From NCBI RefSeq assembly GCF_016806835.2, contig NZ_CP086111.1, forward strand, positions 5,387,471 through 5,451,470: a stretch of DNA of 64,000 bases, read 5' to 3'. This stretch comes from Skermanella rosea. GTDB lineage: Bacteria > Pseudomonadota > Alphaproteobacteria > Azospirillales > Azospirillaceae. Positions 1 through 64,000 of the stretch are shown here, in pieces. Below the pieces are notes generated by a model, which worked only from the letters and a program-made list of their open reading frames with translations, made no database searches and was not told the origin of the DNA. Made by a program: the position numbers and the translations under genes. Positions within the stretch are counted from its first letter, which is position 1, and the number at the start of each line of letters is the position of its first letter.

Positions 1-13
1 ACATCAACACTTT

Positions 14-766
14 GTGGATTGTGTTTCGGACATGGACGGACTGGCGAGAACACACCTGACGGACGGGCTCGACGCGCTCCAGCGGCGCTATGGCGGCCTG
101 TCCGGGACGGAGCTGCTTCGGCCGCTCGCGCGGGACGAATTCCGCGGGCGCATCGCCCTGGTCTCCTCCTTCGGGACGGAAGCGGCCGTGCTGCTGGCCA
201 TGGCGGCCGAGGTCGACCCGGGCATCCCGGTGATCTTCCTCGACACCGGCAAGCTGTTCGGCGAGACCCTGCGCTACCGCGACACGCTGATCAAGCGGCT
301 CGGCCTGACCGACGTCCGCACGATCGAGCCCGACCCGGCCGAGCTGAAGGCGGCGGACCCGGAGGGGCTGCTGTGGCAGTCGTCGCCCGACGCCTGCTGC
401 CATGTCCGCAAGACGATCCCCCTGGACCGCGCGCTGCGCGGCTTCGACGCCTGGATCACCGGCCGCAAGCGCTTCCAGGCGACCACGCGCGCGGCGCTGG
501 ACGCGGTGGAGCAGGACGACGACGGCCGCTTCAAGATCAATCCGCTGGCGACCTGGTCGCGCGACATGATCCAGGCGGAGTTCGACCGCCGCGACCTGCC
601 GCGCCACCCGCTGGAGGCCGACGGCTTCCTGTCGATCGGCTGCATGCCCTGCACCGACCGGGTCGCCCCCGGCCAGGACCCGCGCTCCGGCCGCTGGGCC
701 GGGCAGGACAAGACGGAATGCGGCATCCACCTGAGCGCCGTGCCGCGCAACGTATCCTTCATCTGA
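14..766 (+). CDS. cysH: assimilatory adenylyl-sulfate (APS) reductase
   Basis: Reduces adenylyl sulfate (APS) to sulfite in cytoplasmic sulfate assimilation, using thioredoxin as donor. The PP-loop-type nucleotide-binding core begins near residue 48 (SSFGTEAA). Two cysteine pairs, DACCHVRK near residue 127 and IGCMPC near residue 212, are the ligands of the [4Fe-4S] cluster that marks the APS-using branch; PAPS reductases of the E. coli type lack them. The C-terminal ECGIH carries the catalytic cysteine. The frame opens with GTG at 14, but ATG at 32 is equally possible. The gene lies 50 nt before cysD, in one operon with cysNC. Length (250 aa) is normal. The choice of APS over PAPS follows from the cysteine pairs and was not tested. 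Confidence 0.93.
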   Translation: MDCVSDMDGLARTHLTDGLDALQRRYGGLSGTELLRPLARDEFRGRIALVSSFGTEAAVLLAMAAEVDPGIPVIFLDTGKLFGETLRYRDTLIKRLGLTDVRTIEPDPAELKAADPEGLLWQSSPDACCHVRKTIPLDRALRGFDAWITGRKRFQATTRAALDAVEQDDDGRFKINPLATWSRDMIQAEFDRRDLPRHPLEADGFLSIGCMPCTDRVAPGQDPRSGRWAGQDKTECGIHLSAVPRNVSFI

Positions 767-816
767 CACCGCCCGTCACCCGGCGGGCCTTCTTGATTGT
801 GGTGGAAATTCGGACG

Positions 817-1611
817 ATGACCGACCTCGACCAACTGGAAAGCCAGAGCGTCTACATCCTGCGCGAGGCGTTCAACCGGATCGACCGCCTCGCCGTGCTG
901 TGGTCGATCGGCAAGGACAGCAACGTGCTGCTGTGGCTGGCACGCAAGGCCTTCTTCGGCAAGGTGCCCTTCCCCGTCGTGCAGCTCGACACCGGCATGG
1001 AACTGCCGGAGGTCTACGAGTTCCGCGACATGGTCACCCGCGACTGGGGCCTGGACCTCGTGATCGAGCAGTGCCCGCCGGAAAGCGAGATGGACCCGAC
1101 GCTGCCGCCGGCCACCCGCGCCGCCGCCCGCAAGACCGAGGGGCTGAAGAACCTGCTCCGCCGCGAGCAGTACCAGGGCATCATGGTCGGCATCCGCCGC
1201 GACGAGCAGGCGACCCGCGCCAAGGAGCGCGTGTTCAGCCCGCGCGCGCTGGACGGCGCCTGGGACTTCAAGGACCAGCCGGCGGAGTTCTGGGACCACT
1301 ACAAGACCCGGTTCGCCGAGGGCACCCACGTGCGGATCCACCCGCTGCTGCACTGGACCGAGCTGGACATCTGGCGCTATTCCAAGCGCGAGGAGATCCC
1401 CATCGTGCCGCTGTACTTCGCCCGCGAGGGCAAGCGGTACCGGTCGCTGGGCGAGAAGAACATCACCTTCCCGGTGGACAGCAGCGCCGCGAGCATCGAC
1501 GAGATCATCTCCGAGCTGGAAGTGACCCGCACGCCCGAGCGGGCCGGCCGGTCGATGGACAATGAAACCGAGGACGCCTTCGAGCGCCTGCGCAGCTCCG
1601 GTTACATGTGA
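817..1611 (+). CDS. cysD: sulfate adenylyltransferase subunit 2
   Basis: Catalytic subunit of ATP sulfurylase: ATP + sulfate gives APS + PPi, driven by the GTPase CysN. The PP-loop motif SIGKDS lies near residue 30, followed by [16 protein letters not shown] and a conserved [14 protein letters not shown] segment, all typical of CysD. The ATG at 817 was chosen because it is the family start; the open frame running back into cysH is a shadow. At 264 aa it is shorter than E. coli CysD (about 300), as is common in alphaproteobacteria. The stop is one base before the cysNC start, so translational coupling is likely. Confidence 0.95.
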
Positions 1612-1612
1612 G

Positions 1613-3502
1613 ATGAGCCCCTTGATTCCCGCATCCCAGCGCCGCCAGGCGCGCATCGTCATCGTCGGCCACGTCGACCATGGCAAGTCCACCCTGATCG
1701 GCCGCCTGCTGAACGACACCGGCAGCCTGCCCGACGGCAAGGTCGAGGCGGTCCGCGAGATGAGCCGCCGGCGCGGCATGCCGTTCGAGTGGTCGTTCGT
1801 GATGGACGCGCTCCAGGCCGAGCGCGACCAGGGCATCACGATCGACACGACGCAGATCCATTTCAAGACGGATCGTCGCCCCTACGTGATCATCGACGCG
1901 CCGGGCCACACCGAGTTCCTGAAGAACATGGTGACCGGCGCGTCCAACGCCGACGCGGCCCTGCTGGTGATCGACGCCGGCGAGGGCGCGCTGGAGCAGT
2001 CGCGCCGCCACGCCTACCTGCTGCACCTGCTGGGGGTGAAACAGGTCGCCGTGATCGTCAACAAGATGGACATGGTGGACTTCTCGCAGGCGCGGTTCGA
2101 CCATGTGGCGGCCGAGATCCGGGCCTACCTGAACGGGATCGGCGTGGCGCCGGGCGTGATCCTGCCGATCTCCGCCCGCCACGGCGACAACATCGCGTCG
2201 CGCAGCGAAAACCTGTCCTGGTATGACGGGCCGACGGTGATCGAAGCGCTGGACGGCTTCCTGCCGGCGGCGCCGGAGGACGAGTTGCCGCTGCGCCTGC
2301 CGATCCAGGACGTCTACAAGCCGGACGAGCGCCGCATCCTGGCGGGCCGGATCGAGACCGGCCGGCTGCGGGTCGGCGACACGCTGCATTTCGCGCCGAA
2401 CAACCGCACCGCCAAGGTCGTCAGCATCGAGGCGTGGAACGCGGCGCCCGCGATCAGCGCCGCGGCGGGCCAGTCCGTCGGCATCACGCTGGACCAGCGC
2501 ATCTTCGTCGAGCGCGGCCACGTCGCCAGCCTGCCGGCGGAGCGGCCGGTCGAGGCCCATCGGCTGACCGTGCGGCTGTTCTGGCTGGCCTCCAAGCCGC
2601 TGGAGACCGGCCGGGCCTATACCCTGAAGCTGGCGACCGCCGAGCACCGCGTGACGGTGGAGAAGATCGTCGAGGTGGTCGACATCGACGATCTGGGCGT
2701 GGCGGCGGCCGACCGGGTCGGCCGCAACGAGATCGCCAACGTCGTCCTGCACAGCCGCAGCCTGGTGGCTGTGGACCTGGCGATCGACCTGCCCCGCACC
2801 GGGCGCGGCGTGCTGCTGGACGGCCACGACGTGGTCGGCGGCTTCATCGTGACCGGGGCCGACGCGGTCAAGGAGCGGAACCTCCAGCGGGTCGAGCATG
2901 CGGTGAGCCCGGACGAGCGGGCGCTGTCCAACGGGCACCGCGGCGCCGTGCTGTGGCTGACCGGCCTGTCCGGGGCCGGCAAGTCCACCCTGGCCATGGG
3001 GCTGGAGCGGACGCTGTTCGAGCGCGGCCGGCAGGTCTATGTCCTGGACGGCGACGGGGTGCGGCAGGGGCTGAACGGCGACCTGGGCTTCTCCCCGGCC
3101 GACCGGTCGGAGAACATCCGCCGAGTCGCCGAGGCCGCCCGCCTGTTCGCCGAGGCCGGCATGATCGTGGTGACGGCGCTGATCTCGCCGACCCGCCAGG
3201 ACCGGGCGCGCGCCCGCGCCATCGGCGGCGACCTGTTCCACGAGATCCACGTCAAGGCCGACCTGGACACCTGCGAGCAGCGCGACCCCAAGGGGCTGTA
3301 CCGCAGGGCGCGGGCCGGGGAGATCCCCGAGTTCACCGGCGTCTCCGCCCCCTACGAGGAGCCGCAGGCCGCCGAGCTGGTGGTCGAGACCGGCAGGCTG
3401 GGGATCGAGGAGGCGGTCGGCGAGCTGGTCGGCTATGCCGAGCGGGTCACCGGGCTGAAATATCCCAGCGACGCGGTCCAGGGCCGCGGCGAAGGGATCT
3501 GA
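1613..3502 (+). CDS. cysNC: bifunctional sulfate adenylyltransferase subunit 1 / APS kinase
   Basis: A 629-aa fusion (NodQ-like). Residues 1 to about 435 are the CysN GTPase that activates Cys[10 protein letters not shown] (G1), DAPGHTEF (G3) and NKMD (G4). From about residue 440 comes the CysC APS kinase, with P-loop [10 protein letters not shown], making PAPS from APS. Start ATG 1613 follows the cysD stop by one base; an upstream in-frame ATG at 1562 would overlap cysD and is rejected. A CysH that appears to use APS sits in the same operon, so PAPS made here is more likely needed for sulfotransferases than for reduction; that is inference. Confidence 0.95.
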
Positions 3503-3522
3503 GCACGGCGGATCAGGAGATA

Positions 3523-3554
3523 CGGGCGGGGCGCGCCGTCACGCGCCCCGCCCG
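3523..3554. terminator. GC-rich hairpin between convergent genes
   Basis: A perfect 13-bp stem (3523-3535 with 3542-3554) and a 6-nt loop lie just after cysNC and before the stop of the convergent outer-membrane gene. There is no T-run on either side, so intrinsic termination is plausible but not certain. Confidence 0.6.
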
Positions 3555-3574
3555 TTCCCGTCGGGAGCCCCCGG

Positions 3575-4258
3575 TCAGAAGCCGTAGCGCGCGGTCAGCA
3601 CGAGCTCGTGGACGTTCAGGTCCTCGTCGATCGAGCCTGTCGTTTCCGTCGTCGAGCTGGCCCTGACCTTGCCGAGCTGGGCATAGCGGTAGCCCAGGTC
3701 GACCGCGAATTCCTCCGTCATCTGGTATCCTACGCCGGCCATTCCCTGCCAGGAGAACCGGGTCCGGTCCGAGCCGCTGATGCTGGCGGCGGTGCCGCCC
3801 ACGCCTGGGATGACCTGGTCGTTGACGCTGGTCCGGCTGAAGCCGACGCCGGCGCCCAGATAGGGCTTGAACCCGCCCGGCAGCTGGACGATCGGGATCT
3901 GGTCGAAGTCGTAATAGGCGTTGAGCATGAAGCTCCGGTTGTCGACCCCGGCATCGAAGCTGCTGAAGCTGCTCCCCTCGACGACGTAGCGGTCGCGCCA
4001 GTCCACGGTGATGTCGGCCCGGAAGTTGGGGTCGAAACGGTAGCCGACGCCGAGGCCCCACAGGGGCGAATAATCGATGTCGTCGTTCGCAGACCAGGAA
4101 TAGCCAAGACTGCCTCGGATATAGAATCCGGCATCAGCCTCGAAATAATCCTGGCCAGACTGGGGCGTCCGGAGGTTCGTCTGTGCTTGGGCACTTGCCG
4201 CGAATGACGCCATGGTAATAGCAGCAGCAGTCGCAAAGAGAGCTGTTCTGATCATCAT
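3575..4258 (-). CDS. outer-membrane beta-barrel protein (porin-like, OmpW/opacity type)
   Basis: Predicted outer-membrane protein. The start at 4258 gives MMIRTALFATAAA, a typical Sec signal peptide ending ASAQAQ; an ATG four codons earlier (4270) is the alternative. The mature part alternates aromatic and polar residues (YIRGSLGYSW, WGLGVGYRF, YLGAGVGFS, FAVDLGYRYAQLG) and ends in the C-terminal signature ELVLTARYGF, whose terminal Phe is the usual assembly signal for barrels. About 228 aa suggests eight strands. The ligand or function is unknown. It is a single gene facing cysNC, with a long upstream region. Confidence 0.82.
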   Translation of the reverse strand: MMIRTALFATAAAITMASFAASAQAQTNLRTPQSGQDYFEADAGFYIRGSLGYSWSANDDIDYSPLWGLGVGYRFDPNFRADITVDWRDRYVVEGSSFSSFDAGVDNRSFMLNAYYDFDQIPIVQLPGGFKPYLGAGVGFSRTSVNDQVIPGVGGTAASISGSDRTRFSWQGMAGVGYQMTEEFAVDLGYRYAQLGKVRASSTTETTGSIDEDLNVHELVLTARYGF

Positions 4259-4270
4259 TTTAAATTCCAA

Positions 4271-4768
4271 CGCTACGGTACGACCTGCCAGTTGTTTTTG
4301 AGTTCAGGGATTGCAAGGACAAAATTTTTGAGGCCAGACAACTTGAGAGCTGATGCTGGAATCCCGCGGCTTCGCTGATGCTCTAAACGATGCTTACGGT
4401 TATTGCCGCTATTGGTGGGCAGGGACGGAGACTGACGTTTATACTTACATCCATCGTTCACCTCCCGCCGGAGGCCACCTCGCCCGGGATTGACCGAACG
4501 ACCCGGTGACGCTCGCCAGGCGCACACAGGGCGATACCCGGCGTCGCGGCGCGGAGCCGACAGGCCATATCCAAATGGTCGTGGCCGTTGGAGCGAAACC
4601 CGACGGCTTCGCGTTACCGTCCCATGATGCGGGGCGAAATCTTGCCACCGGTTTCGCGTCGATTTAGCCGCTTTTCTTTCGCCTATCCCTGGCGCAAAGT
4701 GCGGCGCCCAAGATGCCCGGCGCTCCGGCCAAGGTGAGGCCTGGGCGGGGCCAAGGAGATACGACGGC
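4271..4768. other. intergenic region upstream of two divergent genes
   Basis: About 500 bp between the outer-membrane gene (leftward) and phnX (rightward). It should hold both promoters. The sequence nearest the barrel gene is AT-richer (about 4270-4420). I see no RNA gene, repeat or convincing small gene here; the leftward frame that crosses it is compositionally a shadow. Confidence 0.5.
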
Positions 4769-5602
4769 ATGACGACCAATCCCTTTGCCAAATCCTATGA
4801 CGGACCGGTCCGCGCGGTCATCCTGGACTGGGCCGGCACCGTGGTGGATTTCGGCAGCCGGGCGCCGATGGGCGTGTTCGTGGCGGCCTTCGGGACGGTC
4901 GGCGTCACGATCTCGGTCGCGGAGGCGCGCGTTCCCATGGGACTGCCCAAGTGGGACCACATCAAGGCGATCGGCGCGCTGCCGGAGGTGGCGAAGCGCT
5001 GGCAGGACGTCCATGGCCGGCCGATGTCCGATGGCGACGTGGACGACCTCTACGCCCGCTTCCTGCCCATGAACGTCGAGGTGGTCGCCGACCACGCGGC
5101 GCTGGTTCCGGGCGCCCGCACCACGATCGCCGACCTGCGCGCCCGCGGCGTGAAGATCGGCTCGACCACCGGCTATTCCCGGCCGATCATGGACGTGCTG
5201 ATCCCGGCGGCCGCGGCCAACGGCTACGAGCCGGACTGCGTGGTCTGCGCCGGCGACCTCGCCGCCGGGCGGCCGACGCCGCTGATGTGCTACCAGAACA
5301 TGGTCGAGCTGAACGTCTGGCCGGCCGCCGCCTGCGTCAAGGTGGACGATACCCTGCCCGGCATCGAGGAAGGGCTGAACGCCGGCATGTGGACCGTCGC
5401 GGTGGCCCTGACCGGAAACGAGATGGGGCTGGCGGTCGAGGAATTGACGGCGCTGTCGGAAGACGAGTTGAAGGTCAGGCGGACCGCCGCGTATGATCGG
5501 TTGCGCGCGGGCGGCGCCCATTATGTGATCGACGGGATCGGGCAGCTGATACCCGTGATCGAGGACATCGAGCGCCGCCTCGCCCTGGGGGCTGTTCCGT
5601 GA
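4769..5602 (+). CDS. phnX: phosphonoacetaldehyde hydrolase (phosphonatase)
   Basis: Splits the C-P bond of phosphonoacetaldehyde into acetaldehyde and phosphate, in 2-aminoethylphosphonate use. This is a HAD-superfamily protein: nucleophile Asp20 in ILDWAGTVVD, and the family-specific Schiff-base lysine Lys61 in MGLPKWDH. The 41-residue spacing matches the Asp12/Lys53 pair of the characterised Bacillus enzyme. STTGY (motif 2) and KVDDT (motif 3 region) follow. Length is 277 aa, normal. It overlaps by 4 bases the HD-domain gene that follows. No phnW transaminase lies in the window, so the pathway is incomplete here. Confidence 0.93.
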   Translation: MTTNPFAKSYDGPVRAVILDWAGTVVDFGSRAPMGVFVAAFGTVGVTISVAEARVPMGLPKWDHIKAIGALPEVAKRWQDVHGRPMSDGDVDDLYARFLPMNVEVVADHAALVPGARTTIADLRARGVKIGSTTGYSRPIMDVLIPAAAANGYEPDCVVCAGDLAAGRPTPLMCYQNMVELNVWPAAACVKVDDTLPGIEEGLNAGMWTVAVALTGNEMGLAVEELTALSEDELKVRRTAAYDRLRAGGAHYVIDGIGQLIPVIEDIERRLALGAVP

Positions 5603-6165
5603 TCGAGGCCATGACCGACACCGTATCCGAAATCTTCGAGCTTTTCCGCGCCTCCGGCGACCAGGCCTATTTCGGCGAGGCGGTCAGCCAGACCGAGCAC
5701 GCGCTCCAGACCGCGGCGCTGGCCGAGCAGTTCGGCGCCCCGCCCCACCTGGTCGTGGCATCGCTGCTGCACGATATCGGCCACCTGCTCCACGGGCTGG
5801 GCGAAGGGGTCGCCGACGAGGAGCTGGACGCCCGGCACGAGGCGATCGGCGCCCGCTGGCTGGCCGATCGCTTCCCCGAGGACGTCTGCGCGCCGGTGAG
5901 GCTGCACGTCGCGGCCAAGCGCTACCTGTGCGCGGTCGAGCCGGCCTACGCCGCCGCCCTGTCGCCCGCCTCGAAGCAGAGCCTGAGGCTCCAGGGGGGA
6001 CCCCTGAGCGAGGACCAGGCCGCCCGCTTCATCCTGGGCCGCTTCGGTCCCGACGCGGTGCTGGTGCGCCGCTGGGACGACAAGGCCAAGGTTCCGGGGC
6101 TGCCGACGCCGGGGCTGGACCATTTCAGGCCGTATCTGGCGGTCTGCGCGATGCGGTCGGACTGA
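5599..6165 (+). CDS. phosphonate-degradation-associated HD-domain protein (PhnZ-like)
   Basis: HD-superfamily protein of the group found beside phosphonate genes. Relatives such as PhnZ are mixed-valent di-iron oxygenases that cleave 2-amino-1-hydroxyethylphosphonate. Visible metal-ligand motifs are the EHALQ helix near residue 34, LLHDIGH near residue 58 and RHEAIGARWL near residue 80. YFGEAVSQ near residue 25 is also typical of the family. The GTG at 5599 overlaps the phnX stop; ATG at 5611 is an alternative. Coupling to phnX supports a role in phosphonate breakdown. Whether it is an oxygenase or a helper is not decided by the sequence. Confidence 0.8.
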   Translation: MIEAMTDTVSEIFELFRASGDQAYFGEAVSQTEHALQTAALAEQFGAPPHLVVASLLHDIGHLLHGLGEGVADEELDARHEAIGARWLADRFPEDVCAPVRLHVAAKRYLCAVEPAYAAALSPASKQSLRLQGGPLSEDQAARFILGRFGPDAVLVRRWDDKAKVPGLPTPGLDHFRPYLAVCAMRSD

Positions 6166-6179
6166 TTCGTATTGTTTAA

Positions 6180-6250
6180 CCGCAGATGAACGCAGATGGA
6201 CACAGATAGGTCCGAAAAAACCATCTGCGCCCATCTGCGTTCATCTGTGG
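6180..6250. repeat. imperfect inverted repeat, 28-bp arms (REP-like)
   Basis: Arms 6180-6207 and 6223-6250 pair over 28 bp with three positions that remain G-U pairs in RNA. Each arm holds tandem copies of the motif GCAGATG(A/G)(A/C)C. It lies between two convergent genes, so it can act as a bidirectional terminator or a palindromic repeat element. Its sequence resembles widespread dispersed bacterial palindromes (recollection only). Confidence 0.75.
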
Positions 6251-6259
6251 CCAAGTCTT

Positions 6260-6997
6260 TCAGGCTTGACCGGGCGACCAGCTTACCGGATCGCCGATAC
6301 TTAATCCCAACACCGTATCCGCCCGGCCCTGGTTGATGGCGATCTCGGCGAGGCCGTTGGAGTTCCCGTACCAGAAGGCTTCGCCGGGCGGCACCGCGCC
6401 GAACGTCCGGGCGGGCAAGACAGGCCGGTCGGCGACCGTCAGCACGGCGTCGGCGGGAAGCGTCGAGGCGCGCAGGCCGGTCATGGCGTTGCCGTAGACG
6501 TCGATGTAGACGACCTGCCCCAGGTCGTCGGGCCAGCCGGGGCGGCGGACCCGCTCCACCGGGACCGGTGTCCCGGGGACCGGGCCGCCCAGCGCCAAGC
6601 GGGCGGCCACTGGGGCGAACAGGTCGCGGCCGTGGAAGCTGGCCGACAGGCGGTCCGGCCGCCAGTCGATCGCCCAGGCCTCCACCGAGGCGGCGCGGCG
6701 CATCACCAGTTCGAACAGGCCGTTGTCCGGCCCGACATACCAGCGGCCGTCGGCCCGCACGGCCAAGGGCAGGCGGTCGGTCCCGACGCCGGGATCGACG
6801 ACGCCGAGCAGCACGCCGCCCTGCGGCACGGCGACGCAATAGGCGGCAAGCAGGTAGGCGCAGGGATAGGGTTGGAACGCGGGCGCGTCCGCGAACAGGT
6901 CGATCACCGGCACCCCCGGCGCGCGGCCCGCCAGCACCGCCTTCATCTGTCCAGTATAGGGCCCGGACAACCCGAAATCGGTGAACAAGACAATCAT
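6260..6997 (-). CDS. S-adenosyl-L-methionine hydrolase (adenosine-forming), DUF62 family
   Basis: Hydrolyses SAM to adenosine and methionine with an activated hydroxide (family SAM_HAT, relatives of chlorinase and fluorinase). MIVLFTDFGL at the N-terminus, VVDPGVGT near residue 67, GPDNGLF near 88 and a FHGRDLFAPVAA segment near 120 are the family motifs. The C-terminal domain includes IDVYGNAMT. The start at 6997 is the family start; the upstream extension is rejected. At 245 aa it is slightly shorter than usual. Its physiological role is generally unclear. It is divergent from the metal importer operon and shares a 158-bp promoter region with it. Confidence 0.9.
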   Translation of the reverse strand: MIVLFTDFGLSGPYTGQMKAVLAGRAPGVPVIDLFADAPAFQPYPCAYLLAAYCVAVPQGGVLLGVVDPGVGTDRLPLAVRADGRWYVGPDNGLFELVMRRAASVEAWAIDWRPDRLSASFHGRDLFAPVAARLALGGPVPGTPVPVERVRRPGWPDDLGQVVYIDVYGNAMTGLRASTLPADAVLTVADRPVLPARTFGAVPPGEAFWYGNSNGLAEIAINQGRADTVLGLSIGDPVSWSPGQA

Positions 6998-7112
6998 CGA
7001 GCTGGTTCCCTCACAAAGAAGCTTCAGAGGTATACTTGAAAATTCGAGAAGCCAGGGCATATTCCCTTTCAAGCACTTCACAAGAGCAAATAAATCACGG
7101 GACCTGTCAATA

Positions 7113-7126
7113 TGAACACCTGTTCA
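7113..7126. promoter_or_regulatory. candidate operator palindrome upstream of the metal importer
   Basis: TGAACA-CC-TGTTCA is a perfect 6-bp inverted repeat, with further near-symmetry on both sides, 29 bases before the start of the metal-binding protein gene. Position and shape suit a metal-responsive repressor site (MntR, Zur or Fur class), but it does not match a consensus I can name with confidence. Confidence 0.45.
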
Positions 7127-7155
7127 ATATCGAATTACGGTGGAGGCATACAGTG

Positions 7156-8135
7156 ATGGCCCTGGTTTCCAGACGGTTGTTCGTGCTGGCGATTCTGTGC
7201 CTCGCCCTATACCCGATCACTTCGCCCGGAACCGCCCGCGCCGCCGGCCAGCCCTTCGCCGCCGTCGCGACCACGTCTCAGGTGGCCGACCTGGTGCGCG
7301 AGGTCGCGGGCGGGCGGGCCGAGGTTTCCAGCCTGATGGGCGAAGGGGTCGATCCGCACACCTACAAGCTGACCCGGTCCGACGTGGCGCGGATCGCCGG
7401 GGCCGACATCGTGTTCTACAGCGGCCTGCACCTGGAGGGGAAGATCATCGACGCGCTGACCCGCGTCGCCGGGTCCGGCAAGCCGGTCCAGGCCGTCGCC
7501 GAGGCTGTCCCGGCCGACCGGCTGCTGACGCCCGAAGGGTTCGACGGCAACCCGGACCCGCATGTCTGGATGGACGTGGCCCTGTGGACCCATGCGCTCA
7601 ACTCGGTGCGCGAAGCCCTGGCGGCGTTCGACCCCGAGGGCGCGGACATCTACCGCGCCAACGCGGCCGACCTGTCACGGCGGTTCGAGCGGCTGGACGC
7701 CTATGCCCGGTCGGTGCTGGGAGGCATCCCGGAGCAGGCCCGCGTCCTGGTCACCGCCCACGACGCCTTCAACTACCTGGGCCGGGCCTACGGGCTGGAG
7801 GTGCGCGGCATCCAGGGCATCAGCACGGAGTCGGAGGCAGGCCTGCGCGAGATCGAGGACCTGGTGGATCTGCTGGTCACCCGCCGGATCGCCGCCGTCT
7901 TCGTCGAGACCAGCGTGTCCGAGCGCAACATCCGGGCGCTGATCGACGGCGCCGCCGCCCGCGGCCACCAAGTCGTGATCGGCGGCGCGCTGTATTCGGA
8001 CGCGATGGGCGCGCCCGGCACCTATGAAGGGACCTATGTCGGCATGATCGACCACAACGTGACGACCATCGCCCGCGCGCTGGGGGGAACCCCGCCGGCC
8101 GGCGGGTTCGAGGGCCGTCTCGCGGCGCTGGAACG

Positions 8136-8139
<4 letters not shown>
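7156..8139 (+). CDS. metal ABC transporter substrate-binding protein (MntA/ZnuA/SitA class)
   Basis: Periplasmic cluster A-I solute-binding protein for Mn2+, Zn2+ or Fe2+. The signal peptide (LFVLAILCLALYPI, cleaved near ARA-AG) is followed by the metal ligands of the family: His in EGVDPHTYKL, His in NPDPHVWMD, an acidic ligand in STESEA and the final DHN aspartate. There is no His-rich loop of the ZnuA kind, which favours Mn/Fe over Zn; that is inference. Start ATG 7156 directly precedes the signal; the open frame extends upstream without a signal. It is the first of four co-directional genes with overlapping ends. Confidence 0.9.
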
Positions 8140-8987
<848 letters not shown>

Positions 8988-8988
8988 C

Positions 8989-10191
8989 ATGAACCCCGCC
9001 GACGTGATCGCGACGCTGACCCTCCAGGCCGGCTTCAACTCGGCCGTGGTGGTCGCCGGCACGGCCTGCCTGGGGGTGGCGGCCGGCGTCATCGGAAGCT
9101 TCATGCTGCTGCGCAAGCGCGCCCTGGTCAGCGACGCGCTCAGCCACGCGACGCTGCCGGGCATCGCCCTGGCCTTCCTGGCCGCGACCTGGCTCGGGCT
9201 GGAGGGGCGCAGCCTGCCGGTGCTGCTGGCCGGCGCGCTGTTCAGCGGGGCGCTGGGCGTGCTGGCGATCCAGGCGATCTCCCGCTACACGAGGCTGCCG
9301 GAGGATGCCGCGATCGGCGCCGTGCTGAGCGTCTTCTTCGGCGTCGGGGTCGTGCTGCTGAGCCATATCCAGACCCTGCCGACCGGCAACCAGGCGGGGC
9401 TGAAGACCTTCATCCTGGGCCAGACCGCCGCCATGAACCGGACCGAGGCGGCGGCGATCGCCGCGCTGGCGCTGGCGGCGGTGGCGGCGTCAGCCCTGCT
9501 GTTCAAGGAGTTCAGGCTGCTCTGCTTCGATCCGGACTTCGCCGCCGGCCAGGGCTGGCCGACCCGGCGGATCGACCTGACCCTGATGGGCCTGACCACG
9601 CTGGTCACGGTGATCGGCCTGCAGACCGCCGGGCTGATCCTGATCATCGCCCTGCTGATCGTGCCGCCGGCCGCGGCCCGCTTCTGGACCGAGCGGCTGG
9701 GGGTCATGGTCGTCGTGGCGGCCGCGCTGGGGGGCGCCAGCGGCTGGATCGGCGCCAGCCTGTCGGCGCTGGTGCCGCGCCTGCCGGCGGGCGCCGTGAT
9801 CGTGCTGGTGGCCGGCGCCCTGTTCGTGGCGAGCTTCCTGTTCGCCCCGGCGCGCGGCGTGGTCGCGACGGCGTGGCGGCAGGGCCGACTGCGCCTCGCC
9901 TATGCCGAGCAGGCGGCCCTGGCCGGGCGGCTGGCCGGCGCCCCGCCTTCCCCGGCGATGCGGCCGTGGCTGCGGCTTCGCGGCTGGCTGCGCGGCGAAG
10001 ACCTGACCGAGCGGGGGCTTGCGGCGGCGCACGCGGCCGAGCGGAACCGCCGCCTGTGGGAACGCTTCCTGATGCGCTACCCGACCCTTATCCCGGGACA
10101 GGCCAACTGGGGCATCGACCCGATCGACCGGGTGCTGCCCCGCGACCTGGTGCGGGAGCTGGAAGGGCTTCCGGCGGAGACGGCGCGATGA
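8989..10191 (+). CDS. metal ABC transporter permease 1, with long C-terminal cytoplasmic extension
   Basis: ABC-3 family membrane subunit with about eight hydrophobic segments between residues 15 and 290, including the family motif SDALSHATLPG near residue 45 and the coupling-type region LLIVPPAAAR near residue 221. After the last helix an additional stretch of about 110 residues, rich in Arg, Ala and Trp, runs to residue 400; typical relatives end near 290. The extension (WLRLRGWLRGEDLTERGLA..., RRLWERFL) looks helical and resembles regulatory tails seen on some Mn/Fe permeases. It overlaps permease 2 by four bases. Confidence 0.9.
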   Translation: MNPADVIATLTLQAGFNSAVVVAGTACLGVAAGVIGSFMLLRKRALVSDALSHATLPGIALAFLAATWLGLEGRSLPVLLAGALFSGALGVLAIQAISRYTRLPEDAAIGAVLSVFFGVGVVLLSHIQTLPTGNQAGLKTFILGQTAAMNRTEAAAIAALALAAVAASALLFKEFRLLCFDPDFAAGQGWPTRRIDLTLMGLTTLVTVIGLQTAGLILIIALLIVPPAAARFWTERLGVMVVVAAALGGASGWIGASLSALVPRLPAGAVIVLVAGALFVASFLFAPARGVVATAWRQGRLRLAYAEQAALAGRLAGAPPSPAMRPWLRLRGWLRGEDLTERGLAAAHAAERNRRLWERFLMRYPTLIPGQANWGIDPIDRVLPRDLVRELEGLPAETAR

Positions 10192-11168
10192 TCACGACGC
10201 AGGAATTCCTTCAGATCGACCTGCCGGCCATGACCGCTGCGGTCCTTGCCTGCGTCAGCTGCGCGCTGGTCGGCAATTTCCTGGTGCTTCGGCGGCAGAG
10301 CCTGCTGGGCGATGCGATCAGCCATGCCATCCTGCCCGGCATCGTCGGCGGTTTCCTGCTGACCGGCTCGCGCTTCGGCCTGGGCGTGATCGGCGGGGCG
10401 CTGGCGGCGGCGGTCGTCGCGGGCGTGCTGATCGAGTCGGTGCGCAGGCTGGGCCGGCTGGACGCCGGGGCCGCCATGGGCGTCGTGTTCACCGTGATGT
10501 TCGCGGGCGGCGTGGTGCTGATCGAGCAGGGTGCCGCCCGCGCGGTCGACCTGGACGCCGACTGCGTGCTCTACGGCCAGCTCGAGGGGATCCTGTGGCT
10601 GGCGCCGCAGGGCTGGGCCGACCTGGCGGACCCGGCGGTCTGGGCCGACCTGCCGCGCCAAGTGGTGACGCTGGCCCTGGTGACGGCGCTGTGCGTCGCC
10701 TGCGTCGTCGCCTTCCGCAAGGAACTGGCGCTGACCTCGTTCGACCCGGCGCTGGCGACGACGCTGGGCATACCCGCCGGGCTGTTCCATTACGGGGTCG
10801 TCGTGCTGGTCGCCGTCGCCGCCATCGCCTCGTTCGAGGCGGTCGGCTCGATCCTGGTGGTCGCGATGCTGATCTGCCCGGCGGCGACGGCGCGCCTGCT
10901 GACCGACCGGCTCCCGGTCCAGCTCTGGCTGAGCGTCGCGATCGGCGGCCTGACCGGGGCGGGCGGCTACCTGCTGGGCGCCTTCGGCCCGTCGCTGCTC
11001 GCCGGCGGCCCGGCCGACGCGCTGAACGCCGCCGGGATGATCGCCACCCTGGCCGGCGTCCTGCTGGCCGCCGCCATCCTGTTCGCGCCGCGCCACGGCG
11101 TGCTGGCCCGCAACCGGGGGATGGGGCGGGGGCCGGGACAGGCAACGGGATTGTCCCGGATGCGGTGA
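10188..11168 (+). CDS. metal ABC transporter permease 2
   Basis: Second ABC-3 family permease (326 aa), expected to pair with permease 1 as a heterodimer, as in SitCD-type importers. GDAISHAILPG near residue 42 and AMLICPAATARL near residue 225 are the matching family motifs. ATG 10188 overlaps the TGA of permease 1. Two different permeases with one ATPase and one binding protein give the SitABCD layout. The hybrid kinase starts 52 bases downstream on the same strand and may be read through. Confidence 0.9.
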   Translation: MITTQEFLQIDLPAMTAAVLACVSCALVGNFLVLRRQSLLGDAISHAILPGIVGGFLLTGSRFGLGVIGGALAAAVVAGVLIESVRRLGRLDAGAAMGVVFTVMFAGGVVLIEQGAARAVDLDADCVLYGQLEGILWLAPQGWADLADPAVWADLPRQVVTLALVTALCVACVVAFRKELALTSFDPALATTLGIPAGLFHYGVVVLVAVAAIASFEAVGSILVVAMLICPAATARLLTDRLPVQLWLSVAIGGLTGAGGYLLGAFGPSLLAGGPADALNAAGMIATLAGVLLAAAILFAPRHGVLARNRGMGRGPGQATGLSRMR

Positions 11169-11220
11169 CCCGTTAGGCTGATGCGGCCGGCACTCCGGTG
11201 GCAATACGATCCGACGGTTC

Positions 11221-14200
11221 ATGACCAGACCTGCCGAGCAAGACCCGCGCTTCAGGCCGACCAGACGGTCCATGGCCCAGTTCGCCGCCGTCGTGGCGCT
11301 GGCCGCGGGCGGCACGCTGCTGCCGTCGGACGGCGGCATCGGCATGATCGCGCTGAAGGCGGCCTGCGCCGCCGCCCTGATCGGGCTGGTCATGGCCGGG
11401 ATGGCCGCCGGCGATCGGAGGGTGCGCGTGGCGCGGGCGGCGGAGCGGCGGACCGACCATGCCCGCCAGGTCCTGGTCGACGCGATCGAGTCGCTGCCCG
11501 AAGGCTTCGCGATCTTCGACCGGGCCGACCGGCTGGTGATATCCAACCAGCGCTTCCGCGAGCTGAATTCGCCGGCATCGAGGACGACGGCCCCCGGATC
11601 GGCCACCCGAGCCCCGCCGGCGGAGGGATCCGCGGAAGATCCGCCCGAAGGCCTGGAGGAGGACGGGCGCCCGATGCCGGACGGGCGGTGGCTGCGGGTC
11701 GACGGGCGGCGGATCGAGGGCGGTTACCGCGTGGCCGTCAGCACCGACGTGACCGAGGGACGCCGCCGGCAGGCAGAGCTGGCCCGCCGCACCCGGCTGC
11801 TCGACGCCGTCCTGAACGCCTTGCCCGAGGGGATCTGCCTGTGGAGCCCGGAGTCGCGGCTGATCGGGTGGAACGCCCGGCTGGTCGAGCTTCTCGACCT
11901 GCCGCCGGACCTGCCCGCGGCGGGCCGACCCCTCGCGGAGTTCGCCGCCTTCCTGGACGGGCGGGGCGAGGCGGCGCTGTCCGGCATTCCTCCCGGCGCG
12001 GTCGGCATGGCGGGCGTCCGCGAGACGCTGCGCCGGGACCATGTCCGCCCGGACGGCCATGTGCTGGAGGTGACATCGGCGCCGATGTCCGACGGGGGCC
12101 GGCTGGTCCGCTATGCCGACGTGACCGCGGCGCGGCGTGCCGGCCGGGATCTCGCCGACCGGGAGGAGCGGTTCCGGCGCCTTTCCGCCGCCACGACGGA
12201 AGGGGTGCTGATCCACGACGGCGCCACCGTGATCGACGCCAACGAGGCGGCGGCGGCGCTGTTCGGGATGACCGTGGGCGAGCTGATCGGATGCCCGGCG
12301 GACCGGCTGGCGGCGCCCGAGGACTGGGCGGGGCTGCGCGACGCCCTGGCGTTGGAAGGTCCGGACGGCCCGACGCCCGATCGCGGGATCCGGCTCCTGC
12401 GCCGGGATGGCGGCCGGTTCCTGTGCGAGGCGTCGCGGCGCCGCGTGGCCTGGCAGGACCGGCCCGCCGCCGCCCTGACGCTGCGCGACGTCACCGTGCG
12501 GCAGGACGCGGAGGACCGGCTGCGCGCCACCCTGGCGAAGGCCGAGCGGGAGAGCCGCACCCGGTCGGACTATCTGGCCGCGATCGGCCGCGAGGTGCGC
12601 CCCGCGCTCAACGGCGTCCTCGGCACGATCGGCGTCCTGGCGGAAAGCCGCCTGACCGAGGCCCAGCGCGCCCAGGCCGTGGCGGTCCGGGAACTGGTCG
12701 AGAACCAGATGGCGACCCTGACCGACATCATCGACCTGGCCCGGCTGGAGGACGGCCGGCTCCGCATCCAGGACGAGGGATTCGACCTGGTCGAGCTGGT
12801 GGAGGGGCTGGTCGATACGCTGGCGGGGCAGGCCGCCGCGAAGGGCATCGACCTCGTCGCCGGCGTCCCGGCCGGCGTGCCGTCGGCCCTGAGGGGCGAT
12901 CCGAAGCGGCTTCGGCAGGTGCTGGCGATCCTCGCGGGAAACGCCGTGAAGTTCACCGAGCAGGGCGGCGTCTCGCTGACCGTCACCGCCCCGGCGAGCG
13001 CCGCCGAGTCCGTGACGGTGCGCTTCGAGGTCGCGGATACCGGGATCGGCATCCCCGACGCGGCGCAGCCCCATGTGTTCGACGGTTTCGGGCTGGGCGG
13101 GACGGGAGCGCCCGGCCGCCACGGCGGAAGCGGGCTCCAGCTCGCCATCGCCAAGCGGCTGGTCGGCCTGATGGGCGGTGCCATCGGGTTCGACAGCGCC
13201 GCCGGGGTCGGCAGCCGTTTCTGGTTCACCGTGTCCCTGGCGCGCCGCCCGGACGGCGCCGGACCGGCCGAGGCCGCCTCGTCGCTGGCCGGGAAACGCA
13301 TCCTTCTGGTCGAAGGAAACGGCGTCAGCCGCGAGGTGCTGACCCGGCAGCTCGCCGACTGGGGGGCCGCGGTCCACGGGGTCGCCAGCGGACGCGCCGC
13401 CCTGGAAGTGATCGCGTCGCCCGGGAGCAGGCGGCCCCGGGGCGGTGCCGCGTTCGATACCGCCCTGGTCGACGACGCCACCTCCGACCTGCCGGTCGCC
13501 ACGCTGGCGCGCCGTCTGCGCGACGCCGGCCTCGGACGCCTGATCCTGCTGTCCGGCATTGGCCGGCCAAGCCAGGGAACCGGCCAGGGGACCCCCTGGC
13601 CGGCGCTGGAAGCGGCCGGCTTCTCGGCCGCGGTCCGCAAGCCGGCGCGCCAGGCATCGCTGCTGGCGGCTCTGCGCGGCGAACCGGTGATGGAACTGGC
13701 CCGGCCGCAGGCCGCCGCGCCGGAAGAACCGGCCGGCGACGGGGCGGCGGCCGGGGGCGATACCCTGCCGGCGGATGCGCCGCGGCTGCTGCTGGTCGAG
13801 GACAGCGTCACCAACCAGCTGGTCGCCGGCACGCTGCTGAAGGTCGCCGGATACCGGGTCGACCTGGCGGTCAACGGGCTGGAGGCGGTCGCCGCGGTCC
13901 GCCGGACGCCCTACCGGCTCGTCCTGATGGACATCGCCATGCCGGAGATGGACGGCATCGCCGCGACCCGGGCGATCCGCGCCCTGCCCGCTCCAGTCGG
14001 AGACATCCCGATCATCGCGATGACGGCCAACGCCATGGTCGGCGACCGCGAACGGTTCCTCGATGCCGGGATGAACGATTACGTGCCGAAGCCGATCGAG
14101 CGGGTCCATCTGCTCGACACGATCGCCCGCTGGCTGCCCGCCCCCGTCCCGGCGGCGCCGGCAGCCAGCGCGGAGGCGGCATCCCCGGGCGCGGGCGGTG

Positions 14201-14559
14201 CCGCCGCATCCGAGTTGCTCGACACCGGCGTGCTCGACCAGCTCAAGCACGACCTCGACGAAACCATCCTGCCGGACCTGATCGACGCCTTCCTGTCGGA
14301 AGCCCGGGGGCGCGTGCAGCGCATCGTCGACGGCGCCGCCGGCGACGCGCTGCCGGTGGTGGCGCGGGAGGCCCATACGCTGAAGAGCTCCGCCGGCACC
14401 TTCGGCGCCGTCCGGCTCGCAGACGCGGTGCGAGCGATCGAGCGCGCCTGCCAAGCCGGCGACGGGGCGACGGTGCAGCGGATCAGCGCCGAGGTTCCCG
14501 CCCTGCTCGAGGCGACGGCGCGCGCCTATGACTGCCTGGGCATGGTCGCGCGCACCTGA
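11221..14559 (+). CDS. hybrid sensor kinase (3 PAS, HATPase, 2 REC, HPt) with Arg in place of the phospho-acceptor His
   Basis: 1112 aa. Two hydrophobic segments (about 20-35 and 43-62), PAS domains about 85-175, 195-300 and 315-430, a HisKA-like helix pair about 440-515, HATPase about 560-680, a receiver about 697-800, a second receiver about 857-975 and an HPt domain about 1015-1095. The H-box reads GREVRPALNG where relatives have SHELRTPLNG: residue 457 is Arg (codon 12589-12591). N-box (GNAVKFTE) and G-boxes (DTGIGIP, GGSGLQLA) look usable. The first receiver has an altered acidic pocket (VEGN); the second is canonical (VEDS, Asp near 904 in MDIAMPEMDG), as is the HPt His1052 in AHTLKSSAG. 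It may be a pseudo-kinase or phospho-relay scaffold. Confidence 0.88.
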   Translation: MTRPAEQDPRFRPTRRSMAQFAAVVALAAGGTLLPSDGGIGMIALKAACAAALIGLVMAGMAAGDRRVRVARAAERRTDHARQVLVDAIESLPEGFAIFDRADRLVISNQRFRELNSPASRTTAPGSATRAPPAEGSAEDPPEGLEEDGRPMPDGRWLRVDGRRIEGGYRVAVSTDVTEGRRRQAELARRTRLLDAVLNALPEGICLWSPESRLIGWNARLVELLDLPPDLPAAGRPLAEFAAFLDGRGEAALSGIPPGAVGMAGVRETLRRDHVRPDGHVLEVTSAPMSDGGRLVRYADVTAARRAGRDLADREERFRRLSAATTEGVLIHDGATVIDANEAAAALFGMTVGELIGCPADRLAAPEDWAGLRDALALEGPDGPTPDRGIRLLRRDGGRFLCEASRRRVAWQDRPAAALTLRDVTVRQDAEDRLRATLAKAERESRTRSDYLAAIGREVRPALNGVLGTIGVLAESRLTEAQRAQAVAVRELVENQMATLTDIIDLARLEDGRLRIQDEGFDLVELVEGLVDTLAGQAAAKGIDLVAGVPAGVPSALRGDPKRLRQVLAILAGNAVKFTEQGGVSLTVTAPASAAESVTVRFEVADTGIGIPDAAQPHVFDGFGLGGTGAPGRHGGSGLQLAIAKRLVGLMGGAIGFDSAAGVGSRFWFTVSLARRPDGAGPAEAASSLAGKRILLVEGNGVSREVLTRQLADWGAAVHGVASGRAALEVIASPGSRRPRGGAAFDTALVDDATSDLPVATLARRLRDAGLGRLILLSGIGRPSQGTGQGTPWPALEAAGFSAAVRKPARQASLLAALRGEPVMELARPQAAAPEEPAGDGAAAGGDTLPADAPRLLLVEDSVTNQLVAGTLLKVAGYRVDLAVNGLEAVAAVRRTPYRLVLMDIAMPEMDGIAATRAIRALPAPVGDIPIIAMTANAMVGDRERFLDAGMNDYVPKPIERVHLLDTIARWLPAPVPAAPAASAEAASPGAGGAAASELLDTGVLDQLKHDLDETILPDLIDAFLSEARGRVQRIVDGAAGDALPVVAREAHTLKSSAGTFGAVRLADAVRAIERACQAGDGATVQRISAEVPALLEATARAYDCLGMVART

Positions 14560-14778
14560 AGGGCAAGGGTACACCCGGCGGGCGGCCCATCGAACATCAT
14601 ATATATTTATAACAAATATTTCTGAAAAGCCTACCGGATCTGGCCCTTTGCACTGAACGTCATCCGGTTTTCAAAAGCTATCATCAAACGAGTGAAGACT
14701 TCTTTGCCTTTCCCAAAGGCGAAGCCAACCCTCCTTTTAAGTGGAACGAGAGTTCTTCTTAAAGAAACGTAAAGAAAA

Positions 14779-15900
14779 ATGAAGCTCAGTCCTGAAATGC
14801 TGGTCCGGGCGCTTGACGTCAGCGAGCTAGCCCACACCGTCAGCTCCCTCAGGGGCGACATGCCCCTGCTCTACGCCAACCAGGCCTTCCTGGACCTGAC
14901 GGGATACGGCCGGGACGAGGTGGTCGGTCGGAACTGCAGATTCCTCCAGGGACCGCTGACCGAAGCTTCCGCGCTGTCGCGGATCCGCGACGGCATCGCG
15001 GCGCGCGAGACCGTCCAGGTGAACCTGATCAATTACCGCAAGGACGGAAGCACCTTCGTCAACCATCTCTACCTGGCCCCGGTGCCGGACGCCTCGGGCA
15101 CGCCCATCGCCTACATGGGCATCCAGTCGAACGTCACCCCGCTCCACCAGCGGCTTCGGCTGGACCACGAGCGGGAGAAGCTGGCGGCCCTGGGCCGCCT
15201 GACCGCTGGGATCAGCCACGAGATCAAGAACGCCCTCCAGCCGATCCGCCTGATGGCGGAGATCCTGGAGGATTGGGAGAGCTTGCGCCCGGACGACATC
15301 CGCCGGTCCCTGGCCACGCTTCGGACCAACCTGGACATCGCCCTCCAACTGACCACCGACGTCCTGGGCGTCGCCCGCAATCCGTCCCATCGGCGCGCGG
15401 AAGCCGTCGCCGCGACGGTGCTGGCCGCCGAGACGATGCGGTTCGTGGAAGGGATCGTGCCCGACACGGTCCGGCTGCGGACCGTCGGAATCCCGCCCGG
15501 CGGCACACCGGGCTCGGTGGCGATAACGGTCCGGCATCTCCTCCAGGTGATCGGAAACCTCGTCACCAACGCCGTCGACGCCATGCAGGGGCGCGGGGAC
15601 CTGACGATCCGCTGGATCCGCCGCAGCCTGCCGCCCGGCGAGGCGGAGGGGCTCGGCCTCCTCCCCGGCGACTATCTGCGGATCGATATCGTGGATACCG
15701 GATGCGGCGTCGAGGAACGGCACCTGGGCGAACTTTTCGAGACCTTCTTCACGACCAAGCCGCGCGACGAGGGGACGGGACTGGGGCTGGCGGTCAGCCA
15801 GTCGATCGTCCGCGAGGCCGGCGGAACCATCACCGCCAGCAGCCAGGCTCCCGGCGGCAGCACCTTCTCGATCCATCTTCCAACGATCCACGAAGCATAG
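14779..15900 (+). CDS. LOV-domain (blue-light) sensor histidine kinase
   Basis: Soluble 373-aa kinase. Residues about 15-125 form a LOV domain: GRNCRFLQG with the flavin-adduct Cys53, NLINYRKDGSTF, and GIQSNVT with the flavin-contacting Gln116. HisKA acceptor His147 lies in GISHEIKN and the ATPase domain (NLVTNAVDAM, DTGCGV, GTGLGLAV) runs about 255-370. The subfamily with HEIKN plus a receiver partner is NtrB/LOV-HK-like. Start ATG 14779 follows an AT-rich leader. It is followed 9 bases later by a single-domain receiver and then a chemoreceptor, so light sensing tied to motility is a reasonable inference. The flavin residues are directly visible; photochemistry is untested. Confidence 0.9.
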   Translation: MKLSPEMLVRALDVSELAHTVSSLRGDMPLLYANQAFLDLTGYGRDEVVGRNCRFLQGPLTEASALSRIRDGIAARETVQVNLINYRKDGSTFVNHLYLAPVPDASGTPIAYMGIQSNVTPLHQRLRLDHEREKLAALGRLTAGISHEIKNALQPIRLMAEILEDWESLRPDDIRRSLATLRTNLDIALQLTTDVLGVARNPSHRRAEAVAATVLAAETMRFVEGIVPDTVRLRTVGIPPGGTPGSVAITVRHLLQVIGNLVTNAVDAMQGRGDLTIRWIRRSLPPGEAEGLGLLPGDYLRIDIVDTGCGVEERHLGELFETFFTTKPRDEGTGLGLAVSQSIVREAGGTITASSQAPGGSTFSIHLPTIHEA

Positions 15901-15909
15901 GAACATTCC

Positions 15910-16284
15910 ATGGCACACATACTGCTGATCGAGGACATGCCGGGGGTGCGGGACGCCCTCGGCGTGGTCCTGACCATCGCCGGCCACCGGATCGACACGG
16001 CGGGCGACGGCGAAGAGGGCTTGGCCAAGGTCAGGGCCAACGCCTACGACATGGTCATCTGCGACATCGTCATGCCCAGGAAGGACGGCACCTCGGTGAT
16101 CATCGAGGCCAAGGCGGCCAAGCCGGCCCTGCCGATCCTGGCAGTGTCCGGGGGAGCCGGCGGCGTGACCGCCCGGCAGGCTCTCCTGGTGGCCTCCGCG
16201 AAGGCGGACCGCACCCTGGAAAAGCCCTTCTCCCGCGAGGACCTGCTGACGGCGGTCCGCGAAACCCTTTCCTCTCCCGCCTGA
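15910..16284 (+). CDS. single-domain response regulator
   Basis: CheY-like receiver with no output domain (124 aa). The acidic pair in IEDMP, phospho-acceptor Asp52 in VICDIVMP, Ser80 in LAVSGG at the Thr/Ser switch position and Lys105 in LEKPF are all present. It lies between the LOV kinase and the chemoreceptor with gaps of 9 and 12 bases, so it is most likely the LOV kinase's direct partner. The output could be protein-protein contact with the flagellar or chemotaxis machinery; that is inference. Confidence 0.92.
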   Translation: MAHILLIEDMPGVRDALGVVLTIAGHRIDTAGDGEEGLAKVRANAYDMVICDIVMPRKDGTSVIIEAKAAKPALPILAVSGGAGGVTARQALLVASAKADRTLEKPFSREDLLTAVRETLSSPA

Positions 16285-16296
16285 ACGAGCACCATC

Positions 16297-18372
16297 ATGC
16301 CCAACTTTTTCCGCAGCCTGAAGATCGGTTCCCGCATCTATGTCCTGACCGCCATGTCGCTGGCCTTCCTGTGCCTCGTCGCGGCGATCAGCTTCACCAG
16401 CATGGTCCGGATCGGCCACGAGCTGACCCAGGTCGCCGACCGCAGCATGCCGATCAGCGCCCTGCTGCGCCAGATCACCACCCACCAGCTGGAACAGGCC
16501 GTGCTGTTCGAACGGATGCTGCGGGAGGGCGAGATCAGCGTCGCGGAGAACCGGCTGGACCAGGTCGCCGCCGAGTTCGGCCGGCTGTCGCGCCAGATGG
16601 ACGAGGAGATCGTCCGGCTCGAACGGATGGTCGGGGAGGCGCGGGCGGCTTCGGACGGGACCGACATGGGGGATCTCGAGGAGCAGGTCAGGCAGATCGA
16701 GGAACGCCACGCGCGCTACGAGAAGGGCGCCGAGGCGATCCTGCAGCGCATCCGGGAGTCCGGCACCCGCACCGTGCCGACGACCGTCACCGCGCTGATG
16801 AGGCTCGCGGAGGACCTGGAAAAGGAACAGGAGGCGCTCGACCATGCCATCATCGACCTGATGGAGAATGTCTCCGCATCGACCGACAAGGCGGTCCGGC
16901 GCGCCCGGGACGACGAAGCGCGGGCGACGATGCTGATCGCGAGCCTGTCGGGCATCATCCTGATCCTGGCCGGGGCCCTGTCGATCCTGATCGCGCGCAG
17001 CATCACCAAGCCGGTGGGCAAGCTGACGAACGCCATGAAGGACCTGGCCGGCGGCAATCTGGAGACCGAGATCGTCACGCCCTATTTCCGCGACGAGGTC
17101 CACGAGATGTCGGCGACCATGAAGGTGTTCCGCGCCGACATGGCGAAGGCGCGCGACCTGGAAGAGGTGCAGCGGCGGGAGCGGGCCAAGCGGCAGCGCC
17201 AGGGCGAGGAGCTGAGCCAGCTCGTCGGCATCTTCGGGGCCAGCATCGGCGCCGTGTTCAACAGGATCGGCTCGTCCTCCAAGGCGATGGTCGACGAGGC
17301 GACGACCATGACGCGCCAGAGCGGCGATACCCTGGGCATGGCCGACCAGGTGGCCGGCGAGGCCAGCCATTCCTCGGAAAGCGCCGGCACGCTGGCCAGC
17401 GCCTCGGAGGAGATGCTGGTCAGCGCGCAGGAGATCGCCCGGCAGATCGCCAAGTCGGCGGACGTGGTGAACAGGGCCGTCGCCGCCGCCGACAACGCCC
17501 GCGACGAGGTCGGGCGGCTTCAGGAGACGGCCGAGCAGATCGAGCAGGTCGTCGAGCTGATCCGGAACATCTCGAAGCAGACCAACCTGCTGGCGCTGAA
17601 CGCCACCATCGAGGCGAGCCGGGCCGGCGACGCCGGCAAGGGCTTCGCGGTGGTCGCGGCGGAGGTGAAGCAACTGGCGACCCAGACGACCCGGGCCACC
17701 GAGGAGATCGGCGCCAGGATCAGCGGGGTGCGGCAGGTCTCGACCTCTTCCGCCGGCGCGATCACGGAGATCGCCAGCCTGATCAGCGAAGTCAACAGCT
17801 ACATCTCCGGAATCGTGTCGGCCGTGCAGGAACAGGATGCGACCCTGAACGAGATGGTCCGCAACATCGACTTCGTGGCCCGGAGTTCCGGCACGGTCAC
17901 CGAGAGCGTGGCGCGGATCAAGGGCCAGGCCGTGACCGTGGGGTCCAGCGCCGCGGGCGTCAGCCGTTTCGCCACCGACCTGAGGGACGAGTCGACCAGC
18001 CTGAGCCGGGAAGTGGAAACCTTCCTGAAGGCCATGCGCAACACCAATAGCGACGACGACACCTTCACGACCTACAGGATCGACCGGGCCGCGGAAGCCG
18101 ACCTGGCCTCCGGCGCGTGGCGGGGCCGGGTGCATGAGATATCGAGCGCCCACGCCGTCGTGACGCCGGCGTTGCGCGGTGCTGCGGGAGAGCTGATCAC
18201 GATCGGCATCGATGGGATCGCCAGCGGGCTGCGGGCCCGGGTGGCCCTGACCGAAGACGGCCGGACCGTCATCCAGTTCCCGCTGGACCTGGAGCATCTC
18301 CAGCGGATGCAGGCCCATGTCGCGGCCCTGGGGCTGGCGAGGGAACCGGAGAAGGACCTGTCGGCGGCGTGA
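16297..18372 (+). CDS. methyl-accepting chemotaxis protein with C-terminal PilZ-like tail
   Basis: 691-aa chemoreceptor. TM1 about 13-35, a helical periplasmic sensor (36-209) rich in coiled-coil heptads, TM2 about 210-232, HAMP starting at [11 protein letters not shown], then the methyl-accepting signalling domain with the conserved tip [20 protein letters not shown] near residue 430. Residues about 590-680 ([11 protein letters not shown]..., [13 protein letters not shown]...) resemble a PilZ domain, as in Azospirillum chemoreceptors. However, the c-di-GMP motif is degenerate: RxxxR is reduced and DxSxxG reads HEISSAHA, so nucleotide binding is doubtful. It is the last gene of the LOV operon. 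Confidence 0.88.
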
Positions 18373-18425
18373 CGCAACCCTTCAGCATGTTGCAGCGCCC
18401 GGACAGGCATCGCGGCATGGAAAAA

Positions 18426-18451
18426 GGGAGGAAGACCGCCGTCTTCCTCCC
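18426..18451 (-). terminator. intrinsic terminator of the cold-shock gene
   Basis: A perfect 11-bp stem (18426-18436 with 18441-18451) and a 4-nt loop, followed on the minus strand by TTTTT. This is the best-formed intrinsic terminator in the window. It ends the leftward csp transcript and may also stop the chemoreceptor operon from the other side. Confidence 0.8.
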
Positions 18452-18529
18452 GCGTTTCGAAGTCTGGAGATCGATCTCTTGTTGTCTCAAGGGGACGATC
18501 GGCACCGCTTCGTCGCCCGGGAGGGATGA

Positions 18530-18739
18530 TCAATCCAGGAGGCTGATATTGACCGCCGCTTCCTTGCCGTTGTTTCCGCGCGCCAGTTCATAGCTGACTT
18601 TCTGGCCTTCGTTGAGGCCTCGGATGCCCGAGCGTTCGAGAGCGGAGATGTGGACGAAAACATCCTTCACGCCATTCTCGGGTGCGATGAAGCCGTAACC
18701 TTTGGTAGCGTTAAACCATTTAACCGTGCCAGTCGCCAT
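18530..18739 (-). CDS. cold-shock protein, CspA family
   Basis: A 69-aa single cold-shock domain that binds single-stranded RNA/DNA. RNP1 (KGYGFIAP) and RNP2 (VFVHIS) are intact, with KWFNATKG at the N-terminus. About 290 bp upstream are free of genes, which suits the long structured leader typical of csp genes. It has its own terminator. Function in cold response or as a general RNA chaperone cannot be told apart from sequence. Confidence 0.95.
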   Translation of the reverse strand: MATGTVKWFNATKGYGFIAPENGVKDVFVHISALERSGIRGLNEGQKVSYELARGNNGKEAAVNISLLD

Positions 18740-19152
18740 GACTGTAACTCCCTGGTCGTCTTAGGCTAGTGCAGCCGGCATTCCTTGTTGATGCAGGCCG
18801 TGTGTCGGGCCGGAACCCAACTTCGTGATCGATGGTGGAGCAGTCCGCTCCTGGCATTTATTGCGGCGCAGCGAAAACCCGAACCATAGATGACTTGAAA
18901 ATCACGCTACCGACTTGATTTGTTTCGCACAAGCGCAGAGTCCGCGGATATGTCTTTTTGCTCGTTCAGCTATGGTCCAAAGTGATTCCCCCTATGTCTA
19001 AAGAGAACGACTTGGGATTTGCCGACGACTAGTAGCGGCGGCATTTGGGATCGAGCTGACGAGAGAGTAACCTCGCGGACAACGCATGGTCCGCAAGGAG
19101 AGGGCCGGCGACGGAAGCCGTGATTACAAGGGTTTGGACTGCCGGAATGCGG
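18740..19152. other. intergenic region: csp leader and 3' region of the sigma-54 regulator
   Basis: About 410 bp without a gene. The part next to csp (18740-18990) is AT-richer than its surroundings and should hold the csp promoter and leader. I see no clear terminator after the regulator stop at 19153. Confidence 0.5.
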
Positions 19153-20664
19153 TCAGGCCCGGCCTTCGGCTTCCCACGCCATGCGCTTGCGGTAGATTGT
19201 AGAGGCGCTGATGCCGAGCAGGGCCGCCGCCCGGGGGATGTTGCCGTCGCAGGCGGCGATGGCTTCCTCGATCGCTTCCTTCTCGACCAGCCACAGGGGT
19301 CGGATCGGCCGGGGCTCCGCCAGGGCGGTGGCGTGGCCGCCCTGCGGCTCCAGCACCTGGGTACCGGGATCCTGCGCTCCAAAAGCCCGGGCCGCCGGGG
19401 CCTCCTCGGCCGGCGCCGCGTACCGGGGCGGGGACTGGAGCTGGAGCGCCGAATGCTGGTTCAGCGGCGGCGGCAGCATCGCCGCCGTCACCTCCGCGCC
19501 GTCGTGGAGCACGACGACGTTGCGGATCACGTTCTGGAGCTGCCGCACGTTGCCGGGCCACTGGTAGTGCCGCAGCACCTCCTCGACGGCGGGATGGAAG
19601 TGGCTGAAGTTCTTGCCCTCCTCCGCCGCGTAGTCGATCAGGAACCGGCGCGCGATGTCCAGCACGTCGTCCTCGCGCTCGCGCAGCGGCGGCAGGTGGA
19701 TCGGGATCACGTGCAGGCGGTAGTAGAGGTCCTCCCGGAAGCGGTTCTCCTCCACCTCGCGCAGGGGGTCGCGGTTGGTGGCGCACAGGATGCGCAGGTC
19801 CACCTTCTCCAGCCGGGTGCCGCCGACCTTCTGGAAGGTGCCGGTCTGGATGAAGCGGAGCAGCTTGGTCTGGAGCCCCAGCTCCATCTCGCAGATCTCG
19901 TCCAGGAACAGCGTGCCGCCGTCGGCCCGGGCGGCCGCCCCCTCCCGCTCCGCCACGGCGCCGGTGAAGGCGCCCTTCACGTGGCCGAAGATCTCGCTCT
20001 CCATCAGCTCCTTCGGGATGGCGCCGCAGTTGATCGCGACGAACGGCTTGTCGCGGCGCGGGCTCTGCCGGTGGATGGCCTCCGCGCAGACTTCCTTGCC
20101 GGTCCCCGATTCGCCCGTGATGAACACGGTGGCCCGGCTGGCCGCCGCGCTGTCGATGATCCGGTAGACCGCCTGCATCGGAAACGAGCTGCCGATGAAG
20201 CCGTGGAACTTGCTCCGGCCGAGTTCGTCCGTGAAGGTGTCGACGATCTGGGCGAGGCGCAGCCGCTCGACCGCGTTGCGGACGGTGACGAGCAGCCGGT
20301 CGGCCGTGAACGGCTTGACGACGAAGTCGTAGGCGCCGTAGCGCATCGCCTCCACCGCGAGGTTGACGGAGGCGTGCGCGGTGATGACGACCACCGCGGT
20401 CGGGATCTGCTGGCCGGAGACGTGCTTCAGGATCTCCATGCCGTTCATGTCGGGCAGCTGGAGGTCGAGAAGCACGACCTGGGGCACGGTTTCCCTCAGG
20501 GCGTCCAGGGCGGCAGCACCGGTTTCCACGGTTTCGACCGCGAATGCTGCCTTCTTCAGATATTCGGCGTAGACACGGGCCAGGGAGGGAGTGTCTTCGA
20601 CCAGCAGAACCTTGGCGATGACGATGGTCTTCCTGTCGCTCGGAACAAAATTGATACAATGCAC
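19153..20664 (-). CDS. sigma-54-dependent response regulator (NtrC family)
   Basis: 503-aa activator of sigma-54 promoters. Receiver domain about 15-130 (LLVEDTPS, acceptor Asp in LLDLQLPDMNG, Lys in VVKPF), AAA+ domain about 155-395 with Walker A GESGTGKE, the sigma-54 contact loop GAFTGA and Walker B GGTLFLDEI, and a Fis-type helix-turn-helix at the end (IPRAAALLGISASTIYRKRMAW). GTG 20664 was taken as the start because it gives the usual short lead into the receiver and the upstream frame is non-coding in character. No cognate kinase is adjacent; the HWE kinase at 21.6 kb is separated by an SDR gene. Confidence 0.9.
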   Translation of the reverse strand: MHCINFVPSDRKTIVIAKVLLVEDTPSLARVYAEYLKKAAFAVETVETGAAALDALRETVPQVVLLDLQLPDMNGMEILKHVSGQQIPTAVVVITAHASVNLAVEAMRYGAYDFVVKPFTADRLLVTVRNAVERLRLAQIVDTFTDELGRSKFHGFIGSSFPMQAVYRIIDSAAASRATVFITGESGTGKEVCAEAIHRQSPRRDKPFVAINCGAIPKELMESEIFGHVKGAFTGAVAEREGAAARADGGTLFLDEICEMELGLQTKLLRFIQTGTFQKVGGTRLEKVDLRILCATNRDPLREVEENRFREDLYYRLHVIPIHLPPLREREDDVLDIARRFLIDYAAEEGKNFSHFHPAVEEVLRHYQWPGNVRQLQNVIRNVVVLHDGAEVTAAMLPPPLNQHSALQLQSPPRYAAPAEEAPAARAFGAQDPGTQVLEPQGGHATALAEPRPIRPLWLVEKEAIEEAIAACDGNIPRAAALLGISASTIYRKRMAWEAEGRA

Positions 20665-20820
20665 CCTACCCGATTTCGTCGAACCGGAGCAACGTTCCGG
20701 TGGTACGGCAGACGGATTGCACGAATGGGCAATCCCTGCCACGGTTAGGCGGCCGCGGCGCGGAGGATCGCGCCGGGCAGAGCGACGGCTTTGAACCAAA
20801 AGACAAAAATTGGAGGAATG

Positions 20821-21579
20821 ATGCGCCTGGCCAACAAAATCGCCATCGTCACCGGCGCCGGATCGGGCTTCGGCGAAGGCATCGCCCGGACCTTCGCGCG
20901 CGAGGGGGCCGGCGTCGTGGTCAACGATCTGGACGAGGAGCGGGGCCGCCGGGTCGCCGACTCGATCTCGTCGGCGCGGGAAGGCGCCGCGATGTTCTTC
21001 AAGGCCGACGTCACCGACGACGGCGCGGTCAAGGCCATGGTCGAGGCCGCCGGGGAGCGGTTCGGCGGGCTGGACATCATGGTCAACAACGCCGGCTATA
21101 CCCATCGCAACAAGCCGATGCTGGAGGTGACCGAGGCCGAATTCGACCGCATCTACGCCGTCAACGTCAAGGCCCTGTTCCTGGCGGCCCGGCACGTGGT
21201 CCCCGTGCTGGAGCGGCGCGGCGGCGGCGTGATCCTGACCACCGCGTCGACCGCCGGCCTGCGGCCGCGCCCGGGGCTGACCTGGTACAACAGTTCCAAG
21301 GGGGCGGCGATCGTCGCCACCAAGTCCATGGCGGTGGAGCTGGCGCCGCTGAAGATCCGGGTCAACGCGCTGTGCCCGGTGATCGGGGACACCGGCATGA
21401 TACAGGACTTCATGGGCGAGGACACGCCGGAGCGCCGGCGCCAGTTCACCGCGACGATCCCGCTCGGCCGCATGAGCCGGCCCGACGACATCGCCAACGC
21501 GGCGCTCTACCTGGCGTCGGACGAGGCCGAGTTCATCACCGGAGTGGCGCTGGAGGTGGACGGCGGCCGCTGCATATAA
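20821..21579 (+). CDS. short-chain dehydrogenase/reductase (SDR)
   Basis: NAD(P)-dependent oxidoreductase of the classical SDR type (252 aa). The Rossmann motif TGAGSGFG, NNAG near residue 87, Ser in TTASTAG and the catalytic YNSSK (Tyr/Lys) are present; an acidic residue after beta-2 (VNDLDEE) suggests NAD preference. GGAGG at 20812-20816 sits four bases before ATG 20821; ATG 20818 would be too close. The C-terminus EVDGGRCI is typical. The substrate cannot be told. It is divergent from the sigma-54 regulator, which could control it. Confidence 0.88.
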   Translation: MRLANKIAIVTGAGSGFGEGIARTFAREGAGVVVNDLDEERGRRVADSISSAREGAAMFFKADVTDDGAVKAMVEAAGERFGGLDIMVNNAGYTHRNKPMLEVTEAEFDRIYAVNVKALFLAARHVVPVLERRGGGVILTTASTAGLRPRPGLTWYNSSKGAAIVATKSMAVELAPLKIRVNALCPVIGDTGMIQDFMGEDTPERRRQFTATIPLGRMSRPDDIANAALYLASDEAEFITGVALEVDGGRCI

Positions 21580-21647
21580 GTTTGGTTGCGATGGAGACGG
21601 TAGCGGCTACAAGGGTCGGCGTACCGGCATACCGCCAGGAGATCTGA

Positions 21648-23555
21648 GTGCCGACTTTCGACAATCTTCCCGAGGACGTCGCCCGGCGGATCGCGGACCT
21701 GGAAGAGCGTCTGCGGGCGGAAACCGCGGCGCGCCTGCGGGCCGAGGAGGCGGCCGGCGACTGGCGGAGCCGGTACGAGGCGACGGTGATGGCCGCCGGC
21801 CACGTCTTCTACGACTGGGACGCGCGGACCGACGGGATGGCCTGGGGCGGCGGCTGCGAGGAGGTGCTGGGCTGGACCGCGGAGGAGCTGGCCGAGGGCG
21901 GCCTCGCCCACACCATCGAGCTGATCCACCCCGACGACCGCCCCGCCTTCGAGCGGGAGATCGCCCGCGTCCGCGCCACCCGGACGTCGTTCCACCTGGA
22001 ATACCGGTTCCGCCATAAGGACGGACGCTGGATGACCATGCAGGACGACGGGCGCTTCTTCTTCGATGCCGGGGGCGAGCCGCTGCGCATGCTGGGATTC
22101 CTGGTAGACATGACCGGACGGAAGGCGATCGAGGCGGAACTGCTGCGCCAGACCGCCGAGCTGGACGCGGTGATCGAGAGCATACCCGACGCGGTCTATG
22201 TCGGGACCTCGGCCGGCATCGCCCGCTGCAACCGCCGCGCCCTGGACATGCTGGGCCTGGACAGCCTGGAGGAGCTGAACCACCCGGTGCCGGAGCTGGC
22301 GGAGATGATCCAGGTCCGCGACGCCCGCACCGGGGTTCCGCTGCGCCCGGAGGAGCAGGCCTTCCTGCGGGCCTTGGCCGGGCACCGCACCGTCCGGGAC
22401 GTGCTGGTCCGCAACGTCAGGACCGGTCGCGACCTGGTGCTCCGGTCGGCGGCGGCGCCGATCCGGCTGGGCGATTCGATCCTGGGCGCGGTCGCGATCA
22501 ACACCGACGTGACCCAGGCCAGCGACGACGGCCGCCGGCTGCTGGAAAGCGAGCTGCGGCTGAGGCTGGCGGTGGAGGCCGCCGACCTGGGCACCTGGGT
22601 GATCGACCCGGGGAGCGGCACGGTGGAGGCCTCCGAGCGCTGCAAGACCATGCTGGGCTTGGCGCCCGACGCGCGGATCAGCATCAACACCAGGCTGGAG
22701 CTGATCGACCCCGATCACCGCAGGGCGGTGAGGGAGGCGCTGCGGCGCGCCTGCGACCCGGAGGGCGACGGGCGCTTCGACCTGGAGTTCCGGGTCCGCT
22801 GGCCGGACGGTTCGGTCCGCTGGATCGCGTCGCGCGGCCGCAGCCAGTTCGTCGAGTCGGACGGCGTCCGGAAGGCGGTGCGGATCGACGGCACCGTGCG
22901 CGACGTGACCCGCCGCCGCCGCGCCGACGAGCACCAGAAGACCCTGCTGGCGGAACTGAGCCACCGGGTCAAGAACACGCTGGCGATCGTCCAGGCGATC
23001 GCCTCGCAGACCCTGCGGCGGAGTTCGAGCCCGGAGGACTTCGTCCAGTCCTTCTCCGGCCGGCTCGGCGCGCTGTCCCGGGCTCACAGCCTGCTGACCG
23101 ACCAGAACTGGGAGGCGGCCTACCTGCCCGATCTGGTCGCCCAGACGCTGGAACCCTATCGGGCCAACGGCACCGCGATCCACCTGGCGCTCCAGCCGAT
23201 CGCGCTCAACCCGGCGGGCGCGGTGGCGCTGGCCATGGTGTTCCACGAGCTGACCACCAACGCCGCCAAATACGGCGCGCTGTCGGACCCCGGCGGGAGC
23301 CTGGCGGTCGACTGCGTGCTGGAGATCGCGCCGGCGGGCCGCCGGCTGGTGGCCCACTGGGCCGAGACGACCCGGCGCCCAGGCGACAAGGCGGCCCGGC
23401 GTCCGGCCGACCCGGCGGCGAGGCGCGGGTTCGGCATGAGCCTGATCGACCGGACGATCTCGGGGCAGCTCGACGGGGAGGTCGACTTCGACTGGCGCCC
23501 CGACGGGCTGCTGTGCCGCATGGTGCTGCCGTGGGAGTCCGTGGCGGGGCCGTGA
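21648..23555 (+). CDS. PAS-domain HWE-family sensor histidine kinase
   Basis: 635-aa soluble kinase. Short coiled coil (about 8-35), three PAS domains (about 40-165, 170-285 and 300-420), then an HWE/HisKA_2 core: acceptor His in ELSHRVKNTLA near residue 443, N-box HELTTNAAKYGA near 530 and a C-terminal GFGMSLI G-box. GTG 21648 follows AGGAG at 21637-21641. HWE kinases are common in alphaproteobacteria and often feed light or general-stress pathways; no such partner is next to it. It runs towards corA and ends before a small hairpin (23556-23571). Confidence 0.88.
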   Translation: MPTFDNLPEDVARRIADLEERLRAETAARLRAEEAAGDWRSRYEATVMAAGHVFYDWDARTDGMAWGGGCEEVLGWTAEELAEGGLAHTIELIHPDDRPAFEREIARVRATRTSFHLEYRFRHKDGRWMTMQDDGRFFFDAGGEPLRMLGFLVDMTGRKAIEAELLRQTAELDAVIESIPDAVYVGTSAGIARCNRRALDMLGLDSLEELNHPVPELAEMIQVRDARTGVPLRPEEQAFLRALAGHRTVRDVLVRNVRTGRDLVLRSAAAPIRLGDSILGAVAINTDVTQASDDGRRLLESELRLRLAVEAADLGTWVIDPGSGTVEASERCKTMLGLAPDARISINTRLELIDPDHRRAVREALRRACDPEGDGRFDLEFRVRWPDGSVRWIASRGRSQFVESDGVRKAVRIDGTVRDVTRRRRADEHQKTLLAELSHRVKNTLAIVQAIASQTLRRSSSPEDFVQSFSGRLGALSRAHSLLTDQNWEAAYLPDLVAQTLEPYRANGTAIHLALQPIALNPAGAVALAMVFHELTTNAAKYGALSDPGGSLAVDCVLEIAPAGRRLVAHWAETTRRPGDKAARRPADPAARRGFGMSLIDRTISGQLDGEVDFDWRPDGLLCRMVLPWESVAGP

Positions 23556-23571
23556 GGACGGCTTGCCGTCC
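23556..23571. terminator. small hairpin between convergent genes
   Basis: A perfect 7-bp stem with a 2-nt loop begins immediately after the HWE kinase stop and precedes the corA stop. There is no T-run, so a terminator role is only suggested. Confidence 0.4.
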
Positions 23572-23585
23572 GGGGCCGGAGGCCG

Positions 23586-24575
23586 CTACAGCCAGCCCTT
23601 GCGGCGGAAATAGACCAGCGGCAGGATCGCCGAGACGACCATCAGCAGGAGCGCCAGGGGATAGCCCCAGGATTCGTCAAGCTCCGGCATGAACTGGAAG
23701 TTCATGCCGTAGATGCTGGCGATCAGGGTCGGCGGCAGGAACACCACGGCGACCACCGAGAAGATCTTGATGATGCCGTTCTGCTCGATGTTGATGACGC
23801 CGAGCGTCGCGTCGAGCAGGAAATTGGTCTGGTGGCTGAGATAGCCCGCATGCTCGCCGAGCGACCGCAGGTCGCGGTTCAGGCTCTTCAGCAGGGCCTT
23901 CTGCTCCTTGTCCAGCCGGCCGGCGCTGACCGTCGCCAGGTAGGCCACCAGCCGGTCGAGCCCGGCCAGGCTGTCGCGCACCTTGTTGGTGACGTCGCCG
24001 ACCCGGCCGATGTCGCGCATGACCTCGCGCAGGGAGTCGGGCTTGCGCGCCCGCTCGCGCGACTTGGCCGGCAGCGGATCGTCGAACACGCGGCGGCCGA
24101 TACCGTCCACCTTGGTGCCGATCAGCTCCAGCACGTCGGCGGCGCGGTCGACCACGGCGTCCAGCACGCCGAGCAGCGCGCTCTCCGGCCCGGCGATCAG
24201 CTCGGGCTGGCGCTGGAGCCGGGAGACGAAGGTGTCGACGCTCTTGGGCTCCACGTAGCGGACCGTGACCAGGTGGCCCGGCGTCAGGATGAAGGTCAGG
24301 ACGCCCAGGCCCGGATGCTCGGTGTCGGCCCGGGTGATCACGGGGGTGGTCAGGTAGGCGCTGCCGTTCTCGACATAGAGGCGGCTGGAGACCTCGATCT
24401 CCAGCATCTCCTCGTGGGTGGGCAGGTCGATGCCGAGGAACCGGGCGATGACGCCCCGCTCCTCCTCGGTCGGATGCAGCAGGTCGATCCAGACGGCGCC
24501 GTCGGGCAGGGGAGCGCCGGTCTCCAGCGGCTCCTTGAAGACGCCCGCCTCGGTGCGGCCATAGGCGGTGATCAT
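23586..24575 (-). CDS. CorA-family divalent metal transporter
   Basis: Inner-membrane Mg2+ (or Co2+/Ni2+) channel, 329 aa. A large N-terminal cytoplasmic domain is followed by a long helix and two C-terminal membrane segments (about 268-288 and 302-322) separated by the selectivity motif YGMNF and the acidic loop PELDES. The start at 24575 overlaps the folD stop by four bases; the longer upstream frame is a shadow of folD. It is the last gene of the yggT-DUF167-folD-corA operon. GMN is present, so channel function is likely; ion preference is not shown. Confidence 0.92.
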
Positions 24576-25480
24576 GGCGCCGGGACCGCCACGCCGTTCT
24601 GCCGGCAGGTGGCGGTCAGGGTGTTGAGCAGCAGGCAGGCGATGGTCATGGGGCCGACGCCGCCCGGCACCGGCGTGATGGCGCCCGCCACCCCGGCCGC
24701 CTCGGCGAAGGCGACGTCGCCGACCAGCCGCGTCCTGCCCTCGGAAGCCGCGACCGGATCGAGCGAGGGGACCCGGTTGATGCCGACGTCGATCACGGTG
24801 GCGCCCGGCTTGATCCAGTCGCCGCGCACCATCTCCGGCCGGCCGACCGCGGCCACCAGGATGTCGGCGCGCCGGCATTCGTCGGCCAGGTCGCGGGTGC
24901 GCGAATGGGCGGTGGTAACGGTGCAGGACGCCGCCAGCAGCAGGCTCGCCATGGGCTTGCCGACGATCGACGAGCGGCCGAGCACCAGTGCCCGGCGGCC
25001 GGCGAGGTCGTCGCCCAGCACGTCGTTCAGCAGCATCATGCAGCCCAGCGGCGTACAGGGCACCAGGCCGGGCAGCCCGAGCGCCAGCCGGCCCGCGTTC
25101 TCCACGTGGAAGCCGTCCACGTCCTTGTCCGGATCGATCGCGGCGATCACCGCCGCCGGGTCGATCTGGGGCGGCAGCGGCAGCTGCACCAGGATGCCGT
25201 TGACGGCGGGGTCGCGGTTCAGCCGCTCGACCAGGCCGATGAGCGTCTTCTGGTCGGTGGTGTCGGGAAGCTTGTGCTCGAACGAGCGCATGCCGGATGC
25301 CACCGTCGCCTGCCCCTTGTTGCGGACATAGACCTGGCTGGCCGGGTTCTCCCCGACCAGCACGACGGCGAGGCCGGGTTGCAACCCGTGGGCTTCGCCG
25401 AGGGCGGCGACCTGGAGGGACAGGCGGTCGCGCAGGCGCCGGGCGAAGGCCTTGCCGTCGATGATGCGTGCCTGGCTCAT
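24572..25480 (-). CDS. folD: bifunctional methylenetetrahydrofolate dehydrogenase / methenyltetrahydrofolate cyclohydrolase
   Basis: Interconverts one-carbon folates in the cytoplasm: 5,10-methylene-THF to 10-formyl-THF. 302 aa. Catalytic region YVRNKGQA with the conserved Lys near residue 55, [12 protein letters not shown] near 95, DKDVDGFH near 120, LVPCTPLG and the NADP-binding GRSSIVGKP near 165, and the C-terminal [10 protein letters not shown]. The start at 25480 ([10 protein letters not shown]) is the family start. It overlaps both neighbours by four bases, consistent with one transcript. Confidence 0.96.
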
Positions 25481-25818
25481 GGCTTGGAACTTCCGGACGG
25501 ATCGGTTGGAACGGACAGGGTGGTCAAACGGGTCATGAGGTCGGCGGGATCGCCGGCGACATGCAGGATCTTGTTGCGGTCGGTGGCACCGGCAATCAGC
25601 GTGATGGCGGACCTGGGCACTTTCCACTCCTTCGCCAGCAGCCGGACCAGGGCCTCGTTGGCGCGGCCGGACTCGGGCACGGCGGTCACCATCACCTTGA
25701 GCACGGCCTGCTCCCGCCCGGCCTGCCCGGCTCCGATCCCGGCCACGGCGTTGCGCGACGCCCTGGGCGTCAGCCGGACGGCGACCGTCACCCCGTCGGC
25801 GACCGGCTTGAACGGCAT
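25477..25818 (-). CDS. DUF167 (YggU) family protein
   Basis: Small (113 aa) conserved protein of unknown function. [34 protein letters not shown] and the [13 protein letters not shown] segment are the conserved stretches of the family. It directly follows yggT, the usual pairing in proteobacteria, and overlaps folD by four bases and yggT by one. The start at 25818 gives MPFKPVADG, which fits relatives. Confidence 0.9.
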
Positions 25819-26102
25819 CACACCAGGAACGCGTACTCGCGCAGCAGGTTGCGGATGAAGAAGATCAGCAGGATCACGACGATCGGCGAGAGGTCCAGGC
25901 CGCCCAGGTTGGGCAGGATGCGCCGGATCGGCCCCAGCACCGGCTCGGTCACGCGATAGAGGAAGTCGCCGATCACGTAGACCGCTCGGTTGCGGGTATT
26001 GACCACGTTGAAGGCGACAAGCCAGCTCAGGACCGCGGAGGCGATCAGGATCCAGACATAGAGCCCCAGAATGGTATCGATCAGCAGGAAAAGAGATTGC
26101 AT
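25818..26102 (-). CDS. YggT-family membrane protein
   Basis: 94-aa inner-membrane protein with two hydrophobic segments (about 5-30 and 70-90) linked by the conserved [14 protein letters not shown] loop. The family is tied to membrane or osmotic functions and division in other bacteria; the exact role is unknown. First gene of the four-gene operon; its promoter must lie between 26103 and the tRNA at 26290. Confidence 0.9.
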
Positions 26103-26289
26103 GGTCTACCGGGCCGCAGGACAAAAAAATGCGCTGCACCCTACCCTCCCCACCTGCCTCAGGCAAGCACCGCAAGCCCGCGGGACCGCAAGCATATTTC
26201 GACGCAGAACGCTTGACAGACCCGGTTCCGCCCACCATTATCCGGCCCACTCCACCGCGACGGTTGATGGCGGTCCGGGGTTCTGGTGT

Positions 26290-26365
26290 GGGGCCGTAGC
26301 TCAGCTGGGAGAGCGACGCGTTCGCAATGCGTAGGTCGGGAGTTCGATCCTCCTCGGCTCCACCA
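26290..26365 (+). tRNA. tRNA-Ala (anticodon CGC)
   Basis: A full cloverleaf of 76 nt with encoded CCA. Acceptor stem GGGGCCG/CGGCTCC (one G-U pair), D-arm GCTC/GAGC, anticodon stem ACGCG/TGCGT around loop TTCGCAA (anticodon CGC, reading GCG Ala codons) and a T-arm with TTCGATC. Its last 17 bases are the attachment core of the adjoining island. Confidence 0.95.
26349..26365 (+). other. putative attachment site core (attL) at the tRNA 3' end
   Basis: The 17 bases cctcctcggctccacca close the tRNA and reappear, inverted, at 31543-31559. A tyrosine recombinase begins about 50 bases further on, the usual arrangement for tRNA-targeting islands. A direct copy expected at the far end (attR) was not found in the window. 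Confidence 0.65.
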
Positions 26366-26986
26366 ATCCTGCTTATCCCATTGATCTAGAGGCAAAATCT
26401 GCCCTTACGGGGTTGGAGTCCGCCCGGTGTGACACACCCCTGTCGCACACGGCGTCGGCCGAATCGCTGCCATCTCCTTCAAAATCCGCCGTTTCAGCCC
26501 GCCCTGGGTGTTGCACAGCCCTGTCGCCCAAGCGGCGTTCCACGGGGCTGTGGCTGCGGGGAGCCGTGTGGCAGTTCCGGACGCGGGTTCCGGCCGGCCT
26601 CCAGGCGGTTCTGGGCCGGACCCACATCAACCGATCCCTGAAGACCAGCAGCTACCCCGACGCTATCCGGGCGGCCCGCAGGGTGGCCTTCGAGATCGAG
26701 CAGGAATTCGATGCGGCTCGCGGGGGCATCGGAAGCGACCGGGCCCACGCCGCCAGCAACAGGACTAGCTTGTCGCCACCAGCCCCCTCGGTGACGGCCG
26801 ACGCCGTCCTGCCCGGTTCCACCGGCCCAGCCATCCATATCGACCTCGACGCCCTGGCCAACCGCATCGCCGAAAAGCTCCAGGCACCCCAACCGCCAGC
26901 CACGGAGGCAGCTATGCCCACTGCTGGGCCCGCTAAGGCGAAGACTATCCAACAGGTCTACGACGCTTATATGGCCGACCCTGGCG
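26349..26986 (+). repeat. 638-bp inverted repeat, copy 1 (tRNA end plus integrase 5' half)
   Basis: Matches 30922-31559 on the opposite strand. Both copies are exactly 638 bp; the encoded peptide is the same in both, and the stretches I compared base by base were identical. It starts at the tRNA core and ends inside the integrase gene at the MADPG codons. Confidence 0.92.
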
Positions 26987-28050
26987 TCATCCGGTCCGGC
27001 AAGACCGTCCTGGCCTACGAGACCGTGTTCGGGCTGCTGATCGAGATCATCGGCCAGGACACGCCATTGTCCGACATCGGCCGGGAGACCTGCCGCGAGG
27101 TCATGGACACCCTCCGGTGGCTGCCGCCCAACTCAACCAAGCGGTACCCGAACCTGACCGCCCGTGAGATCGCCCAGAAGGCCCGCGATGCCGGCAAGGC
27201 GTCCGGCCTCAGCCCCGCGACGGTGAACGGCTACATGACGAAGCTGTCCGCCCTCCTAACCTGGGCGGTCAACGAGGGGTTCATCGACCGGAATCCGGCG
27301 AAGGGCCTTGGCGTCGTGGACACCACCAACCGCAAGGACAAGCGGCAGCCGTTCACCCCGAAGCAGCTTCAAGCCATCTTCACCGCCCCGCTCTACACCG
27401 GTTGCCAGGACGACGACTACGGCTACGCCAAGCCGGGAGACGCCCGTCCCCGGCGGGGACGCTTCTGGGTGCCGTTGATCGGCTTGTTTGCGGGCATGCG
27501 GCTCAACGAGATCTGCCAGATGAACACCGAGGATGTCCGGGTGATCGACAGCACCCTGTGCTTTGTTGTCACGGCCGAGGCGATCAAGGGGACCGACGAC
27601 AAGCGGCTCAAGACCGGCAGCAGCGAGCGGGTCATCCCGGTCCATCCGATGTTGCTCGCGGCGGGATTCGAGGACTACGTCAGCGAGCAGCGGCGGAAGA
27701 GGAACGCCAAACTATTTCCGGAATTAACTCCAGCGAAAACTGGATACTACTCCGACATTTTCTCGAAGTGGTTCCGCCGCTTCCTACAAAAGACGGGAGC
27801 GTCGGCTGGCCGGACTTGCTTCCATAGTTTCCGCCACAATTTCCGCGACGCTCTCCGGGAGGCTCGGGTTGACCGTGAACTTGCCCTCGCCCTTGGCGGT
27901 TGGGCTGGCGACAACGGCGACATGGGCTCTGAAAGTGCCGAGTTCTACGGCCGGGGGTTCCGGGCATCGACCCTTCTGGAGGCAATCTCCAAAGTCAGCT
28001 ACCCAGAACTGAACCTTGGCCACCTGCTGATTGCCCCATCCCCGGCATAG
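26413..28050 (+). CDS. tyrosine recombinase (island integrase)
   Basis: Integrase of the tRNA-Ala island, up to 545 aa. The N-terminal region resembles DUF6538-type integrase starts (LWLRGAVWQFRTRVPAGLQAVLG), followed by a SAM-like DNA-binding domain (about 175-290) and the catalytic domain. Catalytic residues are visible: Arg in AGMRLNE, HSFRHNF (His, Arg) and the nucleophile Tyr in AEFYGRGF. The start is uncertain: the frame is open from the tRNA and TTG 26413 is only the first candidate; homology begins near 26550. The first 574 bp of this frame are duplicated in inverse at 31 kb. Confidence 0.9.
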   Translation: MESARCDTPLSHTASAESLPSPSKSAVSARPGCCTALSPKRRSTGLWLRGAVWQFRTRVPAGLQAVLGRTHINRSLKTSSYPDAIRAARRVAFEIEQEFDAARGGIGSDRAHAASNRTSLSPPAPSVTADAVLPGSTGPAIHIDLDALANRIAEKLQAPQPPATEAAMPTAGPAKAKTIQQVYDAYMADPGVIRSGKTVLAYETVFGLLIEIIGQDTPLSDIGRETCREVMDTLRWLPPNSTKRYPNLTAREIAQKARDAGKASGLSPATVNGYMTKLSALLTWAVNEGFIDRNPAKGLGVVDTTNRKDKRQPFTPKQLQAIFTAPLYTGCQDDDYGYAKPGDARPRRGRFWVPLIGLFAGMRLNEICQMNTEDVRVIDSTLCFVVTAEAIKGTDDKRLKTGSSERVIPVHPMLLAAGFEDYVSEQRRKRNAKLFPELTPAKTGYYSDIFSKWFRRFLQKTGASAGRTCFHSFRHNFRDALREARVDRELALALGGWAGDNGDMGSESAEFYGRGFRASTLLEAISKVSYPELNLGHLLIAPSPA

Positions 28051-28059
28051 GCCCGACTG

Positions 28060-28986
28060 CTATTCGAAGAAGTCCTCATCCACCCGCTTGATATGCAGGG
28101 TCTCCTCGATCCGGCACCCGACCTCGTGACGGATCATCAGCTTGGCCAGTTGGATGCCGTCGATCAACACGATGCGGGTGCCGAGCCGGTCGGCCGTCTC
28201 TCGGGCCGATGTGGTGAAGGTGGAGGTGGTGACGAACAGCCCCTTGGTCGCCTTGAACAGATTTAGGCTGCCGAAGAAGTCGCGGATCGCCCCCGCCCCA
28301 ACAGTGTTTCCATCGGCGTACCGTTTGGCCTGAACATAGACCCGGTCCAGCCCAAGCGGGTCCTGGTCGATGACGCCGTCCATACCGTCGTCGCCCGACT
28401 TACCTACTAGGGCCTTGTCGAGATCCGTCACGGACCCGCCGTATCCCATAGTAACCAGCAGGCGGACTACGGTCTTTTCGAAGAAGGAGGGCGTACCGGA
28501 CCGCACCCGCTGGAGGATCTCCTCCGCCAACGACGCCTCAATACGCACGTGGGCTTGCCGCATCACCTCATCGGGGGTTAGGGGACTCTCAGCAACCGGC
28601 AGCACGACCTCGGCAATATCGGCAGCTTCGGCCGTCCCAGCCTCGCCGTCGCGGAAGCTCTTGAAGCTCGGGAATTGCTCTAGAAACCGGATAGTAATTC
28701 GCTCCGGTGGCGACTTCAGCACGTCCCGGCCCACCGGGGTGATGCGGAAATGTGCCCGCCGCGTCAGGTCCACCAGCCCGGCTTTAGTCAGATAGCTCTT
28801 CGCCCAGTGAACCCTGTTGGCGAAGGTCGTCTGACGGCCTGACGGCAGAAGGTGGGCTCGTTCCTCGTCCGTCAACGCGAACGCGTCGGCAAGCTGGTCC
28901 ACCACGTCGCCGATGCGGACCTCGCCACCACTGGCGGCGGTCTTCAGCACGGGGAGCATCAGGGTCTGGAAATCGGGAATAGCCAT
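28060..28986 (-). CDS. Mrr-type restriction endonuclease
   Basis: 308-aa protein with the Mrr N-terminal winged-helix domain (MAIPDFQTLMLPVLK..., about 1-100) and a C-terminal PD-(D/E)xK nuclease domain: GDDGMDGVIDQD and VQAKRY form the D...QxK active site. Mrr enzymes cut methylated DNA, so this is likely a modification-dependent restriction gene of the island. The start at 28986 is the family start; the frame opens 18 codons earlier. It is convergent with the integrase (9-bp gap) and follows a truncated peptidase gene by a TGATG overlap. Confidence 0.9.
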   Translation of the reverse strand: MAIPDFQTLMLPVLKTAASGGEVRIGDVVDQLADAFALTDEERAHLLPSGRQTTFANRVHWAKSYLTKAGLVDLTRRAHFRITPVGRDVLKSPPERITIRFLEQFPSFKSFRDGEAGTAEAADIAEVVLPVAESPLTPDEVMRQAHVRIEASLAEEILQRVRSGTPSFFEKTVVRLLVTMGYGGSVTDLDKALVGKSGDDGMDGVIDQDPLGLDRVYVQAKRYADGNTVGAGAIRDFFGSLNLFKATKGLFVTTSTFTTSARETADRLGTRIVLIDGIQLAKLMIRHEVGCRIEETLHIKRVDEDFFE

Positions 28987-29132
28987 CAGGTCGGCTCCAC
29001 GCGTCGCAGCGTCAAAAAATGTTCGTTCTGGTCCAGCCATGCTCTTCTGGCCTTGCGGTCCGGCAGTATGGTTCCGACCAGCCGAAAGAAGGACCGGTCC
29101 TGGTTGCTGTGCCGAAGGTGGCAGAATTCATG
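28986..29132 (-). pseudogene. C-terminal remnant of a YgjP-like (M48/DUF45) metallopeptidase
   Basis: The last 48 codons of a leftward frame read HEFCHLRH...FFRLVGTILPDRKARRAWL, the zinc-binding HExxH helix and C-terminal helix of YgjP-like peptidases, which often sit beside restriction genes. Nothing recognisable of the N-terminal two thirds precedes it, so the gene is 5'-truncated. Its stop overlaps the mrr start (TGATG), suggesting the two were once a coupled pair. Confidence 0.65.
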
Positions 29133-29469
29133 GCCTCTGTCGGTACGGCCGCCCGCCGCGTTATGCTTGCCGCAGGCTGTACCGAATGTCCGGGACGCTG
29201 GCCAGCCGAATTGACGATTTCCTATGCCTCCTGAATGCAAAAATCGCATGGCTCTCCTATGAATCTATGTGGAATTTGCATTCTCAAACTGGAATGCAGA
29301 AACACGTGGCTGATCAAGCCGAGTCATGCAAATGACGCATAGATCTGTCCGCTAGGGCTATGTTCGCTTGCACAAGCGATTTTAGGGCTATCGCTAAAGG
29401 TGTTTCAGGTCCGCAGGAGAGCCGGAAGGAGTCGTTGGAGATTCTAGTGGTGCCGAGATAGGGGATGCA

Positions 29470-29807
29470 ACTGGAGCAGCGTCAACTTCCAGGACATCGT
29501 GCGGGAACTCAAGACCAGGGGCATGACGCTTAAAGCGACAGAGCAGCCCATCGACACTGCGTCCACCGTGGGCAAGGCATTCTTGGATATGTCATTGATT
29601 TTGGTAGAATCTGAGGCGATCCTCAGGAAGGAGCGGCAATTTGAAAGGATCACTCGGGCCAAGGCCGAAGGCACCCACACGGGCCGCAAGGCGACGCTGG
29701 ACTTCCATGCGATCAAGACTCTGAAGGCCCAGGACGTGGAGGAAAGCGAGATCGCGAGGAAGCTCGGGTTTTCTCGCGGCTTCGTCTATCATCTTTTCTC
29801 TGCGTGA
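29470..29807 (+). pseudogene. serine recombinase (resolvase/invertase) C-terminal fragment
   Basis: The frame reads through QDIVRELKTRGMTLKATEQPIDTASTVGKAFLDM, the long E-helix (ILRKERQFERITRAKAEG) and a C-terminal helix-turn-helix (ESEIARKLGFSRGFVYHLFSA). This is the second half of a resolvase. The N-terminal catalytic part with the active serine (YxRVSTxxQ) is absent upstream, so it should be inactive. An ATG at 29523 could give a DNA-binding peptide. Confidence 0.8.
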
Positions 29808-30058
29808 TCTATCGGAGGAGGGTAGGATCTTCGGACCCGGCCCCCTGAGAAAATCCCGGCTTCCTTGAGAGGCGTTGGGGTGTCCGCGTGAAAAAATGCA
29901 ACTCAGGTTCCAGGCCTCTTGGGCTTGCCTAGGCTTCCTTCAGAACCCTTCACGATCGTCGTCGCCCTCAAGGTTCTACAAGGTTCATGCCCGGGCGGGT
30001 CCGGTAACACCGGTGTCCTTTCAGCGTTGTTCAGGCTCTACCCTACCCCAGGAATCCC

Positions 30059-30796
30059 ATGATCTCCCGATGCCCCCTCTGGCCCTCGCTGGTCTTCTTC
30101 GTCTGTTTGATCGTCCTCCCAGATTTCGTCGCCGCCCAGACCCCGCCTCCGCCGCCCTTGGCGGAAACTGATCTGCTCCGCCGACAGATTGAGCTTCAAG
30201 AAGCCTTCCAAGACCAGCTTCTCGACGCCGTTTGGGCCACCCTGGCCACCATGGCCGGGATCGTGACGCTGGTTTCGGCCATCGTGGTCTTCGCCCAATC
30301 CCGGCTGTCGAGCGAACGCGTCAAGGCTATCGAGGACAGCCTCCGGAACCACATACAGGCCGAGACCGCCGAATTGGATCGTCGGCAGGCCCAGAGGCTC
30401 CAGGACGCCGTCGCTGCCCAGGAAGAGCGGCTGACCAAAGCCGCGTCAGAGACTGTCACAAAGCGGCTGATGCCCATCCATATAAAGACCGACAGAATCA
30501 GTGACCTTCAGTACTCCCTGCTTGAACTTCAGATCGAGCGGGATATCGAACGGGGCGTCACAGAGGCCGCCTTGAACAATCAACGGGAGTTGCTCGCTCT
30601 TGTCATCGGACGTGGAGAGCCCTGGAGGATACATAAAATCCTAAAAGAAATAATTACGAACTTCAATAAACCCGACGGGCGTATTAATATCCTCGACAAG
30701 GACCTCTGGTTCGATGTTTTGAAAAAGCTGGGACCGGACTATGCGGGAGATCGGGCAGCCCTGATCAAGCTGCTCGACGAGAGATCAGTGTCCTGA
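30059..30796 (+). CDS. hypothetical membrane-anchored coiled-coil protein
   Basis: 245 aa of unknown function. N-terminal signal peptide (LVFFVCLIVLPDFVAA, cleaved before QTPPPPP), a short Pro-rich stretch, one membrane segment (about 59-80: ATLATMAGIVTLVSAIVVFA) and a long charged coiled coil (about 85-140) followed by a globular-looking C-terminus. No catalytic motif is seen. It stands alone between the resolvase fragment and the inverted repeat and uses more AT-rich codons in its last third than the chromosomal genes. Confidence 0.7.
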   Translation: MISRCPLWPSLVFFVCLIVLPDFVAAQTPPPPPLAETDLLRRQIELQEAFQDQLLDAVWATLATMAGIVTLVSAIVVFAQSRLSSERVKAIEDSLRNHIQAETAELDRRQAQRLQDAVAAQEERLTKAASETVTKRLMPIHIKTDRISDLQYSLLELQIERDIERGVTEAALNNQRELLALVIGRGEPWRIHKILKEIITNFNKPDGRINILDKDLWFDVLKKLGPDYAGDRAALIKLLDERSVS

Positions 30797-30883
30797 CGCC
30801 TCACAGCCTCGGCTTGCAATCCATCGCTGATGCCTCCGGGGCCACGACGCCGTGGTTCCGGCATAGTTTCGTGACTGCCTGGA

Positions 30884-31495
30884 CTAGATCGGGCGATGCA
30901 TTGGGCTGGAGGACGACCTGTCGCCAGGGTCGGCCATATAAGCGTCGTAGACCTGTTGGATAGTCTTCGCCTTAGCGGGCCCAGCAGTGGGCATAGCTGC
31001 CTCCGTGGCTGGCGGTTGGGGTGCCTGGAGCTTTTCGGCGATGCGGTTGGCCAGGGCGTCGAGGTCGATATGGATGGCTGGGCCGGTGGAACCGGGCAGG
31101 ACGGCGTCGGCCGTCACCGAGGGGGCTGGTGGCGACAAGCTAGTCCTGTTGCTGGCGGCGTGGGCCCGGTCGCTTCCGATGCCCCCGCGAGCCGCATCGA
31201 ATTCCTGCTCGATCTCGAAGGCCACCCTGCGGGCCGCCCGGATAGCGTCGGGGTAGCTGCTGGTCTTCAGGGATCGGTTGATGTGGGTCCGGCCCAGAAC
31301 CGCCTGGAGGCCGGCCGGAACCCGCGTCCGGAACTGCCACACGGCTCCCCGCAGCCACAGCCCCGTGGAACGCCGCTTGGGCGACAGGGCTGTGCAACAC
31401 CCAGGGCGGGCTGAAACGGCGGATTTTGAAGGAGATGGCAGCGATTCGGCCGACGCCGTGTGCGACAGGGGTGTGTCACACCGGGCGGACTCCAA
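30884..31495 (-). pseudogene. truncated integrase (5' part only)
   Basis: The same N-terminal sequence as the integrase at 26413-28050 up to YDAYMADPG, then an unrelated tail of about a dozen residues to a stop at 30884. It lacks the Arg, HxxR and Tyr catalytic residues. It was made by the inverted duplication. Confidence 0.85.
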
Positions 31496-31559
31496 CCCCG
31501 TAAGGGCAGATTTTGCCTCTAGATCAATGGGATAAGCAGGATTGGTGGAGCCGAGGAGG
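30922..31559 (-). repeat. 638-bp inverted repeat, copy 2 (truncated integrase and tRNA end)
   Basis: Inverse copy of 26349-26986. On the minus strand it carries the tRNA-end core (31543-31559), the untranslated leader and about 190 codons of the integrase, after which the sequence diverges and the frame ends about 20 codons later. The integrase copy lacks the catalytic domain and cannot be active. Confidence 0.92.
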
Positions 31560-31828
31560 GGCATGGAACGGCCTCTACTGCTGGAGGTGCCCCAATTGTC
31601 CAACGCTTGTCGTCGGCGTGTCGAGATGTCGGGTGATGGATGGCGGCTGGCTTATGGTCCCTGCACCAGGAGCGAGGGCGGAGATCGACGTGCCTCCATC
31701 CGTCGTTGTGGATCCGCAGCCCTGATCGATTTTCCTGGGTTGGGTCACCCGAAGCGTCGTCCGCGACAGGCGTCCGATGGCCGAGCACCGGATCCTGGCT
31801 CAGCCTTGCCGGCCTGACCGCCAGCTAG

Positions 31829-32389
31829 TCATGCGGTCGTCCTCGCCTCTCGCAAAGCCCTGAACACACTCGACCGGCTGATTGCCAGCTTGGCTGCGAT
31901 CTCGGCGGGGCGGGCACCGGCCCGGTGGAGGTCGATCACCTCACTGAACCGTCGCTGGGCCGTTGGAGCCCGGCCGCGATACTTGCCCGCAGCCTTCGCC
32001 TGGGCGATGCCGATCTTCTGCCGCTCGAGCAGCAGCCTCCGCTCGAACCCGGCGACCGCAACGACGATCTCGGCGATCATCCTGCCAGTCGGACTGGTCG
32101 TGTCGATCCCGAGATCCAGGACGCGGATCGCCACCTTCTTCCGCTCCAGTCGGTCGAAGACTTCGCAGAAGTGGGCAGTGCTACGGCAGAGCCGGTCCAA
32201 GCGGGTGACAATCAGAACGTCGCCGTCACGGACGAAGTCGAGACACGCCTCAAGCTGCGGTCGGGATCCGACTGCGGACACCTGCTCCTGGAAGATCCTC
32301 TCGACACCTAGCCGGCGGAGTTGTTCGACCTGATCGTTGAAGCCGGCGGCCTGATCGATGGTTGATGTGCGGGCGTATCCGACCAGCAT
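31829..32389 (-). CDS. serine recombinase (resolvase/invertase family)
   Basis: 186-aa site-specific recombinase. MLVGYARTSTIDQAAG holds the catalytic Ser10 region; VTRLDRLCRS, the GRMIAEIVVAVAGFERRL helix and a C-terminal helix-turn-helix (RPAEIAAKLAISRSSVFRALRE) complete the resolvase/invertase layout. ATG 32389 is the family start; the frame is open 20 codons further. The gene faces the second inverted repeat. Candidate recombination or operator sequence lies just upstream (32400-32429). No transposase is adjacent. Confidence 0.9.
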   Translation of the reverse strand: MLVGYARTSTIDQAAGFNDQVEQLRRLGVERIFQEQVSAVGSRPQLEACLDFVRDGDVLIVTRLDRLCRSTAHFCEVFDRLERKKVAIRVLDLGIDTTSPTGRMIAEIVVAVAGFERRLLLERQKIGIAQAKAAGKYRGRAPTAQRRFSEVIDLHRAGARPAEIAAKLAISRSSVFRALREARTTA

Positions 32390-32399
32390 GGGGGTCCCA

Positions 32400-32429
32400 G
32401 TTCCACATGATCCTAAAATGCAGTGGAAC
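32400..32429. promoter_or_regulatory. inverted repeat upstream of the serine recombinase
   Basis: GTTCCAC at 32400-32406 and GTGGAAC at 32423-32429 form a 7-bp inverted repeat with 16 bases between, 11 bp before the recombinase start codon. This is the place for a resolvase subsite or autoregulatory operator. The assignment rests on position alone. Confidence 0.35.
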
Positions 32430-33484
32430 ACAGTGCCAAAATGGGTCAAGGAAACCCATGTGGTACTCCGGCGGCCAGTGTCGCATCGGTAGAGGCTATT
32501 GGAACTCGACCTGAGTTGGCGGGCCGGTCTGGACAGCGGCGGTAAGCACGATCACAGCGGTGATGTCGGGCACGAGACCACATGCCTCCGCCCTGGCCGC
32601 GCTGCGCGCGGCCAGGAGAGCCACTGTGATGGCAGAGAAGACAGAGGCAGGGTCATGATGAAGTGCTGGCTAGGCAAAAATCTGAGGCATCCAGGAGCAT
32701 GCCCTGATTCCGACCTCTTCAATGTTCTGCGGAAATCCCTTAGTCAATATCGGCGAGAACCTGCGGTCGATGATTAAAGGATCACCGCGGGCCTGTGATC
32801 ATTGTCAATGGAGCGGCTTGGGGAATGTCATGGCCTCACGGGTGCCGCTAACGGGTGGACATGGCAAGCAAGCGGAATAAGCCTCACTCCTGACAAACAA
32901 CATTAGGGGGGGTAAATGTGCTACTATGTAAACATAGTAACACAATCCCCTCCAGCCCTAATCCTGTGTATCAGGTGCGAAGCTCAACCGTAAACCGCAG
33001 CCTTCAGCCGTGTATACGCTCGGGCTTCGCCCGGAACGTGATCTGGTCGGTCACAACCGTCGTCACTCCATCGATACTAGGCGTGCGTCGCTCGCGGGAG
33101 CGAGCGACCACGCGGTTCGTCGCTCATCGGACCGTGCGAGCAAGCTCGCCCAGTCCGCTTCGCTTGAACCATATTGCTCCGCAAGGGGAAACCGGAAAGA
33201 TCAGGCTGAGCGATGACTCACGCGATGATCCGGTTGCCAACCATATCGATTTGGGCCGGAGGCCCGGTCGTTGCTCTTCGTTCGCTCCATGACGCAGGGG
33301 CCGCTGCGCGGCCCCTGCGTAGTTGTCTGTTCGTTCACCAATCCGATTTCTGGGGTGAAGGCCGGTCGTTGACCCAATCCAGGATCGGGTGCCGTCGGGA
33401 CGTTGACGTGGCCCTGGTCAGCCGATACAGGGGCCGCTGCGCGGCCCCATCGTTGATCCCGCCGTGGAGGACAAGGAAGGCACC
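32430..33484. other. gene-poor region with palindromes
   Basis: About 1.05 kb without a convincing gene. It holds an 8-bp inverted repeat TACTATGT-AA-ACATAGTA at 32922-32939 (operator-like) and a 12-bp GC hairpin at 33293-33319; its core, GGGGCCGCTGCGCGGCCCC, is repeated at about 33430-33448. The open frames here have mixed composition and no family match that I recognise. Confidence 0.5.
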
Positions 33485-33991
33485 ATGGCCAGGAAGCCCA
33501 AGCCAGTATTGGAGCGGATCATGGCGGCAATCCAAGCCCCACCGGGAGGCACCGAGCCCGACGCCTGCTGGACCTGGATCGGGCGATTCGAAAATGGACA
33601 ACCGGTCATCAAGGTTGCGGGCCAGCGGAAAGCCGTTAGGCCGATAGTCTACCGATACGCATACGGTAACCCGCCGCCGTCCCGCTTTGTCGCCTATCCG
33701 CGGATCAAACTGAGATGCGGCAATCCGGCATGTGTGCGGCCGGATCACATGCAGCTGAAAACCGATGCTGATAGGGAATTAAGGGAAATTGTCGCTGAAC
33801 TACACAGGACTGCCCGTCAGCAACTCGCCCGTGATCCCAGCAATCCAAAGCTACAGCGGATGGCCATGCCCTGGTTCATCAAATGGAGGGCCGGCAAGAT
33901 CCTAGCCGACCGACAGCGGCACCGCGAGGCCGCTACCAGTGAACCCGTGCGAGACATACTTCGCCAAATCTGGCGGCGGCCAGTGCCATAG
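33485..33991 (+). CDS. HNH-like nuclease-fold protein, possibly inactive
   Basis: 168 aa. CWTWIG near residue 27 and the C-terminal-type motif LRCGNPACVRPDHMQL near residue 75 are the layout of small phage-style HNH endonucleases. The usual catalytic His of the first strand (HR.AY) is replaced by Tyr-Arg in IVYRYAYG, so cleavage may be lost. A helical tail follows. ATG 33485 gives MARKPKPVLERIM; the frame opens seven codons earlier. It stands alone and ends before a perfect 32-bp palindrome. Confidence 0.6.
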   Translation: MARKPKPVLERIMAAIQAPPGGTEPDACWTWIGRFENGQPVIKVAGQRKAVRPIVYRYAYGNPPPSRFVAYPRIKLRCGNPACVRPDHMQLKTDADRELREIVAELHRTARQQLARDPSNPKLQRMAMPWFIKWRAGKILADRQRHREAATSEPVRDILRQIWRRPVP

Positions 33992-34053
33992 TCCGTAGCA
34001 GACTGGTGACCGAGACGTAATAGTGGAAATGGGCCGGGTCCAGGAATGGGTAG

Positions 34054-34085
34054 CCACACCGGCGCCCCGCGGGGCGCCGGTGTGG
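34054..34085. terminator. perfect 32-bp palindrome between convergent genes
   Basis: Two 16-bp arms (34054-34069 and 34070-34085) are perfectly complementary with no spacer. It lies between the HNH-like gene and the leftward DUF6880-like gene, so bidirectional termination is the simplest role; the following bases (cctaaaaagg) include only a short A-run. Confidence 0.6.
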
Positions 34086-34162
34086 CCTAAAAAGGCATGT
34101 CCCATCCGATTTGGTGAATGAAATTGTGATTGTCGTACTCACACTCTAATAGGCACATTTCA

Positions 34163-35350
34163 TCAGGCTCGCGACTGTCGTCGAGGCTTTTCCTCCAACA
34201 ACGGCCAGAACGCAGACTTCCGCCCATGCTGCTGCCGAAGCCGATCCACGACGGCGGCGTGATCCTCATGTCCTTTCCAGTTGGTTACCGCCTCTGCAAT
34301 CTGACCCGCTGAGAGCACATCTTTTGCCGCGTAGGAGTAGTGCTTTGAGCGAGCCTCCTTGAGCACTGCCTCGGCCATCACCCGGTAAAGCACCACCGCC
34401 GCCAGCGGCTGATCGGTGGCGAGTTGTTTGGCGATTGGACGAAGATCATGGTACCAACGGCCATCAATCTCGGGCAGTCGCTTCAGAATGATCTGTCCGG
34501 CCACGGCTGTCGCACCAACGCCGACGGGGAATTGAAGAGCGGCGAGTACATCCTCGTGCTGGACGGCAGTTTCGGTCGCCCTCACCGTCGCCGCATGGGC
34601 AGTTTCAGCAGGGAGATGCCGCACATAGTCGCGGAAGTGCTCCAGACTGAGCTTTCTCACCACCCAGTCCCATCGCACCGCCTGGGCGTCATCCTGACGA
34701 TCAAGAGCCGTCAGAGCGGCGATGCGGATGTTGACCGTACTCTGTTCACCGCCCAGCCCTCGACCATCCCATCGATCAAGCCATTGCAATGCTTCAGCGG
34801 GGCGTCCCGCCTTCAGCATCCGTGCCGCAATCTCGATTGCACGACGCTCCGCGAATCCGGTCTGCTCGACCGTCGCGACAAACGCGTCCGGATCGCCTTT
34901 GGCATCGGCGATCTGGATCAGTCCGCGAATAAGCCGATTCGTATCGTGATCGATCTGGTCCGTCGTTGAGCCTCGGGTGGGCGAACTGAGTTTGCCGCGG
35001 ATCAACTGAGTGAGTGCGTCGAGGCCCTCCGGACCCAGAGCATCAACGAAGGCAGGGATGATGCCATCTTTCAAACCGTAGTTGTTATGCTCGAACTCGT
35101 GCAGCACGACACCGGCAAGAGCTTCCGGCCGGCGGTCGCGAACGCCCGACCAGACCCGTCCCCAGTCCTGGACGGCAAGGTGGAACACGTCGCCGATACT
35201 GCCACTGCTGTCGTCCGCTCGCCCGTAAACCCGGTCGCTGGCATGAATGAAGTCGGCGAGAAGATCGGCGGCGGGAGTACGGAGGCAGGCGTTTGAGCAC
35301 CAAGTGGGTACGGAACGAATTGTTTCCGTACCTACTTTTCCTTCAATCAA
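34163..35350 (-). CDS. DUF6880-like protein, probably 5'-truncated
   Basis: The frame matches the C-terminal two thirds of DUF6880 proteins as I remember them: FIHASDRVYGRADDSSGSIGDVFHLAV, then helical repeat segments (IEIAARMLKAGRPAEALQWLDRW..., LYRVMAEAVLKEARSKHYSYAAKDVL) that resemble TPR/HEAT-like helices. The first recognisable homology begins near codon 25; the conserved N-terminus of the family is missing and the DNA upstream (35351-35450) is AT-rich and non-coding. The start at 35350 (TTG) is therefore arbitrary. Function unknown. Confidence 0.55.
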   Translation of the reverse strand: MIEGKVGTETIRSVPTWCSNACLRTPAADLLADFIHASDRVYGRADDSSGSIGDVFHLAVQDWGRVWSGVRDRRPEALAGVVLHEFEHNNYGLKDGIIPAFVDALGPEGLDALTQLIRGKLSSPTRGSTTDQIDHDTNRLIRGLIQIADAKGDPDAFVATVEQTGFAERRAIEIAARMLKAGRPAEALQWLDRWDGRGLGGEQSTVNIRIAALTALDRQDDAQAVRWDWVVRKLSLEHFRDYVRHLPAETAHAATVRATETAVQHEDVLAALQFPVGVGATAVAGQIILKRLPEIDGRWYHDLRPIAKQLATDQPLAAVVLYRVMAEAVLKEARSKHYSYAAKDVLSAGQIAEAVTNWKGHEDHAAVVDRLRQQHGRKSAFWPLLEEKPRRQSRA

Positions 35351-35763
35351 ATCAACGATTTATACGCCTTTGAGTACGGAGAGCATTATTTTTAGAAATT
35401 AATATATAAAGAAGAGACACACATCTAAGAAGAAAAATGTAGGAACTGACAGAGAGTTTGAAAGGAGGTTACCGCGTACTCCCGTACTCGCCCGAACTGG
35501 GTGCGAAGTCGAAAACCCAGAAACTACGCGGGTTTTCGGGCTTCGCACCGTTGCCAACGCTGAGAACGGAACGCGGCATCGAACATTGGATTACGAGGAT
35601 CAAGCTGTCAATTTATATTTTAGATTATCCAAATCTCACGTATACATACTCATGCTTCTAGTGATCCAGTGGCGAATTTTCGTATTGAACTTCATGAATG
35701 TCTTTTCGCCCGACTGGCTTGCCCTCCAGCCGAGTTTTTTCCCTATGGGAGCCTGCTACCGAT
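35351..35763. other. AT-rich gap with a long hairpin
   Basis: About 410 bp without a gene. 35390-35450 is strongly AT-rich. 35500-35549 folds into a hairpin with 9-bp and 8-bp stem blocks around a small internal loop. I see no RNA gene that I can name. Confidence 0.4.
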
Positions 35764-35964
35764 ATGTCTGACGCCGTCCCCGACCTGATTGACCAGTGCC
35801 TTGCCGACCTGACGGCAAAGCGAAATCGCCTTGACGCCGCCATGAATGCAGCCGCCGCCATTGGGTCCGAATATCACACCGCACTGCTCGAGAGCTACGT
35901 TGAGGTGGTGCACAGGATTCAGCGGGATCAGGGCGGGAATTCACCCGATGGTCGCCCTGCTTGA
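35764..35964 (+). CDS. small hypothetical protein
   Basis: 66 aa, MSDAVPDLIDQCLADLTAKRN..., predicted mostly helical with no known motif. ATG 35764 has no strong ribosome site, but the composition is that of a soluble protein. The frame opens further upstream into the AT-rich gap, which is rejected. Function unknown. Confidence 0.45.
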   Translation: MSDAVPDLIDQCLADLTAKRNRLDAAMNAAAAIGSEYHTALLESYVEVVHRIQRDQGGNSPDGRPA

Positions 35965-36021
35965 AGAGTGCCCAGCCCTGGCTCCACTCGGCGACCTGCA
36001 CGATCAGTTGAGGCGGCTGCT

Positions 36022-36216
36022 GTGAGCCGGGATCGGTTTCCCGAACGGGCGGTGATCCGGCACCGCGACGGCAGGCGGGGCACCATGGTCCACGGGCATC
36101 GGTTTCCGGCCGGTCAGGCGGTGATCGAGTTCGAGATCGGAAGCATCCTGGCTGACCAGATCGAAGCCATCGTGTGGACCCAGGATAATGGGATCGGGAT
36201 CGCGGGATTGGGCTGA
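36022..36216 (+). CDS. small hypothetical protein
   Basis: 64 aa from GTG 36022 (VSRDRFPERAVIRHRDGRRGTMV...), ending before a GC hairpin at 36231-36250. It could fold as a small beta barrel of the kind used for RNA or protein contact, but no family was recognised. It lies 57 bases after the previous small gene. Confidence 0.4.
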   Translation: MSRDRFPERAVIRHRDGRRGTMVHGHRFPAGQAVIEFEIGSILADQIEAIVWTQDNGIGIAGLG

Positions 36217-36230
36217 ACTTGGCAGACACA

Positions 36231-36250
36231 GCCCGCCCCGTGGGGCGGGC
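36231..36250. terminator. GC hairpin after the small gene
   Basis: A perfect 9-bp stem (36231-36239 with 36242-36250) and a 2-nt loop, 14 bases after the stop at 36216. It has a weak T-rich stretch on the plus strand (gactttgg). Probable terminator. Confidence 0.5.
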
Positions 36251-36264
36251 GTGACTTTGGTCAG

Positions 36265-36419
36265 TTGTCGTAGCCACTCCCTACGGGGTAGGGGATAGCC
36301 AATGGTCGCGAAGCAGGCAACCATCCAAGTCGTGTTGTCGTAGCCACGCCCCTACCGGGAGTATGGCCTATGGAACCGCCTCACGATACCGGTCTTGCTA
36401 TGGTATTTGTCGTATCCAC
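36265..36419 (+). repeat. three degenerate copies of a 13-bp motif about 70 bp apart
   Basis: ttgtcgtagccac at 36265-36277 and 36335-36347 is exact; ttgtcgtatccac at 36407-36419 has one change. Spacing is 70 and 72 bp and the intervening DNA is weakly similar. Too few and too long in period for a CRISPR array; it looks like a decayed tandem duplication or a set of protein-binding sites. Confidence 0.55.
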
Positions 36420-36580
36420 GGGTGTACCCTAGCGGATCGCCTCAGCCCAGTCAAGAGATCCCTGCCCGCGGCGGCTGCGGCCGCGGTAATGCCCGCAGCC
36501 TCGCTGACGCCCGCGACTCCGGCAACACCCGCGGCCGGCCCCAGGCCAACCGGGTCCAGGTCAACGGCATGACCTATCTC

Positions 36581-36672
36581 ATACGCTTTGCGGCTGAACG
36601 CTTCGATTATATTGGGTCCAAACTCGCCAAGGCACTTGGTTCATAATCGAAGCGTTCAGCCGGAAAGCGTAT
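36581..36672. repeat. 30-bp inverted repeat around a 32-bp core
   Basis: Arms 36581-36610 and 36643-36672 match over 30 bp with one mismatch. The element abuts the 5' end of a frameshifted gene. It is too long for an ordinary terminator and could be a non-autonomous mobile element or recombination site. Confidence 0.7.
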
Positions 36673-37073
36673 CAATAAGGACGCCACTGCCGAGGACAGG
36701 GCCGAGCGGGACGGCATCCGGGCCGGGCTGACGTTCGATAAAACTGAGAACGGGGGAGTGCAGGCCGCTCAGGTCAACGACTCTCAGGCGGCCGTTCTCC
36801 AGCGGGCCGCGACGCATTTTGCCGATCACACCGGCCAATACACGGGAGAACAGGCCACCGTTTCCTGGGACAAGGGCGTCACACCTCCTACCGGAGAACC
36901 GGTCAGCGAGCAGACACTCCATTTCGCCCTGAAGGGGGAGTTCGCCCAATTTCACCCTGGAACTCGATAGACAATTCGGCGGCGACGGACTCCTGAATGA
37001 CCTCAAGAGCGGCAAGTTCCAGATCGAAATCAGCAAGTGGGGCGTGATTGCTCACCCCCCTAACAACCGGTAA
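36647..37073 (+). pseudogene. frameshifted gene of unknown function
   Basis: The frame runs from 36647 through AATHFADHTGQYTGEQATV... to ALKGEFAQF, then falls out of frame and stops at 36969. One base later in register (about 36951) the reading LELDRQFGGDGLLNDL...IEISKWGVIAHPP continues smoothly to a TAA at 37073. A single extra T explains it. No family recognised. The start is lost in the inverted repeat. Confidence 0.6.
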
Positions 37074-38081
37074 CGCATTGATACCGTTGGATTTGGGCGA
37101 CACTCCGCATAAGCGGTATCAAATAACGATTTGCCCTGCTCTTCGGCGGATCAGCTGATCAAGTAAGACAAATACTTGTGACGAGACCAGCCGCGAGCCG
37201 TTACTTCACTATGGGGTATGGCTGCAGAACCCGAAAACCAGCATAGTTTCAGCATGTTACCGGCTAAAGCCAGGGGGGTGAGTAGTTACAGTGGGGCGGC
37301 TTCACCAACGAGTCCGGCGAGTCCTTGGTCCTGCATGGTCGCGGGTTTAATTTCGCCAATTTCTCGAATGGTGATGACGGTACCCGCAACGCCCGGACGA
37401 CCACGTCGGAAAATTCCGTGTCCGGCTCCTTTGGGACCTTCGCGGCCCATGATGGCGTGACGGTGACGATCAGGTCGTATGACGCCGCAGTTCAGGTCAA
37501 TGGTGCTAAGATGGTCGCCGCCTAGTAATCACCGGCTGCCGGCGGGGCCGACGGGCGTGCCTCAAATACCGTCGTGATAGAGCAGCTTCGACATCGCTCT
37601 GGACGTGATCTTCTTGCAGCTATGGACCGGCCACCTGCCCGACGTGGCAGTCCTGTCCGACATCGGCTGGCAGTCCATGCTTGAACGGCCAAGTCAAGGA
37701 TAACGGCCGCAAGTAGCAAGTAGATAGAGAAGTCCGCATCGCTTTCCGTGTCCCAGGCAAGGCCGATCAGGAAGCTCTCCCATCGCAGTTCCACGTCCAT
37801 GCCTGATGACCCCGACCGTGATAGCTCGTTTCCGATAGACCACACCATCATCGCACAGGCATGGTGGGTCACCCATATGGCGACTAGTAGTTTGGGATGC
37901 CGAAGGGCCGACAGCCCCGGCTTGATCGGCAAACCCAAACAAGAGCCAGATGAATGAAGTTGATGTGGTCGCCCTAGTCGGTGATGTTACTAGAACATGC
38001 CATTTACGCCCAGGTGGTCCGGCGGGTCACCGCCAACGTCGCCGATGTCAAGCGGCACCGCAGTGAACCAATAGGTGGAGA
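37074..38081. other. decayed region with one short fragment
   Basis: About 1 kb without an intact gene. 37301-37525 keeps a sensible reading (GGFTNESGESLVLHGRGFNFANF... to a TAG), probably the C-terminal end of a secreted or phage-like protein that has lost its start. The rest shows no coding pattern that I trust. Confidence 0.4.
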
Positions 38082-38579
38082 ATGATCGACGTCGTAGCGA
38101 TCTTCCTGGCATGGCTCGAACGCTCCGCATTGCCGGTCGGGATCGTGATCGCAAACAGCAAGCCAAATCACGTCAGATTCGGAATAGAGGGCTGGAACTG
38201 CCTCCATGGTTCTTTGAGTGACAATGGCATCGAAGTTTATGCCGTGCGAAGTGGAGAGTGCTGGGACATCATCTGGGACTCCGACATTTCACCGAAGGAG
38301 TTCGACAACGGGTGGGGCTGCGGCCTGTGCATCGACGCTTGGGAGAAGGGACTGTATCCAAAACCATCGTCCTATGTGTCGCCCGAGGCCCTGTGGGTTG
38401 AGCATACACTGGAACCGCTCCGCAGTTGGCTCGAGCAGCTCGCCACGTCAGCCGGCATCGCTTTTATCGACTACGACGGAGCGACCGAAGCCAAGCTGTT
38501 GCAAAAGGGGGATCAGGTTCCCGAATTGGCGGTCGAGGTCGTCGGAAGGTGCTTGCCGATAGAGGAGTTAGACGCATGA
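38082..38579 (+). CDS. hypothetical protein paired with DUF4926 gene
   Basis: 165-aa soluble protein, acidic and Trp-rich (WDIIWDSD, WGCGLCIDAWEKGL), no motif recognised. Start ATG 38082 is preceded by gtggag. The stop overlaps the DUF4926 gene start (ATGA). Part of its 3' end (EQVPE..AVKVVR-like) recurs before the second, decayed DUF4926 copy, so the pair was duplicated together. Two-gene layout with a small partner suggests a toxin-immunity or similar pair, but nothing in the sequence proves it. Confidence 0.6.
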   Translation: MIDVVAIFLAWLERSALPVGIVIANSKPNHVRFGIEGWNCLHGSLSDNGIEVYAVRSGECWDIIWDSDISPKEFDNGWGCGLCIDAWEKGLYPKPSSYVSPEALWVEHTLEPLRSWLEQLATSAGIAFIDYDGATEAKLLQKGDQVPELAVEVVGRCLPIEELDA

Positions 38580-38758
38580 CTCTAGCTGAACCTATTCCCG
38601 AACTGTCGGTTGTCCGGGTTTTCGGTCAGCAGGGGACGATAATCCATGTGCAACGCAACGGCGAGGCCTACGACGTCGAGTTCAGCAATCCACCGCGGGT
38701 CGATACCGTCCTGGCCCGCGAGATCCAAGCTGTGGTCCGGGTTCCTCCCGGTAGCTAA
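38576..38758 (+). CDS. DUF4926 domain protein (intact copy)
   Basis: 60 aa, probably a small SH3-like beta barrel: LSVVRVFGQQGTIIHVQRNGEAYDVEFSN is the DUF4926 pattern. Function of the family is unknown; members are frequently second genes after a variable partner. ATG 38576 overlaps the stop of the 165-aa gene. Two frameshifted copies follow at 41655 and 42450. Confidence 0.7.
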   Translation: MTLAEPIPELSVVRVFGQQGTIIHVQRNGEAYDVEFSNPPRVDTVLAREIQAVVRVPPGS

Positions 38759-39254
38759 TCAGTTCCCGGTCTGATCGGACTACTGGCCCAGCAGCCGGTC
38801 CCGGTCTTCGCTCACCTCATCTCCCCGTCACCATCCTGGGATCCGACTCGGGCCGTTCCGGCGGGAGACTGTCGGGGGTGCTTTCGGAAACCGTTTCCGA
38901 CACATCAGCCGTCTGAGGTTCAGGAAAGTCGTCGGGCGGGCTCTCCGGACCGGGTCCGAACCACTCTACCAGGGTCTCTTTCTTCATCTGGCTCTGCCGC
39001 CATCGAGGCGAACGGAACCTACACCGAAGCCTATCAGACTGCGGAAAAGGGCTGTGCACGGCCGGCGGACCGTGATTCTCTGCGGTGGTGGAGAATGCGG
39101 CGGGCGAGGGGGCGATGCGGGCCGACACCACCGCAATGTGGTGGACCTGCTGGATCGCCAAGGCGGTCGTGGTGACTGCTGTCCTGGCTCCGGCCGACGT
39201 TCAGGTCGTCCTTCTAGATCAGATCCGTAAGCTGATCGTGATGGCTTTGATCGC
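38759..39254. other. region without a firm gene
   Basis: About 500 bp. A leftward 56-codon frame (38817-38987, MKKETLVEWFGPGPE...) is Pro/Glu/Asp-rich and may be a small acidic protein, but it lacks a ribosome site and I rate it below a gene call. Confidence 0.35.
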
Positions 39255-39593
39255 CTACGGCCGGCCCAGGGGATCGAATCGCTGCTGCTGACGTCTCAAC
39301 CTTTCCTCATGTCTCTCCTGGTCGCCTCTCTGCTGGTCACGGTTCCGTTCCGAGAGGGACGGCTGGGGTCCCTCGTATCGCTCTTCGCGACGTTGCCGCT
39401 CCATCTCCCGATTGAGGGCGTCGCAGGATGGACGGTCCCCCTCCCGACAGGTCCGCCTGAGGTCGCTCACGCGGTTTTGCCGTTCTCGCTCTAGGGCGGC
39501 GGGGCCCCGGACACCATATCCCTGGTCATCGTCGGGGATAGAGCATCCCAGGAGAAGCAGCGGAAGTATTGGCAGGAGGTACGAAGAACGCAT
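39255..39593 (-). CDS. small lipoprotein with Arg/Glu/Gln-rich tail
   Basis: 112 aa. The start at 39593 (MRSSYLLPILPLLLLGC) gives a clear lipoprotein signal with the lipobox LLGC. The mature part is highly charged (RREERYEGPQPSLSERNRDQQRGDQERHEERLRRQQQRF), probably an extended helix. The frame opens 60 codons earlier, but that stretch is not protein-like. Function unknown; it would be anchored in the inner or outer membrane. Confidence 0.7.
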   Translation of the reverse strand: MRSSYLLPILPLLLLGCSIPDDDQGYGVRGPAALERERQNRVSDLRRTCREGDRPSCDALNREMERQRREERYEGPQPSLSERNRDQQRGDQERHEERLRRQQQRFDPLGRP

Positions 39594-40015
39594 GGGGCGG
39601 TCCCAGTCGGAGTGTTTATCGTGATTAACCGCCATCGGACCGAGCAAATTCCGGATGCCGACCGCGTACCCCGACTCTCCAGTCTCATCCGGCAGAATGT
39701 TCCACGGTAGCCCAGAACAAACTGCCGTGGCCGAGGTCTGCCGGGGTAATTTACCAAGTCTGTGCGACTCCACTTCTTGAGAAAGGGCGTCAACTGTCAG
39801 TGGTGCTCATCCACGGAAATGTCCACCGCCGAGGTGGGTGCTGAGCGGCATCATGGATCAGGCAGCCCGCCACCACACCGTCTGGGCCTTCTACCGGCCG
39901 GGGTTCAGCTAGAGCGACCGGCCCCAGGGCAACTTGTGGACGGTGGGACAGCAGGCCCTACGCGGCCTATCCAAATGGCCGGGCCTTCCAGCCCGGCCGT
40001 GTCCGGCGACGCGGA
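39594..40015. other. region without a gene
   Basis: About 420 bp between two leftward secreted-protein genes. It may hold the lipoprotein promoter. No RNA gene, repeat or convincing small gene is seen. Confidence 0.4.
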
Positions 40016-40477
40016 TCACTGCGATCCCTGGGCCTCAGTCAGAGTCTGGTCGTCCTCGACCTCCGCGAACTGGTTGTCATCCTCCTGGTACTTCTGGAGT
40101 GCCGTGGCCTGCTGTTCGTTCATCGGCAGGGTCAGGCGGTCGCCCTGCATGGAGAACTCGTTGACCGGTACCAGCACCTGATCCGATCCGAGGCCGAACC
40201 AGTTGCCGCCGGCCTGCACGACGGCGAACAGATTGCCACCGGCCGTTGCGGTGCTGCCACCGCTCTGGCGAACCACCTCTTCAATCTCGCCGATTTCCTG
40301 ACCGTCCGCCCCGTAGACCGTCATGTCCTCAAGATCGTCAACCGTCATCGTCATGATGCCGGCCCCGCCGGTCTGGCTCGTGGTCGCCGTTGTGGTGCTC
40401 GTGGTGGACTGGGCCAGGACCGGGGTTCCGCCCAGAACTGTGATAGCAACACCGACCATCAACACGGATTTCAGCAT
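40016..40477 (-). CDS. secreted PRC-barrel domain protein
   Basis: 153 aa. Signal peptide (VLMVGVAITVLGGTPVLA, cleaved before QSTT), a Ser/Thr-rich linker and a PRC-barrel-like domain (VDDLEDMTVYGADGQEIGEIEEVV..., LGSDQVLVPVNEFSMQGDRLTLPM), as in many small periplasmic alphaproteobacterial proteins. A strong ribosome site (aaaggaggt) lies 7 bases before the start. A 7-bp stem (40491-40497 with 40505-40511) sits in the leader. Role unknown; members are often stress or envelope associated. Confidence 0.85.
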   Translation of the reverse strand: MLKSVLMVGVAITVLGGTPVLAQSTTSTTTATTSQTGGAGIMTMTVDDLEDMTVYGADGQEIGEIEEVVRQSGGSTATAGGNLFAVVQAGGNWFGLGSDQVLVPVNEFSMQGDRLTLPMNEQQATALQKYQEDDNQFAEVEDDQTLTEAQGSQ

Positions 40478-41654
40478 CTGCTTACCTCCTTTACGGGAAA
40501 ATACCCCGTAAGGGTCAACAGGCCAGCCCCCAAGGAATTCCCTGACAACGATCTCGAACAGTCACAAAGCAGCTGACCAGTAACGCACATTGTGGTTGAG
40601 GAGGTGGGGTATTGTTCATGTGACCCCAAGCGGATCGTCACGACTCCGAGTCGGTGCAATCGATTAGATGACGCGTCAGTATCATCCGAGGGACGAGCTT
40701 CCAACACGGGTGGGCACAAGCGGCGGACTTCATGCGTTCACTGGGAGATGCCGTGCACCCCATCCGAGGCCTTTGTCGCCGTCATGAAGAGAAACCCTGT
40801 GATTCATATGGGGGTCATTCTGATAAAGCCTGAAGGCAGGATGCCGGAATTGGCCCCGGTACGACACCGCACCCTCCTGGGGATCTGCCGTAAGCTGACG
40901 GCTCCGGGTCTGTACCGAGGTCAGGAACTGGATGGTCGCCTGCTTCTCCGGCGATTGCTCGGGAGGGCGGACAAGCCGTCCGCCTTGGAAGTCATCGTCG
41001 GCGTGCTGCTCGCAGCCAGGATGTGCGACGAGTACATAGACCCCACGGTCAGGGCCATTATCGCTGTCGTAGGCACCGGCATCGATCCGCGAAAATATCC
41101 GGTGCATGCCGTCCAAGATCCTATTGACCACGATCTTCGGGAGGACGATGGAATCACGGCGTTGGTAGAAATCCTCGTCCGCATCCCGGCTGGGGAAATA
41201 CTCTCGACCGACAGCCAGACGGATGCTTGATCGACGGACGCGGCGTCCGGCTGCAACCGACATTCGGCAATGCCTAGATGGTGAAGTTGACAGCCGTCCC
41301 GACTATGCGACGCTGATTGATGCGTCGCCTCATCCTCACCCCTGAACGTCTTAGCGAGCTTCCTGACGGCCAGAGCCATACAGAGTTCGTTCGACGGGGC
41401 GTACCTGATGGGCTCCGGCTCCGCAACCACGGCGACGTCGTCCAGGTCCACTTAGAGGCGTTGCTTGGCCAGGATACTGAGGAGGTCAAGGCGGGCGAAC
41501 AGGCCGCCCTCAATCGGCCTGTTCGCCTCGGATGTTACCATTAAGGGCAGCTATGGACGACTCCGCGGGCCTACATGACTCCCGACAATAAGGGTGAACA
41601 GGTACCCGAACAGGCGGTCAAGGTCGTCAGAAAATCGTTGTAGAGGATCAACTT
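40478..41654. other. region with conflicting open frames and no firm gene
   Basis: About 1.2 kb. A rightward frame (40592-41230) and two leftward frames (40730-41263, 40921-41451) overlap almost entirely; none has a ribosome site, a known domain or clearly better composition. At least one may descend from a real gene. A further rightward 75-codon frame lies at 41317-41544. Confidence 0.35.
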
Positions 41655-41839
41655 ATGACTTTAGCTGACCCCATCCCCGAACTATCGGTCGTCATGGTTT
41701 CCGATCAGCAGGGGACGATAGTCCATGTGCATCGCAGCGGGAGGCATACGAGGTCGAGTTCAGCACCCCCTCGCGGGTTGAAACCGTCCTGGCCCGAGAG
41801 ATCCAAGCTGTAATCCGAGTCCCGCCCGACAGCAACTAA
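41655..41839 (+). pseudogene. DUF4926 gene, frameshifted copy 2
   Basis: Starts MTLADPIPELSVVMVSDQQGTIVHVHRSG, close to the intact copy at 38576, then loses one base (near 41740) and ends early; the remaining nucleotides still match the intact gene to the TAA. 185 bp where 186 is expected. The 65 bases before it also match the end of the upstream partner gene, showing that the duplicated unit covered both. Confidence 0.75.
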
Positions 41840-41856
41840 ACGTTTATCAGAGTACG

Positions 41857-42291
41857 ATGGGATCCGTATTATCAGATGACTTTAGGTACCTTCAGCATCG
41901 TCATCGTTCAGAGGAGATACGGGAACTCGTGAGAATTCGGTTTTATAAACAATTCTGGGAAATCGGCAGAGTGTTAATCCAATGGTGGTGGACGACGCCG
42001 ATGTGGGGAGCTGAACGAGGCATCAATGAATGGGTCATCAGCATTTGGCCTGCTGTGATATTCATCCCGGCCCGAGAGTTTCCATGGAATACTCTCGTCG
42101 TCGATCATATCCTTTTTTGGGCGGGCAAATGGCGACTTCGAGTCCAGATTGATCTTTTCAAGTGGGTGATTGGGGTTTACTTCGGCGACGATGACAGCGG
42201 GATCCAGATCGGGCCGATTGGTATCTCGTGGGAGTGTTATGCCCTAGGGGAGTCCGGGGAGGAGCCAACTGGCCCGCAGAGACCAGAATGA
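41857..42291 (+). CDS. hypothetical Trp-rich protein
   Basis: 144 aa with ten or more Trp residues (IQWWWTTPMWGAERGINEWVISIWP), amphipathic rather than clearly membrane-spanning. No family recognised. No strong ribosome site. It lies between two decayed DUF4926 copies, so it may be the variable partner of copy 3, as the 165-aa gene is of copy 1. Codon use is more AT-rich than in the chromosomal part. Confidence 0.5.
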   Translation: MGSVLSDDFRYLQHRHRSEEIRELVRIRFYKQFWEIGRVLIQWWWTTPMWGAERGINEWVISIWPAVIFIPAREFPWNTLVVDHILFWAGKWRLRVQIDLFKWVIGVYFGDDDSGIQIGPIGISWECYALGESGEEPTGPQRPE

Positions 42292-42449
42292 AGCCCCGTA
42301 GGGGCAAGTAGAGGCCCTGGCGTACCCACTGCCACAACTGCAATCCACCGTCTGGGCGGCCAGAGAGATGGTGTAGGCATGAGCAGGGTCTTTGATGTCG
42401 CAATCCCGGCGAAGCGGGGCCAGACTGATGCTGATGAGAAAATCGCTCT

Positions 42450-42594
42450 ATGGCCTGGATTGAACCCACTCCCGAACACTCGTCTGTGATGATCAATGAT
42501 CAGGAGGGAGGCGATAGTCAGCATGCATCGCAACGGGAAAGCACCCGAGGTCCGGTTCAGCAGCTCGTCGCGGGTTGATTGGGTGCTGTCATGA
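42450..42594 (+). pseudogene. DUF4926 gene, frameshifted copy 3
   Basis: MAWIEPTPEHSSVMIND matches the start of the DUF4926 genes; after one inserted base (near 42510) the second register reads AIVSMHRNGKAPEVRFSSSSRVDWVLS to a TGA at 42592-42594. That stop overlaps the start of the CoaD-like gene (ATGA). Confidence 0.6.
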
Positions 42595-43115
42595 AAATCC
42601 GGCTCTACGCGGGATCATTCGACCCCTTTCAACTCGACCACCTGGACATTGCTATCCGAGCGGCCAAACTGCTCGACTCCCTCTATATTGGGATCGGCGT
42701 GAACCCGGAGAAGCACGGCGGGCTCTTCGCTCCCATGGATCGAGTCGAAATGGTCCGGCAAACGCTGAATTGGCATCTACAGATTACGCCCAACGATGCC
42801 CCGGCCATCGACCGCGTCCAGGTTGTCCAGTACAATACTTTGGTGAACGAAGCCGCCCACCAGTTCGGTGCCCGGTATCTTGTGCGAGGCATGCGAGCAA
42901 GCGACGACTTCAGCGATGAGTGGGATCTCGCGGGCGTTCTATACAAGACGGCTCCGCATCTGGAATTCGTCCACCTCATGGCCCGGCCCGCCCACATCTT
43001 CGAGCGGAGCAAATACGTCCGCCAACTCGCGATGTTTGGCTCCCCTGACCTGGAGAAGTTTGTCGCTCCACCGGTTGCCCACGCTCTCCAGATCAAGTTC
43101 AGCAAGTCGCCCTGA
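42591..43115 (+). CDS. divergent CoaD-like nucleotidyltransferase
   Basis: 174-aa protein of the HIGH-type adenylyltransferase fold, closest in layout to phosphopantetheine adenylyltransferase (CoaA pathway step CoaD). AGSFDPFQLDHLDI stands where CoaD has GSFDPxTxGHLDI, so the first His/Thr and the Gly of the TxGH motif are replaced (Gln14, Asp16) while His17 remains. VRGMRASDDFSDEWDLA and IFERSKYVRQLA match the RGLR...DFEYE and ISSSxxR regions. ATG 42591 overlaps the decayed DUF4926 copy. It is probably a paralog with altered activity; an island setting is odd for a housekeeping enzyme. Confidence 0.7.
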   Translation: MKIRLYAGSFDPFQLDHLDIAIRAAKLLDSLYIGIGVNPEKHGGLFAPMDRVEMVRQTLNWHLQITPNDAPAIDRVQVVQYNTLVNEAAHQFGARYLVRGMRASDDFSDEWDLAGVLYKTAPHLEFVHLMARPAHIFERSKYVRQLAMFGSPDLEKFVAPPVAHALQIKFSKSP

Positions 43116-43286
43116 TATTCTCGGCTCACCGAAAAGCCCGGCTCAAGACAGTGACAGGTATCGCATCACACTAATGGTTGTCACTGCTTTGCCGGAATTT
43201 CTCATCAATACGAGACGGCAACCCAAACCGACACCGGCCGTTATTCTCTCATCGGACCACAGGAGACTGTTGCAAGGAGCAATGCC

Positions 43287-43418
43287 ATGCGGATACCTGC
43301 TGCGATATGTCTGGGTTTGGCCCTGCTGTTGGGCGGCTGCGGTGACAGCGACGATGACGACGATGACCGGCAGGGCGGAATTTCCCAGCAGCAGAATGAT
43401 GATGATGACGATGACTAG
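43287..43418 (+). CDS. tiny Asp-rich lipoprotein
   Basis: 43 aa. MRIPAAICLGLALLLGGCGD is a lipoprotein signal with lipobox LGGC; the mature part is a run of Asp with a short Gln/Gly/Ser linker. An AGGAG ribosome site lies at 43275-43279. The TAG stop is made by the TA target duplication and the first base of the MITE; the uninterrupted site would also read TAG, so insertion left the protein unchanged. A role in cation binding at the cell surface is only a guess. Confidence 0.65.
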   Translation: MRIPAAICLGLALLLGGCGDSDDDDDDRQGGISQQQNDDDDDD

Positions 43419-43518
43419 TGCACTGACGCATTCAAAAGATTCAGAGAGCGATATGCAAGCTCATGTGTAGACTGCATTTTTGCTGTTCTCGGTGCATCTC
43501 TTGTATGCATCAGTGTAC
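43418..43518. mobile_element. 101-bp MITE, copy 1 (IS630-type target)
   Basis: Identical to 61115-61215. Ends are imperfect inverted repeats of about 25 bp (GTGCACTGACGCAT at the left, GTACACTGATGCAT at the right on the other strand) and it is flanked by TA duplications inside a CTAG site. No coding capacity. It sits at the stop codon of the small lipoprotein gene. Confidence 0.88.
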
Positions 43519-43644
43519 TAGCTCTGCCTCTAAAAGGACATAGCTACAGACCATGTAGCTGTCTCTGCAGCCACACGAAAGCGATGCTCCAGGATAAATA
43601 AACTTGGCTGCCAACGCAGTCATTTATTATATCAGGAGAAAACA

Positions 43645-44007
43645 ATGAAGTATGTTCAGACTATATGGCGAATGAGTTCCTCGCAATCCGCAGCGGATCG
43701 AGAGTCTTGCCTGGGATCCCTGGTCGCAGAGATAGAAACCAGTTTTCCATCCTCTCGCTCTTTTGTTGTCTCGCCTGAGTATTGCCAGCGAGTCATGGTT
43801 TGGCTTGAAACCAGGGCCGCCGGGCCGTACAGCATTGAAGTACTGCCGGATGGGGGCGTCGCAGTGGCGGTCGGAACGCGACAAGATGCTGTTCGGCTCC
43901 GGGCAATCCCCCCGCACTGCATAGACCAGAGCGTGGTTGTTGCGAACCGGTCTGCGGAGCAGATCCGCGGGTTCTTCGGTCAGCTAAAAGGCAGGCGGGC
44001 ATCATGA
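43645..44007 (+). CDS. hypothetical protein paired with DUF6626-like gene
   Basis: 120 aa, soluble, no motif known (MKYVQTIWRMSSSQSAADRES...). AGGAG is at 43634-43638, seven bases before ATG 43645. Its stop overlaps the start of the next gene (ATGA), so the two are coupled. Function unknown. Confidence 0.65.
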   Translation: MKYVQTIWRMSSSQSAADRESCLGSLVAEIETSFPSSRSFVVSPEYCQRVMVWLETRAAGPYSIEVLPDGGVAVAVGTRQDAVRLRAIPPHCIDQSVVVANRSAEQIRGFFGQLKGRRAS

Positions 44008-44306
44008 CTCTCCGTCTGATCTACAACTCGCTTCACGCGGCTGGTCTGGTCACGAGCCAGCGGCAGTTCAGCCGGGAGTGGCTGCAAAAGCAGCCATCAT
44101 ATTATTCTTCCTCCGTGTCCCGATCCAGAGAGCCAAGCCTGCAAGTCCTGTTCATCATCTACGACAGGATCCGAAGGATGGCATTATCATCTGCTGATGA
44201 TATAGAAATCCCTTGCCAGCACAGGAAACAACTTAGGCGATTAGCGGTGGAGATCCGGAACCTGATTGGACAACGACTTTCGCCCCCAGGATCGAGTGGC
44301 TGCTGA
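44004..44306 (+). CDS. DUF6626-like protein
   Basis: 100 aa. LIYNSLHAAGLVTSQRQFSREWLQKQPSYYSSSVSRSREPSLQVL fits DUF6626 as I recall it, a small helical, probably DNA- or protein-binding family common on alphaproteobacterial plasmids. It overlaps the 120-aa gene by four bases. The last part (QRLSPPGSSGC) is low-complexity and may extend past the domain. Confidence 0.6.
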   Translation: MTLRLIYNSLHAAGLVTSQRQFSREWLQKQPSYYSSSVSRSREPSLQVLFIIYDRIRRMALSSADDIEIPCQHRKQLRRLAVEIRNLIGQRLSPPGSSGC

Positions 44307-44511
44307 AGCAGCTTCTTGGGTCGAACTTTCCAAAATGCCGATCCGAACGTTTCGGATTGTGTTATTCAAGCCATAGAACTACGGCAGCTACACTGGCCGT
44401 CTGATAGTACATTCAGATAGACCGGTTCGCAACTCGGAGCTTTGCACGGAACTGGGGCTGCTAAGGACCAAACAAGTGAGCAGCCCCAGCCTCGCAGTTC
44501 TACCCTCTTCA

Positions 44512-44751
44512 TCAGCGAGGGGCCATGAGTGCCGCTCCGGTGATTACCGGGGCCATAGCCACTTCTTCGGAATTGGCGATGATCCCCGCCCGGACGATTG
44601 TAGGGTGCGTAGCTATCTTGTCAGAGCTGGAAACGACGTAATGCACGCCTTCGTTGACCGATGTCGTCGCACCGAACATCACGCCGGCCCCGAACATCAC
44701 CCAGACGGCGGTAACGAAAACAAGGGAAGTCCAATCATCGGGTTCCATCAT
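44512..44751 (-). CDS. small hypothetical membrane protein
   Basis: 79 aa from ATG 44751 (MMEPDDWTSLVFVTAVWVMFGAGVMFG), one membrane segment (about 8-30) followed by a polar region. A GGAG ribosome site is close to the start. The frame is open further upstream but not protein-like there. Function unknown. Confidence 0.45.
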   Translation of the reverse strand: MMEPDDWTSLVFVTAVWVMFGAGVMFGATTSVNEGVHYVVSSSDKIATHPTIVRAGIIANSEEVAMAPVITGAALMAPR

Positions 44752-45492
44752 GGTCTCCGTGAGATATTCTGCATCCAGGGCTATCTTGAAACGCCCCCAA
44801 ACAATACCACAGATTGCTATCTGGTGATGAGGTATGTTTCTGCTCAGACGGCATACTCCCATGAATAAACAAATGTTGACATGTGTATGTAATGGGAAGC
44901 GGTCATGACTGAAGTCGGCTAGTTTCATTCTTTTGGAATTCATTATCAAAAATCATGTATGCCAGATCGAGAGTGCTTTGGCATTTCTTATAGCGATATT
45001 GCAGGAAGGCTCGACCCTCATAATAGAGTATGGATCGTCGCGGAGCTATCGCTCCAGGGATCTGGAAAGTGATCACAGGCAGGCAGAGGCCAACGCGGGG
45101 TATGACAGGTGGGGTTACTGATCAGTGACCCGCTACTCCAGGGGATCGAGAGCGTTTCCCGAACTGATGCCAACTACTCCGCCAGCAGGTGATCGTATGC
45201 CCACAGCCGTTCATCGCATTCCGGCAGCCATTGTTCATGATGGTTTCCATGGCGGTTACGACGCCCCGCTGGCGTCCCTCTATTTACCACCATGATCGCC
45301 GTGACCGCACAAACCTAATATTCAGTATGTGCCGACCGGAATCCCAGTCATCATGTGGATCGTCCGCGACCAACTCGCACCCGCCGGCCAAGGCTAATAT
45401 CGTGGAATTTTCCGGCCCGTCTTGATCACCGCGTAGCGGTATCCCGCCAATTCGGATGAGTCCCAGCTGAAAAGGTGCAGGATTTGTGCAAA
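44752..45492. other. region without a firm gene
   Basis: About 740 bp, AT-richer than the surroundings at 44880-45010. A rightward 62-codon frame (44933-45121) has no ribosome site. No repeats or RNA genes recognised. Confidence 0.4.
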
Positions 45493-45960
45493 ATGCCCAT
45501 CTTGATCGCTCCTCTGACCACCGCAGTCCACGCCAACGATGACATGATCAAGCGGGGAGAATATCTCTCCAAGATTATGGATTGTACCGGATGTCATACC
45601 CCCGATGCCATGATGGGGAAGCCGGAGCCGGGCATGCTCCTGGCCGGCTCAAAGATCGGCTTTGGTATCCCGCAGGTGGGCGTTGTCTACCCGCCGAATC
45701 TGACGCCGGATACTGAAACCGGCCTTGGCTCGTGGAGCGAGGCCGACATCGTCACGGCCGTCCGCACGGGTGTTAGGCCCGATGGTCGCCAGTTGGCCCC
45801 AGTGATGCCATGGCCATCCTACTCGGCCCTGACGGACGAGGACGCCCATTCACTGGCGGCCTACCTCAAGACCCTGCCGCCGGTCAGTAATGCGGTTCCG
45901 AGGATGGCTGGACCGGGCGAGAAGCCCCCGGCTCCCTACCTGACGGTGACCGGCGGGTAA
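45493..45960 (+). CDS. c-type cytochrome (probable alcohol/gluconate dehydrogenase cytochrome-like)
   Basis: 155-aa single-heme cytochrome c. Heme motif CTGCH near residue 32 with the axial ligand Met supplied from APVMPW near residue 107; LTPDTETGLGSWSEADIVTAVRTG is the family pattern of class I cytochromes linked to membrane dehydrogenases. The N-terminus (MPILIAPLTTAVHAND) is short and weak as a signal peptide, so the 5' end may be truncated or the start lies upstream. No dehydrogenase partner is near. Confidence 0.8.
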   Translation: MPILIAPLTTAVHANDDMIKRGEYLSKIMDCTGCHTPDAMMGKPEPGMLLAGSKIGFGIPQVGVVYPPNLTPDTETGLGSWSEADIVTAVRTGVRPDGRQLAPVMPWPSYSALTDEDAHSLAAYLKTLPPVSNAVPRMAGPGEKPPAPYLTVTGG

Positions 45961-46114
45961 GTATCTGGAGAATGGTCTAACGCCTGCCCTGCCGGCAATC
46001 CTCGGGTTTGCCAGACGGCCTAGGAATTGACGGTCTCCGACACTGACAGGAGTAAACCGAAACCGCCGTGGGCGATGGGATTACGAGCTTCGGAGCGGCA
46101 ACCAAAGGGGAGGC

Positions 46115-46561
46115 GTGGTGACGCTGGTCAACACCATCACCACCCTTCCCGGGATCGTGGCCGACGAACGGGCGATCCGGCAGGTTCTGCTGAACCTTCT
46201 CTCCAACACCATCAAGTTCACCCCCGCCGGCGGGCGGATTGAGATCGCCGCGGAAGCCCGGGCGGAGGCCATCCGGCTGCGGATCCGTGACACTGGAGGC
46301 GGGATGCCGGAGGAGATGGTCGAGAATCTCGGCAGCTTGTTCACCCAAGCTGACCCCCATCTCTCCCGCCACCATGGCGGGATGGGCATTGGACTGGCTC
46401 TGTGCCGGCGGCTGAGCGAGATGCACGGTGGGAGGCTCGCCATCTCAAGTACTGCCGAAGCCGGCACGACCGTGACCTTGTTCTTCCACCGTGAGAGCCA
46501 GCGAACCGAACCCCGTCAGGACCTCGGGCATTCTTCGCAAGGTTTGCCAGTGCGGGCCTAA
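46115..46561 (+). pseudogene. orphan HATPase fragment of a histidine kinase
   Basis: 148 codons covering only the C-terminal half of a kinase: VADERAIRQVLLNLLSN (N-box), DTGGGMPEEM (G1, with Gly for the usual second residue) and GGMGIGLAL (G2). No HisKA helix or sensor precedes it; the upstream frame has stops. It is close in sequence to the ATPase domain of the next kinase (46660-48036), so it may be a duplicate remnant. Expression as a free ATPase domain cannot be excluded. Confidence 0.65.
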
Positions 46562-46659
46562 CTGGATCTTAATGCCCGCACAGCATTCTGCCCGCCAATG
46601 ACCCGGATCCCGGATCGTCGATTAGTCGTGAACAACAGACCAACTGGAGTACAAGAGCG

Positions 46660-48036
46660 TTGCTTGGGACGGAACGGCGTGATCGTGTTGTCATCCTCGG
46701 TGCATGCGTACTAGCGTTCATCGTTTCAGCCAGTTTCGATCTGATCGGCAGCATCCACGACTACCTTGATCATCTGGAGCAGCCCCAGGTTGAAAGGATC
46801 GTGACGGCTCTTGGGGTCGCCGTGGTGGTCGGAGCCATTGGTCTGGCTTGGTATTCCCGCCGGCGGCTTGCCGACTACCGAAGGGAGTTTGCCCGCCGGG
46901 TCGAGATAGAGGCCTCCCTGAGGCGGACCGAGCAACGTCTGACGGACGCCATCGAGAGCATGTCGGACGGTCTGGTGCTGCTCGATGCCGATCAGCGGTT
47001 CGTGATGTGCAACAGCCGGTACCGGGAGTTCTATCCGGAACTGGCTTCCCGCCTGACACGGGGAACGCCGGTGTCGGCGATCATCGGACCCGGTGCAAGA
47101 GAGGCTGACCTGTGCGAACACGGCACCACGACCGACACCGCACTGGTGCAGGTGGTCGAGAGCGGGCAGATCAGCCCCGATGCGGAGTGCTGGCTTGCCA
47201 CGGGACGCTGGATCCGCATCAGTGACCGGCACACCGGAGACGGCGGACTGGTCGGGATCCGGACCGACATAACCTCCTTGAAGCTGAACGAGGAGGCTCT
47301 CAGGAAAGCCAGCGGACGAGCGGAGTCGGCCAGTCTGGCCAAGTCGCAGTTCCTAGCCCACATGAGCCATGAGCTTCGCTCGCCCCTGAATGTCATCATC
47401 GGTTTCGCCGAGATGATCGAGTCCCGGATCTTCGGCTCGCTCGGCAGCCCAAAGTACGAGGAGTACATCCGCGATATCCGTGAAAGCGGGCAGCACCTGC
47501 TGGCCCTGATCAACGACATTCTGGACCTGTCGAAGATCGAGGCCGACAAGTACGTGCTTAATCCCGAGCCGATGGCGGTCCCGGACCTGATCAGAACCTG
47601 TCAGCGAGCCTTCCGGCTCAGGGCGGAGGAGGTCGGCGTCAGGCTGGAATACAGTGGTGGTGAGCTTCCGAGGATTACTGCCGATGAACGGGCGATCAAG
47701 CAGGTGTTGATCAACCTGCTGTCCAACGCCATCAAGTTCACCCCGCCAGGCGGTACGATCACGCTCCAGGCCGCGGTCGAGGGGCCGACGGTGATGATCT
47801 CCGTCGCCGACACCGGCGAGGGGATCCCCGCCGCCGACCTGCCGCGGATCGGGCAACCCTTCGAGCGGTCGGTGAAGCCGGACGGCATACAGAGGGATGG
47901 GACTGGCCTGGGACTGGCCCTCAGCCGCCGGCTGGTTGAACTTCACCGCGGATCGCTGGAGATCAGCAGCCAGGAGGGGATCGGCACCCAAGTGACAATG
48001 CGGCTGCCCCTGTCGCTGGAACGGCAGGCTGCCTGA
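46660..48036 (+). CDS. membrane-bound PAS sensor histidine kinase
   Basis: 458 aa. Two membrane segments (about 10-28 and 46-66), a coiled coil, one PAS domain (about 85-205), HisKA with acceptor His in AHMSHELRSPLNVI near residue 241 and a HATPase domain (NLLSNAIKFTP, DTGEGIP, GTGLGLAL). TTG 46660 gives MLGTERRDR; no better start is seen. The sensor class is that of soluble-ligand or redox PAS kinases. No response regulator follows directly; the nearest is at 49513. Confidence 0.85.
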   Translation: MLGTERRDRVVILGACVLAFIVSASFDLIGSIHDYLDHLEQPQVERIVTALGVAVVVGAIGLAWYSRRRLADYRREFARRVEIEASLRRTEQRLTDAIESMSDGLVLLDADQRFVMCNSRYREFYPELASRLTRGTPVSAIIGPGAREADLCEHGTTTDTALVQVVESGQISPDAECWLATGRWIRISDRHTGDGGLVGIRTDITSLKLNEEALRKASGRAESASLAKSQFLAHMSHELRSPLNVIIGFAEMIESRIFGSLGSPKYEEYIRDIRESGQHLLALINDILDLSKIEADKYVLNPEPMAVPDLIRTCQRAFRLRAEEVGVRLEYSGGELPRITADERAIKQVLINLLSNAIKFTPPGGTITLQAAVEGPTVMISVADTGEGIPAADLPRIGQPFERSVKPDGIQRDGTGLGLALSRRLVELHRGSLEISSQEGIGTQVTMRLPLSLERQAA

Positions 48037-48103
48037 TCCACTGGAAAGCAGGCAGCAGGTCGGTTCAACCCCTTGGCCCTCTGCTCTCGAGAAAGGAGCG
48101 AGC

Positions 48104-48508
48104 CTAGAGGGGCGGAGTTGAGGCACGGAAGAAAGCGGTCACCATCCTGCGGACCAGGACGGCAACTGCCAACCCGATCAACGCCCCGAGCGAGTTGACC
48201 GCGACATCGGCCCAGTCGGGCTGCCGTCCAGGTGAGAAGGTTTGAAGCAGTTCGAGAAGCCCGCCGAACCCGATGGCGGCTCCGACGATCATGCCGGGAG
48301 CGGCCCGCCCCGACCAGCCCAACGCAACCAGGAGGCTCAGCACCGAATAAGCGACCAGATGATCGAGTTTATCGCCAAAGCCGGTCCCGATGGCGGGCGA
48401 CCGAGGCGACAGAGATGCGGCGGTGATGACGATGGCGGCACTGGTGGCTGCCACTCGGATCAGGTAGGTCTTTGGGACGCGGAGAAGAGAGCAATCAGTG
48501 GAGGCCAT
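48104..48508 (-). CDS. VanZ-like membrane protein
   Basis: 134 aa, four membrane segments. DKLDHLVAYSVLSLL and the LLELLQTFSPGRQPDWADVAVNSLGALIGL segment are the VanZ-family pattern (acidic/His residues in the first loop, D-A/D in the last). Many small VanZ-like proteins are unrelated to teicoplanin resistance and have unknown roles. The start at 48508 gives MASTDCSLLRVPKTY; the longer frame is a shadow of the cupin gene on the other strand. Confidence 0.8.
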   Translation of the reverse strand: MASTDCSLLRVPKTYLIRVAATSAAIVITAASLSPRSPAIGTGFGDKLDHLVAYSVLSLLVALGWSGRAAPGMIVGAAIGFGGLLELLQTFSPGRQPDWADVAVNSLGALIGLAVAVLVRRMVTAFFRASTPPL

Positions 48509-48667
48509 TCCCCATTCATACCGGACGACGGTGAAGGAACCGTCAAGGCGGGAGAGCTTTCTTGCTGCAAGCCGCATTCGTTGCCACTCAGGCTTGTTCG
48601 GCCGAACCACTGCCCAACAACCCAGGATCGTGGCACCATGGATGGAGAACAGGGGAGGAGAACCGAG

Positions 48668-49051
48668 ATGAAGTTCACCGTGAGCCACGCCGATGAGAGC
48701 GAGTTCACCCATGATGGCCTGAGGGCATTCTTCGAGTACCGCGACCTCGGGATCAAGGAGGCGACTGCCGGGCGGTTCAATGCCCATGTTATCCGGGCTC
48801 AGTCGGGTGAGAGATCGCCTGGGGAGTGGCACCAGCACGATATCGACTTCCAGATGGTGTATGTCCTGCGGGGTTGGGTGCGGTTCGAGTACGAGGGCAT
48901 TGGCGAGGTGCTGCTCCGGCGGGGATCGTGTGTCCATCAGCCAGCAGGCATCCGGCACCGCGAGGTCGAGCATTCCGATGACCTGGAGATGCTGGAGATC
49001 ACGTCTCCCGCTGAGTTCGGGACTGAGGTTGTGGAGGCCCTAACTTCGTGA
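48668..49051 (+). CDS. cupin-domain protein
   Basis: 127-aa single cupin barrel. Metal-site motifs WHQHDIDFQMVYVLRG (two His and a Glu-equivalent position) and the second motif RRGSCVHQPAGIRHREVEHS near residue 95 are present. It is similar in layout to small alphaproteobacterial cupins of unknown substrate. ATG 48668 follows gagaaccgag. Divergent from the VanZ-like gene. Confidence 0.85.
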   Translation: MKFTVSHADESEFTHDGLRAFFEYRDLGIKEATAGRFNAHVIRAQSGERSPGEWHQHDIDFQMVYVLRGWVRFEYEGIGEVLLRRGSCVHQPAGIRHREVEHSDDLEMLEITSPAEFGTEVVEALTS

Positions 49052-49512
49052 GTGTCTTGGCTGGGTCGTTGCCCACCGCAGGCTGATCCCGATGGGGGCA
49101 GCAAACACAGCGGAGCAACGCCCAGGACCGTGCTCTGGACAAGAACGACGTCATAGGACGGCCATTCTGGTGATTGACGGCCGACATCGTCCATCATACC
49201 CAAGCGACAGGTTCGTTGCAGCGGCTCCAGCACGAGAACGTGTTATGGTTGAACAGGCATCAATGAAGTACCGATGCGGAAGGGCACACATGCCAGGATC
49301 GCACACCCCCTTGCCGAGTTATCATCCCTGTATTCGGTAACTATACTCCGATCTAATCCGAGTAATACTTAGATAATCATGCCATCACTGGTTTCCACAC
49401 CCGGTTCCTTTGGGTTCCCTGCGAAGGAATACGACATATCTCTTCAAGTTCGTTGCCATCTCGAATGATAGCGATAATCATTACAGATTACTCACTGGAT
49501 GACGGTGACAAG
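49052..49512. other. region without a firm gene
   Basis: About 460 bp upstream of a receiver gene, AT-richer than neighbours after 49330. It likely holds the receiver promoter. No terminator, repeat or RNA gene recognised. Confidence 0.4.
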
Positions 49513-49968
49513 ATGCGGACCTTGATCGTTGAGGATGACCCTCTGGTCGCCTTGGCCCTTAGGCTGTACCTGACAGAGCTTGGGCACATCGTGGTCGGCA
49601 CTGCTGCCGACACCGATGGGGTTCTGCAACTGGCGGACGACGGCCTGAAGGCTGATTTGGCACTCGTTGACCTTCATCTCGCACGGGGGTCGTGTGGTAT
49701 CGAGGCCGCTGTGCAGCTACGTTATCTGACCGGCATCGCCTCGGTATTCCTGACCAGTGATGCTGACGGAGCCCATGCAGCTCGGCATACAGCTATAGGA
49801 TGCCTGATCAAGCCGATCTGTGCTTCACAGCTTGCTGCCGCTCTGACTGCCCTTGAGGCCCTCGTACAAGGGCGGATGCCACAATACGTCCCCGACCGGC
49901 TTGAGCTATTTCCGACGGCTTTGGCCACATGTTCGACGCCACTACATCGCGGTGACCAACCGAACTGA
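49513..49968 (+). CDS. single-domain response regulator
   Basis: 151 aa, receiver only. IVEDDPLVALAL (acidic pair), acceptor Asp in ALVDLHLARG near residue 54, Thr/Ser in FLTSDAD and Lys in CLIKPI are present. LARGSCGIEAA resembles receivers paired with HWE/HisKA_2 kinases. ATG 49513 is chosen over an upstream GTG by the receiver start. Tail of about 30 residues without motif. Convergent with the kinase at 50046. Confidence 0.88.
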   Translation: MRTLIVEDDPLVALALRLYLTELGHIVVGTAADTDGVLQLADDGLKADLALVDLHLARGSCGIEAAVQLRYLTGIASVFLTSDADGAHAARHTAIGCLIKPICASQLAAALTALEALVQGRMPQYVPDRLELFPTALATCSTPLHRGDQPN

Positions 49969-50045
49969 TCAGCCCTCAGCTATCACCCTGCCTGGAATGC
50001 TCCTGGCAGCCATGGTCGCAGTGTGTGCGTTTTCCTTCCGCCAAG

Positions 50046-51515
50046 TTAAGCTCCCGATCTGGCCAGTCTTCTTGCCGACGCCACCTCGATCCGAAACACC
50101 GACCCTTTACCGGGAGCGGATGAGACCTCCATCCGATGCCCGAGCAGAGCCGTCAGGCGGTTGACGACGGCTAAGCCGATCCCGAAGCCCTCGCTGGCGT
50201 TGTGGGCTCTGTCATCACCTCGGTGGAACTCACGGAAGATGTCGCCGAACTGATCCGGCGGTATGCCGATGCCGGTGTCCCACACCTCGATGCTGACCAT
50301 CGCTCCACGTCGTCGGCATCCGATCAGCACACGTCCCTGTTCCGTGTACCGGACTGCATTGGAGATCAGGTTCCGCAGGATCCGTTCCAGGAGCAGCGGA
50401 TCGCTCCGTACTTCCAGGCTCGTGTTCACCACGATCAGGTCCAGGCCTTTCTCGGCTGCCTGGGCAGTGAACTCTCCGGCCAGCCTGCCGAGCAGGTCGC
50501 CCAGCATCACCGGCCCGATATCCGGCTCGACCGCCCCGGCTTCCAGCTTCGACATGTGGATGATCGCATCCAGCAGGTCTGACAGCGACCTGACCGATTG
50601 TTGGATCAACCCGACGAGGTTCGATGCGGAGGGTTCCATCACCCGGCGGTCCAGCAGCTTGGCGAACAGGGCGACGGCCTGGATGGGCTGGCGGAGGTCG
50701 TGGCTTGCGGCGGCCAGGAAGCTCGTCTTAGCACGGCTCGCCTGCTCGGCGGTCAGCTTATCCGTGAGCAGCTTGTCCTCGGCCCGCTTCTGTTCGGTGA
50801 TGTCGCGGGCGACGCAGAGAATACCGATGATCTCGCCGCTTTCCGACCGCAGAGGCATCTTGAGCTTCTCGATGGTCTTGCCACCTGTCGCAAGCTTGAG
50901 CGATTGATCAACGGTCACAAGATTTTCGCCAGTCCGCATGACCTGCTGGTCCTCGCGGCGAACAGCCTCGGCATCGGATGGATCCATGATGTCATAGTCG
51001 GTAATGCCGGGAACGGCACGCGATGAGGCAAGCCCGACGACCTCGGCGAATATCCGGTTCCCGCCGAGGTACCGGGACTGCCGGTCCTTCCAGTAGACAG
51101 CGTGAGGGATCTGATCGAGGACCAGCCAGAGCGGATCGCTTCCCCCTGCAACTTCACCCGCCTCCGGAGCCGTAATCCTCTCGTTGGCGTGGATCACGGC
51201 TCCGGATACCGCCCCCGCCTCCGTGGTCACCGGCACGATTACGACGTTGAACCAGCGGCCCCGGCTCTGAAGTCCGGTCCTGAGTGATTGCCCACAGGTG
51301 ATAACGCTCATCGCGGAGTCATGCAGCAGGGCACCGTTAGATCCGGCGACCTCGCGGATGTACCTGCCGTGGATCGCTTCAGGAGGAACGGTGACAAGCT
51401 CAGCGGCAACCTGGCTGGCCGTTTCAATCCTGCCGTCACGGTCAACCAGGATCAGGGGATACTGGACCGTGCTCAGAATGGCAGACAGAAGGTCCTGCTC
51501 TTTCTGTAGTGCCAT
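50046..51515 (-). CDS. PAS-domain sensor histidine kinase
   Basis: 489-aa soluble kinase. Two PAS domains (about 8-110 and 125-245), a coiled-coil linker, HisKA with His in AAASHDLRQPIQAV near residue 268 and HATPase (NLISNAVRYTEQG, DTGIGIPPD, GFGIGLAV). The SHDLRQP variant is typical of a proteobacterial kinase subgroup often found as hybrids; here no receiver is attached. The start is ATG 51515. The nearest receiver is convergent at 49513. Confidence 0.86.
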   Translation of the reverse strand: MALQKEQDLLSAILSTVQYPLILVDRDGRIETASQVAAELVTVPPEAIHGRYIREVAGSNGALLHDSAMSVITCGQSLRTGLQSRGRWFNVVIVPVTTEAGAVSGAVIHANERITAPEAGEVAGGSDPLWLVLDQIPHAVYWKDRQSRYLGGNRIFAEVVGLASSRAVPGITDYDIMDPSDAEAVRREDQQVMRTGENLVTVDQSLKLATGGKTIEKLKMPLRSESGEIIGILCVARDITEQKRAEDKLLTDKLTAEQASRAKTSFLAAASHDLRQPIQAVALFAKLLDRRVMEPSASNLVGLIQQSVRSLSDLLDAIIHMSKLEAGAVEPDIGPVMLGDLLGRLAGEFTAQAAEKGLDLIVVNTSLEVRSDPLLLERILRNLISNAVRYTEQGRVLIGCRRRGAMVSIEVWDTGIGIPPDQFGDIFREFHRGDDRAHNASEGFGIGLAVVNRLTALLGHRMEVSSAPGKGSVFRIEVASARRLARSGA

Positions 51516-51831
51516 CAACCGCCTTCTTTATACAGAATCCAACTGGAATATCAGTTTGTTTCCCGGATTAGCAATGCTGCATCTTAGAGTTCTCCAGCCG
51601 GCAACTTTTTAGCCTCACTATGACGGATGATATTTGCCCAGGATCAGAAGTTCAATTATCAATAATATGATGCATCCTGGATGACGGAGCATCATGGGCA
51701 TGAGCATGGCCGAGCCACCGGCCAGTCACGTTACCGGCATCCAGTCCGGCCGTTCGATCCGACGCCAGGGTTTGATGCCATATTGGTTGTCCGAAGAAAG
51801 CTGACGGTGCCCCCTGGAGCGGAGCAGGCAG
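51516..51831. other. region without a gene
   Basis: About 315 bp containing the promoter region of the leftward kinase. An open rightward frame (51681-51881) has shadow composition. Confidence 0.4.
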
Positions 51832-51990
51832 TCAGGCGGCTTTGCGGCAGGTTGGCCGCAACCGCTCCTTCATCTCGTTGAGGAATAGGCGAACCTCCTC
51901 AACCTTCAAACCATCGCGGGCCAGCACGGCGTGCAGGATCGGGTCGTCGAGTAGGTCATCAAGCGAGGGTTCAGGTCTTCTCTTGTCCAT
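51832..51990 (-). CDS. small hypothetical protein
   Basis: 52 aa, MDKRRPEPSLDDLLDDPILH..., helical and charged, with a good ribosome site (GGAGG five bases plus upstream of the start at 51990). The pattern DDLLDDPIL-HAVLARDGL resembles small conserved proteins that accompany plasmid or island genes in this group (recollection only). Function unknown. It was too short for general detection but has coding composition. Confidence 0.65.
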   Translation of the reverse strand: MDKRRPEPSLDDLLDDPILHAVLARDGLKVEEVRLFLNEMKERLRPTCRKAA

Positions 51991-52161
51991 TGGTAAACCT
52001 CCAAGAATGAGTTGCTGATCTCCGGAACCGTGTTCCTTATCAGTGGATCATGACCAACACGTGAAACCTGGGGCGGCCGCTCCGGCATAGCCCAGATGGA
52101 CGCGTGTGGTTTGCGAAGTATTACTGGAAACGATACTGGCTGCTCAGGCCACTCAGGCTTA

Positions 52162-52566
52162 TCACCACCAGCCCGGCGGCCGGACGACCACGAGGTCGAT
52201 CAGCCCGTTGCTCCGGTCATCGTACCGTTGGATGCGGGTGGCTGCCCGAGCTATCCACGAGCGTTCGGCGGCCTCGGCCGCAGTCAGCCAGTCGGAAGCA
52301 AGAGGGCGAACACCGTGCAGCCATGTCCACTCGTCCGGTCGGATCGCAACGACAGTCCCATCGCCTCGCTCGGATTGCAGACGGCCGTAGGCCAAAGCCG
52401 CATCCCAAGTAGCGGAGCAGGCGGTGCCGTAGCTGTGGATCCTGATCAGATCGCCCGTGGTGGAGAACACGACTTCCAGAATGTCCGGGACTGGTCGCTC
52501 GCGGCGGCCCGATGTCAGACAAGGCGGCACGGCGGTCGGTAGAGTGACCCGGCGTGGCAGCAGCAT
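52162..52566 (-). CDS. hypothetical protein
   Basis: 134 aa. Short Pro/Arg-rich start, then ILEVVFSTTGDLIRIHSYGTACSATWDAALAYGRLQ... with a mixed alpha/beta look; no known motif. Start ATG 52566 lies next to gggggaaacg. A single gene on the minus strand; function unknown. Confidence 0.55.
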   Translation of the reverse strand: MLLPRRVTLPTAVPPCLTSGRRERPVPDILEVVFSTTGDLIRIHSYGTACSATWDAALAYGRLQSERGDGTVVAIRPDEWTWLHGVRPLASDWLTAAEAAERSWIARAATRIQRYDDRSNGLIDLVVVRPPGWW

Positions 52567-52941
52567 CGTTTCCCCCTCAGGACACTTGGCGATTTTTCAT
52601 TGAAACTTCTTGAAGCCCAGGCCGTTGTAAACTTCTAACCTTTCGCGTTCCAGCCATAAACCTGCCTACGCCGGGAATCTTTCGGCAGGGGAATAGGACG
52701 TTGCGGAAGTCTCTATGCAGACGGCCTGTACTGTTGAAATACGGCGGTCGAGATTGCTGTAATCCAGCCCTAATCTTGTGCTACAGGTAAACTCTCGAGC
52801 ATTGTTTCAACCTCTGGAGAGGCCCGCCGGACAGCCAAAAACGGTATTCCGGCAATCCGTGCCGCGGGTCGTGCCTGTGGGGAGTTGATACCCACCAGAC
52901 CACAACCGCCAAGCCGTGTCGGGGGATCCATACCTCACGTC
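52567..52941. other. region without a gene
   Basis: About 375 bp between divergent genes; should contain both promoters. No hairpin or repeat of note. Confidence 0.4.
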
Positions 52942-54198
52942 ATGCAGACAGGTGCCACGGAAAGCAGCAGAGATATGGGAGATCAACAGACTGAATTCCT
53001 GGGCAGTTTGCCAGAGGGCTTCGTCAGACCTCCGGTGCCGCTCGACGGACCGCAGCGGCTCATCGCGTTGCACCGGTATGACCTGCTCGACACGCCACCG
53101 GAGCGAGCCTTCGACCACATCACGCGACTGGCCGCGAGCGTGCTCGGCACACCGATTTCACTGATCACCCTGATCGACGAAACCCGGCAGTGGTTCAAGT
53201 CCCGGCACGGCTTCGACGCCCCCTGGACCCGGCGGGAAGTGGCTTTCTGTTCCTACACGATCCTCGACACCGATACCCTGGTGGTCCCGGACGCCACGGC
53301 TGATGACCGCTTCGCCGCCAATCCCCTGGTGACCGGGGACCCGAACATCCGGTTCTACGCCGGGGCTCCGCTGGTCACGCCGGAGGGGCATGTGCTGGGC
53401 ACCCTGTGCGTGATCGACCGCTCGCCGCATCCGGAGTTCAGCGGCGAGCAGCGGCGGCTCCTGCGAGACTTCGCCGATCTCGTAATGACAGAGATCGATG
53501 CCCGGTCAGCCACTCGGGCCTTGCGTCGAAAGGTTCACGAGCACCAGGAGACCGAGCGGCAGCTACAGCGGTCCCTGGCCGAGAAAGAGACGTTGCTTCG
53601 GGAGGTCTACCACCGGGTCAAGAACAATCTCCAGGTCGTCGATACGCTGCTTGCTCTTCAGATCCGTCACACTCCGGTAGATGCCGAGAACCTGCGGGAA
53701 CTGCGGTATCGGGTCTACTGCCTCGGCCTGGTCCACCAGAAGCTGATGCAATCAGGGGATCTGGAAACGATCAACCAGAGGGGGTTCCTCCGCGACTTGG
53801 CTCAGGCTCTCGTCACCTATCACGCAACGTCAAAGGGCGACCTGACGCTGGATGTCACGGTCGAGCCCGTGGACGCCACTATCAAGATTGACGTCGCAAT
53901 CCCTTTGGGATTGCTGGTCACCGAACTGGTGTCCAATGCGTACAGGCATGCCTTCCTGCCCGATCAGCACGGTATCATTGATGTCTCGCTGACGATCACG
54001 GGCGGAGGAAGGGCTTACTTGATCGTCGCCGATAATGGTGCCGCCGTGCTGAACACACCCTCACCCTCTGCATCTACAATAGGACAGCAGATCATCGCCG
54101 CACTGGTGGATCAGTTAGACGGTGATATGACCATGGACGAGAACCATGGCACGCAGGTCGTCGTGACGTTCCCTTGTCTTGGGGAACTGTCATGTTGA
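52942..54198 (+). CDS. GAF-domain HisKA_2 sensor kinase
   Basis: 418 aa from ATG 52942 (ATG 52975 is also possible). GAF domain about 35-185 (LLDTPPERAFDHITRLAA..., SLITLIDETRQWFKS, FYAGAPLVTPEGHVLGTLCVID), then the kinase core: acceptor His in REVYHRVKNNLQVV near residue 227 and an ATPase region with N-box ELVSNAYRHAF. The G-box is weak (VADNGAAV, no GxGxG) which is common in this family. It overlaps the receiver at 54192, likely its partner. Confidence 0.85.
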   Translation: MQTGATESSRDMGDQQTEFLGSLPEGFVRPPVPLDGPQRLIALHRYDLLDTPPERAFDHITRLAASVLGTPISLITLIDETRQWFKSRHGFDAPWTRREVAFCSYTILDTDTLVVPDATADDRFAANPLVTGDPNIRFYAGAPLVTPEGHVLGTLCVIDRSPHPEFSGEQRRLLRDFADLVMTEIDARSATRALRRKVHEHQETERQLQRSLAEKETLLREVYHRVKNNLQVVDTLLALQIRHTPVDAENLRELRYRVYCLGLVHQKLMQSGDLETINQRGFLRDLAQALVTYHATSKGDLTLDVTVEPVDATIKIDVAIPLGLLVTELVSNAYRHAFLPDQHGIIDVSLTITGGGRAYLIVADNGAAVLNTPSPSASTIGQQIIAALVDQLDGDMTMDENHGTQVVVTFPCLGELSC

Positions 54199-54563
54199 CC
54201 GATGATGCTCCCATCCTGATTGTCGATGATGACAACCTCGTGCGGCTCGGGATCCGGATGACCTTGGAAGACGCCGGCTTCCGCAACCTCCAGGTTGCCA
54301 AGTCGGGATCGGCAGCCGTCAGGATGGCATTGCGGCACCACCCGGCGGTCGTCCTGATGGACGTCCGGCTTGGAGATGGCATTGATGGTGTCGAGGCGGC
54401 CCAGCGGATTTGCCGGGAGCATCCCTGCAAGGTGATCTTCCTGACGGGATCCAACGAAACCGCGACCCAGCTTCGGATCAGTGCCACGAATGCCGCCGGC
54501 GTGCTAGTCAAGCCGATCCTGCCTCAGCACCTGATTGGAGCACTCGAAGCCCTGCCGGGATAG
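54192..54563 (+). CDS. single-domain response regulator
   Basis: 123 aa. IVDDDNLVR acidic pair, acceptor Asp in VLMDVRLGDG near residue 56, Thr in FLTGSNE and Lys in VLVKPI. The start overlaps the end of the GAF kinase (ATG 54192 inside the last codons), implying translational coupling. No output domain. Confidence 0.9.
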   Translation: MLTDDAPILIVDDDNLVRLGIRMTLEDAGFRNLQVAKSGSAAVRMALRHHPAVVLMDVRLGDGIDGVEAAQRICREHPCKVIFLTGSNETATQLRISATNAAGVLVKPILPQHLIGALEALPG

Positions 54564-54877
54564 AGCCGCTCCTGAAGCAGATCAGGGCACATGGGACGCC
54601 GCGGCTTCACAAGGCAGGCTTCCGGTGGTCTCGGCTATCATGTTGAACATGATCTCGTGAGCAACCGCAGAAGCGGCAGACAAGAACAGCAGCCAAGCAA
54701 AGCCTTCTTCTTTGATCCAGCATTGGAACCGTCCCAATGGCATATATTGGATCACCCGTTTGTGCATTGCCGAAAAAGGCCCAAAGTTATGGGAACCGGT
54801 GCGAGCCTGCCCTGTTCTGATGGTTGTTGCTTCATCCTGTGAAACTCCATCGGCGAGCCGGATTTGTCCCCCATGTC
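54564..54877. other. region without a firm gene
   Basis: About 310 bp. A leftward 61-codon frame (54582-54767) has a hydrophobic stretch and could be a small membrane protein, but no ribosome site is evident. Confidence 0.35.
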
Positions 54878-55396
54878 ATGCATATTCTCATAGTTGAAGA
54901 TGAACCCATCATCGCCCTGAGCACCCAGGCCGATCTCGAGACAGCCGGGCACACCGTGGTTGGTCTCGCAATGACCTCCGAGGAAGCAGTCACTCTGGCT
55001 GACCGCTGCCGCCCCGATCTGGTGCTGATGGACATCCGTCTGGCCAAAGGCAACGGAGTGGAGGCGGCCGAAGCAATTCATACCCGCTGGGCCATTCCCT
55101 CACTGTTCGCCACGAGCTATGTGGAGCATTCGGCAGGTACATGCCGTGCGGCTCTTGGCTGCCTGAGAAAGCCATACGACCGCCGGAGCATTGTGCGAGC
55201 TATCCTAGTCGTCGAGCAAGTAATGAATGGGCTCGAGCCGACCATGCCGCTGCCACGGAACCTCGAGCTTTATCAACGTGATACTGCCCCCGTAGAACCA
55301 GTGGCTGGACAATGTCTTTCAAGGGATCTGATCAGCCTTACCTCCTATGGTGCTGGTCAGGCCGTCAACGCCAAAGCAGGCTGCGGGTGGAACTGA
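54878..55396 (+). CDS. single-domain response regulator
   Basis: 172 aa. MHILIVEDEPIIAL, acceptor Asp in VLMDIRLAKGNGVEAA near residue 54, a Thr/Ser in FATSYVE and Lys in CLRKPYD. A C-terminal tail of about 50 residues has no motif. ATG 54878 is the receiver start. It faces the kinase at 55512 (convergent). Confidence 0.9.
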   Translation: MHILIVEDEPIIALSTQADLETAGHTVVGLAMTSEEAVTLADRCRPDLVLMDIRLAKGNGVEAAEAIHTRWAIPSLFATSYVEHSAGTCRAALGCLRKPYDRRSIVRAILVVEQVMNGLEPTMPLPRNLELYQRDTAPVEPVAGQCLSRDLISLTSYGAGQAVNAKAGCGWN

Positions 55397-55511
55397 TCAG
55401 TTGTTCAGCCTGACGGGTTCTCCATGCTGCTTGCACATCGGCAACGGCACGCCCCACGGGCTTGTCTGGCCTGATTGATGTTCTTCGGTGATGAAGTCAA
55501 GCCACTGGGGG

Positions 55512-56639
55512 CTACTGCCTAGACAGCGGGAACCGCAGAACGTGTCGCGTTCCGGGCCTGTGCTCTGTGTCGCATTCCAGGACACCTTCAAGCTGGCGAG
55601 CCATGGCCGGTAATAAGCGGGAGACCACTCCCGGCTTCGTCTGATCTCCTGCTGAAGCCCTTTGACCGTCATCCTCAACGCCTAGCAATCCTTCGCCGTC
55701 CTTGACGTGGAGGGTAACCCTGATGACACCGGCCTCCTCCTTCCTGAAAGCATGTCTAACCGAGTTGGTCACCAACTCGTTGGCAATGAGGCCGAGGACC
55801 ACTGCCTTGTCGAAATCAACCCGCACTGGATCGATTTCACTCTCCACCTGAACCGGTCGCGACCCGATCAGGCTTGCTATGATCCGGCTGCACAGCTTAC
55901 CGAGATATTCCTCCAAACTGACCTGCCCGATTTCCCAACTTCCCTGAAGTTGATCGTAAGCCAGGGAAATCGCCTGGACCGCCTCATTGGCCCGGTCGAA
56001 GCCGCTTGGATCTCCCTTTCGCTGCTCCAGCCGCAATAGGGCACTCACCATCTGGAGGCTGTTCTTGATCCGGTGCTGAAGCTCGCGGAACAGGACTTCC
56101 CGCTCCTGCTTCCGCTGAATTGCCGCGGCCAGGAACTGGGCGAAGCCCTGAAGAAAGTGGATGGTATCGTCCTGGAAGTCGGTGAAACTCCGGCTGTCGA
56201 TCTCCAGCACCCCGTAGGTACAGCCCTCCCAGGCAATCGGAACATCGACCAGAGAGGTCACGCCGTGGTCCCGAAGAAAGCCTGAATAGTCGAACTCCTC
56301 ATTCTGTCGAATATCATCAATACAGATTGGCTCCCTGGTCAGAAAGGCCCGACCGGGTGGAGACCTCAAGTGAACAGGAAACGCTTCATGGCCGACCGTG
56401 CCCTCCTTCCATCCAACCCCCGCCCGCACTAGGAGATCCTCAGTAGCAGGACGGTATTCCAGGATCTTGACGTGCTCGACATCTAGGGCCGTAGCCGCTT
56501 CCTCGACGGCGTGCTGGAGCAGGACGTCCAGGTCACGAGCCGCGAGGGCACGGGTTCCGAACCGGACAATTGCTTCCTGTCGCTGAACACTGCGGCGAAG
56601 AGCCTCCTCCGGGCTTTCTGTGTCTGATGTCGATGACAT
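55512..56639 (-). CDS. GAF-domain HisKA_2 sensor kinase
   Basis: 375 aa. GAF domain about 20-175 (VLLQHAVEEAATALDVEHVKIL..., VPIAWEGCTYGVLEIDS), acceptor His in RELQHRIKNSLQMV near residue 191 and an ATPase region with ANELVTNSVRHAF. It lacks a clear G2 box. The 5' end is clean at ATG 56639. Together with the kinase at 56931 it forms a tandem leftward pair with related architecture, probably an old duplication. Confidence 0.86.
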   Translation of the reverse strand: MSSTSDTESPEEALRRSVQRQEAIVRFGTRALAARDLDVLLQHAVEEAATALDVEHVKILEYRPATEDLLVRAGVGWKEGTVGHEAFPVHLRSPPGRAFLTREPICIDDIRQNEEFDYSGFLRDHGVTSLVDVPIAWEGCTYGVLEIDSRSFTDFQDDTIHFLQGFAQFLAAAIQRKQEREVLFRELQHRIKNSLQMVSALLRLEQRKGDPSGFDRANEAVQAISLAYDQLQGSWEIGQVSLEEYLGKLCSRIIASLIGSRPVQVESEIDPVRVDFDKAVVLGLIANELVTNSVRHAFRKEEAGVIRVTLHVKDGEGLLGVEDDGQRASAGDQTKPGVVSRLLPAMARQLEGVLECDTEHRPGTRHVLRFPLSRQ

Positions 56640-56930
56640 CGCCTATCAAGATCCTTTGGGTGGATCACCTGGGCCGCTGTGATGTGGTCCAAGTCTGACT
56701 CCATCCCGGCACGACTGCCAGTGCTTAAAAAGAACTGGGAAACGGCTGGCCTCAGACGTCAATGTAGACGGTGGCCCGGTAGGTTGATCCGCTGCGTGAG
56801 ACTTTTGCCCGGCCCGAATTTGCGAGGCCAGGTGAGTCCAGGAACAGCTCCCGGTAGTGACCTCAGGCTGGCTCCGGGATCGGGGCACATGTTCCCCCCG
56901 GCCTTCAGCAGCACCGCCCTAACCTCATCC

Positions 56931-58127
56931 TCATGGGCCGCCGGATCCTGTAAGGCAGTCTGGAACATCCAGGGTCAAAGTTCCCGCAGTGCCCGTGTCC
57001 CGCTCCTCCCTCCGGAACTCCCCACCAGCCATCTTGGTCAGCAGGGGGATCAACTCCAGCCCGGTGCCATGCCCCCGAAACTGTTCGGCCGGCATGCCAA
57101 TGCCATCGTCTGCCACGATGAGGCAAGCCTTGCCCGGCTCGGTTCTCTCCAGCGACACTGTGATCGTTCCGCGTCGGAGCGGAAAAGCGTACTTGAGGCT
57201 GTTCGTCACCAGTTCATTGACAATGAGACCCACCGCGACCGCTCGATCATGACTGACCTCCACGGGGACCAAACGGAGATGTAATCTGATGAGGCTATCG
57301 TCATCGGGCTCGTGGCCGTGCATTAGGAACCGCTGCTTAACGAGTTCAGCGAGGTAGCCGGCGAGGTCTACCGCGTGCGTGGCCCCGCTCTGGTAAAGGC
57401 GGCTATAGATAAGGGCGAGGGACTCCACGCGTTGTCCGACGCTTTCCAGTCGCTGTCTCGTCTCGATGCGTTTCGCCCTGCGAGCTTCCATCCTCAGGAA
57501 GGACGTCACGACGGCCATGTCGTTCTGAGCCCGGTGCTGTAGTTCACGAAGAAGAACGGCCCGCTCGGCCGCCGCCGCGGCAAGCTGGTGATGAGCCCTG
57601 TGCCGGTCTATGGCCGCACCCAGCAGGTTGGCGTAGGTCTGGAGGAAGCTGATACCGGCTGTGGTGAACTCCCGCTCGTCCTGGCAGTCCACTTCCAAGG
57701 TTCCATACGCCCGGTCTTTGCAGAGGATCAGGACGTTCAGTGAGACGACCACGCTCATTTGCCGCACCACCTCCGACGGCTCGAACCGCGTCTCTGTCGG
57801 GACGTGTGAGATCACGGGCTCGTCAGCCAGCATGGTATAACCGGCAGCGGAGCCGTGCCCCCCAGGGACGATAGTCTTGCCTGTGGTCGCAACCTCGGGC
57901 GGCACGCCGACGGCGGCTCGCAGCAGCATCTCGTCCTTTCCCGGTAGAGCCTCGAGTACCTTGGCGATGGGAGCCCTGAAGCCGCGTGCAACCAGTTCGC
58001 AGGCCCGCTGAAGGATGGCGTCCAGATTCTCGCTCTGGAGAGCGACCAACCCAAACTCGGCGAGTGCGGCCTGCTGCTCCGACCATGCACGCAGGCGGTC
58101 TTCCGAAGGATCCGGTGAGCGAAACAT
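56931..58127 (-). CDS. GAF-domain HisKA_2 sensor kinase
   Basis: 398 aa. GAF domain about 20-175 (ILQRACELVARGFRAPIAKVLE..., YGTLEVDCQDEREF), acceptor-region RELQHRAQNDMAVV with the His kept near residue 197, N-box NELVTNSLKYAFP and a G-box VADDGIGMP followed by GTGLELI, more complete than its neighbour. The gap to the next kinase is 291 bp, so separate promoters are possible. Signal unknown; GAF residues do not identify a ligand. Confidence 0.86.
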   Translation of the reverse strand: MFRSPDPSEDRLRAWSEQQAALAEFGLVALQSENLDAILQRACELVARGFRAPIAKVLEALPGKDEMLLRAAVGVPPEVATTGKTIVPGGHGSAAGYTMLADEPVISHVPTETRFEPSEVVRQMSVVVSLNVLILCKDRAYGTLEVDCQDEREFTTAGISFLQTYANLLGAAIDRHRAHHQLAAAAAERAVLLRELQHRAQNDMAVVTSFLRMEARRAKRIETRQRLESVGQRVESLALIYSRLYQSGATHAVDLAGYLAELVKQRFLMHGHEPDDDSLIRLHLRLVPVEVSHDRAVAVGLIVNELVTNSLKYAFPLRRGTITVSLERTEPGKACLIVADDGIGMPAEQFRGHGTGLELIPLLTKMAGGEFRREERDTGTAGTLTLDVPDCLTGSGGP

Positions 58128-58669
58128 CTGGCAAACCTTTCGTTTTGGACGCAGGTCTCGAAGTCGTCACCACAGTCACCGCCATTGAGACTGCAGCCGC
58201 CCCGTGCGTCTGGTCAATACGCTGACGCACGGTCAGACGATCCCGGCCGAAGTTGATGGGCCGGCCGGAGCACCTGCGGAACACCTGATCCTGCTCCGCG
58301 AGGGCGACCACCTCCGGATTGAACGACCCTTGCGGAAGCGGCATCCTGGCGGGGATCCTCACGGCCCTTCGGCGGTCGGTTCGGCGTAATGGGCAGCAGG
58401 TTGTTACCACCTTAACACTCATCCTGTTGTCCAGAACCGCACCAGACAACGGGCACGCCAAACCGGTGTACTTGGTGTCTATAAGGTCAATGGGGATATA
58501 CTCTCCTGACAGAGGCACAAACCCAAGCATAAACGTTGCACATGCCCTCCGTTGGTGCGATGATCCCTCCACCGCCAGTTGCCGAACCACTCTATCGTTT
58601 CAGCTGAGACGAATGGAAGCAGACGCGTCCTGGTGATGTGACGGGAACGCTGCACAAGGAGGCAGCAAG
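58128..58669. other. region without a firm gene
   Basis: About 540 bp between the leftward kinase and a rightward small gene. It should hold both promoters. Open frames here have no family match or ribosome site. Confidence 0.4.
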
Positions 58670-59026
58670 ATGATCCCGAATGAAGTTCTGGCAGCGTGGA
58701 TCGTGGCCGTGATGACCGGGGCTACGGCATTGGGCGGGCTCTCACTGCTTGGCAGCCCTCCTTCGGCCGGCGGCATGGAAGCTGAACCCCTGCCGTTCCA
58801 TTACGCCGATGTAAGCACTGCTCGGCGGCTCCTTCCTCTAAACCCGGCCTGGAGATCCCGCCTGGAGGCTACCGGCAGCCTGCCGGCTCGCCCGGTGGCG
58901 ACCCCGGTAGAGTGGGCCGACGATGACGATCAGGGGGATGAGATCGATCAGCACGACAAGAGAGATGAACCACCTGAGGGACCACTTGCGACAGCGTACA
59001 ATGCCGCCGTGTTCCTAAGTCCATAA
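58670..59026 (+). CDS. hypothetical protein with N-terminal membrane anchor
   Basis: 118 aa. One hydrophobic N-terminal segment (VLAAWIVAVMTGATALGGLSLLG), then a polar, Asp/Glu-rich stretch (WADDDDQGDEIDQHDKRDEP). AAGGAGG eight bases before ATG 58670 is a strong ribosome site. No family recognised. Confidence 0.6.
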   Translation: MIPNEVLAAWIVAVMTGATALGGLSLLGSPPSAGGMEAEPLPFHYADVSTARRLLPLNPAWRSRLEATGSLPARPVATPVEWADDDDQGDEIDQHDKRDEPPEGPLATAYNAAVFLSP

Positions 59027-59277
59027 ATTCGAAGCGATACCATGCCGTCTGGAAAACGCCGGTCACGTCGGCTGTTGATGACACGCATTTTCTTTCGGCG
59101 GAGAACGTCGCCTGGCCCTGATCGAAATTTTTCGGCCTGTTCCATCTCGATCTGAAACACTGATTGATCATGAGGAAGAACAGTCTATCCAGAGCCGACC
59201 AACGTCGCAGTACTCAGCGGCAGCCTACCTAAAGTCTCCTTGATTACACGGCGACATAGCTAAATTTGGTGTATGCC

Positions 59278-59628
59278 ATGGAAATCACAATGATGCATCG
59301 ATCCTTGCCCACCGCGGAGTCTCCGCTTATCGAGGAAGCGTCAAGTATCTACCTCTCTGGTCTGGAGATTATCTACTTCGTGGGAGAATGTCCGATCCGG
59401 CTTCGCAGTCGCGACATCACGCCGCCGCGGAGCCATGCCAGAGCCGTCCTGGTGGTTCTAGCTGTGAGCGAGGTGGCCTGGGCGGGCCGGATCGCCGACG
59501 TGATTGATGCCTGGGAAACCGCCTACCAGAGCAGTGATCCATTCTGGATCAAGGCCGTTGCCGAGCGGATCAAACGGCTTGCCCTGATCAGCAACGGGCT
59601 GATGATCTTCACGCCTCCGGCGGCGTGA
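59278..59628 (+). CDS. hypothetical protein
   Basis: 116 aa from ATG 59278 (MEITMMHRSLPT...); GTG 59266 is an alternative. Contains a hydrophobic helix ARAVLVVLAVSEVAW near the middle and a C-terminal helix region WIKAVAERIKRLALI. No motif known. Confidence 0.55.
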   Translation: MEITMMHRSLPTAESPLIEEASSIYLSGLEIIYFVGECPIRLRSRDITPPRSHARAVLVVLAVSEVAWAGRIADVIDAWETAYQSSDPFWIKAVAERIKRLALISNGLMIFTPPAA

Positions 59629-59682
59629 CAGTCGGCATCTGGGTCATGACGGATGCGGTACGGGTCAACCAGGAGGCTTGCC

Positions 59683-60177
59683 ATGCGGAGAACGGTGTTC
59701 GTTGTCGCCACAGCTCTGACCCTCTCCAGCGGCACGGTCTTGGGCCAGGAAAAGGCGACGCCTCAGCAGGTGGTGCAGAAGGTCCGGCAAGCTGTCGGTT
59801 ACCTGAGCCAGAAGGGAGAGGCCGGCCTCGCGACCTTCAAGGAACGGCGATCCGATTACGTATGGGCCGACACCTATGTCTTCGTGATCGACTGCGAACG
59901 TAGGAAGGTGGCCGCAAACCCGCTGTTCGGCTTCGTTGGCATGCCGCTGTCCGACCTGAAGGATCCCACCGGCAAGGTGATCGGCCCGATGTTCTGCCCG
60001 AGCGGCACAACCGAGGGCTACTGGGTCGAGTACCATTGGCCCAGGGCAGGCCAGAAGCAGCCGGCCCGCAAGCTGACCTATATTGAACCTGTCCCGGACA
60101 CGCCATTCACGGTGGGAGCGGGTATCTACGACAACAAGTTCACGACCACGGACCTTGAGACGGCGAGTGGACAATGA
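59683..60177 (+). CDS. secreted Cache-domain protein
   Basis: 164 aa. Signal peptide (VFVVATALTLSSGTVLG, cleaved before QEKA), then a single Cache_2-type sensor fold: VQKVRQAVGYLSQKGEAGLATFKE..., YVFVIDCERRKVAANPLFGFVGMPLSDLKD and a YIEPVPDTPFTVGAGIYD end. Such domains usually form the periplasmic part of chemoreceptors or kinases; here it is free in the periplasm, so it may act as a solute-sensing partner. The start is ATG 59683, preceded by ggaggc. Confidence 0.8.
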   Translation: MRRTVFVVATALTLSSGTVLGQEKATPQQVVQKVRQAVGYLSQKGEAGLATFKERRSDYVWADTYVFVIDCERRKVAANPLFGFVGMPLSDLKDPTGKVIGPMFCPSGTTEGYWVEYHWPRAGQKQPARKLTYIEPVPDTPFTVGAGIYDNKFTTTDLETASGQ

Positions 60178-60296
60178 CAGAAATCAGCCGGCGGGCCTAT
60201 GCCCGACGAGGTCAGGGCATTAGCAACAAGTGATGGATAGGACTGTTTGGGCATCTGCGGCACTTCAAGTCCAAACAACGTCCAGATGGTGATCCG

Positions 60297-60548
60297 ATGT
60301 CCGACTCCCCTGCTGCAATGCCCCCGTTCTTCGATCTTTGGCTGTATTCTGCCAACAGATATTCCATGAACTTGGGCCGTGACTGGGCTCGGGATGCACA
60401 TCGACACCAACAGGAGTGCATCGACAACTGGCTGGCATTCCTCCAGTTATGCACGCCAGACTTCCGCCCGTCCGTTGAAGTCCTGCCGCCCCTGGCTTCA
60501 GCGTCCCATTGGGACCGCCAGACCATTCCGTTCCTCAGACGGGTATGA
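60297..60548 (+). CDS. small hypothetical protein
   Basis: 83 aa (MSDSPAAMPPFFDLWLYSANRYSMNLGRDWARDAH...), aromatic-rich and helical, somewhat like short phasin-type proteins but with no firm match. No clear ribosome site. Single gene. Confidence 0.45.
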   Translation: MSDSPAAMPPFFDLWLYSANRYSMNLGRDWARDAHRHQQECIDNWLAFLQLCTPDFRPSVEVLPPLASASHWDRQTIPFLRRV

Positions 60549-60662
60549 GGCGGTCACGTCCTGTCAGTATATCATACACGAAGCATTTCGGCGGCCCTCT
60601 CCCAATGAGCCAAGACCCGTTTGCACCCTGGCAGGACAAACGGCGGCGAATGCCCCCGAATC

Positions 60663-61545
60663 CTACACAAGAGAGTCGAGTTGCCGCCGCTGCTCAGGCG
60701 AGAGTTTCAGACGACTGGCGAGATAGGACAAGTACTGGCGGTCCGTCTCCGTTCCACCCTGCACGGCCAGTTCCGAGGCTAGGTAAACCTGTTCGGCGGT
60801 CTCGGGATCGTTGACCTGCCGCAGGATCTCGTCGAGCGGCTTGGGTGCCTGAAGTTCCTGCTCGACAATCCGCCGGTCATCCGGCCCGGCTTCCGCAGCG
60901 TCAAGACTCGATAAGATGCGTTGCTGTTCGTCGGGCGTGATCTGGCCGTCCGCATTGGCCGCCGTGATCATCGCCCGGATCAAGAGCAGGGCTTTGGCAT
61001 CCCCGAGGTCGGGTTCCGGCGTTCGGCCCCGGAGGACACCGGCCAAGCGGTCCCCTAGACCACCACCGAGGCCTTTTCCCGAGCTCACTCCGCCGATCAC
61101 CCCGCCGAGACCTAGTGCACTGACGCATTCAAAAGATTCAGAGAGCGATATGCAAGCTCATGTGTAGACTGCATTTTTGCTGTTCTCGGTGCATCTCTTG
61201 TATGCATCAGTGTACTAGCTTGTCCAGGATGCCCCCCAGGGGACCGGCGGAGGAACCAGGCGAGTGGGTGCTTGGGGAGGGCGTCGCTATCGATTCGTCC
61301 TTCCGACCGTCCTGATAGGCTTTGTAGGCGAGATATGCCAAGGCCGCGAGACCCGCCTTCTCGGTCAGGCCCATACCGCCCGCCGAGACGGGTGGTTGGC
61401 CCTGACCGTAGTGGCCCTTCTTGAACTTCTTCTTGCCTTTTCCGAGGAGCAGCGGGGTGGCTGCGGCAAAGGCCGGACCGCGGCCACTGCGGCCCGCGAG
61501 CCCGCTCGCCAGCATGACACCGAGGACTTTGCTCAGGTTTCCCAT
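60663..61545 (-). pseudogene. DUF533-family gene split by a MITE
   Basis: Two leftward pieces of one gene. N-terminal part from 61545 (MGNLSKVLGVMLASGLAGRSG...) to GGILDKL at 61219, then the 101-bp MITE with one TA duplicate, then GLGGVIGG through a DUF533 (TerB-like helical) region LIRAMITAANADGQITPDEQQRIL... to the stop at 60663. Joining across the element without the extra TA gives DKLGLGGVIGG in one frame. The family is inner-membrane associated, function unclear. Confidence 0.85.
61115..61215. mobile_element. 101-bp MITE, copy 2 (IS630-type target), disrupting a gene
   Basis: Identical to 43418-43518; flanked by TA at 61113-61114 and 61216-61217. The undisturbed target would read CTAG. 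Terminal inverted repeats of about 25 bp with several mismatches. No transposase of matching type is in the window. Confidence 0.9.
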
Positions 61546-61677
61546 GCCTTCCTCTGATCTGGTTACCGTCGTGGAGTACATGGTTGTGGGCCGGGTTTTG
61601 GCCAACTACCCGAGCGGCAATCTCGCCCAGTCATCCGGCTGCGTGTGGGGCTGCCGCCGGTGATGCGACGGTCGCAT

Positions 61678-62193
61678 TCACTCGGCAGCAATAGCCCGCT
61701 GGTAGGACTCGTTGATCATCGCCACCTCTTCGTCCGTCAGCTTGCCCGCTCTGGGTAGATCCCGGACGTCACCGACACCCTCCGCTGTCATCTTGTCCCG
61801 CCAGTACTTCGCCTTGGCCCGCTCCTTGTTCGTCGGGGTTCTCCCGTGCACCGCCGGGCGTCCGGGTTCCCCACCTCCCGGCCCCGGCAAGTTGAAATCC
61901 ACGTGTCGAAGCTCGAACGCGTGCGGGATTGCCGCGTAGAGTTCGGCGATGATGGTTGCCTGATCCAGCGAGAAGACGCGAAAGGTCACCTCTCGCTCGT
62001 CATCGGGATCCGGGATGGAGCCCTGGCCAAACATCTGGAGCAGGTCCTCATACTCCCTCGCCCGGATGACCATGTCTTCGGTGATGTCCATCAGTTCGAA
62101 ACTCCGGGCATCAGTCGGCCAGAGCTTGGCGGAATAGATGAGCGAGCCTTGGCTGAAAGGACCAGCGAGCCAGCCATTTTCGCTCAAGCCCAC
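61678..62193 (-). CDS. hypothetical protein
   Basis: 171 aa from GTG 62193, overlapping the stop of the metallophosphoesterase-like gene by ten bases; ATG 62091 (MDITEDMVIRAREYEDLLQMF) is the alternative start and looks more natural. A C-terminal segment (NKERAKAKYWRDKMTAEGVGDVRDLPRAGKLTDEEVAMI) is helical. No family recognised. Coupled to the upstream gene. Confidence 0.6.
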   Translation of the reverse strand: MGLSENGWLAGPFSQGSLIYSAKLWPTDARSFELMDITEDMVIRAREYEDLLQMFGQGSIPDPDDEREVTFRVFSLDQATIIAELYAAIPHAFELRHVDFNLPGPGGGEPGRPAVHGRTPTNKERAKAKYWRDKMTAEGVGDVRDLPRAGKLTDEEVAMINESYQRAIAAE

Positions 62194-63032
62194 GCCTCGA
62201 AGCCCTCATCCATCACGGTAGACGTATCGATCACCTGCACGGTGTATGGGCCGCTCCTTTTCTGGCCGGGATAGCCGCGGGGATTGCTGATGAACCGCAC
62301 GCCCTGGTCGGTGAAATCCTGATGAAGGCTGGATCGGCCGAAGCACCACGTGGTCAGCTTGCCGCCATCCAGGCAGTCCGACCAGATCGGGGCCAGGGCG
62401 GCCGTGCAGGCTACCTCTGGCTCCAGGTCCCAGATGTGGTCGCCTGTGAAAGTTATGGCGTCCGCGTGGGGAGCCGCGTAGGTAACAACCACGATCTCGT
62501 GTATGGACGGATCCGCCGCCGCACCCTTCACCTGCTGAGCCAAAAGCTCCACGTGATGTCCGGAAAGGCCATCAGGCAGAACGGGAGTGCTGAGCCCCAC
62601 ATTGCCGACATCATGGTTGCCCCACGGTATCTCGGACAGCCCCTGATCGGAAACAACGCTCCCCGCCGCTTCGGCAGGGAGATGCCTCCAACCGGTCATG
62701 CCGCAAACCAGTGTGCTCTCGATCATCAAGCCGGAACCGGTGCCAAGATAGTAGATGCCGTCATGCTGCTCGGCGAACTGCCGGAGCCTCTCGGTCGCCG
62801 CGGGAGCCCAGCAACCGTTTGGGTGTTCGCACGGCCCCTCGACAAAGATCACGCATCGAAACGCCTGCCGGGCCAGCAGGATCTCCGCCATGGTATGGTT
62901 GGATGAGCCTGAAACGTTACCGGCAATTACCAGGATATCGGTCCCGGTCCATCGTCGCACGACATGCCAGTCGAACTGCTGATTGTCCGGGTAGTGATCG
63001 ACATGGAGGTCGGAAACCAGAGCGAACTTCAA
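62184..63032 (-). CDS. metallophosphoesterase-like protein with degenerate active site
   Basis: 282 aa. The first metal motif SDLHVDH is intact, but later ones are changed: GDxxD reads GNVSG (Asp to Asn), GNHE reads GPCEH, THxxP reads TYAAPH and GHTH reads GRSSLH. The overall layout still follows calcineurin-like phosphoesterases. TTG 63032 is taken as the start because it gives the usual MKFALVSDLH lead; ATG 63095 and 63161 are upstream alternatives. Likely not an active diesterase, or one with altered metal use. Overlaps the downstream hypothetical gene. Confidence 0.7.
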   Translation of the reverse strand: MKFALVSDLHVDHYPDNQQFDWHVVRRWTGTDILVIAGNVSGSSNHTMAEILLARQAFRCVIFVEGPCEHPNGCWAPAATERLRQFAEQHDGIYYLGTGSGLMIESTLVCGMTGWRHLPAEAAGSVVSDQGLSEIPWGNHDVGNVGLSTPVLPDGLSGHHVELLAQQVKGAAADPSIHEIVVVTYAAPHADAITFTGDHIWDLEPEVACTAALAPIWSDCLDGGKLTTWCFGRSSLHQDFTDQGVRFISNPRGYPGQKRSGPYTVQVIDTSTVMDEGFEAWA

Positions 63033-63365
63033 TGCAGGTGTCCTAACCTCTTGGGTTTCGCACAAGCCCGCCGAGGCGAAGGCCGCCGACGGCATGGAGC
63101 GGCATATCCGCGGCCCTTTCAAACTGAACTTATCAGCATGCTTTCGCGGGAACCAAGGCAATAAAGTTCCTTTTCAGAAAAGTTCCATATCAAAGAGAAT
63201 TATGCTTTTTGGCGTGTCCTCGTTGGACTTGCAACAAAAGTGTAACCCCGGTATAACCAATGCTGCACCGCACAACAACGCCGTGCCGGCTTATTGTGGG
63301 CTAGGCCGTAGGTGCTGTCCTGGCCTCCGCAGGACAGTATGAGCAACTGCATGGACCCTCTTGAT
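63033..63365. other. intergenic region
   Basis: About 330 bp between divergent genes, AT-richer from 63120 to 63260. It should contain promoters for both sides. Nothing else seen. Confidence 0.4.
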
Positions 63366-64000
63366 ATGAATAGCACCACTTCGTCTGATCCAGGAGCGGC
63401 ATCCTCAAATGGGCAGTTAGACTACCGGCTGCTGGTGGCGACGATCCGGGATCCCTTGCTGGTAATCTCTCCGGACGGAGTGATCCTGGCGGCCAATCAC
63501 CCCGCGGCAATCATGCTGGAGACCCCTCCGAGGGCGGGCGATCTCCTGTGGGGCCACGTGCCTATGGGCATGGTCTACGATTATGCCGGAGTTGTTGACA
63601 CTGTCGTTCTCTCCTGTCGCTCCATCCGCTTCGAGCAGCAGGTCGGGGGCCGGTGGTTCGAAATCTCTGTCGAACCGATGCTCGGGAAAGCAGATCAGAC
63701 AATGGCCGTTTTGGTCCATGGTAGGGACATAACGGCCAGGAGGCAGATCGAGGCTTGCCACCGGGCCAGCGAAGCCCTCCTGTCCGTGATCATCGATCAT
63801 TTGCCCGAATTGATCTACTGGAAGGACCAGCAGGGACGGTTCCTTGGATGCAATCGGGCCTTTGCTGAGGCCAACGGCCTGACCTCCCCAGAGGAGGTCC
63901 GCGGTAAAACCGACTGGGACTTCCTGCCTCCGGGACAAGCTACGTCTCTCCACCAGCAGGACTCCGCCGTGATGACGGAGCATCGCTGCCATCGGGCGGA
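63366..64000 (+). CDS. PAS-domain protein, probable sensor kinase (partial)
   Basis: Open to the window end (at least 211 codons). ATG 63366. Two PAS domains: about 20-125 (RLLVATIRDPLLVISPDGVILAANHPAA..., ending MAVLVHGRDITARRQ) and one starting near 140 (LLSVIIDHLPELIYWKDQQGRFLGCNRAF...VRGKTDWDF). The second is close in wording to the second PAS of the kinase at 50046 (QIPHAVYWKDRQSRYLGGNRIF). A kinase or cyclase output would be expected beyond 64000. Confidence 0.75.
   Translation, partial: MNSTTSSDPGAASSNGQLDYRLLVATIRDPLLVISPDGVILAANHPAAIMLETPPRAGDLLWGHVPMGMVYDYAGVVDTVVLSCRSIRFEQQVGGRWFEISVEPMLGKADQTMAVLVHGRDITARRQIEACHRASEALLSVIIDHLPELIYWKDQQGRFLGCNRAFAEANGLTSPEEVRGKTDWDFLPPGQATSLHQQDSAVMTEHRCHRA

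Follow-up and report, generated by a model that had tools for sequence, protein, structure and literature searches.

In DNA-inversion switches and in the yeast 2-micron circle, inverted repeats that carry recombination sites flank two unique segments. In ICEclc, the promoter Pcirc is said to drive the integrase gene only in the circular form of the element. Pcirc itself is described as an outward-facing, constitutive promoter (PMC9286271). In prophages of the KplE1 type attL overlaps the int promoter, with promoter and ATG both inside the attL region, and autoregulation of int is described (PMC2951348). Mycobacteriophages such as BPs, with their integration-dependent immunity, are reported to carry attP within a coding frame, the 3' end of the repressor gene being shortened (PMC4557955). 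The suicidal (SSV-type) integrases of archaea are described as having attP inside the int gene, so that int is disabled once the element integrates; chimeric SSV-type integrase genes have been proposed to arise by homologous inversion between related elements, and the exit of elements with an integration-crippled integrase is presented as an open question (PMC8371274).

The DNA analysed here, referred to as the window, is a 64,000-nucleotide stretch of Skermanella rosea. The locus at issue is one end, the left one, of a 51-kb genomic island that its own tyrosine integrase has placed in the 3' end of tRNA-Ala(CGC) (Table 1). The att core is directly repeated, since the attR core at 77288–77313, beyond the window, has the same orientation as the attL core at 26349. 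An empty site in the congener G002 runs from the tRNA through the core into the chromosome without an island. Moreover, the integrase has a catalytic domain, and the island is foreign in composition, with a G+C content of 0.59–0.62 against 0.70 on both flanks. No transfer-gene match was found among 10 ORFs scanned for conjugation genes (eight of S2 and two of the P arm).

Table 1. Features of the island's left end, in window coordinates.
Feature	Position	Strand	Basis
tRNA-Ala (CGC), integration target	26290–26365	+	ARAGORN; empty site in congener G002
attL core, 22 bp, common to attL, inverted attP, attR and empty attB of G002	26349–26370	+	
Left arm of 638-bp repeat: core and 5' part of int (P' arm)	26349–26986	+	repeat search, arm alignment
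Full tyrosine integrase gene int (DUF6538, SAM-like, Phage_integrase)	26413–28050	+	ORF, Pfam
S1, between the 638-bp arms; would flip on inversion	26987–30921		ORFs, arm alignment
Mrr-type (type IV) restriction endonuclease gene, adjoining int	28060–29040	-	Pfam, relatives
226-aa truncated int ORF, from ATG 31564–31562 in P arm through core into DUF6538	30884–31564	-	
Right arm of 638-bp repeat: truncated int 5' copy and core, inverted	30922–31559	-	repeat search, arm alignment
P arm of inverted attP; perfect inverted copy of 73577–77313	31538–35274		BLAST, arm alignment
Core of internal inverted attP	31543–31559	-	
Promoter-like TCGACA-18-GACAAT, upstream of in-frame ATG	31595–31624	-	
Serine recombinase (resolvase/invertase family, 206 aa) in P arm, in direction of int 5' copy	31829–32449	-	
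S2, cargo between inverted P arms; continues to 73576 past the window	35275–64000		

The initial annotation had pointed to two inverted copies of equal length that open at the same tRNA core. Indeed, the arms align over 638 bp at 100% identity, with zero mismatches, and the core CCTCCTCGGCTCCACCA opens both of them. A repeat finder lengthens the arms to 641 nt, where BLAST puts one mismatch. The repeat occurs at two places only in its own genome, and perfection over 638 bp is far beyond chance. Between the arms, S1 contains the 3' part of int, the Mrr gene, a serine recombinase fragment (29499–29807) and a 245-aa ORF (30059–30796), and the int–Mrr stretch is also kept in G102, A. isscasi and G082. 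A second inverted repeat, perfect over 3737 bp, continues outward from the right arm and ends at attR, and two inverted-repeat pairs thus flank segments, as in an invertible switch. Because the right arm runs into this second repeat, residues 30919–35274 constitute a whole attP (P arm, core and first part of int; ∼4.36 kb) that lies inverted inside the island. The duplication described in the initial annotation is confirmed as an exact repeat, but the 638 bp are only half of the inverted attP, the outer half of which (3.7 kb) has its pairing partner in attR, 42 kb away.

The int frame is open from the tRNA onward, and the TTG at 26413 is the sole ATG, GTG or TTG codon between the in-frame TAG of the tRNA and DUF6538. 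At E ≤ 0.001 the Pfam matches of int are DUF6538, PF13102 and PF00589 only, the last scoring above its cut-off, and residues R363, H471, R474, W497 and Y512, which we take to be catalytic, are invariant in five integrase sequences. The left copy holds the whole frame, whereas the right copy breaks off after about residue 191–194, and the truncated ORF is without the catalytic domain. A structure prediction for Int had a mean pLDDT of 34, and no related solved structure was found by sequence at E ≤ 0.001.

In all seven genomes with a P arm read, an in-frame int start lies two to three codons before CTCCTCGGC on the P side (ATG in six, GTG in one), whereas at the attL sites an in-frame TAG stands six codons upstream and no start codon occurs between it and the core (7/7). 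This count leaves out the A. agricola core in tRNA-Ala(GGC) (L125), which has no int beside it. Several genomes have non-ATG starts downstream of the core, and int of G082 has no ATG, GTG or TTG between core and DUF6538. Between the core and about codon 25, variable sites number 15/22, 15/23 and 11/23 in five sequences and 16/22, 16/23 and 18/23 in seven; in neither comparison is there a codon-position bias, and translation of this leader is therefore not proved. In G001 the plan is present with the integrase 3' end facing the core, so that the start-codon argument does not explain this genome; the old core alone remains there, beside another integrase.

The P arm carries a promoter-like sequence in front of this start. 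In seven of eight P-arm sequences, TCGAC(N)-17/18-GACAAT is located 36–38 bp before the core, and the eighth has TTGGCA-17-GATAAT instead. Apart from this motif, blastn finds no similarity between the G000 and G072 P arms. The 67 bases adjoining the core are identical in G102, G084 and A. rugosum, which indicates that conservation of the motif is partly plain descent. Single promoter scores are weak, since 35–50 of 300 shuffles were equally good in six of the eight sequences; the corresponding numbers were seven in G000 and two in G001. At attL, the tRNA promoter could drive int. The recombinase encoded in the P arm is, by Pfam, of the serine family in G000 and G102 and of the tyrosine family in G072; a serine recombinase is also present in G001, as judged from 77% DNA identity, and in G084, as judged by eye. 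We considered and rejected as a recombination site a 29-bp hairpin that lies upstream of the gene for the serine recombinase: G000 has it, exact, in its P arms and G001 has it once, and it was not found in the P arms of G102 and A. rugosum.

The duplication is not peculiar to the S. rosea genome, as the same plan is found in other species. Among 82 genomes of the family set, nine gave an integrase match at E ≤ 1e-60, and five of these nine genomes of the Azospirillaceae have the order attL, inverted attP, attR, namely G000, G072 (A. canadense), G102, A. isscasi (G080) and A. rugosum (G087). The S. rosea island is one of a family of Azospirillaceae islands that have two attP regions, opposite in orientation: integration has divided one between attL and attR, and the other lies intact within the island. 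Three cores each (attL, inverted, attR) are present in G000, G072 and G102. The inverted-repeat pairs around the internal attP measure 466 and 2887 bp in G072 (100% identity) and 566 bp (91.3%) and 2854 bp (100%) in G102. The P arms are 99.97–100% identical over 2.9–3.7 kb in G000, G072 and G102, whereas the diverged pair of A. rugosum matches at 83% over 668 bp. In A. isscasi, a single contig carries attL and the inverted int 5' copy, and a P-arm contig of 4395 bp overlaps by 77 bp with the attL contig and with the attR contig. In A. rugosum, contig C33 has the order int 5'–core–P arm–S2–P arm–attR, contig C6 begins with the same 94 bases at attL as C33, and both ends of the S1 contig C50 lie in the same 19 bases of int 5', in opposite orientation; three bases beside the common 19 differ. 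The contigs of A. agricola (G064) stop in or near int. The truncation point of int is common to G102, A. isscasi and A. rugosum, while G000 and G072 each have their own.

The nearest named relatives are bacterial, from Azospirillum; a scan of viral contigs gave no relative, and plasmid matches amounted to four records, every one below 35% identity. Five of the listed distant integrases, in G365, G088, G454, G030 and G007 (46, 49, 41, 37 and 34% identity), served as controls, with repeats of at least 100 bp sought in 60, 56, 15, 40 and 20 kb. None had an inverted int 5' copy; G365 and G088 each had one inverted repeat (384 and 237 bp), outside int.

Recombination between the copies has left traces in the relatives. 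In G102 and A. isscasi the int copy is truncated at the same place, and the two genomes are 97.4% identical over the 1 kb that follows. The int 5' copies are 91–92% identical within each of these genomes, against 85.1% between the two truncated copies, and the site patterns number 41:2:1. This shows that the int 5' copies in G102 and A. isscasi evolve in concert, although a repeat that is 91–92% alike is a poor RecA substrate. Moreover, the orientation of S2 relative to attP^r/attR is inverted in G102 versus A. rugosum, at 98.4% identity over 26,111 columns. Inversion of S1 was not seen: full int is at attL in all five genomes where its position is readable, A. rugosum being ambiguous.

The observed anatomy, its recurrence, the open int frame, the homogenisation of int 5' in two relatives and the cargo inversion between two genomes are consistent with the following mechanism. 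The attP would lie inside the first codons of int, with promoter and start on the P side and the remainder of the gene on the P' side, and integration would thus leave a full int at attL minus its normal start. The internal inverted attP would keep promoter and ATG fused to the initial ∼214 int codons as counted from this ATG (∼191 from the TTG at 26413). Inversion between the int 5' copies, whether driven by RecA at the 638-bp repeat or by Int at the pair of inverted cores, would place the catalytic part behind promoter and ATG, and the integrated island could then make Int again and leave. According to the initial annotation, such an inversion would carry the catalytic half of int across to the opposite end, with the integrase intact in either orientation. 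The shift, and a full-length frame either way, are right; as to intactness, the proposal stands for the reading frame only, since the P side has an in-frame start whereas the attL side has none ahead of the core. The initial annotation had thus foreseen the consequence of inversion for int and overlooked the larger attP, the other genomes and the start codon. Judged from sequence, start loss at integration, storage in the inverted attP and an OFF/ON switch of int by inversion could equally be right or wrong as a combined reading. The fuller proposal of a self-disabling bacterial integrase that an inverted attP would re-arm, timing exit, and whose sites would also flip the cargo, we hold only tentatively, as falling a little short of an even chance.

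Like the SSV-type integrases, the island would have its putative attP inside the int frame; unlike them, as described, it has a bacterial host, would lose only first codons and promoter, and would find its rebuilding partner in cis, in the inverted attP of the same island (PMC8371274). Its integrase, composed of DUF6538 and PF00589, also gave no match to Phage_integr_3 (PF16795) at E ≤ 0.001. As in BPs, gene output would depend on integration via an attP in a coding frame; in contrast to the BPs repressor, the loss would here fall on the 5' end of the integrase gene, and the island has an inverted attP in its interior (PMC4557955). With the KplE1 type it shares an int that adjoins the junction and a promoter entangled with att, but it has no start codon before the core at attL (PMC2951348). 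As in ICEclc, a far-end promoter would read across the closed circle toward int, while an inverted second attP is not described in the available part of the ICEclc account (PMC9286271). The resemblance to inversion switches and the 2-micron circle lies in inverted repeats with recombination sites around two unique segments; unlike the yeast circle, the element here resides in the chromosome as an island, its att sites derived from a tRNA, and amplification is suggested by analogy only. No island with an internal inverted attP was among the matches listed from the open-licence literature.

The plan may instead be a passive relic, which we consider rather unlikely. Two related elements would have integrated in tandem, an origin by two integrations having been raised in the initial annotation too, an inversion would have crossed the middle junction, and RecA would homogenise the copies, as it does any long inverted repeat, so that recurrence would reflect common descent and start loss would have no regulatory role. 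By reasoning, a tandem pair whose attP junction is spanned by an inversion does yield this order of parts. In G102, 2.2 kb just outside attR (713662–715843) are 85–87% like parts of S1 and contain a second Mrr-like frame, as if a tandem element had once been present; this suggests that in the G102 species the site has been used for integration more than once. The single truncation point of G102, A. isscasi and A. rugosum means that common descent accounts for those three, and the plan occurs in decayed forms, as a remnant without inverted attP and with interrupted int in G082 and as a relic in G084. On the other hand, the plan is kept in five of nine genomes with three truncation points, and the G084 relic has a fourth; the P-side start codon is kept in all seven genomes with a P arm read, even where P arms are otherwise little alike; and in G000, by BLAST, S1 is no copy of S2, contrary to what a pair of identical elements would give.

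That the cargo is the main point, the P-arm repeats making S2 invertible, or amplifiable in a circle, as in further elements with long inverted repeats, and the int 5' copy being a passenger, seems improbable. The near-identity of the P arms in G000, G072 and G102, the two orientations of S2, the further site-specific recombinase in the P arms and the persistence of cargo-flanking repeats in G001 with another integrase all favour this; the diverged P arms of A. rugosum do not, no switched gene was seen at the S2 edges, and amplification is pure analogy. It is more doubtful still, and very improbable, that the truncated int is functional, its 226-aa DUF6538 product binding arm sites and regulating Int or giving directionality. 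In G000, G072, G102, G080 and G084 no stop interrupts the frame between the P-arm start and the truncation, and the promoter-like motif stands in front. However, the truncation point varies, the copy is lost in G082, and selection on the frame is indistinguishable from copying by the full gene, which renders dN/dS of the truncated copies uninformative (truncated versus full 0.55 and 0.38; full versus full 0.34–0.54). Misassembly is classically caused by repeats such as these, of 0.6 and 3.7 kb, but an assembly artefact is barely credible given a contig of 6.1 Mb and the same plan with other sequence in G072, G102 and G001.

If the proposed switch is true, this natural island family would be a concrete, in-cis answer to the question of exit, by means of a stored attP and an invertible integrase, and would show that two inverted att regions can persist in the islands of different species. 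Two such regions would make island ends and cargo orientation variable and interrupt assemblies at int, of which A. rugosum and A. isscasi are examples. The inverted att plan could also hide such islands from att finders that are restricted to direct repeats.

The two equal-length inverted copies that had been described around the start of the integrase gene (int) were borne out: their alignment is exact over 638 bp (641 nt with a repeat finder), with none of the scattered differences by which an old, independent element might have been recognised and without outward extension. A search of the Skermanella rosea genome (7.76 Mb, 7 contigs) placed the arm sequence in these two places only. The left int frame matched DUF6538, a SAM-like domain and PF00589, and the right copy matched DUF6538 only. 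The proposal that the interval between the arms could flip was right in its geometry; the repeat as reported is half of a larger object, since BLAST self-comparison of 22530-92529 gave a second inverted pair of 3740 bp (99.97% identity, mismatch-free over 31538-35274). The block 30919-35274 thus consists of P arm (the non-int side of attP), tRNA-derived core and the first part of int (int5'), the form that attP would take in the excised circle, inverted inside the island. A core search of the genome located a third core, oriented as the tRNA, 13 kb past the window end. The resulting 51 kb island has a G+C content of 0.59-0.62 versus 0.70 outside, and in a congener the site lacks the island, with tRNA, core and chromosome uninterrupted. 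Closure of attL on attR would give a circle with two inverted attP regions between S1 (3.9 kb, the segment between the 638-bp arms) and S2 (38.3 kb, the cargo between the P arms). That this is a tRNA island carrying a conserved, inverted second attP can be taken as firm.

Coordinates of the island and of related features (window positions unless a contig is named)
Feature	Position	Remarks
Window in S. rosea	C1:5387471-5451470	
Island	26349 to about 77309	
tRNA-Ala(CGC)	26290-26365	left arm starts inside the gene
638-bp arms	26349-26986; 30922-31559	inverted
Left int frame	to 28050	
Mrr-like type IV restriction gene	28060-29040	adjoins int
Inverted attP	30919-35274	
Truncated int frame	31564 to 30884	226 aa
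Promoter-like site	31624-31595	
P-arm repeat	31535-35274; 77316-73577	inverted
Hairpin	32588-32616	29 bp, upstream of serine recombinase
Palindrome in P arm	34053-34086	34 bp, perfect
107-109-bp sequence	43415-43523; 61112-61220; 71614-71720	within S2, 100% identity; third copy inverted, beyond window
Signalling cargo	46660-58127	
G001 related island	C1:2071026-2135234	tRNA-Met site
G001 tRNA-Ala locus	C1 near 5458550-5458800	
G102 stretch outside attR	C1:713662-715843	2.2 kb
G365 inverted repeat	C1:3448927-3450843	384 bp, perfect; arms 1.1 kb apart

The Mrr-like gene occupies the same place in G102, A. isscasi and G082. The signalling cargo comprises several histidine kinases (HisKA, HisKA_2/HWE, GAF and PAS in the two scanned) and frames that by eye resemble response regulators, and homologous cargo is found in G001. 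The palindrome had no counterpart with ≤8 mismatches in the sequence read from the other six islands; a 94% match stands elsewhere in G017. One identical copy of the hairpin occurs in G001, which has a similar hairpin just inside its other repeat end.

Integrase matches at E ≤ 1e-60 were found in 9 of 82 family genomes, and a class-wide sample gave 5 of 385 at 1e-70, namely S. rosea itself and four at 41-46% identity. The attL / inverted attP / attR plan is counted in five of the nine on the following arrangements. All three elements lie on a single contig in S. rosea (P' repeat 638 bp at 100%, P repeat 3737 bp), A. canadense (466 bp at 100%, 2887 bp) and G102 (566 bp at 91.3%, 2854 bp), with 100% identity in every P repeat. 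A. isscasi carries attL and an inverted int5' copy on C201, and its 4395-bp P-arm contig C187 overlaps by 77 bp with both C201 and the attR contig C355. In A. rugosum, C6 carries attL, C50 carries S1, and C33 reads int5'-core-P-S2-P-attR; C6 and C33 start with the same 94 bases, and C50 has the same 19 bases of int5' at both ends in opposite orientation, with three bases differing at the extreme ends. The middle of int5' was not found on the A. rugosum contigs examined. In A. agricola, also among the nine, contigs end in or near int, and this genome is not counted with the plan. G082 has an interrupted int and a single core in its whole genome, and G084 is a relic, with pieces of int5' at two places, a tRNA-Ala and an isolated P arm, and no full int at 1e-60. 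The inverted int5' copy is absent from the 56 kb examined of G088 (49% identity). The perfect repeat of G365 is not int sequence; a distant int relative, near a tRNA-Met, lies ∼ 11 kb away.

There is sequence exchange between the inverted int5' copies. In G102 and A. isscasi the second int copy is cut at a common point and the next 1 kb is 97.4% identical, so that both genomes inherited the same truncated copy. The int5' of this copy is 91.1% and 92.2% identical to the full copy within the same genome, respectively, versus only 85.1% between the two truncated copies, and informative sites are shared within a genome at 41 positions, by copy type at two and crossed at one. The S. rosea and A. 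canadense copies are identical as far as the cut. Cargo inversion was seen directly: G102 718946-745033 corresponds to A. rugosum C33 2933-29040 (98.4% over 26,111 columns), and the cargo end adjoining attR in G102 adjoins the inverted attP in A. rugosum. This can arise by an S2 flip in place or by integration via the other attP, and either route would require two working inverted sites or repeats.

An in-frame start for int precedes the core by two or three codons in all seven genomes with a P arm read (ATG in S. rosea, G102, A. canadense, G084, G001 and A. rugosum; GTG in A. isscasi), a count that takes in G001, whose core stands beside another integrase. At attL, the tRNA contributes an in-frame TAG six codons ahead of the core, and the codons in between include no start (7/7 sites read, five plus those of G082 and G084). 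Candidates downstream of the core are unconserved (TTG at codon 21 in S. rosea, GTG at 21 and 25 in A. isscasi, none in G082). Upstream of the start, 36-38 bp from the core, seven of eight P-arm sequences carry TCGAC(N)-17/18-GACAAT, and the eighth, G001, has TTGGCA-17-GATAAT instead. The P arms of S. rosea and A. canadense show no other similarity by blastn; other pairs have in common a recombinase stretch or, in G102, G084 and A. rugosum, the 67 bases beside the core. The motif is at 31624-31595 in the window, where scanning gave two promoter-like sites of this kind in 1.2 kb versus 0.1 expected. Single scores, shuffle-tested on the P-arm sequences only, were unremarkable in six of eight (35-50 of 300 shuffles as good) and better in S. 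rosea (7/300) and G001 (2/300). In five sequences the leader, from the core to codon ∼ 25, showed no codon-position bias (variable sites 15/22, 15/23 and 11/23), and DUF6538 did (10, 6 and 20 of 55). The dN/dS values between int copies (0.55, 0.38) fail to separate selection from copying. Since start and motif are conserved on the P side and no start precedes the core at attL, the start of int seems to lie on the P side; the natural gene is likely to run from promoter and ATG through the core, read as LLGST, into int.

G001, outside the nine, has the same plan at a tRNA-Met with a different integrase (366 aa) and two repeats, one of 3963 bp (100%) and one of about 570 bp, the latter consisting of 450 bp at 100% and a 210-bp stretch at 95.7% split by an insertion. 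Its cargo is mostly 86-90% like that of S. rosea, and the old tRNA-Ala core, with ATG, is retained at both cargo ends, as though its integration module had been exchanged for another. The 3' end of its integrase, not the 5' end, is towards the core, and so the start-codon argument fails to explain G001. Its tRNA-Ala locus holds, ∼ 1 kb from the tRNA and followed by chromosome, a degenerate core and the decayed remains of an inverted int5' fragment; apparently an older such island once resided there.

Integrated, the full int sits at attL behind the tRNA, and the internal inverted attP retains the promoter-like site and ATG fused to the first ∼ 214 codons. A complete int gene would be restored if S1 were inverted, either by recombination of the int5' repeat or by Int acting on the pair of inverted cores. 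The S1-inverted state was found in no genome examined, and the identity of only 91-92% between int5' copies in two genomes counts against a switch, as do the mostly unremarkable single promoter scores, the leader's lack of codon-position bias and the dN/dS values. Alternatively, the inverted attP may be a passive remnant of tandem integrations, the start being lost without a regulatory role. The G102 stretch just outside attR resembles parts of the S1 of that genome (85-87%) and contains another Mrr-like frame, which hints at a related element alongside; it is consistent with repeated integration at a single site, and hence with a passive remnant. Of the mechanisms predicted from these sequences, a genuine integrase switch by inversion has the best support, and the case for it is evenly poised.

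Among the matches listed in the open-licence literature, no paper deals with an island that has an internal inverted attP. Mycobacteriophage BPs has attP within its repressor gene (PMC4557955), the int promoter of KplE1 overlaps attL (PMC2951348) and ICEclc has a constitutive, outward-facing promoter, Pcirc (PMC9286271). A review describes recombinases that disrupt their own gene as exclusively archaeal and models inversion between related elements as yielding chimeric integrases (PMC8371274). Archaeal suicidal integrases lose function on integration (PMC8371274), as proposed here for int. A profile search of domains in the island's integrase did not match PF16795 and the host is bacterial, which places the island outside that family, yet it may function like a suicidal integrase.
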